Below are positions 1-55,558 of a stretch of DNA of 55,558 nucleotides, piece by piece (within the stretch, counting starts at the first letter, position 1; each line of letters starts with the position of its first letter). Below the pieces are notes generated by a model. That model was not told where the DNA came from. It was given only the letters and a program-made list of their open reading frames with translations, and searched no databases. The translations under genes were made by a program, and so were the position numbers. Location of the stretch: NCBI GenBank assembly GCA_024330215.1, contig JANDLU010000014.1, forward strand, positions 1 through 55,558, in the 5' to 3' direction. The stretch comes from Candidatus Gaiellasilicea maunaloa. GTDB taxonomy: Bacteria; Actinomycetota; Thermoleophilia; Gaiellales; Gaiellaceae.

Positions 1-788
1 TCCCCTTCTCCGACGCCGTCTCGCTCTCCCAGTCCCGGCGGGCAGCGGGCTTCCTGCCGTTCGCGTTCGCGTTCGCCGGCGGCCTCACGGTGCTCGCCGG
101 CCTGCTCCGACTCGCGCTGCTGCCAGTCGCGCTCGCGCTGGGAATCGTGCTGCAGCTCCTCTATCCCGGCGATTTCGGCTACCGGCTGGCGTCGGGTGGC
201 CCGGCGCTCGCGACCTGGATCGCGGCCGGCGGGGGAGCGCTCGCGCTGGTCCTGGGACTTGTGTTGGAACAACACAAGCTCGCTCGGAGGCACCGTAACC
301 CCGCTCCTGGAGCCAAAAAGACCGAGCCTTGTGTTGGAACAACACAAGGCTCTTCGGCGCTCGTCGGGATCGCGGCGGTGTTGTTCGTCCTGCCCGTCGC
401 GGTGCACGCGGCTTCGAGCTGGAGCCCTTCCGACGCGCGGCCGCCGAGCCCGCTCACGGCCGGGCTCGTGGCGGCGCTGCGGGACGAGGTGCCGCAGGGC
501 GCCGTCGTCTACTCCGACCTCGAGACGAGCTATCGGATCGCCGCCGAGGCGCCGGTCTACATCGCCGCCGCGTCGCCCGCCCATGTCGCCGATACCGAGG
601 ACAACCGGCCCTACGAGCGGCGCGACGCAAACCGCCGCTTCTTCCGCACGGGGGACCTGGCGATTCCGCGGGCCGCAGGCGCGGGCTGGCTCGTCGTCGA
701 TCGGACGCGCTTCGAGCTGGCGCCCCGGCTCCCGGTCGCCTACCGCGACGATCGGTTCGCGCTGTACGAGTTGGCGAAATTGGGCTAG
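1..788 (+). CDS. C-terminal part of a multi-pass membrane protein (5' end outside window)
   Basis: The reading frame is open from base 3 with no stop, so the gene starts upstream of the window; at least 261 residues are visible. The first half is hydrophobic with three or more likely membrane segments. The last ~105 residues form a soluble domain (VPQGAVVYSDLETSYRIAA, then a PAHVADT motif) resembling the C-terminal extracytoplasmic domain of actinobacterial glycosyltransferase-like membrane proteins. I cannot name the family with certainty. Around residues 86-117 the frame runs through two palindromes, giving an unlikely basic stretch (EQHKLARRHRNPAPGAKK) between two hydrophobic segments. This looks like an in-frame insertion. 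The gene ends with TAG just before the HTH gene promoter. Confidence 0.6.
   Translation, partial: PFSDAVSLSQSRRAAGFLPFAFAFAGGLTVLAGLLRLALLPVALALGIVLQLLYPGDFGYRLASGGPALATWIAAGGGALALVLGLVLEQHKLARRHRNPAPGAKKTEPCVGTTQGSSALVGIAAVLFVLPVAVHAASSWSPSDARPPSPLTAGLVAALRDEVPQGAVVYSDLETSYRIAAEAPVYIAAASPAHVADTEDNRPYERRDANRRFFRTGDLAIPRAAGAGWLVVDRTRFELAPRLPVAYRDDRFALYELAKLG
258..352. repeat. Two copies of a small palindrome inside a coding region
   Basis: A hairpin with arms CTTGTGTTG and CAACACAAG and a GAA loop occurs at 258-278. It recurs at 328-348, where the stem extends to 13 bp (GAGCCTTGTGTTG, 324-336; CAACACAAGGCTC, 340-352). The copies are 70 bases apart. The block 258-350 is 93 bases, a multiple of three, so an insertion of this size would leave the membrane-protein frame open. 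Its AT-richer makeup and symmetry differ from the flanks. It could be a miniature repeat element or a protein-binding site; I did not notice another copy in the window, but the check was by eye. Confidence 0.75.
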
Positions 789-790
789 AT

Positions 791-818
791 ACACCAACCT
801 GGTGCTAGGCTTGCCGTC
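791..818 (+). promoter_or_regulatory. Leaderless promoter with short inverted repeat for the HTH/nucleotidyltransferase pair
   Basis: TAGGCT at 806-811 lies exactly 7 bases before the ATG at 819, the arrangement of a -10 box for a leaderless transcript. Just upstream, CACCA-ACC-TGGTG (792-804) is an inverted repeat that could be an operator for the HTH protein encoded directly downstream, as in autoregulated toxin-antitoxin operons. The autoregulation is inference. Confidence 0.5.
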
Positions 819-1343
819 ATGGGACGCGCCGCACGAATCGAGCAGACGATCGAACGTGCGGTCGCGCTTCGACGGGTCGGCGAGGTCGTCACCGAACCGC
901 GCGAGCGGAAGCGCCTCGCCCGTGTCGAGCGCGAGCTCCGGCGCGAGACCGGCGTCTCAGTCCCGAAGACGCGCGCGGCCGCCGTTCTCGGCGTCTCCGT
1001 CAACGCGCTCGAGCGCTGGATCGCCGCCGAGCGCCTGCCGACGGTCCGGCGTCCGGGCTCCACGCGCGCCGAGATCGACGCGGATGCACTCCTCGATCTT
1101 GCTCTCGAGGTCGAGCGGCTCCGCGAGGAAGGCGTCGAACGCGGCGTGCTCTCGGCGGCCTTCGAGCGGCTCGCGAAGGAGGGCAAGCCGCAACGAAGGC
1201 TGCGCCCGAACATGCCTGCGCGGGAGCTGCGCGCGGAGTATCTGAGCACGACACCCCTCGTGCGCCTCCAGACAGGCGCTGAATTGAGCCGTGTGGGCTG
1301 GATGCTCGCTGAAATCGGCCGGAAGCGACGGGAGGAACGGTGA
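819..1343 (+). CDS. HTH DNA-binding protein, probable antitoxin/regulator of an AbiEii-like pair
   Basis: The protein has 174 residues. Residues ~48-90 (VPKTRAAAVLGVSVNALERWIAAERLP) read as a helix-turn-helix of the excisionase/MerR-like type: one helix, a GVS turn, and a recognition helix followed by a basic strand. The rest is charged and helical. The start is ATG at 819, fixed by the -10 box 7 bases upstream. Its stop overlaps the GTG of the nucleotidyltransferase gene by 4 bases, so the two are translationally coupled. The pair resembles toxin-antitoxin or abortive-infection modules (HTH plus nucleotidyltransferase). The role as antitoxin is inferred from the arrangement only. Confidence 0.6.
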   Translation: MGRAARIEQTIERAVALRRVGEVVTEPRERKRLARVERELRRETGVSVPKTRAAAVLGVSVNALERWIAAERLPTVRRPGSTRAEIDADALLDLALEVERLREEGVERGVLSAAFERLAKEGKPQRRLRPNMPARELRAEYLSTTPLVRLQTGAELSRVGWMLAEIGRKRREER

Positions 1344-1861
1344 CAGACATCGGCCAACCCGGGCCGTTGCGCTTCTTCGAGCTGCTCGAGGCACTGAACG
1401 ACCACGATGTGGAGTTCGTGATCATTGGGGGGCTGGCGGTGATCCTCCACGGCTATGAGCGCTACACGAAGGACGTCGACATCGTCCCAGAGCCGAGCGC
1501 CGACAATCTCGCCCGACTCTGGAAAGCTCTTGGCGAGCTCGAGGCTCGCCCGGCCGAGTTACCGGACTTTCGGCCTGAGGAGATGGCCGTTCCATTCACG
1601 TTCGACGGACTCGTCGGCGGGGGCGGCAACTGGGTTCTGCATACGCGACTTGGACGGATCGACGTGATGCAGTGGGTTTCTGGCATCGAGAGCTACGAGG
1701 AATTGCGCGCCGAGGCGGTCGGTACCGATATCCCAGCGATCGAAGCGACCGTCTGGTTCGCGGGCTTCGACGACCTGATCGCGATGAAGCAGGCGGCCGG
1801 GCGTCCCCAGGATCTGATCGACATCACGGCGCTGCGGATGGCTCACGGGCTGGAGGAATAG
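1340..1861 (+). CDS. Nucleotidyltransferase-fold protein (AbiEii/MNT-like), candidate toxin
   Basis: The protein has 173 residues. The motif IIGGLAVILHGYERYTKDVDIV (residues ~30-51, start and end given here) has the GG...DxD pattern of the DNA polymerase beta-like nucleotidyltransferase superfamily: a GG turn on the first helix and two metal-binding aspartates in DVDIV. A third acidic position is probably in GRIDVMQWVSG (~105-115). It starts at GTG 1340, overlapping the HTH gene stop (GTGA). Members of this superfamily next to small HTH genes often act as nucleotidylating toxins; here that is inference. The gene sits at the left edge of the glycan locus and has no evident role in glycan synthesis. 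Confidence 0.65.
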   Translation: MTDIGQPGPLRFFELLEALNDHDVEFVIIGGLAVILHGYERYTKDVDIVPEPSADNLARLWKALGELEARPAELPDFRPEEMAVPFTFDGLVGGGGNWVLHTRLGRIDVMQWVSGIESYEELRAEAVGTDIPAIEATVWFAGFDDLIAMKQAAGRPQDLIDITALRMAHGLEE

Positions 1862-1866
1862 CCCAG

Positions 1867-1872
1867 TAGCAT
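1867..1872 (+). promoter_or_regulatory. -10 box of leaderless promoter for the first glycosyltransferase
   Basis: TAGCAT lies 7 bases before the GTG at 1880. The spacing and the TANNNT form match other starts in the window and support transcription beginning at the start codon. Confidence 0.55.
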
Positions 1873-1879
1873 CGAGCCC

Positions 1880-3127
1880 GTGAAGCTCCTCCTCGTCTCC
1901 CTCTACTGGCCGCCGGCCGGGGGCGGCGGAGTCCAGCGACCGCTCAAGTTCGCGCAGTACCTGCCGGCGCTCGGGATCGAGACACACGTGCTCGCGCCCG
2001 ACGACCCGAAGTGGATCCACGAGGACGCGGACCTTCGCGCGCCGACCCAGGCGTGGGTGCATCGTGCTTGCTATCTCGGGCCGAAGGGACGCAAGCCCGC
2101 TGACGAGCTGCACGGCAGGGAAGGCGTCGGCCGCGCGCTCGTTCTTGCGAAGCTGGCCTCGCGGCGGCTGCTCGTTCCAGACGAGAACGTGAGCTGGAAC
2201 CTGACCGCGATCCCGGCCGCGATCAGGATCGCCCGCAGCGAGGAGATCGACGTCGTGCTCACGACCTCGCCGCCGAACTCGATCCACCTCGTCGGCGCCG
2301 CGGTGAAGGCTGCGACCGGCGCGAAGTGGATCGCCGACCTCAGGGACTCGCTCGTCGCGCACCCGCACCGCCGCACCGACAGCCTCGCCGTCCGCGCCAA
2401 GGAGAAGGTCAGCGACGGCGTCGCCCACCTCGTCGCGCGCCGGGCGGATGCGATCACGTGCGTGTCCGAGGCGATCGCCGACGAGGCCCGCAGGTTCGAG
2501 CCGCGCGGCCGGGTGGCGACGATCTCGAACGGCTGTGACTTCGACGACTTCGCGGGGCTGCCGTATACCCCCGGAAAGCGCTTCCGGATCACGCACACGG
2601 GCAGCTTCTTCGGCAAGCGCGACCCGCGACCGTTCCTGACCGCGCTCGCCGAGTCCGATCACGACGACGTCGTCGTACGCTTCCTCGGCGACTTCCGCGC
2701 GGCCGACTATGAGTGGGCGACGACCCTCGAGCTGGGCGACCGGCTCGAGTTGATCCCCTATGCCTCGCGCCAGACCGCGCTCGAGCTGCAGCGCGACTCC
2801 GACGCGCTCCTGCTCCTGATCCCCGAAGCGTCCGGCCGCGGCAAGGGCGTCCTCTCCGGAAAGGTCTTCGAGTACCTCGCGGCGGAGCGGCCGATCCTCG
2901 CCGCAGTCCCGCCCGACGGCGCCGCGGCCGCCCTGATCCGCGAGACCGGCGCGGGCGTCGTCGCACCTCCCGACGACGTGACGGCCCTGCGCGAGGCGCT
3001 CGACGGCCTCGTCGCCCGCTTCCGGAACGACGGCCTGCCGACGGTCGAGCTCGACGCCGAGATGCGCCATCGCCTCTCGCGCCGCGCCAGGGCGGAGGAG
3101 CTCGCCGAGCTACTGCAAGTGCTGTGA
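1880..3127 (+). CDS. GT4-type glycosyltransferase
   Basis: The 415-residue protein has GT-B architecture. The N-terminal MKLLLVSLYWPPAGGGGVQR is the usual first strand and glycine-rich loop of family 4 retaining transferases. A second Rossmann half begins near residue 230 (FRITHTGSFFGKRDP). A C-terminal nucleotide-sugar-binding region (GKVFEYLAAERPILAAVP, ~325-342) carries the conserved glutamate of the family. It probably adds one sugar to the surface glycan at the cytoplasmic membrane; donor and acceptor cannot be read from sequence. The start is set by a -10 box 7 bases upstream. It overlaps the following ligase gene by GTGA, and the next three genes form one operon with it. Confidence 0.85.
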   Translation: MKLLLVSLYWPPAGGGGVQRPLKFAQYLPALGIETHVLAPDDPKWIHEDADLRAPTQAWVHRACYLGPKGRKPADELHGREGVGRALVLAKLASRRLLVPDENVSWNLTAIPAAIRIARSEEIDVVLTTSPPNSIHLVGAAVKAATGAKWIADLRDSLVAHPHRRTDSLAVRAKEKVSDGVAHLVARRADAITCVSEAIADEARRFEPRGRVATISNGCDFDDFAGLPYTPGKRFRITHTGSFFGKRDPRPFLTALAESDHDDVVVRFLGDFRAADYEWATTLELGDRLELIPYASRQTALELQRDSDALLLLIPEASGRGKGVLSGKVFEYLAAERPILAAVPPDGAAAALIRETGAGVVAPPDDVTALREALDGLVARFRNDGLPTVELDAEMRHRLSRRARAEELAELLQVL

Positions 3128-4431
3128 GTCGACCGGGCCGCATCACCGAGCTCCTCTTCTTTGCGACGATCTTCACCGTCACGTTCGCGAAGCTGCAGTG
3201 GGAGGTTGCTGGGACGCTCAGCCTCTCCGACGTCCTCACCGCGCTCTTCCTCGTCGCGTTCGCGGGGAGCCGTTTCGCCGCCGGCGACCGGCGCTTCGCC
3301 TACGGCGCCACGATCGCGGCGGGCTTCTTCGCGGCCTTCCTGCTCGTCCACCTGATCGGCTTCTTCAACCTCGATACCGAGCAGGCACTCGCGCAGTGGG
3401 CGAAGGGGATGGTCAAGTTCCTGCTTCACTTCCTCTTCCTCGTCGCCGGCGTCGCCTACCTCGCGCGCCGCGCCGAGCGGTTCTACTGGCGGACGCTCTC
3501 GATCTTCATGCTCGGGATCGCCGCGAACGCGGTGTACGGGATCGTCCAGCTCGCCGCGGCCGAAGTCGCGGGGATCAACCTCGACCAGTCGCTCCTCCAG
3601 CCGCTCACCGGCGGCGCCAGCCAGATCAACGTCTACGGGGCGATCGAGGGGCAGGACGTCTATCGCCCGAACGCGCTCACGGGCGACCCCAACCACCTCG
3701 GGATCGAGCTCGTGCTGCCGCTGCTCGTCCTGACACCGCTCTACCTGAGGCTGGAACCGGGCCACCGGCTGCGCCTGCCCCTCGCCTGGCTGCTCTCGTT
3801 CCTCCTCCTCGTCGAGCTGGCGACGCTCTCCCGGAGCGGCCTGCTCGGCCTGGGCGCTGGGGTCGCGGTGCTCGCGGTCCCGTACCGGCACAAGCTTCGC
3901 TCGCCCGAGCTCCTGCGGCCGCTGGCGGGAGTCGGAGTCGTGCTGCTCGGCGTGCTGGCCACGCGCTGGGACTTCTTCCGCATCGTGCTGAAGTCGCGCG
4001 TGGACACCTCCGGCAGCGGCACCTCGACCCACTTCGCCGTCTATGAATTCATTCCGAACGTGCTCGCCTCGCACCCGCTCTTCGGGCTCGGGCTGAACAA
4101 CTTCTCCGTCTACTACGAGCTCATCACCGGCCGGACGAACTTCGGGCCGCACTCCTTCTACGTGGCGACGATCGTGGAGACGGGCCTTGTCGGCACGCTG
4201 CTCTTCGGCTGGTTTCTCTGGTACCTGTTCCACCGGCTGGGCCGGCTGCGGGAGATCGGGCGCCAGCTCGCCTCGCCGCGGATCCGCCCGCTCGCCTGGG
4301 GACTGACCGCCGCGCTCGTCGGGACGATCGCCGCGAACGCCTTCTACCTGACGATGACGTTCTACTACTTCTACGCGTTCGCGACGCTCGTGCTCGCGGC
4401 GCCGATCGTCTTCGCGCGGAGGCTGCACTGA
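3124..4431 (+). CDS. O-antigen ligase/polymerase-like membrane protein
   Basis: The 435-residue protein has about ten hydrophobic segments. A large periplasmic-type loop near residues 285-345 contains DTSGSGTSTHFAVYEF and the HPLFGLGLNNF/GPHSFYVATIVETGLVG signature typical of the O-antigen ligase (Wzy_C/WaaL) superfamily, including the conserved histidine of the H-S motif. RPNALTGDPNHLG near residue 180 is also typical. It is expected to polymerise or ligate lipid-linked glycan on the outer face of the membrane. It starts at GTG 3124, overlapping the previous stop (GTGA). The frame is open further upstream, but that stretch is antisense-like low-complexity arginine-rich sequence and was not used. 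Confidence 0.85.
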   Translation: MSRPGRITELLFFATIFTVTFAKLQWEVAGTLSLSDVLTALFLVAFAGSRFAAGDRRFAYGATIAAGFFAAFLLVHLIGFFNLDTEQALAQWAKGMVKFLLHFLFLVAGVAYLARRAERFYWRTLSIFMLGIAANAVYGIVQLAAAEVAGINLDQSLLQPLTGGASQINVYGAIEGQDVYRPNALTGDPNHLGIELVLPLLVLTPLYLRLEPGHRLRLPLAWLLSFLLLVELATLSRSGLLGLGAGVAVLAVPYRHKLRSPELLRPLAGVGVVLLGVLATRWDFFRIVLKSRVDTSGSGTSTHFAVYEFIPNVLASHPLFGLGLNNFSVYYELITGRTNFGPHSFYVATIVETGLVGTLLFGWFLWYLFHRLGRLREIGRQLASPRIRPLAWGLTAALVGTIAANAFYLTMTFYYFYAFATLVLAAPIVFARRLH

Positions 4432-5432
4432 AGGTCGTCGTCCTCACCACCTCGTATCCGCGAGATGCGGACGACGTCGCCGGGAGCTTCGTGCGGGATG
4501 CGGTCGAGCACGCACGTGCCGCGGGTGTCGAGATCGAGGTCGTCTCGCCGGCCGACTTTCGCCACTTCGGGATCGCCTACGGTCACGGGATCGTCGGAAA
4601 CCTCCGCCGGCGGCCGTGGCTCGTGCTCGCGCTGCCGCTCTTCCTCGCGGGATTCGTCCGTGCGGCGCGGCGCGCCGCACGCGACGCCGACCTCGTCCAC
4701 GCGCATTGGCTGCCATCCGGGCTCGTCGCAGCGCTCACCGGGAAGCCGTACCTCGTCCAGCTCTGGGGCACGGATGTCGAGCTCGCCCGACGAGCTCCAT
4801 GGCTCGCGCGGCCGATCCTGCGTCGAGCCCAGACGGTCGTCGGCACGTCGAACGCGCTGATCGAGGCAGCACGCGAGCTCGGTGCGCGCCACGTCGAGCT
4901 GATCCCGACCGGCGTCGAGCTTCCGCCCGAGCCGGCGCCGCCGTCCGAGCCGCCGCGCGTTCTCTTTGCCGGAAGGCTCTCGCCGGAGAAGGGGATCGAG
5001 GACTTCCTCCGCGCCACCGACGGGTTCCCTCGCGTCATCCTCGGTTCCGGGCCTGTCGCGGTGCCCGAGGCCGTCGCCTTCGTGCCGCCCTCGCAGGTCG
5101 GCGAGTACTACGAGCGGGCAGCCGTCGTCTGCGTGCCGTCGCGGCGCGAGGGAGTCGGCATGACCGCCCGCGAGGCGATGGCCCACGGGCGTCCCGTCGT
5201 CGCGACAGCGGTCGGCGGGCTCCCCGATGCGATCCGCGACGGCGAGACGGGGCTGCTCGTACCGCCGCGCGACCCGCTCGCGCTGCGGAACGCGATCGAA
5301 CGTCTCCTCGACGACGCGGAGCTCCGCGCCCGACTCGGTTCAGCCGCGCGCGCGCACGCGGAGCGCGAGTTCTCGTGGCGAACAGCAACAGCCTCGCTGG
5401 TAGCTCTCTACGGCCGCACCGCCGCTTCGTGA
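4428..5432 (+). CDS. GT4-type glycosyltransferase with a probable CTG start
   Basis: The 334-residue protein has the GT4 fold. The N-terminus KVVVLTTSYPRDADDVAGSF is the first strand and nucleotide loop. GRLSPEKGIEDFL (~180-192) opens the second domain, and REGVGMTAREAMAHG (~238-252) holds the E-x7-E motif. No ATG, GTG or TTG precedes the first strand: the only candidate is CTG at 4428, overlapping the ligase stop as CTGA. The next GTG (4491) would delete the essential first strand, so CTG initiation by translational coupling is likely. It is in operon with the two preceding genes. Confidence 0.8.
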   Translation: MKVVVLTTSYPRDADDVAGSFVRDAVEHARAAGVEIEVVSPADFRHFGIAYGHGIVGNLRRRPWLVLALPLFLAGFVRAARRAARDADLVHAHWLPSGLVAALTGKPYLVQLWGTDVELARRAPWLARPILRRAQTVVGTSNALIEAARELGARHVELIPTGVELPPEPAPPSEPPRVLFAGRLSPEKGIEDFLRATDGFPRVILGSGPVAVPEAVAFVPPSQVGEYYERAAVVCVPSRREGVGMTAREAMAHGRPVVATAVGGLPDAIRDGETGLLVPPRDPLALRNAIERLLDDAELRARLGSAARAHAEREFSWRTATASLVALYGRTAAS

Positions 5433-5438
5433 CTCTGG

Positions 5439-5444
5439 TAGAAC
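5439..5444 (+). promoter_or_regulatory. -10-like box for the first neuB-like gene
   Basis: TAGAAC lies 8 bases before the ATG at 5453, similar to the other TANNNT boxes here although the last base is C. It sits in the 20-base gap after the preceding glycosyltransferase gene. Confidence 0.35.
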
Positions 5445-5452
5445 CGTCCCCG

Positions 5453-6562
5453 ATGGCCGCAGGAGACACCACGCGCCGGCTCGCGATCGATGGAACCGAG
5501 ATCAGCGACGCGAGCGACTGCTACGTGATCGCGGAGATCGGCCACAACCACGGCGGCTCCGTCGAGACGGCGAAGAAGCTGTTCGAGGAGGCGCGGAACT
5601 GCGGCGCCCACGCGGTCAAGCTGCAGAAACGCGACAACCGCGGGCTCTTCACCCGCGAGGCCTACGACAAGCCGTACGAGAACGAGAACAGCTTCGGAGC
5701 GACCTACGGAGAGCACCGGGAGGCGCTCGAGTTCGGGCGGGCCGAGTACACCGAGCTGATGGCGTACGCGCAGGAGCTCGGAGTCAGCTTCATCTCGGCC
5801 GCGTTCGACTTCAAGAGCGCCGAGTTTCTCGCGGATCTCGATATTCCCGCCTACAAGATCGCCTCCGGCGACCTCACGAACACGCCGCTCATCCGCCACA
5901 TCGCGCGGATCGGCAAGCCGGTGATCTTCTCGACGGGCGGTGGCAGAATCGACGACGTTCGGCGGGCCCACGAGACGCTCGCCGAGGAGAACGACCAGAT
6001 CGCAGTGCTCCAGTGCACGGCCGGCTACCCGGCCGAGTGGAACGAGCTCGACCTGAGCGTGATCACGACCTACCGCGGCATGTTCCCGGAGACCGTCGTC
6101 GGCTTCTCGAGTCACGACAACGGGATTGCGATGGCGGTCGCGGCCTACGTGCTCGGCTCCCGCATCCTCGAGAAGCACTTCACGCTCAACCGCGCGCTGA
6201 AGGGCACCGACCACGTCTTCTCGCTCGAGCCGGTGGGACTGCGGAAGATGGTGCGCGACCTGAAGCGCGCCCGGCTCGCGCTCGGCGACGGCACCAAGAC
6301 AACCCACCCGAGCGAGGTCGCGCCGCTCACGAAGATGAGCAAGAAGATCGTCGCGGCGCGCGACCTGCCGGCGGGCCACGTGCTCGGCGAGGACGACGTG
6401 GCGCTGAAGTCGCCCGGCGACGGCCTGCCGCCGTACGAGCTCGAGCGCGTGCTCGGCTCGACCCTCTCCCGGCCGGTCGTCGAGGACGAGACGCTCACCT
6501 TCGAGCTCCTGGAGGAGCGCGCGCCCGAGGCCTCGGGCGTCATCTCCGGGCGCGATGGCTGA
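5453..6562 (+). CDS. NeuB-family nonulosonic acid synthase (copy 1)
   Basis: The 369-residue protein is a TIM-barrel synthase condensing phosphoenolpyruvate with a 6-carbon amino sugar to give a 9-carbon 2-keto acid. Diagnostic stretches are VIAEIGHNHGGS (~24-35), AVKLQKRDN (~55), YKIASGDLTNTPLI (~133), VLQCTAGYP (~185), ILEKHFTLNRALKGTDH (~238-254) and a C-terminal SAF antifreeze-like domain (KKIVAARDLPAGHVL to the end). The metal/substrate loop, normally SDHTxG, reads SSHDNG here, and KGTDH replaces the usual GPDH, so this copy differs from the other two NeuB proteins in the window and may use another substrate. It overlaps the SDR gene by 8 bases. Confidence 0.85.
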   Translation: MAAGDTTRRLAIDGTEISDASDCYVIAEIGHNHGGSVETAKKLFEEARNCGAHAVKLQKRDNRGLFTREAYDKPYENENSFGATYGEHREALEFGRAEYTELMAYAQELGVSFISAAFDFKSAEFLADLDIPAYKIASGDLTNTPLIRHIARIGKPVIFSTGGGRIDDVRRAHETLAEENDQIAVLQCTAGYPAEWNELDLSVITTYRGMFPETVVGFSSHDNGIAMAVAAYVLGSRILEKHFTLNRALKGTDHVFSLEPVGLRKMVRDLKRARLALGDGTKTTHPSEVAPLTKMSKKIVAARDLPAGHVLGEDDVALKSPGDGLPPYELERVLGSTLSRPVVEDETLTFELLEERAPEASGVISGRDG

Positions 6563-7307
6563 TCTCTCCGGACGGCTCGCGCTCGTCACCGGAGCCTCCG
6601 GCAAGCTCGGCCCCGTCTGGATCGGCGCGCTCGCCGGAGCGGGCGCCCGCGTGATCGCCGTCGACCTGCACGCGGGGGAGGTCGAGGGCGCGAAGGGAAT
6701 CGAGGTCGCGGACGTCATGGACCGCGACGCGCTGCTCGCGCTTCGAGAGCGGATCGGCGCGCCCGACGTCCTCGTCAACAACGCGGGGATCGACCAGCCG
6801 CCCTCGGGCGACGCGCGCTCACTGGCGATCGAGGACGTGCCCTTCGACGACTTCCGGCGCGTGCTCGACGTCAACGTCGCGGGCACCTTCCTCGTCACGC
6901 AGGTCTTCGGCTCGGCGATGCGCGACGCAGGCCGCGGCTCGATCGTCAACATCGGCTCGCTCTACGCGACGATCGCCCCCGATCCCGGGATGTACGACCA
7001 CCTCGACCTCGACCCGCCCTTCCTGAAGCCGCCCGCGTACGGCGCTTCCAAGGCCGGCGTCGTCAGCCTGACGCGCTACTTCGCGCGGCTCTGGGGCCCG
7101 CACGGCGTGCGCGTGAACGCACTCTCGCCCGGTGGGGTGCTCGGCGGCCAAGACCCGGAGTTCCTGCGCAAGTTCACGGCTCGGACGCCGCTGCGGCGTC
7201 TCGCGGAGGGCGGCGACCTGACCGGCCCGCTCCTCTTCCTCACCTCGGACGAGTCCAGCTACGTAACCGGCCACGAGCTACGCGTCGACGGAGGATTCAC
7301 CGCATGA
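6555..7307 (+). CDS. Short-chain dehydrogenase/reductase, PtmA-like
   Basis: The 250-residue classical SDR has the TGASGKLG nucleotide-binding motif (~13-20), NNAG (~76-79), a serine in NIGSLYATIAP and the YGASKAG catalytic Tyr/Lys pair. The insertion between serine and tyrosine (PDPGMYDHLDLDPPFLKPPA) is characteristic of SDRs found in nonulosonic acid clusters such as PtmA of the Campylobacter legionaminic acid locus. That similarity is from memory of the family and is not proof of function. It overlaps neuB by 8 bases and the aldehyde dehydrogenase by 4. The operon order NeuB-SDR-ALDH-cytidylyltransferase suggests it oxidises or reduces a pathway intermediate. Confidence 0.8.
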   Translation: MADLSGRLALVTGASGKLGPVWIGALAGAGARVIAVDLHAGEVEGAKGIEVADVMDRDALLALRERIGAPDVLVNNAGIDQPPSGDARSLAIEDVPFDDFRRVLDVNVAGTFLVTQVFGSAMRDAGRGSIVNIGSLYATIAPDPGMYDHLDLDPPFLKPPAYGASKAGVVSLTRYFARLWGPHGVRVNALSPGGVLGGQDPEFLRKFTARTPLRRLAEGGDLTGPLLFLTSDESSYVTGHELRVDGGFTA

Positions 7308-8758
7308 TCCTCGTCTCGAACGTGATCGCGGGAGCGGAGCGGCCGGCCGCGAGTGGATCCACTTTCGAGAAGCTGGCGCCCGCCACGGGCAAGGTGCTCT
7401 CGACGGTCGCGCGCTCGGAAGCGGCCGACGTGGATGCCGCGATCGGCGCCGCGGCCGAGGCGCAGCCCGCCTGGGCGGCGCGAACGGTCGAGGAGCGCGG
7501 CCGGATCCTGCGCCGGATCGCGCAACTCCTCGAGCGCGACCGCGACCAGGTCGCAGCGGTCGTGGCCGCCGAGACCGGCAAGTCGCCGAAGGACGCGAGA
7601 GGCGAGACCGACGGCGCCATCGAGCTGGGCTACTTCATCGCCGGCGAGGGCCGGCGCTTCTACGGCAGGACGATGCCGAGTGCAACTCCGAACCGGCACG
7701 CGATGACGATTCGGCAGCCGCTCGGCGTCGCCGGCCTCGTCATCGCCGCGAATACGCCGATCGCGAACGTCGCCTGGAAGGCCTTTCCGGCACTCCTCTG
7801 CGGCAACGCGGCCGTGCTGAAAGCCTCCGAGGACACGCCGGAGACCCCAGTCGTCTTCGCCCGGCTCGCGGCCGAGGCGGGGCTGCCACCGGGAATCCTG
7901 AACGTCGTCCAGGGCTTCGGCGCCGAGGCGGGCCAGCCGCTCGTCGAGGATCCGCGCGTCGCCGTCGTCTCGTTCACCGGCTCGACCGCGGTCGGCCGGA
8001 TGATCGCCGAGACGGCCGGCAAACGGCTTGCGAAGGTCTGTCTGGAGCTCGGCGGCAAGAACCCGCTCGTCGTCTGCGACGACGCCGACCTCGCGAAGGC
8101 GGCGGAGACAGCGGCGCTCTCGGCCTTCTCGAACGCAGGCCAGCGCTGCGCCGCGGGTTCCCGGCTGATCGTCTTCGACGCCGTCTACGACCGCTTCCGC
8201 AAGCTGCTGCTGGAGTGCACGGGCGCCCAGCAAGTCGGGTCGGGAGACGAGCACGACTTCGGCCCGGTGATCAACGAGCGGCAGCTCCAGAACATGCTCG
8301 GCGCGGTCGAGCGCGCGCAGGCGGCGGGCGCGACGGTCGTCACCGGCGGCGAGCGGCTGACGGGCGACGGCTACGACGGCGGCTTCTACATCGGCCCGAC
8401 GATCGTCGAGGACGTCGCCGCCCACGCCGAGATCTCGTGCACCGAGCTCTTCGGCCCGATCGCGACGCTCCATCGTGTCGCCGGCTTCGAGGAGGCGCTC
8501 GCGCTCGCGAACTCGAGTCCCTACGGCCTGACGGCGGCGATCTGGACCTCGAGCATCCACCGCGGCAACGAGTTCGTGCAGCAGATCGTCGCCGGCGGCG
8601 TCCAGGTGAACGGCCCCACCCACGGCTTCGAGCCGCACGTCCCCTTCGGCGGCCAGCGCGACTCGGGCACCGGCTGGCGCGAGCCGGGCACCGAGGCGCT
8701 CGACGTCTACTCCGACTGGAAGACGGTCTACGTGACGCACGATCCCGGCGCGGTGTGA
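7304..8758 (+). CDS. NAD(P)-dependent aldehyde dehydrogenase
   Basis: The 484-residue protein is a full-length ALDH. It shows the cofactor region (IAANTPIANVAWKAFPALLCGNA), the glycine motif FTGSTAVG, the general-base glutamate in LELGGKNPLV (~244), the nucleophilic cysteine in NAGQRCAAGSR (~278) and the ELFGPI motif (~383). It is translationally coupled to the SDR (ATGA at 7304) and to the CMP-sugar synthetase (GTGA). An ALDH inside a nonulosonate operon is unusual; it may make a uronic or acyl derivative of the sugar or of a side-chain aldehyde. The substrate is unknown. Confidence 0.85.
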   Translation: MILVSNVIAGAERPAASGSTFEKLAPATGKVLSTVARSEAADVDAAIGAAAEAQPAWAARTVEERGRILRRIAQLLERDRDQVAAVVAAETGKSPKDARGETDGAIELGYFIAGEGRRFYGRTMPSATPNRHAMTIRQPLGVAGLVIAANTPIANVAWKAFPALLCGNAAVLKASEDTPETPVVFARLAAEAGLPPGILNVVQGFGAEAGQPLVEDPRVAVVSFTGSTAVGRMIAETAGKRLAKVCLELGGKNPLVVCDDADLAKAAETAALSAFSNAGQRCAAGSRLIVFDAVYDRFRKLLLECTGAQQVGSGDEHDFGPVINERQLQNMLGAVERAQAAGATVVTGGERLTGDGYDGGFYIGPTIVEDVAAHAEISCTELFGPIATLHRVAGFEEALALANSSPYGLTAAIWTSSIHRGNEFVQQIVAGGVQVNGPTHGFEPHVPFGGQRDSGTGWREPGTEALDVYSDWKTVYVTHDPGAV

Positions 8759-9504
8759 GCCCCTCGGCGGTCGCGCTCATCCCCGCCCGCGCAGGCTCGC
8801 AGCGCGTCCCCGGCAAGAACATCCGTCAGCTCGCCGGCCATCCGCTCCTCGCCTATTCAATCGCGGCCGCGCGCGAAAGCGGTGTCTTCGGCGCCGTCGT
8901 CTGCTCGACCGACTCGGAGGAGACCGCCGAGGTCGCGCGCCGCTACGGGGCCGAGGTGCCCGGCCTCCGGCCCGCAGAGCTCGCGACGGCGACCTCGCCG
9001 GACGTCGAATGGGTAACCCATGCGATGGCCGGCCGCGACGAGGAGATCTTCGGAATCCTCCGCCCGACCAGCCCGTTCCGCAGCGGCGCGACGATCCGCC
9101 GTGCCTTCGACCGGCTCGTCGAGCTCGGCGACCGCGCCGACTCGATCCGAGCCGTCGAGCTCGTCCGCCAGCACCCCGGGAAGATGTGGGTGCTCGACCC
9201 CGCCGCCGGAAACGGGGAGCTGATGCACCCGTTCGTCGACCAGCCGCCGGAGGGGGTGCCGATGCACTCGATGCAGTACCAGGCGCTGCCGCCGATCCAC
9301 GTCCAGAACTCGAGCCTCGAGCTCGCCTGGTCGCGCGTGCTCGAGGGAGAGCCGTCGATCGCGGGGCGGCGCGTCGCGCCCTTCCTGACCGAGGGCGCCG
9401 AAGGCTTCACGATCGACTATCCCGAAGACTTCGTACGCGCCGAGGCGCTGGTCGCGAGCGGCAAGGCGGAGCTGCCGCCGCTCGACGACTTTCGACCGAC
9501 GTAG
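8755..9504 (+). CDS. CMP-nonulosonic acid synthetase (cytidylyltransferase, copy 1)
   Basis: The 249-residue protein has the NeuA-family start VALIPARAGSQRVPGKNIRQLAGHPLLAYSI: the AR.GS...KN loop binds CTP and is near residues 9-22. STDSEE (~46) and RPTSPFRSGATI (~102) follow, both typical of cytidylyltransferases for sialic, legionaminic or pseudaminic acids. It should activate the product of the upstream synthase as a CMP-sugar. It starts at GTG 8755, overlapping the ALDH stop. Its last 88 bases overlap the 3' end of the convergent methyltransferase gene. Confidence 0.85.
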   Translation: MSPSAVALIPARAGSQRVPGKNIRQLAGHPLLAYSIAAARESGVFGAVVCSTDSEETAEVARRYGAEVPGLRPAELATATSPDVEWVTHAMAGRDEEIFGILRPTSPFRSGATIRRAFDRLVELGDRADSIRAVELVRQHPGKMWVLDPAAGNGELMHPFVDQPPEGVPMHSMQYQALPPIHVQNSSLELAWSRVLEGEPSIAGRRVAPFLTEGAEGFTIDYPEDFVRAEALVASGKAELPPLDDFRPT

Positions 9505-10301
9505 GCGTACTGCCCGCGCAGCGGCCCGCTGAGCCAGGTCAGCGGCGGGCGATAGAGGACGCGACGCATGCCGCTTGCGTGGAACCAGCGGACGCCGACG
9601 CTGCGGGCCCGGAAGCCGGCGCCTTCGAGGAACTCGACGTACTGCCGCCGGTTGTACTCGTGCTCGAAATCGCCGTGCGCGGCCTCGATCCCGTGGTCGC
9701 GGCTCTGCGTCAGGAAAGTCAGCGTCGGTTCGCGCAGGAGTAGGGCCGACCCGCCGGGCTTCGTCAGCTCGAAGACGACCTCGGCGAGCCGGCCCGGGTC
9801 GGAGGCGTGGTGGAAGGCCGCGTCGAGGACGACGAGGTCGGCGCTCGCCGGCTCGAGGCCGTGACGGTAGAAGTCTGCGATCCGCCGCTCGACCTTCTCC
9901 GCAGGCGCGTCGAGCAGCGCGAGCGAGACCGGACCGAACGAGACGAGCCGGCGCTCGGAGAACTCGACCGCGATCACGTGCTCGACGGCCGGGAAGCACG
10001 AGAGCGCTGCACTGAGCCAGCACGAGCCCGCCCCGAGCTCGACGACATCGCCCGCCGGCTCGATCCCGGTGCGCGCGAGGGTGTAATCGAGGTAGTCGAG
10101 CACGCGCTTGCGGCGGAAGAAGATCTCGCCGACCTCGAGACCGTCGTAGGGCTCGTGCTCCTCCCTGAACTCGAGCTCGGCCGCGTCGGCGTGCTCGGAG
10201 AACGTAGGGCCGCGAACGAGCGGGCTCCGCGCAGCGGCGGCCACGATCCGCGGATCGTCGAGGCCATCGAGGTCGGGGAGCGGACGGCGGGAGAGGCGCA
10301 C
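9417..10301 (-). CDS. Class I SAM-dependent methyltransferase
   Basis: The 294-residue protein contains VVELGAGSCWLSAAL (motif I), an acidic residue ending strand 2 (VIAVEFSERR), DLVVLDAAFHHASDPGRLAEV (motif IV region) and ELTKPGGSALLLREPTL (post-motif). It starts at GTG 10301 on the minus strand, supported by TAGGCT exactly 7 bases upstream; an upstream ATG at 10502 would run through the divergent transketolase and was rejected. The C-terminus (SSSGGSSALPLATSASARTKSSG split region) runs 88 bases into the antisense of the CMP-sugar synthetase and looks non-native, as if the original stop was lost. The target is probably a sugar or lipid-linked intermediate. Confidence 0.75.
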   Translation of the reverse strand: MRLSRRPLPDLDGLDDPRIVAAAARSPLVRGPTFSEHADAAELEFREEHEPYDGLEVGEIFFRRKRVLDYLDYTLARTGIEPAGDVVELGAGSCWLSAALSCFPAVEHVIAVEFSERRLVSFGPVSLALLDAPAEKVERRIADFYRHGLEPASADLVVLDAAFHHASDPGRLAEVVFELTKPGGSALLLREPTLTFLTQSRDHGIEAAHGDFEHEYNRRQYVEFLEGAGFRARSVGVRWFHASGMRRVLYRPPLTWLSGPLRGQYAYVGRKSSSGGSSALPLATSASARTKSSG

Positions 10302-10335
10302 CGCACGGAGCCTAGCTCTGTACCCTCGACGACCG
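10302..10335. promoter_or_regulatory. Divergent leaderless promoters
   Basis: A 34-base spacer separates two divergent GTG starts. The minus -10 box TAGGCT occupies 10314-10309 (7 bases from the methyltransferase start). The plus box TACCCT is at 10321-10326 (9 bases before the transketolase start). Only six bases separate the two -10 boxes, so polymerases should compete. Confidence 0.5.
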
Positions 10336-12198
10336 GTGCTCTCGTACGTCCCACTCCCGGAGCTCGAGCGGATCCGCTCGCTCGACACCGCCCCCACTGA
10401 ACGCGCCGCGGCCTTCGCGGACGCCTGCCGGATCAACACGCTGACGATGATCGAGCACGCCGGCTCGGGCCACATCGGTACGAGCTTCAGCGCCATGGAC
10501 ATCGTCTCGTGGCTCCAGCTCGAGGTGCTCCGCGACGACGATCGCTACTTCTCCTCGAAGGGTCATGACGCGCCGGGGCTCTACTCGATCCTGATCGGAC
10601 TCGGCCTGCTGCCGTTCGACAAGCTCTTCGCCCTGCGGCGGCTCGGCGGGCTCCCCGGCCATCCGGACGTGCTGACGACGCCGCAGGTCGTGACGAACAC
10701 GGGCTCGCTCGGAATGGGGATCTCGAAGGCGCGGGGGTTCGTGCTCACGGACCGGCTCGCCGGACGGAGCGGCGACGTCTATGTCCTCACCGGCGACGGC
10801 GAGCTCCAGGAGGGCCAGTTCTGGGAGTCGCTCCAGCCGACCGCGAACCGCGGACTCGGCGAGATCACGGTGGTCGTCGACCGCAACAAGCTCCAGTCGG
10901 ACACATGGGTCTCGCAGGTGAGCGATCTCGGCGACCTCGGGCGCAAGGTCGAGGCGTTCGGCTGGGCGGTCGCGCGCTGCGACGGGCACGACCTCGGAGC
11001 GTTCTCGGCGGCGCTCGCCGAGCTCCGCGAGAGCGCGCCGGGACGGCCCAAGCTGCTCGTCGCGGACACCCTCAAGGGCGCCGGCGTCGGCTTCATGGAG
11101 CCCCGCGACCTCCCCCAGGCCGAAACCTCGCTCTACGGCTTCCACTCCGGCGCGCCCGGCCCGGCGACCTACGCACGCGGGCTCGAGGAGCTCGTGGCGA
11201 GGCTGAACGAGCGGCTCGGGCGAATCGGGGCCGACGACGTCCGACTGGAGGAGCGAGCGGCGCCCGCCCGCACGCCGCCCGAGCGCCCGCAGCGGCTGAT
11301 CCAAGCCTACGGAGAGGCGCTCGTCGCCGAGGCCGAGCGCGAGCCCTCGCTCGTCGCCCTCGACGGCGACCTGCGCCTCGACACCGGGCTCGTTCCGTTT
11401 CAGGAGCGCTTCCCGGAGCGGTTCTTCGAATGCGGGATCGCCGAGCAGGACATGGTCTCGCAGGCCGGCGCGATGGCACTCGCGGGACTCCTCCCCGTCT
11501 GCCACTCGTTCGCGTGTTTCCTCACCCCGCGCGCGGCCGAGCAGGTCTTCAACAACGCGAGCGAGGGGACGAAGGTGCTCTACCACGGCTCGCTCGTCGG
11601 CCTCGTCCCCGGCGGCCCCGGCCACTCGCACCAGTCCGTGCGCGACATCGCGCTGATGGGCTCGGTGCCGGGGATGGCGGCACTCGAGCCGTACTGCGAG
11701 GACGAGACGCGCCGCGCGGTCGAGTGGGCGGTGCGCGACGCCGAGGGCCCGGTCTACCTCCGCCTGGTCTCGCCGCCCTGGCCGCTCGGCTTCGACCCGC
11801 CGGCGGCGGAGCTCGTCGAGGGCCGAGGCACGGTCCTGCGCGAGGGCGAGACGGGCACGTTCGTCTGCACAGGCCCGGTCCTGGTCTCCCAGGCGTGGGC
11901 GGCGTGCGAGCGGCTCGAGGGCTGGGGCCTGATCGCAGTGCCGTGGCTGCGCGGGATCGACGGCGCGTGGCTCGCGAAGGTCGCACAGGGAACGATCGTC
12001 TGTGTCGACAACCACGTCCTCCCCGGCGGCCAGGGCGAGGCCGTGCTGAGCGCCTTCGCCGCATCCGCCCCAGAAGCGGCGGCACGCACCCGGCTCGTCG
12101 GGGTCGACCGCGTTCCGGAGTGCGGTGCGAACGACGAGGTGCTACGGGTGCATGGGCTGGACGCCGAAGGTCTCTGCGCGTCCGCGGGAGCCGCGTAG
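10336..12198 (+). CDS. Transketolase-like thiamine diphosphate enzyme
   Basis: The 620-residue protein has both the thiamine-diphosphate domain (HAGSGHIGTSFSAMD ~39-53; SLGMGISKARG ~125; the GDGELQEGQFWES ThDP-Mg motif ~155-167) and the pyrimidine-binding domain with its catalytic glutamate (FFECGIAEQDMVSQAG ~357-372), plus a C-terminal domain. It is shorter than housekeeping transketolases and looks like the specialised enzymes found in secondary and glycan gene clusters. It could supply or extend a ketose precursor, or attach a 2-carbon unit to a sugar, but the substrate is not deducible. It has its own leaderless promoter and a 60-base gap to the deacetylase gene. Confidence 0.8.
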   Translation: MLSYVPLPELERIRSLDTAPTERAAAFADACRINTLTMIEHAGSGHIGTSFSAMDIVSWLQLEVLRDDDRYFSSKGHDAPGLYSILIGLGLLPFDKLFALRRLGGLPGHPDVLTTPQVVTNTGSLGMGISKARGFVLTDRLAGRSGDVYVLTGDGELQEGQFWESLQPTANRGLGEITVVVDRNKLQSDTWVSQVSDLGDLGRKVEAFGWAVARCDGHDLGAFSAALAELRESAPGRPKLLVADTLKGAGVGFMEPRDLPQAETSLYGFHSGAPGPATYARGLEELVARLNERLGRIGADDVRLEERAAPARTPPERPQRLIQAYGEALVAEAEREPSLVALDGDLRLDTGLVPFQERFPERFFECGIAEQDMVSQAGAMALAGLLPVCHSFACFLTPRAAEQVFNNASEGTKVLYHGSLVGLVPGGPGHSHQSVRDIALMGSVPGMAALEPYCEDETRRAVEWAVRDAEGPVYLRLVSPPWPLGFDPPAAELVEGRGTVLREGETGTFVCTGPVLVSQAWAACERLEGWGLIAVPWLRGIDGAWLAKVAQGTIVCVDNHVLPGGQGEAVLSAFAASAPEAAARTRLVGVDRVPECGANDEVLRVHGLDAEGLCASAGAA

Positions 12199-12245
12199 CG
12201 CCACACGCCGATCGCTGCGAGGGTCTGGGGGATCAGGAGCGTCTC

Positions 12246-12251
12246 TATGAT
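12246..12251 (+). promoter_or_regulatory. -10 box that fixes the deacetylase start
   Basis: TATGAT lies 7 bases before the ATG at 12259. A second in-frame ATG at 12247 is inside this box, so the 12259 start is preferred. Confidence 0.6.
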
Positions 12252-12258
12252 CCGGGCG

Positions 12259-13257
12259 ATGTTGCTGGTCGTGAACTACCACTACGTGCGCGCGGAGCGT
12301 GACGCCACGCCACGGGCGATCCATCCCGTCGTCGCTACGGATTTCGCGGCCCAACTCGACGAGCTCGGCCGAAGCTTCGAGTTCGTCTCCCGCGATCAGC
12401 TACTCGCGGCGGTCGGCGGCGGTGCACCGCTCCCCGACCTCGCCTGCCTGATCACCCTGGACGACGGGCTACGCGAGCAGGTCGAGATCGCCCTGCCGCT
12501 CCTCCTCCGGCGTGGTGTGCCAGCCCTCTTCTTCGTCTCCGGAGCTCCCGTGGAAGAGCGACGAGTCCTCTATGTCCACAAGGTGCACAGCCTGCGCGAG
12601 CACCTCGACGACGAGACGCTGCTCGAGAGCCTCGAGGCGGAGTTCGAACCCGGCCAGGCCGGGCTGGAGTCGGTCTCCGCCACCGCGGCCGCTGCCGCGT
12701 ACCGCTACGACACGCCTCAGGTCGCCGCGCTCAAGTACCTGTTGAACACCGTTCTCGGGCCTCGCCGGCCCGAGCCGGTCGATCGCGTCTTTGCGCAGTT
12801 CTTCGTCGAGGAGACGATCGCCGAATCTCTCTATGCAAGCGCAGAGCAGGTGCGCGAGCTCGAGGCGCTGGGGGCGCTCGGCGCGCACGGCTACAGCCAT
12901 CGTCCGCTCGCCGTCCTGGGGGCACGCGAGGCGCGCGCCGATCTCGAGCGCGGCGCCGAGGTGCTGGAACGGATCGTTGGCCACAGGCCTCGCACGCTGA
13001 GCTACCCCTACGGAACGCCGGCGGCCGTCGATCCGGCCATCGCCGGCGAGGCTGCAGCCGCAGGCTTCGCGGTCGGGATGACTCTCGAGCGCGCGTTCAA
13101 CCGCACCTTCGACGATCCGCTGCTCCTCGCGCGGCTCGACGCCAACGACGCTCCCGGCGGTCGCGCGCCGCTCTTCGCAATCGAGGACGGCTCGATCGAG
13201 CTCCACGGCAACATGACCTGGGCGCGTTCCCGGTATCTCGCAGAGGAGGCAGCGTGA
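12259..13257 (+). CDS. Polysaccharide deacetylase (CE4, NodB-like)
   Basis: The 332-residue protein starts MLLVVNYHYV, the usual first strand of this family. The metal-binding motif 1 is LITLDDGLREQ (~57-67; Asp-Asp of T(F/L)DDG) and motif 2 is HGYSHRPLA (~211), giving the histidine pair. A later TLSYPYGTPAAVD (~248) matches motif 3. It probably removes an N- or O-acetyl group from a sugar, which would create a free amine for the acyl module encoded immediately downstream. There is no signal peptide, so it acts in the cytoplasm. Its stop overlaps the FkbH-like gene (GTGA). Confidence 0.8.
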   Translation: MLLVVNYHYVRAERDATPRAIHPVVATDFAAQLDELGRSFEFVSRDQLLAAVGGGAPLPDLACLITLDDGLREQVEIALPLLLRRGVPALFFVSGAPVEERRVLYVHKVHSLREHLDDETLLESLEAEFEPGQAGLESVSATAAAAAYRYDTPQVAALKYLLNTVLGPRRPEPVDRVFAQFFVEETIAESLYASAEQVRELEALGALGAHGYSHRPLAVLGAREARADLERGAEVLERIVGHRPRTLSYPYGTPAAVDPAIAGEAAAAGFAVGMTLERAFNRTFDDPLLLARLDANDAPGGRAPLFAIEDGSIELHGNMTWARSRYLAEEAA

Positions 13258-15035
13258 GCAGGCTGCCGACCGCCGAGGAGATCGCAGGCCGGCGTCGCCA
13301 GGGGCTCGAGCTGACACGCGTCGAGCGGCCTGAGGCGACGGCTCTTCACGTCCTAGCGACGTTCAACCTCGACCTGCTTCCTCCGTTTCTCACGGAGGCG
13401 TTCGACCGCGTGGGGCGCTCGGTGCGACCTCGAGCGGGAGCGTTCGGACAGCTGACGCAGGAGATCCTCGATCCGGCCTCGAGGCTCTACGCCGAGCCGC
13501 CGGATGAGGTGCTGATCGTGCCCGCGGCCGAGGATCTCCTCGAGCCGCTCTTCTCGCGTCCCCCGTCCCAGCTCGGACCGGACGAGGCCGAGGCCCTTGT
13601 CGAGGAGCGGCTCGCGGAGCTGCGAGGACTGGTCGAGACGGTGCTCGAGCGACTGCCGGCTGCCAGCTGCTACGTCGTCGCACTCGGCGCCACCGAAGGC
13701 CCTCATCCGCACGTCCTCGACCCCCTGGCACCCGAGCGCCGCCAAGTGGAGCTCGATCGGTTCATGCGCGGGGTCCGCGAGCTTCGCTCGCTCGGACCTC
13801 GGACCGTGGTGATCGACTGGGACTGGCACATGCGCAGCTTTGGCTGGGACGCAGTGCGTGACGAACGGCTCTGGTACCTCGGGAGAATGCGCCTCAACCC
13901 GACCGGCTGCGCGGCCCTCGCCGAGCTCGTCGCGCGCCACGCGGCCGCCTACCGTGGACAGGCGCGGAAGGTACTGGCCCTCGACCTCGACGGCACCGTC
14001 TGGGGCGGGATCGTCGGCGAAGCCGGCCTCGGGGGCATCGAGGTCGGCGAGGACGGCGTCGGCCTGGCCTTCCAAGACTTCCAGCGGGAGCTCGTCAAGC
14101 TCCAGGAGACGGGCGTGCTCCTCGTCGTCTGCAGCAAGAACAATCCAGCGGACGCGCTCGAGGTCTTCGAGCGTCATGCCGGGATGGTTCTCCGGCGAGA
14201 ACACCTCGCGGCCGAGCGGATCAACTGGCAGGACAAGGCCACGAATCTGCGCGACCTGGCCGTCGAGCTCAACCTCGGCCTCGACAGCTTCGTTTTCCTG
14301 GACGACAACCCGATCGAGCGCACGTGGATCTCGCAGGCCTGCCCCGAGGTGCTCGTTCCGGAGCTCCCGGACGACGCGGCCGAGCGACCGGCGTTTCTCC
14401 GCGCGGCGTCGTGGTTCGAGCGGATCGAGGCGACGGCAGCCGACCGCGGCCGCTCCGCGAGCTATCGGGAACAGCGCGAACGACGGCAGTTCGAACGGAC
14501 GTCGACGTCGTTCGAGGACTTCCTGAGCTCGCTCGAGCAGGAGGCGATCATCGACCCGGTTCACGAGGGCTCCCTCTCCCGAGCCGCACAGCTCTGTCAG
14601 CGGACCAATCAGTTCAACCTGACGACGCGGCGCCACACCGTCGCCGAGCTCGAGTCGATGAGCTCGGATCCCGACCACGACCTCTTTACGCTCACGGTGC
14701 GCGACCGCTTCGGCGACAACGGGATCACGGGAATTGCCATCCTCCGCTATGCCGGCGAGCTAGCGGAGATCGAGACGCTGCTCATGAGCTGCAGGATTCT
14801 CGGTCGCAAGCTCGAGGACGCCTTCCTCGCCTTTCTCGCCCGAAGGGCGGCGGACCGTGGCGCCTCGGTGCTGGAGGGCACCTTCGTCCGGACGGCGAAG
14901 AACGCCCAGGTGGAGACGTTCTACCCCGACCACGGCTTCGAGCGCGCGGAGGATGGTGTGTACCGCCTCACGTTGACGCAGGGAGCGGTCGAGAGTCCCG
15001 CTTCGATCATGGTCACCGTGCCTGCCAATGCGTGA
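13254..15035 (+). CDS. FkbH-like HAD-superfamily protein with acyltransferase domain
   Basis: The 593-residue protein is multi-domain. The N-terminal ~230 residues are SGNH-like in position. A HAD core follows, with ALDLDGTVWGGIVGEAG (~242; nucleophile Asp), VVCSKNN (~290) and FLDDNPIERTWI (~345). The C-terminal GNAT-like domain has LTVRDRFGDNGITGIAIL (~480-497). In polyketide pathways FkbH-type enzymes load a 3-carbon glyceryl unit from a glycolytic intermediate onto an acyl carrier protein. An ACP gene overlaps its 3' end by 8 bases, which supports that role here. In glycan loci such proteins are thought to prepare acyl groups for amino sugars; that is inference. Confidence 0.85.
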   Translation: MSRLPTAEEIAGRRRQGLELTRVERPEATALHVLATFNLDLLPPFLTEAFDRVGRSVRPRAGAFGQLTQEILDPASRLYAEPPDEVLIVPAAEDLLEPLFSRPPSQLGPDEAEALVEERLAELRGLVETVLERLPAASCYVVALGATEGPHPHVLDPLAPERRQVELDRFMRGVRELRSLGPRTVVIDWDWHMRSFGWDAVRDERLWYLGRMRLNPTGCAALAELVARHAAAYRGQARKVLALDLDGTVWGGIVGEAGLGGIEVGEDGVGLAFQDFQRELVKLQETGVLLVVCSKNNPADALEVFERHAGMVLRREHLAAERINWQDKATNLRDLAVELNLGLDSFVFLDDNPIERTWISQACPEVLVPELPDDAAERPAFLRAASWFERIEATAADRGRSASYREQRERRQFERTSTSFEDFLSSLEQEAIIDPVHEGSLSRAAQLCQRTNQFNLTTRRHTVAELESMSSDPDHDLFTLTVRDRFGDNGITGIAILRYAGELAEIETLLMSCRILGRKLEDAFLAFLARRAADRGASVLEGTFVRTAKNAQVETFYPDHGFERAEDGVYRLTLTQGAVESPASIMVTVPANA

Positions 15036-15258
15036 TCGACTGAGGAACGTCCTCGCCGGCGTCCTCGAGGTTCGTCCGGAAGAGATTTGCGCCGACATGT
15101 CCGCCGAGGACGTCGCGGGCTGGGACTCGCTGCGCCAACTCGAAGTGATGCTCGCCCTCGAGCTCGAGTACGGAGTGCGGATCCCTGCCGACGCGATGCT
15201 CGAGCTCCAGTCCGTTCCCGCAATCGAGGAGTTCTTGACCGAGCACGGCGCCGGATGA
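15028..15258 (+). CDS. Acyl carrier protein
   Basis: The 76-residue protein has the acidic four-helix ACP pattern with the phosphopantetheine serine in AGWDSLRQLEVML (Ser ~34). It overlaps the FkbH-like gene by 8 bases and the MaoC-SDR gene by 4 (ATGA). It should carry the acyl chain processed by the neighbouring hydratase and reductase. This is not the fatty-acid-synthase ACP by context. Confidence 0.9.
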   Translation: MRDRLRNVLAGVLEVRPEEICADMSAEDVAGWDSLRQLEVMLALELEYGVRIPADAMLELQSVPAIEEFLTEHGAG

Positions 15259-16430
15259 AGCCGCTTCCCTTCGCCCGTATCGTAGAAGGCGAGGAGGTCA
15301 GCTGGAGGCACACAGTCACGGCGGCGGAGGTCGATGCGTTCGTTGAGCTCTCGGGCGACCTCAATCCACTCCATCTCGATGACGCTTTCGCGCGGCAGAA
15401 CGGGTTCCGGGGACGCGTCGTGCATGGGATGCTCGTCGGCGCGTTCCTGTCCCGCGTCCTCGGGACGGTCTTCCCGGGCCCGGGCGTCCTCTGGCTCTCG
15501 CAGACAATCCGGTTTCAGTCCGCTGTCTACGTCGACGAGACGATCGAGGTGACGGTGCGGATCGCTCACAAGTCAGAATCGCTGCGGACGCTCGTCCTCG
15601 AGACGTCAGTGCTGACCGAGTCCGGGGCGAGCGCGCTCACGGGAGAGGCAAAGGTGATGATGCTCCAGACGGTGCAAAGAGTCGAGTGGAACGAGCTGGT
15701 GGCGGTCGTCACCGGCGGCGGACGCGGGATCGGGGCCGCGGTGGCGCGGGCGTTCGGTGAGAAGGGCGCGCGCGTCGTCGTCAACTACCGAGAGCGGTTG
15801 GAGCCGGCGCAGGAGGTGGTCGCCGCGATCGAGGAGGCCGGCGGCGAGGCCTTTGCGGCGGAGGCTGATGTGGGGACGACGGCTGGGGCGGAATCGCTGG
15901 CCCGAGCCGCGCTCGGCCGATTCGGTCGCGTCGACGTCCTCGTCAACAACGCGACTCCGGCGATTGACCGCAAACCGCTGCTCGAGCTGGAATGGGAGGA
16001 GGTCGACCGATACTGGCGGACCTACGTCCAGAGCGCCTTCACGCTCACACACGCTTTCGTCCCGGGCATGCGGGACCGAGGCTTCGGCCGAATCATCCAT
16101 CTGCTCACGACCGCGATGTGGGGCGCCCCGCCGCCGGGAACGGCCGGCTATGTCGCTGCGAAGAGTGGGCTCTGGGGCCTCGCGAAAGCGATGGCCGTCG
16201 AGCTCGCACCACTCGGGATCACCGTCAACGCCGTCTCCCCGTCGGCCGTTCTGACCGAGCAATGGGACGCGACGCCCGACAACCGGCGCCGGGCCATGGG
16301 ACTTCGCATTCCCGCGCAGCGGCTCGCAAGGGCAGACGAGGTTGCATCGACAGTCGTCTACCTCGCGAGCAACGAGGCCGCATACGTCACCGGAGCGAAC
16401 TTCCCGGTGGCGGGGGGAGAGGTGATGTAG
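15255..16430 (+). CDS. MaoC-like hydratase fused to an SDR ketoreductase
   Basis: The 391-residue protein joins two domains in one uninterrupted frame. Residues ~1-135 are a MaoC/R-hydratase hot-dog domain (FVELSGDLNPLHLDDAFARQ with the D-x4-H motif, then HGMLVGAFLSRVL). Residues ~150-391 are an SDR with TGGGRGIGAAVARAF, NNATPA, and YVAAKSG. The usual catalytic serine position reads HLLTTAMWG, a threonine. The linker is only about 15 residues. A hydratase plus ketoreductase on the ACP would make or process a 3-hydroxyacyl or enoyl group. An internal ATG pair (15657-15662) could also give a free SDR. Confidence 0.85.
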   Translation: MKPLPFARIVEGEEVSWRHTVTAAEVDAFVELSGDLNPLHLDDAFARQNGFRGRVVHGMLVGAFLSRVLGTVFPGPGVLWLSQTIRFQSAVYVDETIEVTVRIAHKSESLRTLVLETSVLTESGASALTGEAKVMMLQTVQRVEWNELVAVVTGGGRGIGAAVARAFGEKGARVVVNYRERLEPAQEVVAAIEEAGGEAFAAEADVGTTAGAESLARAALGRFGRVDVLVNNATPAIDRKPLLELEWEEVDRYWRTYVQSAFTLTHAFVPGMRDRGFGRIIHLLTTAMWGAPPPGTAGYVAAKSGLWGLAKAMAVELAPLGITVNAVSPSAVLTEQWDATPDNRRRAMGLRIPAQRLARADEVASTVVYLASNEAAYVTGANFPVAGGEVM

Positions 16431-16436
16431 CGCCGG

Positions 16437-17492
16437 ATGGCGGCGCCGCTCGAGATCGACTGGCTGCCTTCCTCCCGGATCGGGGACCTCCAGGCCTTCC
16501 TGGAAGCCGAGTGGCGAGCCGAGCACGTGCTCGCGCGAGACGCCGAGCTCCTCCGCTGGCAGCATCCGAGAGGTGACGACGAGCTGTCGTTCGTCGCGGC
16601 CACCGAGCGGGGCGAGCTCGTCGGCGTCCTCGGTGTCATCCCCGTCGAGTTCGGCGTCCGGGGGGATCGGCTGTCGGGAGCGTGGCTGACGACGTGGGCG
16701 GTCACACCGGCCGCGCGTGCCCGCCGCGTCGGTCTCCAGCTCCTCGAGCTCGCGCTCGAGTGCCACGACTTCGTCGGGACGATCGGCGGGAATGCGACGA
16801 CGATGACGATCCTCGGCGCGCTTCGCTTCCAGACGAGATCGGCCGTCCCGCGATGGATCCGCCCGCTCGACCGGACCGAGCTCGCCCACTTCGTCGGCGA
16901 GATACCAGACGCTCCCGAATCGCCCGCCGGCGACGGCTTCACGGTTCGCGAGTGGAGGGCCGCGGACGCCTCCGATTGGAATCTCTACTGGGAAGGCACG
17001 TTGGCCTCCCGCCTCGTCGGAGTCTGTCGGGACGCTCGCTATCTCGAGTGGCGGTATCTCTCCCACCCGCGCTTCGACTATCGCGTGGAGATCGCCGAAG
17101 CGCAGACCGGAGAGCCCGCCGGACTCCTGGTTCATCGGCTCGAGCGTGCGAGCGGTGGGGAGATGACTGTCCTCCGGATCGTCGACGCGCTCGGCGAAGG
17201 ACTCGCGGTCGCCGCACTCGCACTGCACGTCGCGGAGCGGGGCCGCAGGATCGGAGCCGCATTCGCCGACTTCTACTGCACGAGCCAGCACGCCGCCCGG
17301 CCGCTCGAGACGGCCGGCTTCGTCGCCGAGAGCGCGCTCGGGCTCGAGTTTCCCTCCCGCTTCCAGCCGTTCGAGCCCGGCTCCCGACCGCTGACGGCAG
17401 CGTTCCGGCTCGCGTCCCAGAACACCGAGCAGCTCACCGGCTCAGACGTCTACTTCACCCGCTCCGACTGCGACCAGGACCGCCCGAGCTGA
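16437..17492 (+). CDS. GNAT-family acyltransferase
   Basis: The 351-residue protein has a GNAT core near residues 40-110. LTTWAVTPAARARRVGLQLLELAL contains the acyl-CoA-binding R/Q-x-x-G-x-G/A region in variant form. A second half (~165-330) ends in VYFTRSDCDQDRPS, a C-terminal signature I associate with large GNAT proteins in nonulosonate and O-antigen loci. It lies 6 bases after the MaoC-SDR gene. The likely role is transfer of the ACP-bound acyl group to a sugar amine, in keeping with the upstream deacetylase. Convergent with the FkbM gene; 30 bases separate them. Confidence 0.75.
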   Translation: MAAPLEIDWLPSSRIGDLQAFLEAEWRAEHVLARDAELLRWQHPRGDDELSFVAATERGELVGVLGVIPVEFGVRGDRLSGAWLTTWAVTPAARARRVGLQLLELALECHDFVGTIGGNATTMTILGALRFQTRSAVPRWIRPLDRTELAHFVGEIPDAPESPAGDGFTVREWRAADASDWNLYWEGTLASRLVGVCRDARYLEWRYLSHPRFDYRVEIAEAQTGEPAGLLVHRLERASGGEMTVLRIVDALGEGLAVAALALHVAERGRRIGAAFADFYCTSQHAARPLETAGFVAESALGLEFPSRFQPFEPGSRPLTAAFRLASQNTEQLTGSDVYFTRSDCDQDRPS

Positions 17493-17522
17493 CGATCGCG
17501 GCGACGACGAGGCTCGACGTTC

Positions 17523-18494
17523 TCAGGCGACGGCCGGCTGCCGGCAGAGAAGCACGTCGACGCAGTGCCCCTCGTACTGCGCAAGGATCGAGTCGATCTC
17601 CGCCACGGGTCTGAATCGGCTGTCCCGATCCTTTCCGAGGTCGAGCGCATGGGTGTAGTGCGCCCCAATCAGCTCGTGGACGCGGTCTGCCGAGCTCGTC
17701 CGCTCGAGCTTCTCCGGGCACATCTCGATCACGGTGGGCGTGCCACGTTCACGCAGGGATGAGGCACCCTCGAGGGCGCGCAACTCGAAACCCTCGATGT
17801 CCATCCAGAGCAGATCGACGGATTCGGCTGCATACACTCCCTCTTCGGCCAGCGCGTCGAGCGTAGTCGTGGCGACGAGCTGTTGGAGGTCGGCACCCTC
17901 GCCGACGTTGAGTCGGTGATACTCGCTGCCGAGACCGCCGACGTCGAGGCCCGCGACACCCTGCTGATCGGAGATCGCAGAATGAACGGTGCGGACGACC
18001 CCTTCGAGGCCGTTTGCGAAGACGCTGAGCCTGAGCAGGCGCATGTTCTCGAACGACGGCTCGATCGCAACCGCCTTGGAGAAACCCAGGTGTCGCACCG
18101 CGTAGAGCGTCGTCGTGCCGATATGGGCACCGACATCGAGAAAGAGCTCGCGCGGTCTCGTTCCGAGGAACGAGTCGAGAGCGTTGGCCGCTCGACGGAC
18201 ATGGATCTGGTCGCGACGGACATTCTGCTCCACGAAGAGCGTCCGCGCGGATTTCGGATCGGACGTATCGAAGAAGTAGAGCGTTCCGTGCAGGTTCACC
18301 GCCATCGTGGGAGCAAACCCGCGCACCCCTTGCAACAGGTACTTCCGCCAGCGGCGTTCCATCTTCTCGAGCTCGCGGATGTCATGTCCGGGCGAATCCG
18401 ACTCGACCTGTTGCCGGAGCTCGCGGAGCTCTGACTCGAGCGCACGCACCCGCTCCCGGAGCTCGCGTTGGGTCGCCTGGTCCTCGGCGTTCAT
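17523..18494 (-). CDS. FkbM-family methyltransferase with coiled-coil N-terminus
   Basis: The 323-residue protein begins with a highly charged helical region (MNAEDQATQRELRERVRAL to ~55) predicted to form a coiled coil. The FkbM SAM domain follows: LFLDVGAHIGTTTLYAVRHLG (~115), VAIEPSFENMRLL (~140), and VDLLWMDIEGFELRALEGASSL (~223). Start ATG at 18494 is chosen because the frame upstream reads as low-complexity sequence; GAGGA about 10 bases upstream can serve as ribosome binding site. FkbM enzymes usually O-methylate sugars. A second FkbM gene lies at 36076. Confidence 0.8.
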   Translation of the reverse strand: MNAEDQATQRELRERVRALESELRELRQQVESDSPGHDIRELEKMERRWRKYLLQGVRGFAPTMAVNLHGTLYFFDTSDPKSARTLFVEQNVRRDQIHVRRAANALDSFLGTRPRELFLDVGAHIGTTTLYAVRHLGFSKAVAIEPSFENMRLLRLSVFANGLEGVVRTVHSAISDQQGVAGLDVGGLGSEYHRLNVGEGADLQQLVATTTLDALAEEGVYAAESVDLLWMDIEGFELRALEGASSLRERGTPTVIEMCPEKLERTSSADRVHELIGAHYTHALDLGKDRDSRFRPVAEIDSILAQYEGHCVDVLLCRQPAVA

Positions 18495-18625
18495 GTGCTC
18501 TGTCCTCGCCGACACATCGCGATTCGGTACCGGTCGAGCACGAAGCGAGGATATCGAAGCGCCGACGACCCGAGTTCTGCGAGGAGGAGTCGGTACGATT
18601 TGGTCGCGACTATAGTGGTCGCGCT
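18495..18625. promoter_or_regulatory. Divergent intergenic region with TATAGT box and TGGTCGCG direct repeats
   Basis: TATAGT (18611-18616) lies 9 bases before the TTG at 18626. It is flanked by the direct repeat TGGTCGCG at 18601-18608 and 18616-18623, and the palindrome GTCGCGAC is at 18603-18610. This could be an operator over the promoter of the following glycan genes. The rest of the region shows nothing distinct. Confidence 0.4.
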
Positions 18626-20386
18626 TTGGCAGCAACCACGCGGTCAGACCCCGATCCGGCAGCGCAGCTGCCGTCTCCAGGGACACCTGTAGACGCTCCA
18701 CCTCGGCCGCTTCGGGTCCTCTTCGTCATGCACAGCCTCGATGCCTATCTGCGGTTCTTCGCCGCGCCGCTCGAGCTGCTCTGCGAGCGCGGCCACGATG
18801 TCCGCCTCCTCCTCGAAGAGGCCGATCACTCTCCGGTCGAGCAGGCCTGGCTCGACCGGATGCTCGAACGACCGAACTTCAGGTGCGAGATCCGGAATCA
18901 TTTCGCCGCGGCCCGATTCAACGACGTCGCACGGTCGGTGCGCCAATCTCTCGACTATCTACGCTATCTCGGTCCGGAGTATGAGGACCGCGCCATCTTT
19001 CGCCGCCGGAGCGCTCGACGCTCGCCCGAGGCGATCAAGCGAATCGCGTCATGGCCGCTCGTTCGCTCCCGGCCCGGTCTCGCATTCACCCGCATCGCGC
19101 TCTCCACCCTCGACCGCGCGATGCCGCCGTCCGCCGCCGCCAAGGACTACGTCGATGACATCGCTCCGGACGTACTCGCGGTCTGCGACTACGGGCGGCT
19201 GGGTTCGCTGTATTCGACCTACGTCAAGGCAGCACGCGAGACGGGCGTCTCGTGCGCTCTCTGCGTCGCTAGCTGGGACAATCTGTCGACGCGGCAACTC
19301 ATTCGCGAGCTGCCGGACAGCCTCATCGTCTGGAACGAGCGACAGCGGCAGGAGGCTCTCGAGATCCACGGAGTTCCTTCCGAGCGCGTCGTGATCACCG
19401 GCGCGCAGTGCTTCGACCAGTGGTTCACGTGGCAGCCAAGGAGCCGCACCGAGTTCTGCGAGCGAGTCGGCCTGGATCCAGACAAGCCCTACATCCTCTG
19501 GGTTGGAAGCGCGCTCGTCCGCGGGAATCGGGTCGAGCCGGAGTTCGTCAGAGACTGGATCACTCGCCTCCGCGAATCCGATGACGACGCTCTCAGCGAG
19601 CTCGGCGTCCTCCTCCGCTCACATCCGAAGCGGTTGTCACAGTGGCTCGACCTCGATCCGTCCGACCTCGGCAATGTTTCCCTCTGGCCGCGGGAGTCGA
19701 TGACGATGCCTACCGACATCGCTCAGCAAGCCGATTACTTCGATTCGATCTTCCACAGTGCTGCCGTCGTCGGGATCAACTCGAGCGCCATGATCGAGGC
19801 CGCGGTCGTCGGGAGACCCGTTTTCGGCCTCGCGATGCCGGAATTTCACGACTCGCACCGGGCGACCTTCCACTTCTCCTACGTTCTCGAGTCCGAGGGT
19901 GGCATCGTGCGGGTCGCCGAGTCGATCGAGGATCAGCTCGCGCAGATCCGGCAGACGCTGACCGCTCCCGATCCCGGATTCCGGTCACGAAACGATCGGT
20001 TCGTCGAGAGCTTCATCCGCCCGGCAGGCCTCGAGCTTCCCGCCACGCCGATCTTCGTCCAGGCGCTGGAGGCGCTGGGCGAGCGGGACACCGCCCCCTC
20101 TCTCGACCCGCCATCCATCCGTGCGTTCCGGCGACTCCTGCCGGGCGCGATCGTCGTCGTTCAGGCAATGCTGCGGCTGAAACGGGGGTTCGCCACCCAC
20201 AAGCGCGGTCTGCTGAGGAAGCGTGGCAGATACCTCAAGCGCGCCAAGAGGCTCGCACGGACCGGTGCTCGCTCGATCAAGCGGACTCGCCGCCTCGTCC
20301 GGAAGCGCAGCCTGCGGGGCGGTCAACATTCGGTCGGGTCCGCCACACGAGATTCCCGGATCTCATCGAGTCCGGGGGACGAATGA
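18626..20386 (+). CDS. GT-B-like surface-glycan protein of the SWDN family (copy 1), arginine-rich tail
   Basis: The 586-residue protein has a first strand LRVLFVMHSLDAYLRFFAAPLELL (~29-52), a central CVASWDNLSTRQL motif (~211-223), WVGSALVRG (~292), LLRSHPKRLSQW (~328) and VVGINSSAMIEAAVVGRPV (~379-397). The last three resemble the R-x-HP and S-S...E-A-x-x-GRPV elements of CDP-glycerol glycerophosphotransferase and capsule GT-B enzymes, so a transferase fold is likely, but the family is not one I can name. Residues ~510-575 are densely basic (LLRKRGRYLKRAKRLARTGA). The start is TTG with a TATAGT box upstream. It overlaps the next paralog by ATGA. Confidence 0.65.
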   Translation: MAATTRSDPDPAAQLPSPGTPVDAPPRPLRVLFVMHSLDAYLRFFAAPLELLCERGHDVRLLLEEADHSPVEQAWLDRMLERPNFRCEIRNHFAAARFNDVARSVRQSLDYLRYLGPEYEDRAIFRRRSARRSPEAIKRIASWPLVRSRPGLAFTRIALSTLDRAMPPSAAAKDYVDDIAPDVLAVCDYGRLGSLYSTYVKAARETGVSCALCVASWDNLSTRQLIRELPDSLIVWNERQRQEALEIHGVPSERVVITGAQCFDQWFTWQPRSRTEFCERVGLDPDKPYILWVGSALVRGNRVEPEFVRDWITRLRESDDDALSELGVLLRSHPKRLSQWLDLDPSDLGNVSLWPRESMTMPTDIAQQADYFDSIFHSAAVVGINSSAMIEAAVVGRPVFGLAMPEFHDSHRATFHFSYVLESEGGIVRVAESIEDQLAQIRQTLTAPDPGFRSRNDRFVESFIRPAGLELPATPIFVQALEALGERDTAPSLDPPSIRAFRRLLPGAIVVVQAMLRLKRGFATHKRGLLRKRGRYLKRAKRLARTGARSIKRTRRLVRKRSLRGGQHSVGSATRDSRISSSPGDE

Positions 20387-22119
20387 GCTCGGATCCAATC
20401 GAGCTCGTGAGGAATCCCCGGGTCGCCGACAATGCGGTGGGAGGGACTGCTCCGGACCCGCTCCGAATCGTCTTCGTCCTCTACAGCCTCGGTTTTCTCC
20501 GGTTCTTCGACCCGGTCGTCCGGGCGCTCGTCGAGCGCGGGCACGAGGTACACCTTCTCTGCGAGCGAGACTACGAGCGGCCGAGCGAGCAACGCTGGCT
20601 GGCCGCGATGCGGGCCTCCCCGCTCTTCAGCTACGAGCTCACTCATGCTCTCGCAGGTGACCGGTGGGCGCCGATCGGCAGGTTTCTTCGTAGTGCGGCC
20701 GATCTCGCGTACTTCTCGAGCCCTGCCTTTCGTGGCAAGCGCTCTCTGGTCCAGCGGGCCGGGCGCCGTGCTCCGACGCTGTTCCGGCGGCTGACGGAAG
20801 GCCCGTTCCTGCGCAGCGAGCGCTTGCGCATCCTCCTCTGGCGGACACTGACGGGACTCGAGCGCGCGTTACCGGTTGCGCAGCCGCTCGAGCTCGAGCT
20901 CCGGCGGAAATCCCCCGACGTGCTCGTGGTCAGCCCTTTCCTCATGCCGGGCATGCGGCACTCGGAGTACGTGAGGACGGCGAGGCACCTCGGCATCCCG
21001 TCGTGCATGTGCATCGCGAGCTGGGACAACCTCTCGAACAAGGCCCATCTCAGAGACCCGGCTGACCGGCTCGTCGTCTGGAACGGCGTCCAGCGACGCG
21101 AAGCGATGGAGTTGCACGGCGTTCCCGAGGAGCGGATCGCAATCACCGGAGCGCAGTCGTTCGACATCTGGTTCGACTGGACTCCGCGCGCGCGTGAGGA
21201 GTTCTGCCCGCACGTCGGACTCGACCCGGAGCGGGGTTACCTGATGTATGTCGGGGGCTCGCTCTACCGCGGCAAGATGACGGAGGCGGCGTACGTCCAC
21301 GACGTCTGGATTCCCGAGATCCGACGTGACCCCCGTCTCGCCGACCTCGGGCTGCTTCTGCGCCCCCATCCCTATCGAATGACGCAATGGGCCGAGCAGG
21401 ACTGGAGCTCGTGGCGAGACGTTGTCCTCTGGCCGCGCAACCAGGACGAGATGCCGGTCGACGAGGAAGCCCGCGCGGACTACTTCGACTCGATCTTCCA
21501 CTCGGAAGCCGTTGTCGGGATCAATACCAGCGCGATGATCGAATCGGCGATCGTCGGGCGCGCCGTGCACACGATCCTGGCTCCCGAGTTCGAGGGATCG
21601 CAGACCGGCACGTTCCACTTCGATTACCTCCGCGAGGTTGGGGGCGGCGTCCTCGCCACCGCGCACACCTACGCCGAGCATCGCGACCAGCTCCTGGCGA
21701 CGCTGGCAGGGAACGACGCCGAGGCAGAGACGCGCAGACGACGGTTCCTGGAGGAGTTCGTGCGCCCCCTCGGACTCGAGCGGCCCGCCGTGCCTGCCGT
21801 GATCGAGACGATCGAGACGATCGCTCGGCACGGGCCTATCGCAACCGAGCCGCAAGGCCTGGGACTCTTCCCGATGCGCGCGCTCCTCTATGGCGCGCTT
21901 GGATTGACCACCGTCCTCGGTCCTGTGGTGACTCCTTTCGCCAATGCGAAGCGACGCCGCCGGTTGCTCGAGCGGTTACGCCGGCTTCCTCGCGGCGCGT
22001 TCAGGCGTGGACGACGGTTGGCCTACAGCGGGAGATCGAGTCGCCACTCGAGCATTCGCAGAGCACACAGGCTCGCGAGGCTCGCCGTCCGGATCGGCAA
22101 TCGAGGCTGGCAGCGCTGA
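20383..22119 (+). CDS. GT-B-like surface-glycan protein of the SWDN family (copy 2), arginine-rich tail
   Basis: The 578-residue paralog of the preceding gene has LRIVFVLYSLGFLRFFDPVVRALVERGH at the start, CIASWDNLSNKAHL (~209), MYVGGSLYRGKM (~290), LLRPHPYRMTQW (~325) and VVGINTSAMIESAIVGRAV (~376). YFDSIFHSEAVVG precedes the last motif, as in the other copies. The C-terminal ~60 residues are strongly basic (RRRRLLERLRRLPRGAFRRG). The start ATG overlaps the previous stop. Function is inferred only: transferase acting on a surface polymer or lipid-linked glycan. Confidence 0.65.
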   Translation: MSSDPIELVRNPRVADNAVGGTAPDPLRIVFVLYSLGFLRFFDPVVRALVERGHEVHLLCERDYERPSEQRWLAAMRASPLFSYELTHALAGDRWAPIGRFLRSAADLAYFSSPAFRGKRSLVQRAGRRAPTLFRRLTEGPFLRSERLRILLWRTLTGLERALPVAQPLELELRRKSPDVLVVSPFLMPGMRHSEYVRTARHLGIPSCMCIASWDNLSNKAHLRDPADRLVVWNGVQRREAMELHGVPEERIAITGAQSFDIWFDWTPRAREEFCPHVGLDPERGYLMYVGGSLYRGKMTEAAYVHDVWIPEIRRDPRLADLGLLLRPHPYRMTQWAEQDWSSWRDVVLWPRNQDEMPVDEEARADYFDSIFHSEAVVGINTSAMIESAIVGRAVHTILAPEFEGSQTGTFHFDYLREVGGGVLATAHTYAEHRDQLLATLAGNDAEAETRRRRFLEEFVRPLGLERPAVPAVIETIETIARHGPIATEPQGLGLFPMRALLYGALGLTTVLGPVVTPFANAKRRRRLLERLRRLPRGAFRRGRRLAYSGRSSRHSSIRRAHRLARLAVRIGNRGWQR

Positions 22120-22135
22120 GCGGCCCGGGACTTCG

Positions 22136-23317
22136 GTGAACGCGCTGGCTTCGTCGCCGACGCCGGGCCGGCGCCGCATCTGCGCCTTCTCGGGCAAGCG
22201 GGGCGGCTACGGCGCCTTCGTGCCGTTGCTGCGTCTGATCGACCGCGATCCCGATCTCGAGCTGCTGATCCTGCTCGGCGACATGCACGCATCGGCGGAG
22301 TTCGGCAGCACCGCCCGCGAGGTGCGTGAGGACTTCCCCGACGCGGAGATCGCGCTGATCGAGATGGGAGCCGGCCGCGGCGACACCGGTCTCGTCCGCG
22401 CCGAGAATCTCGCGAATTGCCTGGCCGAATCGGCTCGGGTACTCGCCGGGCGCGGACCGGACATCGTCCTCGTTCACGGCGACCGGGGCGAGCACCTGAT
22501 GGTGGCATTCGCGGCACTCAACCTCGGTCTCACCGTCGCTCACACGCAAGGCGGCGACCGCTCGGGCAACATCGACGAGCTCCAGCGCCACGCGATCTCC
22601 AAGCTCGCGCATGTCCACTTCCCGGAAACGGAGGCGGCCGCGGAGCGGCTGCGAAGGATGGGGGAAGATCCCTGGCGGATCCACACCGTGGGATCGACCT
22701 ACGTCGACCGCATCGCCGCCGGCCTCTATGTTCCGCCGGCCGACGCCCGCGTTCGCGTCGGCCTTGCACCCGACGAGCCATTCTTACTCGCGGTGGTGCA
22801 TCCCGAGACCTTTCTCGACCGGGAAGACAATCGTCGCCAGGCAGAGGCCGTCTTCGATGCCCTGGCGCAGACCGGGTTGCGAACCGTCGTCACGTACCCG
22901 TGCTCGGATCCAGGCTACGAAAGCGTCCTCGAGGCGCTGTCGAGCCGACGAGGAGACCCGGACTTCCTGATCTCCCAGAACATCCACAACGATGTCTATC
23001 TGGGGCTCTTGGCGGGAGCTGACGCGCTCGTCGGCAACTCGTCCGCCGCGCTCGTCGAGGCGCCCTACTTCCGTCTCCCGGCGGTCAACGTCGGACGTCG
23101 CCAGGAGGGCCGCGAGCGAGATCCGAACGTCCTCGACGCGGCGCCGAACCGCGAAGCGGTCGCAGCTGCCATCCGTCGAGTCCGGACGCCGGGCTTTCGC
23201 GGCTCACTGAATGGGGGTGGTCGCCTCGGCGACGGCCGAGCCTCAGAGCGCATCGTGGCCGTGCTTCGTGCGCTACCGCTCGACGACCGCCTGGCCCGCA
23301 AGCAAATCGTCTTCTAG
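22136..23317 (+). CDS. NeuC-like hydrolysing UDP-sugar 2-epimerase (divergent, copy 1)
   Basis: The 393-residue protein has the UDP-GlcNAc 2-epimerase fold: ICAFSGKRGGYGAFVPLL (~15-32), VLVHGDRGEHLMVAFAAL, then VAHTQGGDRSGNIDELQRHAISKLAHVHFP (start VAHTQGGD ~139), and VGNSSAALVEAPYF (~300). NeuC enzymes hydrolyse and epimerise UDP-GlcNAc or a diamino analogue to give the 2-epimer that feeds NeuB. Here RGGY replaces the usual RADY-type loop, and HTQGGD has Asp where other members, including the second copy in this window, have Glu, so its activity may differ. GTG 22136 is the start with no clear ribosome site. Confidence 0.75.
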   Translation: MNALASSPTPGRRRICAFSGKRGGYGAFVPLLRLIDRDPDLELLILLGDMHASAEFGSTAREVREDFPDAEIALIEMGAGRGDTGLVRAENLANCLAESARVLAGRGPDIVLVHGDRGEHLMVAFAALNLGLTVAHTQGGDRSGNIDELQRHAISKLAHVHFPETEAAAERLRRMGEDPWRIHTVGSTYVDRIAAGLYVPPADARVRVGLAPDEPFLLAVVHPETFLDREDNRRQAEAVFDALAQTGLRTVVTYPCSDPGYESVLEALSSRRGDPDFLISQNIHNDVYLGLLAGADALVGNSSAALVEAPYFRLPAVNVGRRQEGRERDPNVLDAAPNREAVAAAIRRVRTPGFRGSLNGGGRLGDGRASERIVAVLRALPLDDRLARKQIVF

Positions 23318-23318
23318 C

Positions 23319-24266
23319 GTGCAGACGAAGCACCCGGCGACGCGGCTCGGAGCGATGCTCGCGCAGTACGCCCGAACACTCGGCGCGCTCCCACGCGCGC
23401 GGACGCGATCGCTCCGGCAAGCGGCTCGACATTTCCTGGTGTCTCTTTCTGTCCTCGGCGAACTGAAGGCCTCCGGGCGGCGCCGGAAGCTCCTGCGGCG
23501 TGCGAGCGCGCGGCTCGTTCGCCGAGCGCGGCGCACGTTTCGGAAGCGCCGGACACGTCTCCGCCGCAAGCTGAGAAGGCGGACGCGCGTCGCGATTCGG
23601 GGCGCCCGCAGGCGGCGCGCGCGGTTCGATCTCGGCCGCAAACGGCTCGCGAAGGTCTATCGCCGGCGTGGCCCGGGGCAGGCTCGCGACCTGCTGCGGC
23701 TCAGACGAGTCGGGGTGCTCGAGTCTCTCCACCGTTTCTCCGCCGCGCAGCCCGCGGCCGCCCTGCGTCCGGACTACTCCGACCTCTGGTTCCTGTACGA
23801 CATCGTCCGCGACCGCCGGCCGAGCACTCTGCTGGAGTTCGGCTCAGGCTGCTCGACCCCCGTGATCGCTGCGGCCGTTCGGGCCAACGGTTCAGGGCAC
23901 CTCTGGACGCTCGATGGAGACGAGAGCTGGAGCCACGCGACGAGAGCAGCGCTCCCGCTCGAGCTTCGCGACCTCGTCACGATCGTCCACGCGCCCATCC
24001 GAGAGGACGATCGAGACGTTCGGGGCTGGTCGCACGAGAATGTCCCGGAGCTCGAGCCCGATTTCATCTATCTGGACAGCCCGGCACTGACTCCAAAACG
24101 GCAGGTGGCGTTCGATCCGCTCGATCTCGAAGAACGTTTCTCGCCCGGCTTCGTGATGGTCGTCGACGGCCGTCAACGCAACGCGGAATATCTCCGAGAA
24201 CGGCTGCAGCGCCTCTATCGCGTCACCCGGATGCCCGGACGCCATCTGTTCGAGCTGCTCGACTAG
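23319..24266 (+). CDS. Methyltransferase-like protein with a polybasic N-terminal region
   Basis: The 315-residue protein starts at GTG one base after the epimerase stop. Residues ~35-130 are extraordinarily arginine-rich (RRARRTFRKRRTRLRRKL and more). The C-terminal ~175 residues look like a Rossmann methyltransferase: TLLEFGSGCSTPVIAAAV (motif I-like), LWTLDGDESW, ELEPDFIYLDSPAL and FVMVVDGRQRNAEYL. The similarity of the basic region to the tails of the two GT-B-like proteins upstream suggests a shared binding function such as an anionic lipid or polymer. Catalytic activity is unproven. Confidence 0.55.
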   Translation: MQTKHPATRLGAMLAQYARTLGALPRARTRSLRQAARHFLVSLSVLGELKASGRRRKLLRRASARLVRRARRTFRKRRTRLRRKLRRRTRVAIRGARRRRARFDLGRKRLAKVYRRRGPGQARDLLRLRRVGVLESLHRFSAAQPAAALRPDYSDLWFLYDIVRDRRPSTLLEFGSGCSTPVIAAAVRANGSGHLWTLDGDESWSHATRAALPLELRDLVTIVHAPIREDDRDVRGWSHENVPELEPDFIYLDSPALTPKRQVAFDPLDLEERFSPGFVMVVDGRQRNAEYLRERLQRLYRVTRMPGRHLFELLD

Positions 24267-24273
24267 CTCTGCC

Positions 24274-25329
24274 TCAGTCGACGTCGTCGAGCTTGATCTG
24301 CTCATCCAGCTCGATCGCGCGGCAGAGGCGGCGGCCCAGGATTCGCTCGACCTCCGAAGCGGGAAGGCCGCCGCGTGCCGGCCGCTTGAAAGCTAGATCG
24401 GCAGCCTCGAGCACGTGGTGCTCGGGGAGAGCGCGCGCCGCCACGACCGCCTGCAGCGCCCAGTCGCGCGCGGCCGTGATCCGCTCGTCGTCTTCGGGTG
24501 GCGGCCTGAGCGCGCGCTCGAGCTCGCGGATCTGTCTCGTCATCTCCGCGAACTCGCGCGGCTCGAGCGCGCCCGGGTTGTCCAGCGAGCGCGGGTCGGT
24601 CTTGTCGAAGGTCAGATGCTTCTCGACCGCGCGGGCACCAAGCGCAACCGCCGCGAGCGGGATGTGCCAACCGACGGTGTGATCGGAGATGCCGATCGGA
24701 ACGTCGAGCAACTCGGCCAACCGCGGGATCCGGTCGAGCGCGGCGAGCTCCGGGGGCGTCGGGTAGACGCTGACCGTGTGAAAGGCGATCACCTCGGGGG
24801 CGCCCGCTTCGCGGAGAAGCTCGACCGCACGCCGAGCCTCGTCGTCATCCTGCAGCCCGAACGCGATCATCACAGGCTTACGGGCGGCGGCCACGCGCCG
24901 AAGGAAGCGCCAGTTGCTCGCCTCGCCCGAGCCGATCTTCAGGCACGGAGCGTCGAGCTCGTCGGCGAGGAAGTCCAGCGACGCATCGTCGTGCGGAGTC
25001 GCGAAGAACAGGAGGCCGCGCCCGACCGCGCGCTCCTGGAGAGCCAGCAGCTCGGCTTCCGAGAGCTCTCTCGAGGCCATCCGGTCGAACCAGTTCCAGC
25101 CGAGCTCGCCACTCAACCGCTCGGCGACGGGCTTGCTGATCAGGTTTTCGGTCTTCCACGCCTGGAACTTCACGGCGTCCGAGCCGCTGTCGCCGGCAAC
25201 ATCGACCTGCCGGGCGGCGAGCGCGGGATCGCCGTAGTTGGTGACCCCGGCCTCGCAGATGACGACGACACGGTCGCGCATGATCGAACCGAGAAGGTCG
25301 CCGTCCAATGGGACACGTTCGCCGCTCAA
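24274..25329 (-). CDS. neuB: NeuB-family nonulosonic acid synthase (copy 2)
   Basis: The 351-residue protein has the NeuB pattern: VVICEAGVTNYGDPALAARQV (~21-41), DAVKFQAWKTENLIS, LKIGSGEASNWRFLRRV (~132), GISDHTVGWHIPLAAVALGARAVEKHLTF (starting ~221; intact SDHTxG metal loop) and a C-terminal SAF domain (VVAARALPEHHVLEAADL). TTG 25329 overlaps the preceding stop (TTGA); ATG 25281 is an alternative 16 codons later. It is the last gene of the minus operon sqdB-neuA-neuB. It should make the keto acid activated by the CMP-synthetase just upstream. Confidence 0.85.
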   Translation of the reverse strand: MSGERVPLDGDLLGSIMRDRVVVICEAGVTNYGDPALAARQVDVAGDSGSDAVKFQAWKTENLISKPVAERLSGELGWNWFDRMASRELSEAELLALQERAVGRGLLFFATPHDDASLDFLADELDAPCLKIGSGEASNWRFLRRVAAARKPVMIAFGLQDDDEARRAVELLREAGAPEVIAFHTVSVYPTPPELAALDRIPRLAELLDVPIGISDHTVGWHIPLAAVALGARAVEKHLTFDKTDPRSLDNPGALEPREFAEMTRQIRELERALRPPPEDDERITAARDWALQAVVAARALPEHHVLEAADLAFKRPARGGLPASEVERILGRRLCRAIELDEQIKLDDVD

Positions 25330-26108
25330 CTGCGACCCTTGCCGCCCTTCGACGTCTGCGAGTTGCTCAGTGCACCCGCCGCGACGAGCGCCTCCGCAAC
25401 GAGCCAGTCGTCGGGCGTATCGAGACTATGCGCCGAGACGGCGTCGATCTCGAGACAGACGCGGCGACCGACCTCGATCTGGCGCTTCGCTCGGAAGGCG
25501 TCGGACCGGAACCAGTAGAGGTTCCCCATCGCCCAGCGCGGCGGGTCGTCCTGGCGCCTCGTATGCGCGTAGTGCGCGCTCTCGTCGGCGTACTCGATCC
25601 AGCCCTCGTCGTCCCGGATCCGCACGTGGTAGGGATGGAACTTCCGGGGTACCTCCACGACGGTGATGGCCGAGTCTGCGCCGCGGTCGCTCATGAGCTC
25701 GAGCGTTTCCCGAATCTGCTCCGGGCGAACGAACGGCTCGGTCGGCTGGATCAGCAGCACGTACTCGGGGTGGTAGCCCTCGTGCTCGTCGAGCCATTCA
25801 AGTGCGTGCTCGATCACGTCGATGGAAGGGGTTTCGTCGCGGGCGAGCTGCGCCGGGCGGAGGAAGGGAACGTCGGCGCCCGCGGCTCGCGCGACAGCGG
25901 CGATCTCCTCGTCGTCCGTTGTCACGCAGGTGCGGTCGACGACGCCGCTCGCCTCGATTGCCTTCAGCCCATACTCGATCAGCGGCTTGCCGGCCAGCGG
26001 CTTGACGTTCTTCCGCGGAATCCCCTTGGAGCCTCCGCGGGCCGTGACGAGCGCGAGCTTCGAGCGAGCCGGCAGGGTGTCGGATCGTGCGTGAGCGAGG
26101 TCGCTCAG
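25326..26108 (-). CDS. neuA: CMP-nonulosonic acid synthetase (copy 2), probable CTG start
   Basis: The 260-residue protein contains LALVTARGGSKGIPRKNVKPLAGKPLIEY (CTP loop, starting ~19), CVTTDDEEIAAVARAAGADV, LLIQPTEPFVRPEQIRETLE and SAITVVEVP, all typical of NeuA-type cytidylyltransferases. No ATG, GTG or TTG exists between the sqdB stop and the CTP loop. CTG 26108 overlaps the sqdB stop as CTGA and gives a normal-length enzyme, so a coupled CTG start is likely. It sits between sqdB and neuB. Confidence 0.8.
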   Translation of the reverse strand: MSDLAHARSDTLPARSKLALVTARGGSKGIPRKNVKPLAGKPLIEYGLKAIEASGVVDRTCVTTDDEEIAAVARAAGADVPFLRPAQLARDETPSIDVIEHALEWLDEHEGYHPEYVLLIQPTEPFVRPEQIRETLELMSDRGADSAITVVEVPRKFHPYHVRIRDDEGWIEYADESAHYAHTRRQDDPPRWAMGNLYWFRSDAFRAKRQIEVGRRVCLEIDAVSAHSLDTPDDWLVAEALVAAGALSNSQTSKGGKGRS

Positions 26109-27283
26109 CGCGTCGGCGCCGGCACATCTGCGTGACGCCAGCGCACCGTCGGGAGAAGGGTCGCGCGGTCGATCGAGTCGGCGTGCCGCGCAACCCGGGA
26201 GAGAATGTCCTCGACGAGCTCCTCCGAGAGCAGCCGCGGCGTCAGGCCGAGCGCGAGCAACGCGTCGTTGCGCGGGTTGTAGTAGTGCTCCTCGGCCTCC
26301 ACGCGCGGGTTGTCGATGTGCGCGATCTGGGCGTCCATCCCGAGATGTTTCGCGGCGGCGACGACCATCTCCGCAAGCTCGAGCACGCTGAACACCTCGG
26401 TGAACTGGTTGAAGACGCGAAACTCGCCCTTGTCCGCAGGATTCTCGACCGCCAGGCGCACGCACTGGAGTGTGTCGCGGATGTTCAGGAACCCTCGCCG
26501 CTGGCCGCCGGCACCGTAGACCGTCAGCGGCTCGCCGACGACGGCCTGGACGCAGTAGCGGTTGAGCACGGTGCCGAAGACGGCGTCATAGTGGAACGAC
26601 GTGTGGAGATCGGGATGGAGCTCGGTCTCGTCGGTCGTTATCCCGTAGACGACCCCTTGATTCAGGTCGGTGCAGCGCGTTCCCCAAACCCGGCACGCGA
26701 AGTGGATGTTGTGCGAGTCGTGCACCTTGGAGAGGTGGTAGAAGCTGCCCGGGAGCTTCGGGAAGGGCAGCCGATCCTTGCGCCCGTTCAACTCGACGTC
26801 GAGCCAGCCCTCTTCGATGTCGATGTTGGGCGTTCCGTACTCGCCCATTGTCCCGAGCTTCACGAGATGCGCGTCCGGAACGTGCTTCTGCATCGCGTGC
26901 AGGACGTTCAGGTTCCCGATCACATTGTTGCGCTGGGTGTACACCGCGTGATCGCGACCGGCCATCGAGTAGGGAGCCGACGGCTGCTCCGCGTAGTGGA
27001 TGACGGCTTCCGGCTCGAAGTCGCCGAACGTGTCGTAGACGAAGCGGTGGTTCTCGGCGATGTCGCCGACGGCGACCCCGATCTCCTTGCCCGTCACCTC
27101 CTCCCACAGTCGCACGCGGTGCCGTAGCGTCGGCAGCGCCTGCAGCGGAATGCTGTCGATCTCGGCCTCCCACTGCCGTTTCGCGAGGTTGTCGACGACG
27201 AGAATCTCGTGGCCGAGCTGGGAGAAGTACATCGCGGTCGGCCATCCGAGATAGCCGTCGCCGCCGAGGACGAGAATTCGCAT
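26105..27283 (-). CDS. sqdB: UDP-sulfoquinovose synthase
   Basis: The 392-residue protein is an extended SDR matching SQD1/SqdB. It makes UDP-sulfoquinovose from UDP-glucose and sulfite. Recognised blocks are LVLGGDGYLGWPTA (NAD loop), EQPSAPYSM, LVKLGTMGEYGTPNIDIEEG, FYHLSKVHDSHNI, TDLNQGVVYG, LTVYGAGGQRRG and EFRVFNQFTE. The catalytic Thr145, Tyr182 and Lys186 fall at the residue numbers used for plant SQD1. Start ATG 27283 has TACAGT 8 bases upstream. It leads an operon with CMP-nonulosonate synthetase and NeuB. No dedicated SqdX/SQD2 lipid transferase is recognisable, so the sulfo-sugar may go into a glycan rather than, or as well as, the lipid SQDG. Confidence 0.9.
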   Translation of the reverse strand: MRILVLGGDGYLGWPTAMYFSQLGHEILVVDNLAKRQWEAEIDSIPLQALPTLRHRVRLWEEVTGKEIGVAVGDIAENHRFVYDTFGDFEPEAVIHYAEQPSAPYSMAGRDHAVYTQRNNVIGNLNVLHAMQKHVPDAHLVKLGTMGEYGTPNIDIEEGWLDVELNGRKDRLPFPKLPGSFYHLSKVHDSHNIHFACRVWGTRCTDLNQGVVYGITTDETELHPDLHTSFHYDAVFGTVLNRYCVQAVVGEPLTVYGAGGQRRGFLNIRDTLQCVRLAVENPADKGEFRVFNQFTEVFSVLELAEMVVAAAKHLGMDAQIAHIDNPRVEAEEHYYNPRNDALLALGLTPRLLSEELVEDILSRVARHADSIDRATLLPTVRWRHADVPAPTR

Positions 27284-27291
27284 GGTGCGGG

Positions 27292-27297
27292 ACTGTA
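27292..27297 (-). promoter_or_regulatory. -10 box of the sqdB operon
   Basis: TACAGT on the minus strand, 8 bases before the sqdB ATG. Confidence 0.45.
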
Positions 27298-27369
27298 GCG
27301 AAAGCAATCGGACGTGGCGACAGCACGCCGGAAGCCAACTGGCCGCATGAGTTCGACGGTCGACGATGG

Positions 27370-27424
27370 TACGGTGACCGCGTCGGAGGGCGCGCGCCGA
27401 GCGCCTCTCTTGCGCGGAGAGGAA
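27370..27424 (+). promoter_or_regulatory. Leader of the ABC permease gene with sequestered ribosome site
   Basis: This gene has a real leader, unlike most here. A TACGGT box (27370-27375) may be the -10. The Shine-Dalgarno GGAGAGGAA (27416-27424) lies 7 bases from ATG 27432. CCTCTC (27404-27409) is complementary to GAGAGG (27417-27422), so the ribosome site can be paired in a 6-bp hairpin. Regulation is inference. Confidence 0.4.
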
Positions 27425-27431
27425 CCGATCG

Positions 27432-28322
27432 ATGGCGATAGAGGAGCTCCAGTCGGCACGCGAGACGCCCAACCGGCAGCAGGAGCAGCCGACCATCCGC
27501 GTGCTCGAGAGCAGGCGTCCCGGCATCCTCAATGCGCTCGGCGAGCTCTGGCGCTACCGGCGTTTCATCCTCTATTTCGGTAGGCGCTTCCTCACCAAGC
27601 GCTACGCCAGAACGTGGCTCGGACTGCTCTGGCTTCCGCTCCGGCCGATCCTGAACGTCTCGACGAAACTCCTCGTCTTCGGCGGCATCGTCGGCCTCAC
27701 CGCAGGCAACACGCCGTATCCGGTCTTCTTCCTGCTGCTCTCGGCTGCCTGGGTCCTCTTCAGTGAAAGCGCTCTGTGGTCGGCACGCAGCCTGGACATG
27801 AACCGTGGCCTCTTGAGGGAGGTACACATCCCGCGGCTCGTCGTGATCGTCTCCGCGATCGTCCCCAGCACGATCGACTTCCTGATCAGCCTCGGGCTCG
27901 GGGTCCTCGCTCTCGGCTACTACTACGCCCGCGTTCAGACCCTCTACCTGGAGCTGACGTGGTGGTCGCCGCTCTCGATCGGCGCGGCTCTGATTCTCCT
28001 GGCGCTCCTCGGCATCGGTGTCGGGCTCGTCACCGCCTCGGCAGGGGCGAGGGCCCGCGATATCCGCTTCGGCCTGACGTACGGCCTCGGATTCGCCTAT
28101 TTCCTGACGCCCGTGATCTATCCCTTCGAGGCGATCCCGGATGCGTACAAGCCTCTTGCGCAGCTGAACCCGGTGACGGGGGCGCTCGAGATCTTCAAGC
28201 TCGGCCTCTTCCCGAACGAGGAGGTGAGCCCGAAGGCGATCCTCGTCACCATCGCGGCCGTCTTCGCTCTCTGGCTTCCCGGGCTGTGGCTGTTCCAGCG
28301 TCGGGAGGTGCGGGACTGGTGA
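27432..28322 (+). CDS. wzm: ABC-2 type polysaccharide exporter permease (Wzm-like)
   Basis: The 296-residue protein has six likely membrane helices and an amphipathic N-terminal region (LWRYRRFILYFGRRFLTKRYARTWLGLLW; start ~39), typical of Wzm/TagG permeases that move lipid-linked glycans across the cytoplasmic membrane. LLREVHIPRLVVIVSAIVP and TPVIYPFEAIP are conserved in the family. It overlaps the next gene by GTGA. The only partner ATPase in the window is that next gene, which lacks the catalytic motifs. Confidence 0.85.
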   Translation: MAIEELQSARETPNRQQEQPTIRVLESRRPGILNALGELWRYRRFILYFGRRFLTKRYARTWLGLLWLPLRPILNVSTKLLVFGGIVGLTAGNTPYPVFFLLLSAAWVLFSESALWSARSLDMNRGLLREVHIPRLVVIVSAIVPSTIDFLISLGLGVLALGYYYARVQTLYLELTWWSPLSIGAALILLALLGIGVGLVTASAGARARDIRFGLTYGLGFAYFLTPVIYPFEAIPDAYKPLAQLNPVTGALEIFKLGLFPNEEVSPKAILVTIAAVFALWLPGLWLFQRREVRDW

Positions 28323-29725
28323 CGCCCGTGATCGGCTCGAGCCGGCCGGGCGCGCACCCTCTTTTTCTTCGCGACGAGGCGCTGGCGCTCTCGGTCGAGA
28401 GGATCTCGAAGACGTACAGCAGCGTCCACGAGCAGCGGTACACGCCGACGATCTCCCTCTTCGCGCTCCTGCGCGAGCGTCGGGCGGGCGACGCATTCGT
28501 CCTGCTGCCCGAGCTCGCCGGGGATACCGACGACGACGAGGAGGAGGATGAGGGTCCGCTGGGCCCCGCAGGCGAGGGCGAGGAGTCCAATCTCAGCGAC
28601 GTCAGCTTCGAGGTCCGGCGAGGTGAGGCGCTGTGGGTGGTCGCAGATCCGCATCCGCCCGCGCTCACCCTGGCGCGTGTGATCTGCGGGATGACCGCCC
28701 CCACGTCCGGCAGGGTCGTCGTGCGCGGCCGGGTCGCACCGAGCGTGGAGCTCGCACGAGCGCTCACGACGCAGGCGAAGACACCGAGAGCGGTCGCGCG
28801 AGAACTCGCTTCGCTCGTCGGCCCTGGGCGCCGTCGGCACAGCGCCTACGTGGAGGCCGCGCTCGACCTGGCGCTAGGCCGGCCGTGGGCCGCGGCACCC
28901 ACGACCCGCGCGCCACGCCAGATCTTGACTCGGGTCGCCCTGGCTGCCGCGCTCGATCCCTTCTCCGAGGTACTCGTTGTGGATCGGTTTCCCGGCGTGG
29001 GAGAACCCGACTTCCGGGAGCGGTGCCTCGAGCGCGTGCGCGAGCGGCTCTCTGCCGGCGCCGCCGTTGTCGTCACCAGCGACGACGCGGACCTCGTCGC
29101 GCTCTGCGGCCGAGCGATCCGGCTGCAGGGCGGTACGGTCGCCCCGCCGGAGGTCCAGACCGAACCGACCGAGCCGGATCACGGTGAGTCGTCCCTACCC
29201 GAACCCCCCGCGGCAGAGAAGACAAGACCCGAAGCCAAGAACGTCAGAGTCCAGCCTGTCCTGCGCGCGTTCAACGAGCTGGCCGCAATCCTCGCCGCCA
29301 CACCCGTCGATCGGAAGGGATACCCGGTCGAGCTCGTTCGCGCCGAGGAGGAGCTCCGTGTCCGCCTCGACTTCGAGACCGCGCAAAGCGCCGAGGTGAC
29401 GGTGGTGGTCCGGCTCGTGGGCGATGCGACGATCAACTTCGTGAACGAGAAGGTCATGCTCGAGGAGGGCGCACACGTCGCGCTGCTGCGCTTGCCGGCG
29501 GGAACGATCGCGGCGGGCGAGTACGACGTCGCGGTTGGCGTCGTCCTCGAGCAGCCCGGACTTCGCTCGAAGGTCGGCCGGAAGCGTGCCGCCCAGGTCC
29601 GCATCGACGACGACGCCGACGGCCACGCGCTCGTCGCTCAGTCCGGAATGCTTCCTCCCGGTGGCGGAGCCGACGCTTCGGCCGAGGCGGAGTGGTCGAT
29701 CGAGTCGCTCCCCGCTCGGGGCTAG
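28319..29725 (+). CDS. Degenerate Wzt-like ABC protein (pseudo-ATPase) with C-terminal Ig-like domain
   Basis: The 468-residue protein aligns by eye with Wzt: NLSDVSFEVRRGEALWVVA then TAPTSGRVVVRGRVAPSVEL. Where Walker A should be it reads VVADPHPPALTLARV (~106-120), with no G-K-S/T. The signature position reads TTRAPRQILTRVALAAAL, Walker B is LVVDRFPGVGE with Arg in place of the catalytic Glu (~222), and the H-loop histidine is absent (VVVTSDDADLV). An acidic insert (DTDDDEEEDEG) sits near residue 73. Residues ~310-455 form the beta-rich carbohydrate-binding type domain of Wzt proteins. It probably binds glycan or the permease rather than hydrolysing ATP. Confidence 0.75.
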   Translation: MTPVIGSSRPGAHPLFLRDEALALSVERISKTYSSVHEQRYTPTISLFALLRERRAGDAFVLLPELAGDTDDDEEEDEGPLGPAGEGEESNLSDVSFEVRRGEALWVVADPHPPALTLARVICGMTAPTSGRVVVRGRVAPSVELARALTTQAKTPRAVARELASLVGPGRRRHSAYVEAALDLALGRPWAAAPTTRAPRQILTRVALAAALDPFSEVLVVDRFPGVGEPDFRERCLERVRERLSAGAAVVVTSDDADLVALCGRAIRLQGGTVAPPEVQTEPTEPDHGESSLPEPPAAEKTRPEAKNVRVQPVLRAFNELAAILAATPVDRKGYPVELVRAEEELRVRLDFETAQSAEVTVVVRLVGDATINFVNEKVMLEEGAHVALLRLPAGTIAAGEYDVAVGVVLEQPGLRSKVGRKRAAQVRIDDDADGHALVAQSGMLPPGGGADASAEAEWSIESLPARG

Positions 29726-30702
29726 CGGAGCAGCCAACGTGCGATCCGGCGCAAGCGCCTGAGTCGCCGGGTCGGGTCGGGCGGACGCGCGGGCTGCGGA
29801 CGGATCCGGCCGTAGGCCAGCAGGGCCTCGATCGCCTCGCCGAGCGGCTCGGCTCGAAGACCCAACTCGCGAGGCGTCCTCCGCCCGATGCACACCAGTC
29901 GCTTCAGCGCCTGAGGCCGGGGATCCAGCTCCTGCCAGGCCGGGTCGTTCGAGTGGGCGAGGAGCTCGAACCCTGCGAGCGCGAACAGACACTCGACCGC
30001 TATGGGCGTGAAGGAGCTGATGTGCTTGTCGCTCGCGACGTAGTCGATGTCCAGGTGGTCGGCGACCCGCGCGAAGTTTGGCACCGAGAGATAGATCAAC
30101 CCGTCCAGGGTCGTTGCGGCGGCGAGACGCGTCAGCGTCGCGAGCGGGTCGACCAGATGCTCGAGGACATGGTGCGCGACCACGAGCTCGAACGTCGGCT
30201 CCGCCGGTACCTCCGTCAAGATGCGATGGCGCTCTCCAGCCGCCGCGGCGGCCGTGACTCCCGGCTCGATCCCAGCCGTCTTCCACCCGTCCTCGGCAAG
30301 AACGTCGAGCCAGGCGCCGATGCCGCAGCCGAAATCGAGAGCTCGGCGGCCCGTGCTTCCGGGGAGCGATGCGTTCGCTGCGAGCAACCCGTAGTCGCGA
30401 CGGTTGCTGATCCGCTTTCGCGCGACCTTGCGAGCGAGCTTCGCGGCGTCGGTGGCAATCCGCCGATCCCACCCCTGCCCCTGCGACCCGTAGTACGCAT
30501 CGAGCTCCACCTCCGTGGGCGACGGGTGCGAGAAGGCAAGACCGCAGCGGCCGCAGCCGTAGAGCGCGAGATTCAACTGGGGCGTCACGCGCGGTTTGTT
30601 GTGGTTGACCGGGTAGAGATGCAGAGGCCGGAGCCTTGGGTCGCGGCACGCCGCGCAGCCGGCCGGAGGCGCGAGCAGCGGGAAGAAGAGCGTCGGTTCC
30701 AC
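29722..30702 (-). CDS. SAM methyltransferase with N-terminal zinc-ribbon-like Cys pairs
   Basis: The 326-residue protein has two CxxC pairs (CAAC ~16-19, CGRC ~50-53), a probable zinc site as in C-methyltransferases of glycan loci. A Methyltransf_23-like domain follows: RALDFGCGIGAWLDVLAEDGWKTAGIEPG (start ~118), FELVVAHHVLEHLVDPLATL (~170). The C-terminus is basic. GTG 30702 has TAGCCT 6 bases upstream. Its 3' end overlaps the pseudo-ATPase gene by 4 bases, convergently. The substrate is probably a nucleotide sugar or the glycan. Confidence 0.75.
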   Translation of the reverse strand: MEPTLFFPLLAPPAGCAACRDPRLRPLHLYPVNHNKPRVTPQLNLALYGCGRCGLAFSHPSPTEVELDAYYGSQGQGWDRRIATDAAKLARKVARKRISNRRDYGLLAANASLPGSTGRRALDFGCGIGAWLDVLAEDGWKTAGIEPGVTAAAAAGERHRILTEVPAEPTFELVVAHHVLEHLVDPLATLTRLAAATTLDGLIYLSVPNFARVADHLDIDYVASDKHISSFTPIAVECLFALAGFELLAHSNDPAWQELDPRPQALKRLVCIGRRTPRELGLRAEPLGEAIEALLAYGRIRPQPARPPDPTRRLRRLRRIARWLLR

Positions 30703-30750
30703 GGGCCGAGGCTAACGTCTGCCAGGACGGGCCGTGGCTAGAGTGGCCGG
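30703..30750. promoter_or_regulatory. Divergent leaderless promoters of the methyltransferase and third neuB
   Basis: Minus box TAGCCT is at 30714-30709, 6 bases from GTG 30702. Plus box TAGAGT is at 30739-30744, 6 bases from ATG 30751. The spacer is 48 bases. Confidence 0.5.
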
Positions 30751-31773
30751 ATGCAGATCGGGACGCTGAAGGTCGGTCCAGGTGAGCCCGCTCTCGTGAT
30801 CGCAGAGATCGGGAACAACCACGATGGCAGCGTCCACCAGGCCATCCGCATGATCGAGGCGGCCGCAGACGCCGGCGCCGGCGCCGTCAAGTTCCAGACA
30901 CACATCACCGAGGCCGAGATGCACCCGTCGACGCCGACGCCGCCGCATTTCAGCGAGCCGCGATGGGAGTTCAGCAAGCGGATGGAGCTCGACGGCGACG
31001 AGCACGCACTCCTGAAAGAGCGCGCCGAGAGCCTGGGGCTCCTCTTCTTCTCGAGCCCGTTCTCGATCGAGGCGGTCGACATGCTCGAGCAGATCGGAAG
31101 TCCCTGCTACAAGATCGCGTCCGGTGAGGTCACGAACCCGCCGCTCCTGGAGGCCGTCGCGGCGACCGGTAAGCCGGTGCTCCTCTCGACCGGCATGTCG
31201 GGGATCGAGGACATCGAGCGCGCCCTCGGAGTGCTCGAGCAGGGAGGGACGAAGGAGATGCTCGTCCTCCAGTGCACGTCCAGCTACCCAGCGCCACCCG
31301 AGAAGATCAACCTTCGCGCGATGGTCGCGATGGGCGAGCGCTTCGGGCTGCCCTACGGGCTCTCCGACCATACGCCCGATATCCACACCTCGATCGCCGC
31401 CGTCGCGCTCGGGGCCTCTGCGATCGAGAAGCACTTCACCCTCTCGAAGCGCCTTTACGGCCCCGACCACCACGCCTCGCTGACGCCGGAGGAGCTGACG
31501 CGGCTCGTCGACGGAATCGGCCAGGTCGAGGCGGCCCTCGGGTCGACGACCAAGGAGCGCGATCCCGATCTCGATCCTGCGCGCGCGACGTTCGAGAAGA
31601 GCGTCGTCAGCCGCTCCGCGATCGACGTGGGCGCCGAGATTCACCGGGAGATGCTGACAACGAAGCGACCCGGAAACGGGATCCCCGCCGTTCGGCTCGA
31701 GGAGCTCGTCGGCAAACGCGCCGCTCGTCCGATCCCGGCGAACCACGTGCTGGAGACGAGTGACGTTGCCTAA
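30751..31773 (+). CDS. neuB: NeuB-family nonulosonic acid synthase (copy 3)
   Basis: The 340-residue protein is the most canonical NeuB of the three: LVIAEIGNNHDGS (~15-27), AVKFQTHITEAEMH, CYKIASGEVTNPPLL (~122), VLQCTSSYPAPP, YGLSDHTPDIHTSIAAVALGASAIEKHFTL (start ~207; metal loop SDHT), YGPDHHASLTPEE and a C-terminal SAF domain. It condenses PEP with a ManNAc-type sugar. It overlaps the following neuC-like gene by 14 bases, so epimerase and synthase are made together. No dedicated cytidylyltransferase is in this operon. Confidence 0.9.
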   Translation: MQIGTLKVGPGEPALVIAEIGNNHDGSVHQAIRMIEAAADAGAGAVKFQTHITEAEMHPSTPTPPHFSEPRWEFSKRMELDGDEHALLKERAESLGLLFFSSPFSIEAVDMLEQIGSPCYKIASGEVTNPPLLEAVAATGKPVLLSTGMSGIEDIERALGVLEQGGTKEMLVLQCTSSYPAPPEKINLRAMVAMGERFGLPYGLSDHTPDIHTSIAAVALGASAIEKHFTLSKRLYGPDHHASLTPEELTRLVDGIGQVEAALGSTTKERDPDLDPARATFEKSVVSRSAIDVGAEIHREMLTTKRPGNGIPAVRLEELVGKRAARPIPANHVLETSDVA

Positions 31774-32947
31774 GAGGAAGGTCTGCGTCGTGGTCGCGAG
31801 CCGCGCGAACTACGCCCGCGTCAAGAGCGTGCTCGCCGCGATCGAGGCTCACCCCGACCTCGAGCTGCAGCTCATCGCGGGCGCATCGCTCGTACTCGAG
31901 CGCTTCGGCAACGCCGTCGACGTGATGGCGATGGACGGGTTCATCCCCGACGCGACCATCCGCTTCATCATCGAGGGTGAGACCCCGGTCACGATGGCGA
32001 AGTCGACGGGTCTTGCGCTGCTCGAGCTGCCGACCGTTTTCGAGCTCCTGCAGCCGGACGTCGTCGTCACGGTTGCCGACCGGTTCGAGACCATTGCGAC
32101 CGCGATCGCGGCCGCGTACATGAACATCCCGGTTGCGCACACGCAGGGGGGTGAGGTCTCGGGCTCGATCGACGAGAGCGTTCGCCACGCCGTGACCAAG
32201 CTCGCGCACCTGCACTTCCCCGCCACGGAGCTCTCCGCCCGACGGGTGATCGGCATGGGGGAGGACGCTTCCACGGTCTTCAATCTGGGCTGTCCGTCGA
32301 TCGATCTCGTGGCGTCCGCGGACATGGGTCTACGACGCGACACGCTGGCTCACTTCGGCGGCACCGGCTCCCGCATCGACACCGACCTACCGTTCGTCCT
32401 GATGATGCAGCACCCGGTCACGACCGAGTATGGCAAGGGTCTCGAGCAGATCAACGCGACGATTCAGGCCGTGACGAAGATCGGGCTCCAGGCGCTCGTC
32501 TTCTGGCCGAACGTCGATGCGGGCTCGGAGCAGGTGGCGAAGGGACTCAGGGTCTTCCGCGAGACCGGCGAGGCAAGTGGCTTCCACTTCTTCCGCAACC
32601 TGCCGCCCGAGATCTTCGTCAAGCTGATGGCGCACTGCGCCTGCATCGTCGGGAACTCGTCGGCCGCCCTCCGCGAGGGCGCATTCCTCGGGACACCCGC
32701 CGTAACCGTGGGCACGCGCCAACAGAATCGCGAACGCGGCGCGAATGTGATCGAGGCCGTGCACGACGCGGGCGAGATCGCAGACGCGATCCAGCGACAG
32801 ATCGAGCACGGACCCTACGAGCGCAACACGATGTTCGGCGACGGCACCGCCGGCGAGCGGATCGCACAGGTCCTGGCGGTCGAGCGGCCGGCGATCCAGA
32901 AGAAGCTGAATCTCGCAGGGCTGGGCTTAGAGCTCAAGACGGCCTAG
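31760..32947 (+). CDS. neuC: NeuC-like hydrolysing UDP-HexNAc 2-epimerase (copy 2)
   Basis: The 395-residue protein has the NeuC/LegG pattern: VCVVVASRANYARVKSVL (~8-25), VTVADRFETIATAIAAAYMNIPVAHTQGGEVSGSIDE (start ~112; intact GGE and DE acidic residues), RHAVTKLAHLHFPATE and IVGNSSAALREGAFLGTPAVTVGTRQ (~298). It should supply the 2-epimerised amino sugar to the NeuB encoded just upstream. GTG 31760 gives a 14-base overlap with neuB; TTG 31766 is an alternative. Confidence 0.85.
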   Translation: MTLPKRKVCVVVASRANYARVKSVLAAIEAHPDLELQLIAGASLVLERFGNAVDVMAMDGFIPDATIRFIIEGETPVTMAKSTGLALLELPTVFELLQPDVVVTVADRFETIATAIAAAYMNIPVAHTQGGEVSGSIDESVRHAVTKLAHLHFPATELSARRVIGMGEDASTVFNLGCPSIDLVASADMGLRRDTLAHFGGTGSRIDTDLPFVLMMQHPVTTEYGKGLEQINATIQAVTKIGLQALVFWPNVDAGSEQVAKGLRVFRETGEASGFHFFRNLPPEIFVKLMAHCACIVGNSSAALREGAFLGTPAVTVGTRQQNRERGANVIEAVHDAGEIADAIQRQIEHGPYERNTMFGDGTAGERIAQVLAVERPAIQKKLNLAGLGLELKTA

Positions 32948-32955
32948 TCCGAGCG

Positions 32956-34449
32956 ATGGCCGAGGAGCTCCGGATCGCGCTGCTGCTGCGCAGCCTCGGC
33001 TATGTCAGGCTCTTCGACCCTGTCATCCAGGGATTACTCGAGCGCGGGCACCGCGTGCATCTCCTCCACGAGCGAGACGAGTACACCGACAGGGAGGCCG
33101 CCTGGCTCCACGGGCTCGAGGCGCAGCCCGGGTTCACGTGGAGCGTCACGTCGGCTCTCTACCGGGACCGCTGGGCGGGAATGGCCAACTTTCTGCGGCG
33201 CTTCACGGATTACGTCCACTTCCTCGGCTCCGACTTTCGCGGCGCGCGTTCCCTCGTCGACCGGGCGGAGCATCGGGCTCACAGGCGCGTGCAACGCCTC
33301 ATGCGGCTCAGGGTCATGCGCGTGGAGGCCGTCCGGCGCACGTTGAGGCGGGTGCTCGACGCGCTGGACCGGTCGATTCCGTCGAGCAGCGAGCTGGAGC
33401 TGGAGCTGACCGGGCTCCGGCCGGACGTCCTCGTCCTGGCGCCCCACCTGATGCCCGGCGGCCGTCACTCGGAGTACGTCAAGACCGCGCGCGCCCTCGG
33501 GATCCCGACGTGCATGTGCATCGCGAGCTGGGACAACCTCTCGAGTAAGCAGCTGCTTCGCGAGATTCCCGAACGCGTGGTCGTGTGGAATCACTTCCAG
33601 CGCGACGAGGCAACCCAGGTGCACGGAATCCCCGACAAGCGGGTCGTGATCACCGGAGCGTACTCGTTCGACGAATGGTTCAACCGCGTGCCGCGTTCGC
33701 GAGAGGAGTTCTGCGCGCGTGTCGGGGTCGATCCTGCGCGTCCATATGTGCTCTTCGTCGGCGGAGCGCTCTTCGCCGGCATCGAGACGGAAGCCGAGTA
33801 CGTTCGGAAGATCTGGCTGCCTGATCTCCGCGGCGATTCACGGCTCGACGAGCTCCAGGTGCTCGTCCGCTCTCATCCTCGTAGGCGCGAGCAGTGGGCG
33901 GCCGTCTCCTTCTCAGGGCTCCGCGACGCGAAGGCCTGGCCGCCGGTGGACCAGGTATCGATGCCGGTCGACGAGGAGAGCCGGGCCGACTACTTCGACT
34001 CGATCTACCACAGCGCCGCCGTCGTCGGGTTGAACACAACCGCGATGATCGAGGCGGCCGCGGTCGGCCGGCCCGTCCATGGGCTCCTCGTGCCTTCTTT
34101 CGCCGACTCGCAGGGCGGCACCTATCACTTCGACTACCTGCTCGACATCGCCGGAGGTCTCGTACGGACCTCGACCTCGCTCGAAGAGCACCGCGAGCAG
34201 CTCCTCGGCACGCTGGCGCACCACGACGAGGGGTGGGAGCGGCGCCGAAACGACTTCCTCGTCGAGTTCGTCCGACCCCATGGCCTCGATCGGCCGGCGC
34301 TGCCCTTCGTGCTCGACGAGATCGAGGAGCTTGCGAGCCATCCCGTCCAGCCGCAGCGCGATCACCGGCTATCGACCCGAGCGCTCCGCCTGTCGCTGCA
34401 GACGGCGATGGCCGCGTCGCGCGGTGTCCGCCGAGTGCGGACGCGCTAG
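32956..34449 (+). CDS. GT-B-like surface-glycan protein of the SWDN family (copy 3)
   Basis: The 497-residue paralog has LRIALLLRSLGYVRLFDPVIQGLLERGH at the start, LAPHLMPGGRHSEYVKTARALGIPTCM, CIASWDNLSSKQLL (~187), LFVGGALFAGIE, LVRSHPRRREQW and VVGLNTTAMIEAAAVGRPV (~357). It is closest to copy 2: both contain a PHLMPG/PFLMPG and G-x-RHSEYV stretch. It lacks the long arginine tail but ends in a short basic segment (RGVRRVRTR). It lies 8 bases after neuC, in operon with copy-3 neuB and neuC. It overlaps copy 4 tail-to-tail by 4 bases. Confidence 0.65.
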   Translation: MAEELRIALLLRSLGYVRLFDPVIQGLLERGHRVHLLHERDEYTDREAAWLHGLEAQPGFTWSVTSALYRDRWAGMANFLRRFTDYVHFLGSDFRGARSLVDRAEHRAHRRVQRLMRLRVMRVEAVRRTLRRVLDALDRSIPSSSELELELTGLRPDVLVLAPHLMPGGRHSEYVKTARALGIPTCMCIASWDNLSSKQLLREIPERVVVWNHFQRDEATQVHGIPDKRVVITGAYSFDEWFNRVPRSREEFCARVGVDPARPYVLFVGGALFAGIETEAEYVRKIWLPDLRGDSRLDELQVLVRSHPRRREQWAAVSFSGLRDAKAWPPVDQVSMPVDEESRADYFDSIYHSAAVVGLNTTAMIEAAAVGRPVHGLLVPSFADSQGGTYHFDYLLDIAGGLVRTSTSLEEHREQLLGTLAHHDEGWERRRNDFLVEFVRPHGLDRPALPFVLDEIEELASHPVQPQRDHRLSTRALRLSLQTAMAASRGVRRVRTR

Positions 34450-36038
34450 ATCTGCGCTTCCTTCGCGGGCACGCCGGCGAGACGCCCCGTGAACCGGTGG
34501 ATCAGGAGCCCGACGACCGTTGACGCTGTCGCGACGGCGGTGGGGACGAGCAGGGCGAGCCGGAGCAGCCGAACAGCAAGGGTTGGCGAGGGCGGCCGCG
34601 CCGGTGTCTCCCGGGCGAGCTCGGCGATCGCGCTCGCGACGAACGGCGCGGCCGGCACGTCGAGCCCGTGCGGGCGGACGAAGGAGCCGATGAACCCCTG
34701 GATCCGCTCGTGGTCGCGCTCGCCGCCCTCGAGCACGCGCTCGAGCTGACGCAGATGCTCGTCGAACGAGCGCGAGAGCTCGAGGAAACCGCCATTCTCG
34801 CGGAGGAGATAGTGGAAGTGGAGCGTGCCCTCCTGCGTCTCGTCGAAGGCGGGATCGAGCAGAGTGAGCACGCTGCGCCCGACGATCGCCGCCTCGATCA
34901 TCACGCTCGTGTTCACGCCGACGACCGCCGCAGCGTGCGCGAGCGAGTCGAAGAAGTCCGCCCTGGCCTCGCCGGAGTCGGGCTGCGCCCCGCCCGGCGG
35001 CCAGACGACGACGTTCTCGAGCTCCGCGAGGTCGACCCCTTGCCACTGGGCGAGGTTCTGCGGATGCGGGCGAACGACGATTCCGAGCTCGTCCGCCGCA
35101 AGACGCGGATCTGCCCTGAGCGCGGTCACCCACCGCTGCACGAACGAGACCTCGTCGGGCGCGATGAAGAGGGACGAGCAGACGTAGAGCAGGAACGGCG
35201 CGTCCTCGCGGATTCCGACGCGACGCTTGAAGTCGGCCGCCGACCGGCTCGGCGTCCGCTCGAACCACTCGTCGAACTTCTGCGCGCCCGTGACGACCGC
35301 GCGCTCACCGGCGATGCCTTGCAGCTCCTCGAGCTCGCGCCGCTGCACCTCGTTCCAGACGAGCACGCGGTCGGGCGTGAAGCGGAGCATCCCTTTGTTC
35401 GTCAGGTTGTCCCAGCTCGCGATGCAGGCGGCCGTCGAGACGCCGAGCGCGCGACCGCTCTTCAGGTAGTCGACCTGGCTCGACGCATACTCGACGAGCG
35501 GCGTCGCGAGCACGACGTCGGGGTCGAAGCGGCGCACGAAGGCGTCGATCCGCCGGCTCGTCGGGATCGCCAGCTCGCAGGCGGCGAGGAAGCGGAGCGC
35601 TCGGCGCGCGAGCGTCGCGTCGGAGCGCCGCGCGAGCGAGTCGACGAGCTTGACGAGCAGGAACCCCGTGACGGGATCGCCCTTGCCGAACTGCACTTGC
35701 AGTCTGATCTTCGCCGCCATCCGGGAGCGAAGCGCCGGCGCGGCCGCATAGCGCGGGTGCATGTAGCGGGCGAGGTCGGTGAAGGCGCGCACGAGGATGC
35801 TCGTCCGCCGCCAGCCGTCGAAGTAGCCGCGGCTCGGCGCCGGGCCGAAGGTGACGCCGGGGAACTCGGCCGCGAGTCCCTCCGCCAGCAGGCCGTCGCC
35901 CGGATCCTTCTCGACGGCGGTGAAGCCGAGGTGGATCGCGTGCCCTTCCCGTGCCAACAGCCGAATCGGCTCGCCGTAGTGGCGGAGGTAGCCCGCGTGG
36001 TAGAGGAAGAAGAGGATCCGAAGCGGGCGGTCGGGCAC
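34446..36038 (-). CDS. GT-B-like surface-glycan protein of the SWDN family (copy 4), C-terminal membrane segment
   Basis: The 530-residue paralog has LRILFFLYHAGYLRHYGEPIRLLAREGH, CIASWDNLTNKGML (~203), YVCSSLFIAPDEV, IVVRPHPQNLAQW, VVGVNTSVMIEAAIVGRSV and TQEGTLHFHYLL. Its tail differs from the other copies: LALLVPTAVATASTVVGLLIHRFTG is a likely membrane segment, in place of the polybasic tails of copies 1 and 2. GTG 36038 has TACCCT 6 bases upstream. A membrane anchor here and basic tails elsewhere both suggest action at the membrane. Confidence 0.65.
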   Translation of the reverse strand: MPDRPLRILFFLYHAGYLRHYGEPIRLLAREGHAIHLGFTAVEKDPGDGLLAEGLAAEFPGVTFGPAPSRGYFDGWRRTSILVRAFTDLARYMHPRYAAAPALRSRMAAKIRLQVQFGKGDPVTGFLLVKLVDSLARRSDATLARRALRFLAACELAIPTSRRIDAFVRRFDPDVVLATPLVEYASSQVDYLKSGRALGVSTAACIASWDNLTNKGMLRFTPDRVLVWNEVQRRELEELQGIAGERAVVTGAQKFDEWFERTPSRSAADFKRRVGIREDAPFLLYVCSSLFIAPDEVSFVQRWVTALRADPRLAADELGIVVRPHPQNLAQWQGVDLAELENVVVWPPGGAQPDSGEARADFFDSLAHAAAVVGVNTSVMIEAAIVGRSVLTLLDPAFDETQEGTLHFHYLLRENGGFLELSRSFDEHLRQLERVLEGGERDHERIQGFIGSFVRPHGLDVPAAPFVASAIAELARETPARPPSPTLAVRLLRLALLVPTAVATASTVVGLLIHRFTGRLAGVPAKEAQI

Positions 36039-36075
36039 GGCCGGAGGGTACCGGCGGGGTCAGTAGGCTCTGCTG
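36039..36075. promoter_or_regulatory. Divergent leaderless promoters of SWDN copy 4 and FkbM
   Basis: Minus box TACCCT is at 36050-36045, 6 bases from GTG 36038. Plus box TAGGCT is at 36064-36069, 6 bases from ATG 36076. The spacer is 37 bases. Confidence 0.5.
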
Positions 36076-36882
36076 ATGGCTCGGGAACGCGGTCTCGTCC
36101 ACCGGCTGGCGCGGCGCGTACCCGGCTCGCAGGAGGCGTACCGCCGGCTCAAGATCCGCCGCGCACTCGCGCAGAAGGTCGTCCGGATCGACCACCCCAC
36201 GCTCGACGTCCGGATTCGCGTGACGAACGCCGCAACCGCGCGCCTGCGCGTGGAGTCGGTTGCGAAGGAGCCCTGGACCGTCGCGTGGCTCGAGCGTTCG
36301 GTCCGCCCCGGCGACGTGGTCTGGGACGTGGGCGCCAACGTCGGCGTCTATGCGCTCCTCGCGGCGCGCTTGCTCGGCGAGGACGGCACGGTCGTCGCGG
36401 TCGAGCCCGGCTACGCGAACTTCGCGGCCCTCTGCGACAACGTCGTCCTGAACGAGCTCGACGAGCGAGTCGTGCCGCTCCCGCTCGTCCTCGGCGAGGC
36501 CGCGCGCCTGGCGACGCTCGACTACAGCGACCTGCGGGCCGGCAGCGCCCTTCACCTGCTCGACGGCTCCGGCGCACAGGCGGCCTACCGGCAGCCCGTC
36601 CTCGTCCACACGGTCGACCAGGTGGTCGAGTCGTTCGGCGTCGATCCGCCCACGTTGCTGAAGCTCGATGTCGACGGCGGCGAGACGTCGGTGCTCGCGG
36701 GCGCGCTCGACGTCCTCGCGCGTCCCGAGTTGCGCTCCGTGCTCGTCGAGATCGAGACCGAGCTCACCGCCGACGTCGTCTCCGCCCTCGCAGCAGCCCA
36801 GCTCTTTCTCGTCGAGGAGGTTCACGAGCGCGACGGCGAGCCGCTTCCAGGCGTCTGGTACGGCGTGTTCGAGCGGCGTTAG
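36076..36882 (+). CDS. FkbM-family methyltransferase (copy 2)
   Basis: The 268-residue protein has VWDVGANVGVYALLAARLLGEDG (motif I, start ~82), VVAVEPGYANFAAL (motif II), VHTVDQVVESFGVDPPTLLKLDVDGGE (start ~177, the FkbM D-V-D/E-G-x-E element) and VEIETELTADVV. The N-terminal ~35 residues are basic. It is a single-gene unit with its own leaderless promoter, and its stop overlaps that of the HAD gene by 4 bases. It probably O-methylates a sugar. Confidence 0.8.
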   Translation: MARERGLVHRLARRVPGSQEAYRRLKIRRALAQKVVRIDHPTLDVRIRVTNAATARLRVESVAKEPWTVAWLERSVRPGDVVWDVGANVGVYALLAARLLGEDGTVVAVEPGYANFAALCDNVVLNELDERVVPLPLVLGEAARLATLDYSDLRAGSALHLLDGSGAQAAYRQPVLVHTVDQVVESFGVDPPTLLKLDVDGGETSVLAGALDVLARPELRSVLVEIETELTADVVSALAAAQLFLVEEVHERDGEPLPGVWYGVFERR

Positions 36883-37538
36883 CCGAGACCAAGGAGCTCG
36901 CGAAAGCGCGCCGGCCCCGGCAGCCGTTCGAGCAGGAGCCACGGCTCGTGCTCTGCGAGCTGAGCGGCCGTGTAGGAGCCCGTCGCGACCGCGATCGTCC
37001 TCGCCCCGACCGCGTTCCCGCACTCGATGTCCGCCGGGGTGTCGCCGATCACGAACGCCTCGGCGCCGTTCGCGAAGGGAAGCGCCCGCCGGGCGATCTC
37101 CGCCCGCTCGCCCGGACCGACGGAGAAGGCGCCGCCCAGCCGGAAGAAGCCGTCGAGCCCGTAGTGGGCGAGCTTGGCTGCCGCACCCGCCTCCGTGTTA
37201 CCGGTCAGGAGCAGGTTTGCAACGTCGTCGCGCGGATCGAGGTCCTTCAGTATCTCCCTGACGCCCGGCAGCACCTCTCCCTCGCGGCGGTGGAGGAAGC
37301 CCGCAAGTTGCTCGCCGTGGATGCGCAGGAACCGCTGCACGATCTCCTCGTCGGTCGCGTGCCCGACACGGGCGAGCGCGGCCTCGGCGATCGAGTAGTC
37401 GGTCATTCCGGCGGTCGCCATCCCCTGGAGGCTCGTGCGGACGCCGCTGACCTCCTCGAGGGCCGCCTCGAGCGAGAAGACCCCGGCGCGGGCGGTGGTC
37501 AGCAGCGTCCCGTCGATGTCCCAGAACAAGGCCTTCAT
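36879..37538 (-). CDS. HAD-superfamily phosphatase
   Basis: The 219-residue protein has HAD motif I LFWDIDGTLLTTARAG (~4-19), motif II threonine/serine in NLLLTGNTEAGAA (~110), a lysine-region after it, and motif IV VIGDTPADIECGNAVG (~166-181). The cap insertion is alpha-helical. It overlaps the capsule gene by ATGA and is the last gene of a four-gene minus operon. It may remove a phosphate from a sugar phosphate, for example a 9-phosphate intermediate, but the substrate is not deducible. Confidence 0.8.
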   Translation of the reverse strand: MKALFWDIDGTLLTTARAGVFSLEAALEEVSGVRTSLQGMATAGMTDYSIAEAALARVGHATDEEIVQRFLRIHGEQLAGFLHRREGEVLPGVREILKDLDPRDDVANLLLTGNTEAGAAAKLAHYGLDGFFRLGGAFSVGPGERAEIARRALPFANGAEAFVIGDTPADIECGNAVGARTIAVATGSYTAAQLAEHEPWLLLERLPGPARFRELLGLG

Positions 37539-38920
37539 GCGGTCATGATCTCTCGCTCGGCGAGCGCCGCGCGCGCCGCCTGCTCGAGCGATCCCGCTAG
37601 CCGCACCGCGTTCTCCTCCGAGCGGTCGACGAGCACGGGCGCGCCGGGAACGCAGCGGCGCATCGCCGCGTGCAGGAAGCGCACGATAGTCTCGGGATCG
37701 GGGCGGAAGCGCAGGAGTTCGGGCACCTTCGCGCGAAGCTCTCGGAACGAGTCGACGTCGAGCGTGATCCCGTAGCCTGAGTAGAACGGCTGCCCGAGCG
37801 TGAGGACGGGCTTCTCGTAGAGCAGCGCCTCGAGGCCGACGGTCGAGCTGATCACGGCGATCGCCTCGGCCTTGCGGATCAGCTCGTGCGAGGAGGTGTG
37901 CGGGGCCACGAGCCGCACGTTCGCGCGCGTCCGCAGCCGCCTCAGGAGCGCGAGCGAGTTCCGGCCTACCGACATCGGATGCTCCTTCAAAACGAGGTCG
38001 TAGCCGGGCGGGAGCGCGTCGGCGACCTGCTCGACGAGCGAGGCCTGATCCTCGGTGTGCGGGATCACCTTGCGGATCTTGTAGTCGTCGGTGACGTGGA
38101 GCGGGAAGTAGATGAACGGCCGCGTGCCGTCGAGCTCGTCGTAGAAGGGTCGGGCCGCCCGCGCCCGCACGGTCTCGGCGACGTTCGTCCCGAGCAGCCG
38201 CCACGGCTCGAGATACTCGTTGTCCGCGTCCTCCCCGCGCTTGCGCCGGACGTGCTCGGCGAAGAGCTTCGCCCGCCGCCATTCCACCGGCCAGCGGCGG
38301 TACTCGCGAATCGGCTTCGCCCGCTCGGTGAAGGAGCGGCGGAAGGCCTCCACGTCCTCGCGCTCGGCTGCTGTCAGGTCGCGCACCTCGTCGGGCTCGA
38401 CGATGGGCGCATGCAACGTGTCGACCGAGAGCCGCAGCGGATTCGGGAAGATCGTGTAGAGGAGGAAGAGCACCGGGATCCGTCGCCGGAGGCCGATCAG
38501 ATGCGTGACGACGCGGATCGTCTCGTTCCCGACCTCGGGCACGAGCACGTCGGGCCGGAGCTCGTCGAGCAGGCGCTCGAGCGCGCGGAAGTGGCGGACG
38601 GTGCGACGGATCGCCCACTCCTCCGGCCTGCCGGCCACGACGCGGTCGGCGTAGTAGACCTCGCGGATGTGCGGGATCGGATAGGACGACTCGATCCGAC
38701 GTACTTCGGCGTCGAGATCGTCGGGCTCGTTCATCGCGTCGAACTCGTTCATCGCGTCGAGCAGGCAGCGAGCCTCGAGCCCGCGGGGTCGAAGTAGCCG
38801 AGCCGCCTCGCGCGAGACGCTGATGTGCGCGGTCTCGTGGCCGCGGCGCTCGAGCTCGGCTCCGACGCTGCCGTAGAACTCGCTCTCGTAGGTCTGGAGC
38901 GTGGTGAAGAGGAAACGCAC
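37535..38920 (-). CDS. Capsule polysaccharide biosynthesis protein, KpsS/LipB-like
   Basis: The 461-residue protein has VLKEHPMSVGRNSLALL (~303), VRLVAPHTSSHELIRKAEAIAVISSTVGLEALLYEKPVLTLGQPFYSGYG (start ~328), which is the E-HP, S-S-T-x-G-x-E-A and K-P-V...GQ pattern of Capsule_synth (KpsS/KpsC) Kdo-transferase-like GT-B enzymes. The N-terminal FTTLQTYESEFYGSVGAELERRGHE is typical. Residues FDAMNEFDAMNEPDD come from an 18-bp tandem duplication. It is in operon with two GT4 genes upstream and the HAD gene downstream. It may build or use the linkage to a lipid anchor. Confidence 0.75.
   Translation of the reverse strand: MRFLFTTLQTYESEFYGSVGAELERRGHETAHISVSREAARLLRPRGLEARCLLDAMNEFDAMNEPDDLDAEVRRIESSYPIPHIREVYYADRVVAGRPEEWAIRRTVRHFRALERLLDELRPDVLVPEVGNETIRVVTHLIGLRRRIPVLFLLYTIFPNPLRLSVDTLHAPIVEPDEVRDLTAAEREDVEAFRRSFTERAKPIREYRRWPVEWRRAKLFAEHVRRKRGEDADNEYLEPWRLLGTNVAETVRARAARPFYDELDGTRPFIYFPLHVTDDYKIRKVIPHTEDQASLVEQVADALPPGYDLVLKEHPMSVGRNSLALLRRLRTRANVRLVAPHTSSHELIRKAEAIAVISSTVGLEALLYEKPVLTLGQPFYSGYGITLDVDSFRELRAKVPELLRFRPDPETIVRFLHAAMRRCVPGAPVLVDRSEENAVRLAGSLEQAARAALAEREIMTA
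38726..38760. repeat. 18-bp tandem duplication within the capsule gene
   Basis: CTCGTTCATCGCGTCGA occurs at 38726-38742 and again at 38744-38760, an 18-base period that duplicates six residues (DAMNEF/P) without breaking the frame. Confidence 0.8.
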
Positions 38921-38922
38921 GA

Positions 38923-40008
38923 CTAGGCGGAATCGACGGACGCGAGCGCGGCCGCGAGGAGGGGGCGGAACCGGTCGGGGGAGTGCTCGCGCACGACGTA
39001 CTCCCGGCCCGCGGCTCGCATCCGCCGCAGGGTAGCAACGTCACCCAGCAGCTCTGAGACCGTCTCGGCGAGCTCCTCGACTCCGAAGCCGGAGAGCACG
39101 CGGCCGGCGCCCGAGTCGCGAACGAGCTGCTCGGGCCCACCGGAGGGCGTAATCACCACGGGCACCCCGCACGCGAGCGCCTCGGCCGCGACGATCCCGA
39201 ACCCCTCCTGCCAGGAGGGCAGGACGAAGAGCGCCGCTTCCCGGAGCGGCCCGACGATCGAAGGCGCCTCGCCGAGCGCGTCGACGCCGTCGGGAACCTG
39301 GGCGGGCGGCCGGCCGATCAGCCTCAGTCTCGTGCCGGGAACGCGCGCACGGATCAGCGGCAGCGCCTCGAGCAGGAGCGTCAGGTTCTTGCGCGGGTCG
39401 TCGGCGCGGCCGACGAAAACGAGCACCGGTGTCTCGAGCCGTGCCTGCCAGCGCTCGTCGGGCTCGGGCGCGAAGGTGTTGGTGTCGACGGGAATCGGCA
39501 GGACCCCGACCTCTGACTCGTCCCGATCGCCCACCGCTGCGATGGACGTCCTCGAGGCGGCGCTCGTTGCATAGACCCGCGCCGCCTCGCGAACCAGGCG
39601 CCGCTCGAACCGACGCAGCAACGGCGCGTTCAGCCGCTGCGCGAGCCGGCGCCCGGGACCGAGCCCGCGCGCCCGCGCCGTCCACTCCTCGTCGAGCGTC
39701 GTCCCGAGCCAGCAGCCGTAGGCGCGATCCGAAGGCGGTGCGGCGAGCCCGTGCGTCGCGAGCGGGCCTGCCACCCAAAGAGAGGTCGCGTCCTTCGCGC
39801 GCGAGGCATGACGAAGGCCCGAGCGGAGCTGCCGAATCGTCTCCACCCGGTCGAGCGTCCACCGCCTGCCGGCGAACGTGGGATGAGGAGCGAAGAGGAG
39901 CTCGGGTGAGCGGCCGAGCTCCCGGGCGCCCTCGAGGAACGCCTCCACCTGAGCGGCGCCGCCCCCGCCGAAGCGTGGATCCGGCCCCAGCACCGCGAGA
40001 TCGATCAT
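38923..40008 (-). CDS. GT4-type glycosyltransferase
   Basis: The 361-residue protein has IDLAVLGPDPRFGGGGAAQVEAFLEG (~2-27, glycine-rich loop), LVFVGRADDPRKNLTLLLEALP (~200) and LPSWQEGFGIVAAEALACGVPVVIT (~265, E-x7-E motif). ATG 40008 overlaps the upstream GT4 stop (ATGA); an earlier ATG lies in the neighbouring gene. It is the second gene of the four-gene minus operon. Sugar donor unknown. Confidence 0.85.
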   Translation of the reverse strand: MIDLAVLGPDPRFGGGGAAQVEAFLEGARELGRSPELLFAPHPTFAGRRWTLDRVETIRQLRSGLRHASRAKDATSLWVAGPLATHGLAAPPSDRAYGCWLGTTLDEEWTARARGLGPGRRLAQRLNAPLLRRFERRLVREAARVYATSAASRTSIAAVGDRDESEVGVLPIPVDTNTFAPEPDERWQARLETPVLVFVGRADDPRKNLTLLLEALPLIRARVPGTRLRLIGRPPAQVPDGVDALGEAPSIVGPLREAALFVLPSWQEGFGIVAAEALACGVPVVITPSGGPEQLVRDSGAGRVLSGFGVEELAETVSELLGDVATLRRMRAAGREYVVREHSPDRFRPLLAAALASVDSA

Positions 40009-41153
40009 CCGAGCGCCCGCCGGTAGAGCTGCTCCTGTTCTGCGACGACCGACGCCCACGAGACCTCGCGCGCGACCTCTCGCCCACCTGCGCCGAGCCG
40101 CTTGCGCAGGCCGGGGTCGGCGAGCACGCGCACAATCGCTTCGCGGAGCGGCTCCACCTCGGGCGGAACGATCACCGCGGCACGCTCGCCGAGCAGCGCC
40201 GCGACCCCGCAGCGATCCGTGAGGACGACCGGCGTCCCGGCGGCGGCCGCCTCGGCGGCAACCATCCCGAAGCTCTCGTTCCGCGAGGGGAGCACGAAGA
40301 CGTCGGCTTCGCCGTAGAGCTCGCGCGGCTGCCGGTCGTCGAAGGGCGGGAGCAGATGGACACGGCCGGCGAGCTCAGGGCGGGCTCGCAGCGCCTCGAG
40401 GCGGGCGAAGGTGCCGTCGCCGTCGTCGGGGCCGACGATCGCGAGGTGGACGTCCAGGATCCCGGCGACAGCCTCGAGCAGCAGGTCGAGCCCCTTCTTG
40501 AAGCTGATCCGCCCGACGTTCAGGACGAGCGGCGCCTCGGGGCCGAGCCCGAGGCGAGCCCGGAGCGCGCTCCCGCGCTCCGTGTGCGGCGCGGGAAAGC
40601 CGTTCGGCCGCACGACGACGCGCGCAGGGGCGAGCCCCGCAGCGATCAGCTCGGCCCGCTCGAGCTCCGAGACGGCGAGCACGAGGGCTGCGCCTCGCGC
40701 CACCTTCTCCCCGACCATCCGGTCGAAGGCGCGCTTGAGCGGGACGTTGCGATAGCGCCTCACGTACATGTCGAGCGGCTCGAAGACGTACGGGATCGAG
40801 CACGCGTGGGCCCAGGCGGCGGTGAGCGTCGTGACGGCGTCGCGGTAGCCGAAGACGTGGACGACATCGGGCCGCGGTAGCGAGCGGAGGACGAGCGGCA
40901 GGCTCGGCGTGATCCCCATCCAGCGGTAGCGAAGCGGCGTCGCAAGCTCGTGGACGTGGACGCCAGCCTGGGTGCGAGTGTGTGTCCGCACCCGTTCCGC
41001 GGGCGGCTCGCCGATCGACCGCAGCGAGGTCGTGACCACGTCGACCCGATGCCCGCGCGCCGCCAGACCTTCCGTCAGCTCCCGCGCGACCCAGACCGGG
41101 CCGCCGAACGCGACAGCCGGCCAGTAAGTGGGGGTGGCGAAGAGCACGCGCAC
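40005..41153 (-). CDS. GT4-type glycosyltransferase
   Basis: The 382-residue protein has VLFATPTYWPAVAFGGPVWVARELTEGLAARGH at the start, VHVFGYRDAVTTL, VLNVGRISFKKGLDLLLEAV (~212) and VFVLPSRNESFGMVAAEAAAAGTPVVLTD (start ~283; E-x7-E). GTG 41153 has TAACGT 6 bases upstream. It is the first gene of the minus operon GT4-GT4-KpsS-like-HAD. It shares its promoter region with the divergent GT4 gene at 41179. Confidence 0.85.
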   Translation of the reverse strand: MRVLFATPTYWPAVAFGGPVWVARELTEGLAARGHRVDVVTTSLRSIGEPPAERVRTHTRTQAGVHVHELATPLRYRWMGITPSLPLVLRSLPRPDVVHVFGYRDAVTTLTAAWAHACSIPYVFEPLDMYVRRYRNVPLKRAFDRMVGEKVARGAALVLAVSELERAELIAAGLAPARVVVRPNGFPAPHTERGSALRARLGLGPEAPLVLNVGRISFKKGLDLLLEAVAGILDVHLAIVGPDDGDGTFARLEALRARPELAGRVHLLPPFDDRQPRELYGEADVFVLPSRNESFGMVAAEAAAAGTPVVLTDRCGVAALLGERAAVIVPPEVEPLREAIVRVLADPGLRKRLGAGGREVAREVSWASVVAEQEQLYRRALG

Positions 41154-41178
41154 GGCGAGACGTTAGCCTTGCCCGTCG
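41154..41178. promoter_or_regulatory. Overlapping divergent leaderless promoters
   Basis: Only 25 bases separate the two start codons. Minus box TAACGT (41165-41160) is 6 bases from GTG 41153; plus box TAGCCT (41164-41169) is 9 bases from ATG 41179. The two boxes share two bases, so the two operons cannot be initiated at once. Confidence 0.5.
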
Positions 41179-42390
41179 ATGGGAGCGAACCGCCGACCAC
41201 GTCTGCTCGTGCTCAATCAGTACTACTGGCCCGGCGTCGAAGCCACGGCGCATCTGCTCACCGAGCTCTGCGAGGCCCTCGCAGAGGACTACGACGTCCG
41301 CGTCGTCACCGGGATCCTCCACGGGCACGAGGAAGAGCCGCGGCGGGCCGTGCGCAACGGCGTCGAGATCGTCCGCGTGCCGTCGACCTCGTTCGAGCGC
41401 TCCAAGCTGGCCGCGCGCGCCACCAACTACGTCACCTATCTCAGCCGAGCGCTCGCCCAGGCGCTGCGAGGCGCGCGGCCGGACGTCGTCCTCTGCATGA
41501 CCGATCCGCCGATGGTCGGCGACATCGCGCTCGTCGTCGCTCGCCGCTTCCGCGCACCCCTGCTCGTGATCAGCGAGGACGTCTTCCCGGAGATCGCGCT
41601 CGAGCTGAAGCGACTCGAGAATCCGGTCCTGATCGGCCTCCTCCGCGGGCTCGTCGGCCTCTACCTGAAGCGCGCCGACGGAATCGTGGCGATCGGCGAG
41701 ACGATGCGGCTCCGGCTCGAGCAGAAGGGCGCGCGGCCGGAGCGGCTGACGGTGATCCCGAACTGGGTCGACACGTCCGCGATCACGCCGCAGCGGCGCG
41801 ACAACCCGTGGGCCCGGAAGCGGCGGCTCCGCAACGCGTTCGTCGTCATGCACTCAGGCAATGTCGGCCACGCCCAGAATCTCGACAGCCTGGTCCGCTC
41901 CGCCACCTTCCTGCGCGACCTCGACGATCTTCGGATCCTGATCGTCGGCTTCGGCGCCCGGCACGAGGAGCTCGTGGCGCTCGCGAAGCGGCTCGAGACC
42001 GATGCCGTCCACTTCCTCCCCTATCAACCGCGCGAAGCGTTGCCGCAGTCGCTCTCGAGCGCCGACGTCCACGTCGTCGGGCTCGGTAGCGGACTGTCGG
42101 GCTACGTCGTTCCGAGCCGGCTCTACGGGATCCTCTCGGCCGGCCGGCCGGTGATCGTGGCCGCCGATCCCGACAGCGAGACGGCCCAGGTCGTGCAGCG
42201 GGTGGGCTGCGGCGTCGTGATCCCACCGGGGCGGCCCGAGCTCCTCGCCGACGCGATCCGCGACTTCCGGGCGCGGCGAGACGAGCTGGACGAGCTGGGT
42301 GCCCGCGGGCGCGCCTACGTCGTCGAGGAGGCCGACCGCTCCGTCGCGATCGGCCGCTACCGCGTCCTCCTGGAGGAGCTCGTCGCGTGA
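41179..42390 (+). CDS. GT4-type glycosyltransferase (WcaI-like)
   Basis: The 403-residue protein has LLVLNQYYWPGVEATAHLLTELCEAL (~9-34), VLCMTDPPMVGDIAL, PLLVISEDVFPEIALELKRL, VMHSGNVGHAQNLDSLVRSA (~224) and SGYVVPSRLYGILSAGRPVIVAADPDSETAQ (start ~310), the pattern of WcaI/WbuB-like transferases, some of which use fucose or N-acetylfucosamine donors. It is coupled to the following GT2 gene by GTGA. Confidence 0.85.
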   Translation: MGANRRPRLLVLNQYYWPGVEATAHLLTELCEALAEDYDVRVVTGILHGHEEEPRRAVRNGVEIVRVPSTSFERSKLAARATNYVTYLSRALAQALRGARPDVVLCMTDPPMVGDIALVVARRFRAPLLVISEDVFPEIALELKRLENPVLIGLLRGLVGLYLKRADGIVAIGETMRLRLEQKGARPERLTVIPNWVDTSAITPQRRDNPWARKRRLRNAFVVMHSGNVGHAQNLDSLVRSATFLRDLDDLRILIVGFGARHEELVALAKRLETDAVHFLPYQPREALPQSLSSADVHVVGLGSGLSGYVVPSRLYGILSAGRPVIVAADPDSETAQVVQRVGCGVVIPPGRPELLADAIRDFRARRDELDELGARGRAYVVEEADRSVAIGRYRVLLEELVA

Positions 42391-43496
42391 TCGCCCTGAA
42401 GACGCTCTTCTGGCTCTCGGGCGGCGCGCTCGTCTGGACGCATGCCGCGTATCCGGCCGCGGCTTCTCTGCTCGCGCGGTTACGGCCGCGACGTGTGCGG
42501 GCCGCAGCGATCGAGCCGACCGTGACCGTGATCGTCGCCGCCTACAACGAGGAGGCGATGATCGAGCGCCGGCTGGAGAATCTGCTCGCGCTCGACTACC
42601 CGGCCGAGAAGCTCGAGCTCGTCGTCGCCTCGGATGCCTCGAGCGACCGCACGCACGAGCTCGTCGCGCGATTCGCGCCGCGCGTCAAGCTGATCGTGAA
42701 CGAGCGCGGCGGCAAGGTCGCCGCCCAGAACCGCGCCGTCCGGGAGACGGAGAGCGAGATCGTCGCCTTCTCCGACGCGAACGCGACGTGGGCGCCGGAC
42801 GCGCTTCGGCTGCTCGTGCGCAACTTCGCCGATCCGCAGATCGCCTACGCCTGCGGCCGGCTCGTGCTCGAGACCGCCGAGGGCTCGAACCGCGAGGGCC
42901 TCTACTGGCGCTACGAGCTGCACCAGCGTGCCGCCGAGTCGCGGCTCGGCTCGATCACCGGCGGGAACGGCTCGATCTACGCGGTCCGTCGCTCGGACTA
43001 CATAGAGGTCGACCCGAAGTGGGGCCACGACCTCTCGCTGCCGTACCGGATGGTGCAGGCGGGGCGGCGCGCCATCTACGAGCCGGCCGCGCGCGCCTTC
43101 GAGAAGCCGACGCCGACGAACGAGACGGAGTACCGGCGGAAGGTGCGGATGTTCGAGCACTGCTGGGAGATCGCACTGCGCGGCTCGATGCTCCGGCGCC
43201 TGCCGCCCAGCTACTTCGTCGCGGTGCTCTCGCACCGAGTGCTTCGCTACGGGAGCGGGATCCTCCATGTGGTGCTGCTGGGGACGTCGGTCGCGCTCGT
43301 CCGCGAGGGCTGGCTCTACCAGCTCGCGCTCGCCGGCCAGCTTCTGCTGCTCGCAGCCGCCGCGGTGGGCGTCGGGATCGCGCGCTACTACGTCCTCGTC
43401 ACCTGGGCGACGCTCGTCGCGCTCGCGAACTACCTCCGCCGCGGCGTCCCCGCGACGTGGACGCCGCCGCGGAGGAAGGAGACACGGCCCGGATAG
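42387..43496 (+). CDS. Membrane-anchored GT2 glycosyltransferase
   Basis: The 369-residue protein has an N-terminal membrane helix (~3-32), the GT-A core VTVIVAAYNEEAMIERRLENLLALDYP (start ~45), VVASDASSDRTHELV, IVAFSDANATWAPDALRLLV (DxD-like SDAN ~127) and two or three C-terminal membrane helices (~285-350). SITGGNGSIYAVRRSDY matches the acceptor loop of processive-type GT2 enzymes. It starts at GTG 42387. It probably extends a lipid-linked chain on the cytoplasmic face. Confidence 0.85.
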   Translation: MIALKTLFWLSGGALVWTHAAYPAAASLLARLRPRRVRAAAIEPTVTVIVAAYNEEAMIERRLENLLALDYPAEKLELVVASDASSDRTHELVARFAPRVKLIVNERGGKVAAQNRAVRETESEIVAFSDANATWAPDALRLLVRNFADPQIAYACGRLVLETAEGSNREGLYWRYELHQRAAESRLGSITGGNGSIYAVRRSDYIEVDPKWGHDLSLPYRMVQAGRRAIYEPAARAFEKPTPTNETEYRRKVRMFEHCWEIALRGSMLRRLPPSYFVAVLSHRVLRYGSGILHVVLLGTSVALVREGWLYQLALAGQLLLLAAAAVGVGIARYYVLVTWATLVALANYLRRGVPATWTPPRRKETRPG

Positions 43497-43535
43497 CGGA
43501 TATCCAATGAGTCTCCTTGCGGATATACTGGTGCT
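43496..43535 (+). promoter_or_regulatory. Promoter/operator of the first VapBC module
   Basis: TATACT (43524-43529) is 6 bases before GTG 43536. GCGGATAT is repeated at 43496-43503 and 43519-43526. ATATCC (43500-43505) and GGATAT (43521-43526) form an inverted repeat with a 15-base spacer that overlaps the -10 box, as expected for an autoregulating antitoxin. The first GCGGATAT covers the stop of the GT2 gene. Confidence 0.55.
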
Positions 43536-43781
43536 GTGAAGACCTCGATCGACATCGACCGAGAGGCCGCCAACGAAGCAGCCGCGCTGCTGGGCACAAC
43601 CACGCTGAAGGACACAGTCGACGCGGCCCTGCGGGAGGTCGTGAGCGCGGAACTCCGCCGTCAGCTCGCCGAGGACGTCCTCGCGGGCCTGCTGTCGGTG
43701 CCGACTCCCGAGGAAGCAGCCCGGGCGAAGTTACCGAAGGTGCCGTTCGATGCTCCGCTCGAGCGTGACCTCGTCGAGTGA
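43536..43781 (+). CDS. vapB: VapB-type antitoxin
   Basis: The 81-residue protein has the short ribbon-helix-helix pattern: MKTSIDIDREAANEAAALLGTTTLKDTVDAALREVV (first ~36 residues), then a charged toxin-binding tail. Start GTG 43536 is supported by TATACT 6 bases upstream. It overlaps the toxin gene by ATGA-type coupling (start GTG 43778). Confidence 0.8.
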   Translation: MKTSIDIDREAANEAAALLGTTTLKDTVDAALREVVSAELRRQLAEDVLAGLLSVPTPEEAARAKLPKVPFDAPLERDLVE

Positions 43782-44176
43782 AGCTGGTCGTCGCAGACAC
43801 GAGTGTCTGGGCGCGCGAGCGCCAGGCGAGAGTAGCTTCACTGCTCAGCGCCGCAATCCAAGCCAACCTGGTCGCCACTACGGTCCCGCTCACGCTGGAG
43901 CTCTTGCGTTCGTCGAGGAGCGCCGCCGGTCTCGTTTTCGACGCTGCCCGATATGACGAGCTGCGTCAGATCGAGATCTCGGCAACAATCGCGCGCCGTG
44001 CCCGTGAGATTCAGCGGTTGCTCTCGTGGCGCGGCTACCACCGTGGCCCGTCCGCGGTCGATCTTCTAGCTGCCGCCGCCGCCGAGTCGGTCGATGCCGA
44101 ACTCTGGCACTGCGACCGCCACTTCGAGCTGATCGCCGAGGTCACCGGCCAGCCGATGCGGCGCGTCGGCACGTGA
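43778..44176 (+). CDS. vapC: VapC-type PIN-domain ribonuclease toxin
   Basis: The 132-residue protein has the PIN-domain acidic residues: VVADTSVWA (Asp ~6), a conserved Glu in TLELLRSS (~41), Asp in SAVDLLAAAAAE (~93) and Asp in HCDRHFELIAE (~113). It is expected to cleave RNA when released from the antitoxin encoded just upstream. The module is inserted between a GT2 gene and the phosphoglycosyl transferase, so it splits a glycan operon. Confidence 0.85.
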   Translation: MKLVVADTSVWARERQARVASLLSAAIQANLVATTVPLTLELLRSSRSAAGLVFDAARYDELRQIEISATIARRAREIQRLLSWRGYHRGPSAVDLLAAAAAESVDAELWHCDRHFELIAEVTGQPMRRVGT

Positions 44177-44185
44177 GCTCCGCGG

Positions 44186-44788
44186 ATGAATAGGGCGCTC
44201 GACATCGCGCTCGCCGGCACGGGCCTCGTGCTTGCGAGCCCGCTTCTCGCCGCCTCCGCGCTCGCCGTCAAGCTCGACGACCGCGGCCCCGTCCTCTACA
44301 GGCAGGCCCGCGTCGGCCGCCGGGGCGCCGACTTCGAGCTGCTGAAGCTGAGAACGATGATCGTCGGCGCCGAGCGTCAGGGCGCCGGCTTCGCGGTTGC
44401 GGCAGGCGACTCCCGGATCACCCGGATCGGCCGCTTCCTGCGCCGCACCTCGCTCGACGAGCTGCCGCAGCTCTGGAACGTCGTCCGCGGCGAGATGAGC
44501 CTGATCGGCCCGCGCCCGACCCTCCGCTACCAGGTGGAGCAATACGACGAGCGACAGCGCCGCCGGCTCGAGATCCGGCCCGGAATCACCGGCTGGGCCC
44601 AGATCCACGGCCGCGCCACCCTCCCCTGGGAGGAGCGGATCGAGCTCGACCTCTGGTACGTCGACCACCGAAGCTGGAAGACCGACCTTTTGATCCTGCT
44701 CCGCACGCCCCTCGCCCTGCTCGGCGGCACCTACAAGGGCGAGACCGGCGGCTGGCGACCTCCAAGCGAGCCTAGCGCCAAGGATTGA
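44186..44788 (+). CDS. Phosphoglycosyl transferase (PglC/WcaJ-type priming enzyme)
   Basis: The 200-residue monotopic enzyme has an N-terminal re-entrant hydrophobic segment ([26 protein letters not shown]), [25 protein letters not shown] (start ~34), [23 protein letters not shown] (~90-112; catalytic Asp-Glu pair) and [27 protein letters not shown] (start ~133). It should transfer a phospho-sugar to polyprenol phosphate and start the repeat unit. There is no promoter box close by. Its last 17 bases overlap the antisense VapC gene. Confidence 0.9.
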
Positions 44789-45182
44789 GGGTGGGAGCAC
44801 CGCTTGCTGCGAGCATTGCCTCATCTCTCGTAACGAGCGTCAGCTCGTGCTCGAGCGCTGACGCGGCCAGCAGGCCGTCGATCACCGGCAGCGGTTGGAC
44901 CGCATTGAGCCGGCCCCAGCGCTCGGCGATCGGGGCAGAGACGGCGAGGATCCTGTCGGCGAACTCGTTCTTCAGCGTTGCCAGCCAGCCGTCGAAGAGC
45001 TCCGCCTGCGTCGCGTCGCCGCGGTTGCGGAGTCGCTCGACGCCTTGCCGAATCTCGCCGAGAACGAGGACGCTCAGGTAGAGGTCACGGGACTCGGCGG
45101 CCGCGAACCAGTCCGCGAGACCCGGATTCGGGCTCCGCTTTCGGATCTCGGACACGACGTTCGTGTCGAGGAGGTAGCTCAA
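44772..45182 (-). CDS. vapC: VapC-type PIN-domain toxin (second module)
   Basis: The 136-residue protein has SYLLDTNVVSEIRKRSPNP (Asp ~6), LVLGEIRQGVERL (Glu ~43), PVIDGLLAASALEHELTLVTRDEAM (Asp ~101 and ~118), a typical VapC PIN domain of the FitB-like type. The start is TTG 45182, overlapping the antitoxin stop (TTGA). The 3' end overlaps the phosphoglycosyl transferase gene by 17 bases. Confidence 0.85.
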   Translation of the reverse strand: MSYLLDTNVVSEIRKRSPNPGLADWFAAAESRDLYLSVLVLGEIRQGVERLRNRGDATQAELFDGWLATLKNEFADRILAVSAPIAERWGRLNAVQPLPVIDGLLAASALEHELTLVTRDEAMLAASGAPTLNPWR

Positions 45183-45424
45183 AGGTCGATCGAGCGAGCG
45201 GGTCGGCGGTCGCGCTCAATCTCGAGCAGATCGAGATCCGGCGCCTGGAGCAAGAAGCGCTTGAACGCGCCGTGATCGGAGCGCAGCCGTTCATACTCCG
45301 CGGCGGCGACTACGACGGCGACATCCTTCCCGTTGCGCGTTACGACCTGCGGCCCTTCGTCTCGAGCACGATCGACCAGACGGCTGAACTGCTGCTTCGC
45401 CTCGTGGAGTTTCCAGCGTGCCAC
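45179..45424 (-). CDS. Phd/YefM-type antitoxin (second module)
   Basis: The 81-residue protein starts VARWKLHEAKQQFSRLVDRARDEGPQ, the hallmark N-terminus of Phd/YefM antitoxins, followed by VVTRNGKDVAVVVAAAEYERL. The start GTG 45424 was chosen because GGAGG lies 4 bases before it; the open frame further upstream is not homologous. The C-terminal tail is charged. Confidence 0.85.
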   Translation of the reverse strand: MARWKLHEAKQQFSRLVDRARDEGPQVVTRNGKDVAVVVAAAEYERLRSDHGAFKRFLLQAPDLDLLEIERDRRPARSIDL

Positions 45425-45442
45425 CGAGCCTCCGATCAAGCT

Positions 45443-45457
45443 TGTCCAAGTTGGACA
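45443..45457. promoter_or_regulatory. Perfect palindrome, probable operator of the second toxin-antitoxin module
   Basis: TGTCCAA-G-TTGGACA is a perfect inverted repeat 18 bases upstream of the antitoxin GTG. It lies between the antitoxin start and the divergent ATP-grasp gene, and could be bound by the Phd-like protein. Confidence 0.6.
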
Positions 45458-45482
45458 GATCGTACAGGAATCCAGGTCGGGA

Positions 45483-45488
45483 TACCCT
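45483..45488 (+). promoter_or_regulatory. -10 box that fixes the ATP-grasp start
   Basis: TACCCT is 6 bases before GTG 45495, matching the leaderless pattern and supporting this start over upstream in-frame codons. Confidence 0.5.
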
Positions 45489-45494
45489 CTCCGC

Positions 45495-46502
45495 GTGACG
45501 GCGGTCCTCTTCACGTGCGCCGGCCAGCGCGTCGACATCGTCTCCGCCTTCGGGCGGGCGGGAGCGACCACGGTCGCGACCGACCTCGACCCGCTCGCGC
45601 CCGCGCTCTGGCACGCGGATCATTACGAGCTCGTGCCGCGGATCGACGACGACGGCTACGTGCCCGCGCTCGCCGAGCTCGTCGAGGAGTACGACGTGAA
45701 GCTGATCGTCCCGCTCACCGACCTCGACCAGCTCCTGCTCGCGCGCTCGCGGGACGCGCTCGCGCCGGCCCTCGCCCTCGTGCCCGAGCCGGAGGTCTGC
45801 GAGACGATGGGCGACAAGTACCTCGCCCACGTCTTCTTCGAAAACCACGGAATCGCGAGCCCGCGGAGCTGGCTCCCCGAGGATGTCTCGGACGACGCCC
45901 GCTATCCGCTGCTCGTCAAGGTGCGCGAGGGCTTCGGCTCGCGCCACATCTATCGCGCGCACGACCGCGCCGAGCTGGACTTCTTCCTCGGCTACACGAC
46001 CGTCGCCTCGTTCGTGCAGGAGTGCTGCCGCGGCGAGGAGTTCTCGGTCGACCTCTTCTGCGATCTCGAGAGCCGCTGCCTGAACGCGATCCCGCGAACG
46101 ATGATCCAGTCCAAGGGCGGCGAGTCGATCAAGGGCACGACGATCCAGGATGGGGAGCTGATCGCGCACGCGGCGCACGTCGCCGAGACCGCCGGAATCG
46201 TGGGGCCGGCGAACGTGCAGTGCTTCCGCGAGCCGGACGGGTCGCTCCCCGTCACCGACGTCAACCCTCGCTTCGGCGGCGGCTTTCCGCTCCCGCTCGC
46301 TGCGGGCAGCCGCTACCCCGAGCTTGCGCTTCGGCTCGCCGAGGGCGAGCGCCCCGAGCCTCGCCTGGGCGAGTTTCGCGCCGGGGTCGTGATGACGCGC
46401 TTCTTCTCTCACCTGTGTCTGACCTCCGGGCCCAGCGGTAGCCTGGAGCCGTTCGCCGAAGAGCTCCCAGAGCCCATCGCCAGCGAGCCCGGCGAGGCGT
46501 GA
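45495..46502 (+). CDS. ATP-grasp enzyme (carbamoyl-phosphate-synthase-like)
   Basis: The 335-residue protein has a Rossmann-like preATP domain (AVLFTCAGQRVDIVSAF, ATDLDPLAPALWHADHYELVP), then LIVPLTDLDQLLLA, METMGDKYLAHVFFENHGIASPRSW-type ATP-grasp entry (from VCETMGDKYLAHVF ~103), PLLVKVREGFGSRHIYRAHD (~139) and NVQCFREPDGSLPVTDVNPRFGGGFPL (metal-binding Glu/Asn pattern; start ~239). Such enzymes join a carboxylate to an amine or other nucleophile and occur in glycan loci. The substrate is unknown; an amino-acid or acyl amide on a sugar is plausible. Confidence 0.8.
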   Translation: MTAVLFTCAGQRVDIVSAFGRAGATTVATDLDPLAPALWHADHYELVPRIDDDGYVPALAELVEEYDVKLIVPLTDLDQLLLARSRDALAPALALVPEPEVCETMGDKYLAHVFFENHGIASPRSWLPEDVSDDARYPLLVKVREGFGSRHIYRAHDRAELDFFLGYTTVASFVQECCRGEEFSVDLFCDLESRCLNAIPRTMIQSKGGESIKGTTIQDGELIAHAAHVAETAGIVGPANVQCFREPDGSLPVTDVNPRFGGGFPLPLAAGSRYPELALRLAEGERPEPRLGEFRAGVVMTRFFSHLCLTSGPSGSLEPFAEELPEPIASEPGEA

Positions 46503-47887
46503 TCCGCCTTCTCGCTGCAGCCGTGGCCCTCATGGCCCTCGTCTCGGCGTGCTCTGTGCTGCCAACGAGCGTCAACGACGACTCCGAGACTCTAAAGCCC
46601 GGGCCGGCGGCGCAGAAGCCGACCCGGACGAAGGTGCTCGTCACCGTGGTCGACGGCGATACGCACAAGCGCGTCACAGGCGCCCGCGTCGTGATCGGGA
46701 AGCGCTCCGACTACGCGAACGCGCGCGGCCTCGCCGCCGTCCGGATCAAGCATCGAACTGCGCTCGAGGTCCGGATCTCGAAGCCCGGCTACGCGACGCG
46801 AACGGTCCGAATGCCGTTCCGGCAGCGGCGCGAGGTGACGGTCCGACTCTACCGCGACTCGCTCCAGTGGACGATGTTCGGGGCCAACGCGCAGCGCACG
46901 GGCTCCCACACCGGGATCTCGATCAAACCGCCGTTCAAGGTGGTCTGGTCGCGCGGGCTCGGCTCGTTGATCGAGTTCCCGGCCGTCGTCTACGAGGGCG
47001 TCGCCTATATCGGGAACTACGAAGGGACGATCTACGCGGTCTCGATGCGCGACGGGAAGGTCGTCTGGCGCTACGACCCGCCCGGCGGCAAGATGGCCTC
47101 CTCGCCGGCCGTCTCGGCCGCGAGCGTCGTCGTACATGGGATGGACGGGATCGTGCGGGTCCTCGACCGGCGCAACGGGCGCCTCCGCTGGTCCTACCGG
47201 ATCGCCTCGCCGATCGAGTCCTCGCCGGTGATCGCGAACGGGATCGACTACTTCGGCGCCTGGAACGGGCGGATCTACGCGCTCGACCTGAAGCGGCGCA
47301 AGCTGCGCTGGAGCCAGTCGCTGGGCACCAAGATCACCTCGAGTGCCTCGCTCGCTGGCAAGACGCTCTACATCGGCAACTACGCCGGCCGGCTGATCGC
47401 GCTATCGACCGCGTCCGGAAAGGTCAGGTTCACCCGCTCGGTCAACGGCCGGATCTACGGCACGCCCGCGGTCGCCGGGGGTCGCGTCTTCGTCCCCTCC
47501 TCGACCGGTGGCAGTCTGACCGCGTTCACGACGAGCGGCCGCTACCTCTGGCGCGTCTCGACCGGAGCGTACGTCTACTCGACACCGGCGGTCTGGGCGG
47601 GACGGGTCTTCTTCGGCTCCTACAACGGCCGCTTCTACAGCGTGGCTGCGAGCTCCGGCCGCGTGCTCTGGTCGATCGGAGCGGGCGGACCGGTCTCCGG
47701 CGCCGCTGTCGTCGTGGCGGGCGTCGCCTACGCGGGGAGCACGGACGGCTCGATCACCGGCGTGGACGCGAAGAGCGGTCGCGTCGTCCTCCGCTTTCCC
47801 CACGGGGAGTACGTGCCGGTCTCGGGGAACGGGAAGCGGCTGCTGCTGCACGGCTACTCGCGGATCTGGGCGGTCGAGGAGCGGTGA
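46499..47887 (+). CDS. Lipoprotein with a beta-propeller (PQQ-like repeats)
   Basis: The 462-residue protein has a signal peptide with lipobox LVSAC (~14-18), a small beta domain (KVLVTVVDGDTHKRVTGARVVIG..., ~45-120) like carboxypeptidase regulatory domains, and then about seven PQQ-type blades with recurring YxGNYxGxIYA/S...G...W motifs (from QWTMFGANAQRTGSHTG ~123). It should be surface or cell-wall exposed. It overlaps the ATP-grasp gene (GTGA) and the second propeller gene (GTGA). The role is unknown; a scaffold or sensor at the cell wall is inference. Confidence 0.8.
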   Translation: MIRLLAAAVALMALVSACSVLPTSVNDDSETLKPGPAAQKPTRTKVLVTVVDGDTHKRVTGARVVIGKRSDYANARGLAAVRIKHRTALEVRISKPGYATRTVRMPFRQRREVTVRLYRDSLQWTMFGANAQRTGSHTGISIKPPFKVVWSRGLGSLIEFPAVVYEGVAYIGNYEGTIYAVSMRDGKVVWRYDPPGGKMASSPAVSAASVVVHGMDGIVRVLDRRNGRLRWSYRIASPIESSPVIANGIDYFGAWNGRIYALDLKRRKLRWSQSLGTKITSSASLAGKTLYIGNYAGRLIALSTASGKVRFTRSVNGRIYGTPAVAGGRVFVPSSTGGSLTAFTTSGRYLWRVSTGAYVYSTPAVWAGRVFFGSYNGRFYSVAASSGRVLWSIGAGGPVSGAAVVVAGVAYAGSTDGSITGVDAKSGRVVLRFPHGEYVPVSGNGKRLLLHGYSRIWAVEER

Positions 47888-49161
47888 AGCGGGTCGTGGC
47901 GGCCGTCGTGGCGCTGCTGCTCGTCGTCGGCGGGATCGGCGCCGGCTACGTGCTCCAGAAGCGCCGGGCCGCCGAGGACGTACGGGGCTCGTCGACCGAG
48001 GAGTTCGTCGTCACCGAGGAGCCCGCAGACGAGCCGCCGCCGCCCCCGCCACCACCAAAGCCCGGCAAGCCGGCGGCGCCCGGAATCGTCTGGCCGACCT
48101 ACGGCTACGACGCCGAGCGCCAGCGCGTGGCGGCTTTCAGCCTACGCCCGCCCTTCCGGCGCGTCTGGACGTTCAAGGCGCGTCAACTGCTCGAGTTCCC
48201 GCCTGCGATCGCCTACGGCCGCCTCTACTTCTCGAACAACTCCGGGGTGATGTTCGCCGTCAACGCGAAGACGGGCAAGCGGGCCTGGAAGAGGCCGATC
48301 GGCCGCTGCGTCGCCGCCTCCCCGGCGGTGAACGACCACACCGTCTTCCAGGCGTTCCTGAACCGCCCGCCCTGCAACAGCGACCGCAACGCGGGCCGGC
48401 TCGAGGGCGAGGTGATCGCGTTCGCGACCGGCTTCGGAAAGATCCGCTGGCGAACGCGCCTCGGGCCGACGGAGTCGTCGCCGCTCGTCGCGAACGGGCT
48501 GGTCTACGTCGGCGACTGGCGGGGCCGCGTGTACGCGCTCGACGAGGAGACCGGCCGCGTGCGCTGGACCTTCCAGGGCGAGGGGCGGGTCAAGGGCGCC
48601 GTCTCGCTCTCCGGCACCCGGCTCTACGCGGCGACGTACGAGGGCTACCTCTACGCGCTCGATCCGGCCACCGGCAAGCTGATCTGGCGGACGAAGTCGC
48701 AGGACCGGCTCGGCGGGCGCGGCCAGTTCTACTCGACGCCGGCGCTCGCCTACGGCCGCGTCTACATCGGCTCGACCGACGGCAAGGTCTACTCGTTCGG
48801 CGCGACGACCGGGAAGCTGATCTGGTCGCACGGCACCGGCGGCTTCGTCTACTCCTCGCCGGCGACCTGGCGCAAGAAGGTCTATGCCGGCTCCTACAGC
48901 GGTCGCTTCGTCGCACTCGACGCCGCCACCGGAGACACGGTCTGGAGCTTCCGCGCGAACGGGGAGATCTCGGGCTCGCCGACCGTGATCGACAGCGTCG
49001 TCTACTTCGCGACGCTGAAGGAGCGCACCTATGCCCTCGACGCGCGCAACGGCAAGCTCCTGTGGACGTACGAGGACGGCAAGTACACGCCGGTCGTCGC
49101 CGATCGCGACCGCCTCTATCTCGTCGGCCTCGCGCGGGTCTATGGGATGGTGGAGCGATGA
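47884..49161 (+). CDS. Membrane-anchored beta-propeller protein (tandem paralog)
   Basis: The 425-residue protein has one N-terminal membrane helix (VVAAVVALLLVVGGIGAGYVL), an acidic then proline-rich linker (EEPADEPPPPPPPPKPGKP, ~48-66) and a PQQ-like propeller (WPTYGYDAERQRVAAF onward; repeated YVGDWRGRVYALDEETGRVRW-type blades, start of that one ~200). It is a tandem paralog of the lipoprotein upstream, with different anchors, so the two may work as a pair on the outer face. It starts at GTG 47884, overlapping the previous stop, and overlaps the epimerase gene by ATGA. Confidence 0.8.
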   Translation: MKRVVAAVVALLLVVGGIGAGYVLQKRRAAEDVRGSSTEEFVVTEEPADEPPPPPPPPKPGKPAAPGIVWPTYGYDAERQRVAAFSLRPPFRRVWTFKARQLLEFPPAIAYGRLYFSNNSGVMFAVNAKTGKRAWKRPIGRCVAASPAVNDHTVFQAFLNRPPCNSDRNAGRLEGEVIAFATGFGKIRWRTRLGPTESSPLVANGLVYVGDWRGRVYALDEETGRVRWTFQGEGRVKGAVSLSGTRLYAATYEGYLYALDPATGKLIWRTKSQDRLGGRGQFYSTPALAYGRVYIGSTDGKVYSFGATTGKLIWSHGTGGFVYSSPATWRKKVYAGSYSGRFVALDAATGDTVWSFRANGEISGSPTVIDSVVYFATLKERTYALDARNGKLLWTYEDGKYTPVVADRDRLYLVGLARVYGMVER

Positions 49162-50087
49162 AGTACGTGGTCACGGGCGCGGCCGGGTTCATCGGCTCGC
49201 ACCTCGCGGAATCGCTGCAGGAAGCAGGCCACGCGGTCGTCGGGATCGACTCGTTCACCGACTACTACGACCCGGCGCTGAAGGAACGGAACGCGCGTGT
49301 GCTGAACGTGCGCCGCCTCGACCTTGCCGAGGACGAGCTCGACTTTGCGGGCGTCGACGGTATCTTCCACCTCGCGGGGCAACCCGGGGTGCGCAGCTTC
49401 GGCGACGTGTTCCCGCTCTACGTCCGCCGGAACGTGCTTGCGAGCCAGCGGGTCTTCGAAGCGGCAGCCGCAGCCGGGACGCGCGTCGTCTTCGCATCGA
49501 CCTCCACGATCTACGGGGAGGCGGAGCGCTATCCCACGCCCGAGGAGACCCAGCCGCTACCGATCTCGCCCTACGGGATCACGAAGCTCACGTGCGAGCA
49601 CCTGGCGCGCGCCTACGGTCGCAGCTTCGAGCTCGACGCCGTCGTGCTCCGCTACTTCAGCGTCTACGGCCCCCGCCAGCGGCCGGACATGTCGTTTCCG
49701 CGCGTGTTCGACGCCCTCCTCGGCGGGGTGCCGTTCACGCTCTTCGGCGACGGCGAGCAGAGCCGCAGCTTCACGTTCGTGGCAGACGTGGTCGATGCGT
49801 CGATCCTCGCGATGGAGCGCGCAGCGGCCGGCTCGACCTTCAACGTCGGCGGGGGCGAGGAGGCGACGATGAACGAGACGATCGCGCTGCTCGAGCGAGT
49901 CGCGGGCCGGCGGCTCGACCTGCGCCGCGGCGAGGCGGTCGCGGGCGATCAGCGGCGGAACAAGGCGGACACGACGCGGATCCTCGACGAGCTCGGCTGG
50001 GCGCCCAAGACCTCGCTCGAGCAGGGCCTGCGCGCCCAGTGGGACTGGGCTTCCCGCGAAGCGGCCGAGATAGAGTCGCCCGCGTGA
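49158..50087 (+). CDS. NAD-dependent sugar epimerase/dehydratase (extended SDR)
   Basis: The 309-residue protein has VVTGAAGFIGSHLAESL (~4-20), FHLAGQPGVRSFGDVFPLYVRRNVLAS (start ~71), FASTSTIYGEAE (~113) with catalytic Thr/Ser, SPYGITKLTCEHLARAY (Y-x3-K ~138) and YFSVYGPRQRPDMSFPRVFDALLGGVPFTLFGDGEQSRSFTFV. This fits UDP-glucose/UDP-glucuronate 4-epimerase-type enzymes, which give UDP-Gal or UDP-GalA. The substrate is not certain. It is the last gene before the hairpin leader and starts by ATGA overlap. Confidence 0.8.
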   Translation: MKYVVTGAAGFIGSHLAESLQEAGHAVVGIDSFTDYYDPALKERNARVLNVRRLDLAEDELDFAGVDGIFHLAGQPGVRSFGDVFPLYVRRNVLASQRVFEAAAAAGTRVVFASTSTIYGEAERYPTPEETQPLPISPYGITKLTCEHLARAYGRSFELDAVVLRYFSVYGPRQRPDMSFPRVFDALLGGVPFTLFGDGEQSRSFTFVADVVDASILAMERAAAGSTFNVGGGEEATMNETIALLERVAGRRLDLRRGEAVAGDQRRNKADTTRILDELGWAPKTSLEQGLRAQWDWASREAAEIESPA

Positions 50088-50112
50088 CCGTCGCTCGCCT
50101 CCGGCTCGCTCC

Positions 50113-50227
50113 CGTGGGGAAAACCACGTTTCCCCCACGAGCCCCCTTCTTACAGCCCGATGTGGGGGGACCTCCCGGTTCCCCCACCCCTCCCCCGCTC
50201 ATCGGCCAGAGGACTGGCCGATGAGCG
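50113..50227 (+). promoter_or_regulatory. Structured leader with three consecutive hairpins upstream of the Wzz-like gene
   Basis: Hairpin 1 (50113-50139): CGTGGGGAAA pairs with TTTCCCCCACG with one bulged base. Hairpin 2 (50162-50187): GTGGGGGGACC pairs with GGTTCCCCCAC (one G-T pair), loop TCCC. Hairpin 3 (50196-50227): CGCTCATCGGCCAG pairs perfectly with CTGGCCGATGAGCG, 14 bp with loop AGGA. The ATG of the Wzz-like gene (50221) lies in the right arm of hairpin 3, and AGAGGA (50208-50213) is a ribosome site with 7-base spacing. The stop of the epimerase gene is at 50085-50087. There is no T-run, so this is not an ordinary terminator. Confidence 0.7.
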
Positions 50228-51084
50228 CCCCCGACTACGACGCCGAGCGAGAGGTCGACCTCCGCTCGGCCTGGAACCGGATCGCCGCCCGGTGGTGGCT
50301 GCCCCTGCTCGGGCTCGTGCTGGGCCTCGTCGTCGGCTTCGCGCTCGCCCTCGGCGGGGGCAAGGTCTATGAGGGGAATGCTCTCGTGTATGTCGGGCAG
50401 CCGCTGACCCCCGGCGGAAGCCCGATCCAGAGCATCGCCACGACCCCCAATCAGGTCGGTGAGATCGTCCGCTCGGAGGCGGCGTTGAAGGAAGCCTCCA
50501 GGAAGAGCGGGATTCGCGTCGGGAAGCTGCGCGGGCGCGTCTCCACCCAGGCGATCTCGCCCGGTCTCCAGAGCCGGTCCGCAGCGATGCTCCTCGTCCA
50601 GATCACCGTGCAGGGCGACAGCGCGCCCGGCCGCGTTGCGAGTGCAGCGAACGCGCTCGCCGCGCATGTCGTCGGGCGGATCTCCGACTATCCCAACCTG
50701 AAGATCAGGAGCTTCCGGCTGCGGCTCGAGGGGATCAACGCGCGGCTCGAGTCCGTCGCGGAGCGGATCGCGGCCCTGGAAGACGCGAGGGCGCAGATTC
50801 AGGATCTGACTCCCTTCGAGCGGCTCGAGCTGATCAGCCAGGCCGACAACTTCGAGCAGCGTCGCGGGCAGCTGCTCGACCAGCAGACCTCCGCGCAGCA
50901 GTTCCTCTCGCTCGCGGAGAGCGTCGAGAAGGCGCAGGTGGTCGAGCCGGCGGTCGCGGTGGGGACGGTCGCGCAGAGCGGCCGCAACGCTGCGCTCGTC
51001 GGCGCGCTGATCGGGCTTCTGCTGGGATGTGCGGCGGCGCTCCTCGCTGATCCGTTCCTATCGCGCCGCGCCCGTGCTGCCTAG
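50221..51084 (+). CDS. Wzz/chain-length-determinant-like protein
   Basis: The 287-residue protein has an N-terminal membrane helix (WWLPLLGLVLGLVVGFALAL ~25-44), a long extracytoplasmic helical region (~100-240, RLRLEGINARLESVAERIAALEDA and QQTSAQQFLSLAESVEKAQV) and a second membrane helix (LVGALIGLLLGCAAALLADPF ~258-278). This is the two-helix plus coiled domain layout of Wzz/polysaccharide co-polymerases, here without a kinase domain. It would set chain length or couple to export. The start codon is inside a 14-bp hairpin. Confidence 0.75.
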   Translation: MSAPDYDAEREVDLRSAWNRIAARWWLPLLGLVLGLVVGFALALGGGKVYEGNALVYVGQPLTPGGSPIQSIATTPNQVGEIVRSEAALKEASRKSGIRVGKLRGRVSTQAISPGLQSRSAAMLLVQITVQGDSAPGRVASAANALAAHVVGRISDYPNLKIRSFRLRLEGINARLESVAERIAALEDARAQIQDLTPFERLELISQADNFEQRRGQLLDQQTSAQQFLSLAESVEKAQVVEPAVAVGTVAQSGRNAALVGALIGLLLGCAAALLADPFLSRRARAA

Positions 51085-51088
51085 CCGA

Positions 51089-52030
51089 ATGGTCGAGGGG
51101 CAGCGCGTCGCGGTCGTCGTTCCCGCCTTCGAGGAGGAGGAGCTCGTCGCGGAGACGCTGCGCGGGATCCCCGACGTCGTCGACCGGATCTACGTCGTCG
51201 ACGACTCCTCGACCGACGCAACCGCCGAGAGAGCGCGCGCGCTCGGAGACCCGCGCGTCGAGGTGATCGTCCACGAGCGCAATAGCGGCGTCGGAGCGGC
51301 GATCGTCACTGGCTACCGGAAGGCGCTCGCCGAGGAGATCGGCGTCACCTGCGTGATGGCCGCCGACAACCAGATGGATCCGGCGGAGCTGATGCGGCTC
51401 GTCGAGCCGGTCGCGCGCGGCGAGGTCGACTATGCGAAGGCGAACCGGCTCGTCTCCGGCGAGGCGTGGCGGCTGATCCCTCGCTCACGCTACCTCGGGA
51501 ACGCGATCCTCTCGCTGCTGACGAAGATCGCCTCCGGCTACTGGCACGTGGCCGATTCGCAGGCCGGCTACACAGCGATCTCGCTCGCCACCCTGCGCTC
51601 GCTCGACCTCGGCGGCCTCTACAAGCGCTACGGCTTCCCGAACGACATGCTCGTGCACCTGAACGTCTCGAACGCGCGGGTGCGCGACGTCCCCTCGCGG
51701 CCGATCTACGGCATCGGCGAGCGTTCCGGGATCAAGATCCGCAAGGTCGTGCCGCGAATCTCCTGGCTCCTCGTCAAGGGCTTCTTCTGGCGGTTGCGCG
51801 AGAAGTACGTGATCCGCGACTTCCACCCGCTCGTCTTCTTCTACGCACTCGGGATTCTGATGACGCTGGCCGGGCTCGCCCTGGGCGCCGTCGAGGTCGT
51901 CCTGCGCTTCGCCGGCAACGAGATCACGACCCCGACGATCGTCCTCGTCGCGCTGCTCCTGATCTCGGGCAGCCAGTTCACGCTCTTCGCGATGTGGTTC
52001 GACCTGGAGTCGAACAAGGAGCTTCGCTGA
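51089..52030 (+). CDS. GT2 dolichyl-phosphate-mannose-synthase-like transferase with C-terminal membrane helices
   Basis: The 313-residue protein has VAVVVPAFEEEELVAETLRGIP (~8-29), IYVVDDSSTDATAE (~40), VMAADNQMDPAELMRLVEPV (~94, DxD-type AADNQMD) and two C-terminal membrane helices (~250-300). It resembles polyprenyl-phosphate sugar synthases that make lipid-linked single sugars for transfer outside the membrane. ATG 51089 is 4 bases after the Wzz stop. An alternative GTG at 51074 would overlap that gene. Confidence 0.8.
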   Translation: MVEGQRVAVVVPAFEEEELVAETLRGIPDVVDRIYVVDDSSTDATAERARALGDPRVEVIVHERNSGVGAAIVTGYRKALAEEIGVTCVMAADNQMDPAELMRLVEPVARGEVDYAKANRLVSGEAWRLIPRSRYLGNAILSLLTKIASGYWHVADSQAGYTAISLATLRSLDLGGLYKRYGFPNDMLVHLNVSNARVRDVPSRPIYGIGERSGIKIRKVVPRISWLLVKGFFWRLREKYVIRDFHPLVFFYALGILMTLAGLALGAVEVVLRFAGNEITTPTIVLVALLLISGSQFTLFAMWFDLESNKELR

Positions 52031-52148
52031 GGACGCTCCGGAAGCGGGCTCGCGGCTCCTCGGGTACCTCGGTGAAACCCGGGGAAACCCGCAGGCGGCC
52101 GGGCTGCAGCACCGCGGTGTCGGGGTGCGAGCGGCCTAGACTCAAGCT
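52031..52148 (+). promoter_or_regulatory. Intergenic region with a leaderless promoter for a truncated gene
   Basis: TAGACT (52137-52142) is 6 bases before GTG 52149, a full match to the leaderless pattern. A direct repeat GAAACCCG is found near 52075-52090. Nothing else is distinct. Confidence 0.4.
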
Positions 52149-52259
52149 GTGCCTGAGCGCGATAAGGACGAGATCCTCAACGAGATTCGCCGAACCGCGC
52201 GTACGGACGGCGGCACCCGCGGCGGCGGATTGCCGATCTTTCGCCGGCTCGCGATGTAG
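52149..52259 (+). pseudogene. 5' remnant of a small gene (36 codons)
   Basis: A GTG start with a -10 box 6 bases upstream begins a protein VPERDKDEILNEIRRTARTDGG, which then becomes low-complexity (TRGGGLPIFRRLAM) and stops at TAG. From memory, the first ~21 residues resemble the N-terminus of a widespread helical DNA-binding-like family whose members continue for over 100 residues; I cannot confirm this. It looks truncated near 52212 by joining to unrelated DNA. Confidence 0.4.
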
Positions 52260-52480
52260 GTCGCACAGAACGTCTCCGTCAGCGTCTCTCTCGGATCGAT
52301 CCCGCCGACAAGCCGGATCAGTGCCGGCAACCGGCGCAGCGGGATGTCGGTAGACACGTTCGTCTCGACCGTCCGCGCGAGCTCGACCTCGCCGGCCTCT
52401 ACCGGCGCTGCTCGATCCGAGCGGCGCAGGCTCTGGGCAATGGCAGCCTCATCGAGCGGGTCATCCCGCGCGAACGCCAC
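52213..52480 (-). pseudogene. Fragment of an LCP-family (LytR-CpsA-Psr) protein
   Basis: The frame encodes RTVETNVSTDIPLRRLPALIRLVGG followed by IDPRETLTETFCATYIASRR (two adjacent pieces), which resembles the C-terminal part of LCP proteins that attach glycopolymers to peptidoglycan. The upstream catalytic part and the rest of the domain are absent: the fragment begins about at 52480 and no longer frame extends beyond. It abuts the truncated plus-strand gene near 52212-52260. A glycopolymer ligase remnant inside a glycan locus suggests past rearrangement. Confidence 0.4.
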
Positions 52481-52710
52481 AGCGGTTTGACGGCGGGGCC
52501 GAACCGACGTATAAAGACGTCGGGCGGCTCGTTTGCGGCGGTCCGCTCGCGTCTGGCATAGACGGCAATCGAGGCCGGCGCGGCGGTGATCCTACAACGG
52601 CCGCCCATTTCCTCGCGCAAAATCTCGACTGCAACGAACGAGACGGTGACCCGTTTGCAGCTCTCGCTGAAGGCGGCCGTAGCCGCCCTTCAGCGAGAGT
52701 CGATCCCGGT
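52481..52710. other. Non-coding stretch before the sigma/anti-sigma operon end
   Basis: No convincing coding sequence is seen on either strand. The only distinct element is the strong hairpin at 52661-52699, entered separately. Confidence 0.5.
52661..52699 (-). terminator. Strong hairpin downstream of the anti-sigma-like gene
   Basis: CTCTCGCTGAAGGCGGC (52661-52677) pairs with GCCGCCCTTCAGCGAGAG (52682-52699) in a 17-bp stem with one bulged C and a 4-base loop. It starts 12 bases after the stop of the anti-sigma-like gene on the minus strand. There is no T-run, so it is either an intrinsic terminator of the GC-rich type or a transcript-stabilising structure. Confidence 0.55.
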
Positions 52711-53211
52711 TTAGCAGCGACCCGCAGTGTCGCGCGAATGTCGGGCGAGATGCGCCTGGGCTGCCCGCTGCGGCAGCACGAGCGTGTGCCCACGGTGACA
52801 GATCGTCACTCGGTCATGGCCGTACTGATGATGGCCCGGATCGTGCGGGTCGTGGCCGTTGCCGTTCTGCTGCTGCAGGGTTGAGCTCGAAGGAGCGGCC
52901 GTGTTCGAGTTGGCGGCCGGGGCCGTGTGAGACGCGTCGCTCTTCCTCGAGTCTGAACCGGCGGCATGCGACACGGCCGTCGCTGCCTTGGAGGCAGCGG
53001 CCGCTGCGTACCCGACGCCGCCCACGGATGCGAACACGACGAGCAGAGCCGACGTCAGTCCCGCCGCGAGCCCGAGCCTGAGGCGGGGCGAACGCCGCAC
53101 CGGAGACGCTTGGAGTCGCCGCGCAATCTCAGAGACGAGCTCCGCAGGCGGCTCTGGCCGCGCGTCTCGAAGCAGGCCCTCGAATCCATCCTCGTCCTTT
53201 CTGAATCGCAT
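52711..53211 (-). CDS. Single-pass membrane protein, anti-sigma-factor-like
   Basis: The 166-residue protein has a short N-terminal cytoplasmic part (FEGLLRDARPEPPAELVSEIARRL), one membrane helix (LGLAAGLTSALLVVFASVGGVGYAAAA ~46-72), a serine/asparagine/histidine-rich extracytoplasmic linker and a C-terminal VTICHRGHTLVLPQRAAQAHLARH with two cysteines (CHRG...GRC). This C-terminus is a small secreted-type domain seen in actinobacterial envelope proteins. The gene follows the sigma factor, so it is probably its membrane anti-sigma partner, although the N-terminal part is short for a zinc anti-sigma domain. GGAGG lies 7 bases before ATG 53211. Confidence 0.6.
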   Translation of the reverse strand: MRFRKDEDGFEGLLRDARPEPPAELVSEIARRLQASPVRRSPRLRLGLAAGLTSALLVVFASVGGVGYAAAAASKAATAVSHAAGSDSRKSDASHTAPAANSNTAAPSSSTLQQQNGNGHDPHDPGHHQYGHDRVTICHRGHTLVLPQRAAQAHLARHSRDTAGRC

Positions 53212-53276
53212 CTCGCGCCTCCAAGAAATCGCTGAAAGGTGCTGTCACTCCTACTACCGGAGTGGCCGCTATTTCC

Positions 53277-53789
53277 TTACACCGCGCGCGCACGCTTTCC
53301 GTCGTCCGGCTCGGCGGCAGGAGCGTCGAGAGCTTCGCGCAGACGCGTCCGGACGCGGTGCAGCGCGACCTCGACAGCATTCGTCTTCATCCCGAGCACT
53401 CGCGCGATCTGGCGTGCGCTCAGGTCGGCGCCGTACCGAAGCGCGACGAGCTCTCGATCGCCTGTGCTGAGAAGTGCAACTGCTGCTTGCAGATCGAGGC
53501 GATCGGCGCTGCCCTCCTCGGGCCCTTCGGCGACACCCTCGGGAGCGTCGACGGGAAGCTCCCTGCGCCGGCGAGGGTCGTCGATCACCCTGCGCGCGAT
53601 CCCGATCAGCCATGCGGCCGGCTCCCCGCGTGCCGGATCGTAGGAGTCGCGGTACCGGAGCGCGCGCTCGAACGTCTCGCTGGTCACGTCCTCCGCATCT
53701 GGCCCGTGACCGAGTCGGTAAGCGGCATAGGCATAGACGCGACGAATGAGGGGCGCAGGCTCGGCGAGCGGATCTCGGCGTCCCATCAC
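53277..53789 (-). CDS. ECF-type RNA polymerase sigma factor
   Basis: The 170-residue protein has region 2 (LIRRVYAYAAYRLGHGPDAEDVTSETFERAL ~13-43, then AAWLIGIARRVIDD) and region 4 (ELVALRYGADLSARQIARVLGMKTNAVEVALHRVRTRLREAL, start ~112). The GTG at 53789 overlaps the stop of the ligase-like gene; ATG 53786 is one codon later. The minus operon order is ligase-like, sigma, anti-sigma-like, so the sigma factor may control envelope genes. Its target promoters were not identified. Confidence 0.85.
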   Translation of the reverse strand: MMGRRDPLAEPAPLIRRVYAYAAYRLGHGPDAEDVTSETFERALRYRDSYDPARGEPAAWLIGIARRVIDDPRRRRELPVDAPEGVAEGPEEGSADRLDLQAAVALLSTGDRELVALRYGADLSARQIARVLGMKTNAVEVALHRVRTRLREALDAPAAEPDDGKRARAV

Positions 53790-55558
53790 GGCGCGCCCGG
53801 CAGGTTCGCTCGCCGGATCCCATTCGCTTCGAGGTACTGGGCGAGCTCGGGTCCGAGTGGATTGAGCCTCAACGCCCGGCCGAGAGCGGAGCGCGCTTCA
53901 GCGCCTTCGGAGACCTGGGCAAGATCGAACCAGACGTTCCAGTCGTCGGGATCGCGCTCCGCCGCCTGTCGCAGGTACACGTGCGCCGCTGCGTCGTCCT
54001 CGTCGAGCGACGCAGCGGCGGCTGCGAGCCGGAGCGGCTCGGACGCCCAGGGCGACCATCGCTCGGCCACCTCGGCCTCGTCGAGGGCACCGGCAGTCTC
54101 ACCGCGCTCGAGCGCATTCCAACCTTCCTCCAGAGCGCTCGACCCGATCAACCCGACGAGCGCGAATGCCGACACCACGAGGGCAGCGGCCACGCCGGCT
54201 GCTCGGGCGCGCGTGGAGAGAGCTGCGACCTCGCCCCGCGCTGCGAGCACGATCGAGCCGCCACAGAAGAGAGCTGCCAGCGTGACCGCCGGCAGCTCCC
54301 AGTCCCAGTCCACCGTCGCGTGGGCCAGATACACGACGTACGCCGCCAAAGCCGCGGGAACGAGCGGACGACGGCGGGCAACGAAGGCGGCGGCAACAGG
54401 AACCGCCAGAGCGAAACCCAGTAGCCCCATGCCGACGATCCCGAGCTCCGCGAGCGTCTCGAGATAGAGGCTGTGCGCGTCGCGCACCTTGGCCGCAATC
54501 GGACGGTTGGCGACCCAGTAGAGCTCGTGCGTCCCCGCGCCGGTTCCGACGAGGCGCCGCTGCGCGAACTGCTCGCGCGCGACGCGCCACTGGATGATGC
54601 GACCGCTGTTCGAGAGGCTGAACAGGCGCTGATTCGCACTCTCGCCGACCGGCACCGGGATCGGCGGCGCCCTGAAGCCGTCACTCGTACTCTCGATGAA
54701 TTCCACCGGGCCTCCAACGCGCACGAGACCAAAGCCACCGGCGCCGAGGATCACGACAAGCAGCAGTGCCGCGAACCACAGCCGCAACCGTGCCGGCGGC
54801 TCGATGCGGCGCTCGGCCCAAGTGAGCCCGAGCCCGATCAGCAGCGATGCGCTCGTGGCGAGGAGGACGAGGTAACCGAGATCACGCCCCGCGCCGATCG
54901 CCCGCTCGAGTGACGCGCCGCGCTCTGTCAGTGCCTCGGATCGGTAGGCGGCGGCGAGCGCAAGCCCGGCCGGGACGGAAAGGGGCAGACCGACCGCAGC
55001 GACGCGCAGCCGACGTGACTCAAAGACGACGAGCGCGAGGCCGCCGGCGCCGAGGCCGAGCCACGCACCTCGACTGAAGGTGAAGTAGAGCGTGACGAGG
55101 AGGAGTGGCAACGAGCCGGCGGCCAGCGCCCTCACGGCGGTCGACCCCGAGTGGGTCGCGAGTCCGATCGCGAGCAGGATCCCGAGGGCGCAGAAGGCTC
55201 CGAGCGCATTCCAGTAGCCGATCGGATCGGAGAGGCGGTAGCCCGCGATCGAGTCGAAGCCCTCGAATGTCCCGGGCAGGAGCTTCGTCGTGAGGGCGTA
55301 CGCAGCTGCGAGGGCGACCGCCGCCCAGAGAGCAGTGATGACGGACCGGTAGCGTGGGCTCCGGCCTAGAAGGAGGAGCGCAGCGACGCCGGCGACGTAA
55401 ACGAGGGCGCGCTGGCTCTCGAGAATGCTCCGCCCTGGAGAAGAGGACCAGAGCGCGGAGGCCAACACCCAGAGGAGGACGGCTGCCAGGCCCCCGACGA
55501 ACGCGAGGTCGAAAGGCCCGAGCCGAGGCGCCTCACGCAGCAGGAGCGGCAGCACCGC
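53786..55558 (-). CDS. O-antigen ligase-like membrane protein with C-terminal TPR-like region (5' end outside window)
   Basis: At least 590 residues are visible; the frame is open at the right edge, so the gene probably starts beyond it. It has about ten membrane segments, the Wzy_C motif region (SNSGRIIQWRVAREQFAQRRLVGTGAGTHELYW and DAHSLYLETLAELGIVGMGLLGF), and a C-terminal ~120 residues with helical repeats (LDEAEVAERWSPWASEPLRLAAAAAS, YLRQAAERDPDDWNVWFDLAQV) like TPRs. It is a second ligase/polymerase-type protein besides that at 3124, and is not closely similar in sequence. Confidence 0.8.
   Translation of the reverse strand, partial: AVLPLLLREAPRLGPFDLAFVGGLAAVLLWVLASALWSSSPGRSILESQRALVYVAGVAALLLLGRSPRYRSVITALWAAVALAAAYALTTKLLPGTFEGFDSIAGYRLSDPIGYWNALGAFCALGILLAIGLATHSGSTAVRALAAGSLPLLLVTLYFTFSRGAWLGLGAGGLALVVFESRRLRVAAVGLPLSVPAGLALAAAYRSEALTERGASLERAIGAGRDLGYLVLLATSASLLIGLGLTWAERRIEPPARLRLWFAALLLVVILGAGGFGLVRVGGPVEFIESTSDGFRAPPIPVPVGESANQRLFSLSNSGRIIQWRVAREQFAQRRLVGTGAGTHELYWVANRPIAAKVRDAHSLYLETLAELGIVGMGLLGFALAVPVAAAFVARRRPLVPAALAAYVVYLAHATVDWDWELPAVTLAALFCGGSIVLAARGEVAALSTRARAAGVAAALVVSAFALVGLIGSSALEEGWNALERGETAGALDEAEVAERWSPWASEPLRLAAAAASLDEDDAAAHVYLRQAAERDPDDWNVWFDLAQVSEGAEARSALGRALRLNPLGPELAQYLEANGIRRANLPGAP

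Follow-up and report, generated by a model that had tools for sequence, protein, structure and literature searches.

Results

A Wzt-Like Subunit without ATPase Motifs Overlaps an ABC-2 Permease Gene

We identified a conserved clade of degenerate Wzt homologs (pseudo-Wzt) and propose, with a probability of roughly 0.55, that its members act as a non-hydrolyzing gate, adaptor, or scaffold on the Wzm-like permease of a nonulosonate-glycan exporter. The most eroded member lies in a 55,558-nucleotide stretch of the Candidatus Gaiellasilicea maunaloa genome (contig JANDLU010000014.1), which we refer to as the window. As the original prediction, made from the DNA letters, had correctly described, the gene runs in one frame from a GTG codon at 28319 to a stop at 29725 and is coupled through a GTGA overlap to the permease gene upstream (27432-28322; Table 1).

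Table 1. Coordinates of the permease, the pseudo-Wzt, and neighboring genes in the window
Feature	Position	Strand	Basis
Divergent Wzm-like ABC-2 permease; retains LG-loop G64/W67, P72, R209-D210, and N246-P247	27432..28322	+	Pfam, alignment
Permease TM2-TM3 (coupling) loop; family-conserved K130, F133, and P139 replaced by E, I, and I	27786..27848	+	Alignment; topology by hydropathy
Pseudo-Wzt, 468 aa, GTG start; Wzt-like NBD lacking the ATPase motifs (residues ~92-275), then a linker and a beta-rich domain at the C terminus	28319..29725	+	
Acidic run DTDDDEEEDE, residues 69-78, beta1-beta2 connection (site of the Wzt gate helix)	28523..28552	+	Residue counts; position by PMC6379404
Former Walker A, residues 109-117, ADPHPPALT	28643..28669	+	Alignment to intact Wzt
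Former signature, residues 198-202, APRQI instead of YSSGM	28910..28924	+	Alignment to intact Wzt
Former Walker B, residues 218-223, VLVVDR; Asp present, Glu gone	28970..28987	+	Alignment to intact Wzt
Former H-loop, residues 254-255, SD instead of SH	29078..29083	+	Alignment to intact Wzt
NeuB-type synthase	30751..31773	+	
NeuB-type synthase, second copy	24274-25329	-	
NeuC-type UDP-GlcNAc 2-epimerase	31760..32947	+	
NeuC-type UDP-GlcNAc 2-epimerase, second copy	21944-23317	+	
NeuA-like cytidylyltransferase	25326..25988	-	
ASWDNL-family protein, GT-B fold, no Pfam match; marker of the locus type	34446..36038	-	Structure prediction, genome searches
Second ASWDNL-family member	32956..34449	+	
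ASWDNL-family member	~18677-20386	+	
ASWDNL-family member	~20431-22119	+	
Capsule_synth (KpsS-like) protein; also found in three related loci	37535..38920	-	

Homology of the protein to Wzt over the length of its nucleotide-binding domain (NBD) is certain. The best solved relative of residues 92-275 is A. aeolicus Wzt (6m96; phmmer against the PDB, E 7e-15), and a Foldseek search with a predicted model returned WzmWzt chains throughout ranks 1-12. The model is weak (mean pLDDT 46.5, built from six sequences) and was used only for the NBD core and for this ranking of Wzt chains. Pfam ABC_tran did not match the protein even at an E value of 1.

We compared the protein with a reference set of 66 intact Wzt domains of relatives, drawn mainly from one order. 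Walker A and the DE of Walker B are intact in all 66 of these domains, the signature in 65, and the SH of the H-loop in 64. At the equivalent positions, the window protein has ADPHPPAL for GxNGxGKS/T, APRQI for YSSGM, VVVDR for LLVDE, and SD for SH; the predicted loss of Walker A, the signature, the Walker B glutamate, and the H-loop histidine is thus borne out. Over the 82 columns that are conserved in at least 75% of the intact domains, the window NBD retains 41%, compared with 71% for the lowest intact domain. The Walker B aspartate, several structural glycines, and a KTY motif ahead of the gate loop are still present. The other frames of the region are devoid of Walker A, signature, and Walker B motifs, which rules out rescue of the motifs by correcting a frameshift, an outcome that the original prediction had named as fatal to it. 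ABC_tran had no match on the window's contig, in agreement with the claim that the window holds no other ABC ATPase.

The C-terminal domain had been read as a carbohydrate-binding type, and this fared less well. Pfam Wzt_C, which matches the intact Wzt of the same genome (contig C115), leaves the domain unmatched, and the fold is predicted only at low confidence as a beta-sandwich (pLDDT about 45). Glycan binding by this domain is conceivable and weakly supported.

The Gate Segment Is Acidic

In Wzt, the beta1-beta2 connection of the NBD forms an electropositive gate helix (PMC6379404). At this place the window protein instead has an acidic run, whose structure was predicted without confidence. 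Counted per 12 residues, there are 9 acidic residues in the window protein, 10 in the homolog from genome G340, and 8 in that from G305, against a maximum of 4 and a median of 2 in the intact Wzt (n = 66). The acidic insert noticed originally is therefore real, and it is found in all three pseudo-Wzt that have an N terminus. The charge of the gate segment appears to be reversed relative to canonical Wzt.

The Permease Keeps Its Channel Residues and Has an Altered Coupling Loop

The permease belongs to the ABC2_membrane family and holds 81% of the family-conserved positions, which is inside the normal range. The channel residues singled out in PMC6379404 are the LG-loop glycine and tryptophan, the TM1 proline, and the TM5 aspartate; mapping onto A. 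aeolicus Wzm by alignment and hydropathy would place these at G64, W67, P72, and D210, all of which are present. Among the five divergent permeases of the clade described below, the LG-loop glycine and tryptophan and the TM5 aspartate are kept, and the TM1 proline is kept in four.

The TM2-TM3 loop contains the coupling helix, which docks into the NBD (PMC7078476). Here a lysine shared by 94% of normal permeases (K130) is found in none of the five divergent ones, and F133 and P139 are each found in one. The coupling-loop motif K-x-x-F-P-R reads E-x-x-I-P-R in the window, and across the clade its K is kept in 0/5, its F in 1/5, its P in 5/5, and its R in 2/5. The original description of the permease as intact therefore holds for the channel, whose motifs are kept, but not for the coupling loop. 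The loss of hydrolysis residues, the loss of coupling residues, and the preservation of the channel all point the same way.

Pseudo-Wzt Form a Clade with Stepwise Loss of Motifs

Homologs of the pseudo-Wzt occur in three further genomes of the class (G001, G305, and G340; G000 is the window's genome and G001 the other genome of its genus), each with a divergent permease and the ASWDNL family considered below. In FastTree trees, the four NBDs form one clade when placed with 66 ordinary ones (support 0.982), and five permeases do so when placed with 50 ordinary ones (0.995). The G001 locus (JACCRW010000162.1) has a permease that is 51% identical to the window's beside an NBD that is 36% identical; this NBD is convergent with the permease, and a contig end cuts its N terminus.

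All four pseudo-Wzt lack the Walker B glutamate (D, D, P, and R in its place) and the H-loop histidine (N, Q, R, and D). Beyond these shared defects, erosion proceeds stepwise, first of the signature and then of Walker A, and ends with the window protein. Walker A is intact in G340, whose signature reads LSRGM and whose Walker B and H-loop read LLADD and ASN; G001 (LLLDD, SQ) and G305 (HLFDP, TAR; convergent to its permease as in G001) have Walker A and no signature. The Pfam ABC_tran score follows this series, from 79.9 bits for the intact Wzt on C115 to 65 for G340, 43 for G305, 33 for G001 (N terminus cut), and no match for the window protein. Judging from its Walker A and LSRGM, the G340 protein could retain slow hydrolysis. 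The convergent arrangement, with about 8 bases between the genes, is seen in two genomes (L166:6949-8313 and L061:8185-9234); the genes are co-directional in the window and in G340.

A fifth clade permease lies in G002 (L111:7663-8607, contig C6), shortly downstream of genes for marker proteins; an NBD is absent from about 8 kb on its upstream side and 15 kb on its downstream side. The next gene, which overlaps it (L111:8588-9364), encodes 258 aa and matches a zinc finger weakly at best. No other copies were found among 129 genomes of the order, and a permease-based scan of genome contigs returned only the G001 contig and four distant ordinary Wzm. The clade is represented by four pseudo-Wzt sequences, of which one is truncated at a contig end, with metagenome assemblies among the sources. 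Its known spread is probably an underestimate.

At three other loci compared, G000 and G001 are 85-90% identical in DNA. Their permeases and NBDs are far more divergent than this genome background and are therefore better regarded as old alleles of a variable glycan locus than as simple orthologs. The locus has the look of a mosaic shaped by exchange between species. G001 contig C19 (L146) matches window positions 35544-36883 over 1.3 kb at 91%, and the rest of C19 and contig C348 are without a close match.

The Pseudo-Wzt Evolves under Constraint

The identity of 36% between the window and G001 NBDs exceeds what neutral drift would leave. In 200 simulated runs, started from the window sequence at the measured synonymous distance, identity averaged 19% and reached at most 29%, and no pair (0/200) stayed open over the full length. 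The dN/dS ratio was 0.63 in the NBD, 0.41 in the permease, and 0.67 in the C-terminal domain, with dS so near saturation that these values are rough. The NBD is thus evolving more quickly than the permease, as expected after loss of catalysis, but not freely. Its branch is long, and codon usage in the window NBD region is weaker than in all neighboring genes tested; both would also fit relaxed constraint in the window copy alone.

Together with the conservation of the family, the simulation rejects a reading as a pseudogene: we found no stops, no frameshifts, and no unconstrained evolution. The prediction had pointed to the kept frame and length, which are real but weak evidence alone in DNA of 69% GC, where the family comparison decides. 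It had also proposed dN/dS across orthologs as a check and free decay among them as the result that would count against it; the sequences show, rather than free decay, shared defects, a shared insert, and a shared locus.

The Locus Encodes Nonulosonate Enzymes and a Predicted GT-B-Fold Family

NeuB-, NeuC-, and NeuA-like genes neighbor the exporter genes, and the cargo is therefore likely to be a nonulosonate-containing glycan. Other neighbors in the window encode methyltransferases, glycosyltransferases, and Wzz-like and O-antigen-ligase-like proteins. The locus is marked by the ASWDNL family, proteins of about 500 residues with four copies in the window and no match to Pfam or to PDB sequences; a GT-B fold is predicted with good confidence, either glycosyltransferase- or NeuC-like. 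Within the order, the family is found only in G000, G001, and G002, with a fragment in G108. Within a 399-genome sample of the class it is found in seven genomes, adding G305, G340, and G359, and five of the seven also have the divergent permease next to it. A search of plasmids for the family gave no match. Genes for NeuB, NeuC, cytidylyltransferase, transketolase, ALDH, and KpsS-like proteins recur around the marker and the permease in other genomes. The transketolase-like gene of the window (10336-12198) has counterparts at four related loci (G002, G305, G340, and G359), in each case close to the marker or to nonulosonate genes. Inside the glycan cluster there are also small genes (43536-44176 and 44772-45182) that by eye resemble an antitoxin paired with a PIN-domain toxin, and another PIN-like gene.

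The Only Intact Wzt Found in the Genome Has Its Own Wzm

We searched the genome for an orphan Wzt that might serve the window's permease, as the original prediction had suggested, and none emerged. The only Wzt-type NBD found is the intact one on contig C115 (L062:2258-7010), which is paired with its own Wzm 2.6 kb upstream. The next candidate (C4) was rejected, as it resembles DrrA-type ATPases and has a membrane partner of its own. On C115, a hemE-like and a hemH-like gene separate Wzm from Wzt, and similar spacing is seen in many relatives. Among the database Wzt, one in a record titled Bifidobacterium breve (CAMAVT010000018.1) is nearly identical to those of Candidatus Nanopelagicales, and the label is probably wrong.

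Discussion

What, then, moves the glycan? The intact Wzt of C115 might drive the divergent permease in trans, with the pseudo-Wzt as a substrate adaptor that supplies the C-terminal domain and the gate loop. This is unlikely, although it has real points in its favor: that Wzt carries a Wzt_C domain, the carbohydrate-binding domain of Wzt can act in trans in O-antigen systems (PMC9445017), and G002 has an additional clade Wzm without any NBD nearby. Against it, the intact Wzt is already provided with a Wzm at a spacing that is similar across its family, and a second Wzt was not found in G001 (an assembly that is 69% complete). Moreover, the coupling loop of the divergent permeases is altered, so that a standard Wzt should fit poorly. 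Still less would we expect the pseudo-Wzt to pair with an intact NBD into a heterodimer with one degenerate ATP site. Loss of the catalytic glutamate and of other motif residues is typical of such sites (PMC7756269), and the relatives of the window protein keep Walker A. However, exporters with degenerate sites retain one full composite site, and the cluster encodes no partner NBD. With Walker A and the signature both missing from the window protein, even an intact partner could complete neither composite site.

An exporter that has fallen out of use, with an NBD that is drifting, would account for the long branch, the low codon bias, and the higher dN/dS of the NBD than of the permease. We nonetheless consider decay improbable: the key defects, the acidic insert, and the neighborhood are common to independent genomes, identity is about twice the neutral expectation in a frame free of stops and frameshifts, the permease is normally constrained, and saturation of dS makes the ratios rough. 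The reading to which we give least credence is a rebuilt ATPase that still binds or hydrolyzes ATP through unusual residues. The retained Walker B aspartate, structural glycines, and KTY motif speak for it, but the P-loop lysine and glycines, the signature, and the general base are all missing at their usual places.

We therefore favor a non-hydrolyzing subunit. Of the original prediction, which offered a glycan-binding adapter served by an ATPase from another locus or export driven another way, this preserves a non-ATPase subunit kept for another job, on the strength of the clade, the acidic insert, the locus, and the constraint; the carbohydrate-binding part is kept weakly. The occurrence of the family in several genomes and the position of the insert at the gate-helix site lay beyond what the window sequence alone could tell. 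The ancestor of the pseudo-Wzt was the motor of a polysaccharide exporter of the Wzm/Wzt type; with its hydrolysis residues gone, the protein would most likely serve as a fixed or gated scaffold, presumably still seated on its specialized permease. An acidic loop in place of the positive lipid-diphosphate pocket might act as a gate, a plug, or a mimic of the anionic substrate. Power for translocation would come from something other than the pseudo-Wzt; the GT-B enzymes of the cluster might supply it as they build the glycan, or the membrane potential might do so through a negatively charged lipid head group. Those relatives that are less eroded and have Walker A may still switch the gate by binding ATP without turnover; for the window protein, such a switch is unlikely. 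A broader and more tentative possibility is a whole lineage of ABC exporters that no longer uses ATP as its own fuel, in which a Wzm-type channel for nonulosonate glycans has a dead motor as an acidic gate, and in which nearly intact, half-eroded, dead, and missing motors survive as stages in living genomes.

Wzm/Wzt exporters serve as models of ATP-driven polymer movement through a membrane channel. An exporter that runs without its own ATPase would, if true, be a new kind of system, and a natural clade with the channel and without the motor separates what the channel alone can do (gating, lipid flipping, and synthesis-coupled movement) from the part played by ATP. Since the gate charge appears reversed in pseudo-Wzt, the debated role of the gate helix becomes directly testable, and the clade supplies a graded natural series of motif loss. 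In the literature searched, which included few subscription journals, we found no description of a dead Wzt family or of a pseudoenzyme motor of a polysaccharide exporter.

The system most like this one is the Wzm/Wzt O-antigen exporter of A. aeolicus (PDB 6m96, 7k2t, and 8dku), which shares the permease-NBD order, the NBD core, the extra beta1-beta2 segment, a C-terminal beta-rich domain, and the LG-loop, proline, and aspartate motifs of the permease. It differs in that the ATPase motifs of the window protein are all gone, the gate segment is acidic, the coupling loop is changed, and Wzt_C is not recognized. The teichoic acid exporter TarGH/TagGH (PDB 6jbh, 7dd0, and 9cfl) is likewise of the ABC-2 type, with an UndPP-linked class of substrate, a beta1-beta2 gate loop, and a coupling helix between TM2 and TM3, but TarH/TagH are normal ATPases. 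With the degenerate-site ABC exporters (TAP, TmrAB, TM287/288, and Pdr5), the window's pseudo-Wzt shares the loss of the catalytic glutamate and, in the case of Pdr5, also of the Walker A lysine and the H-loop histidine. Those exporters have one complete composite site, whereas the sole NBD of the window locus lacks both halves and has no partner NBD there with which to form one. In keeping its fold and its conservation as a family while losing its catalytic residues, the pseudo-Wzt resembles pseudoenzymes in general.
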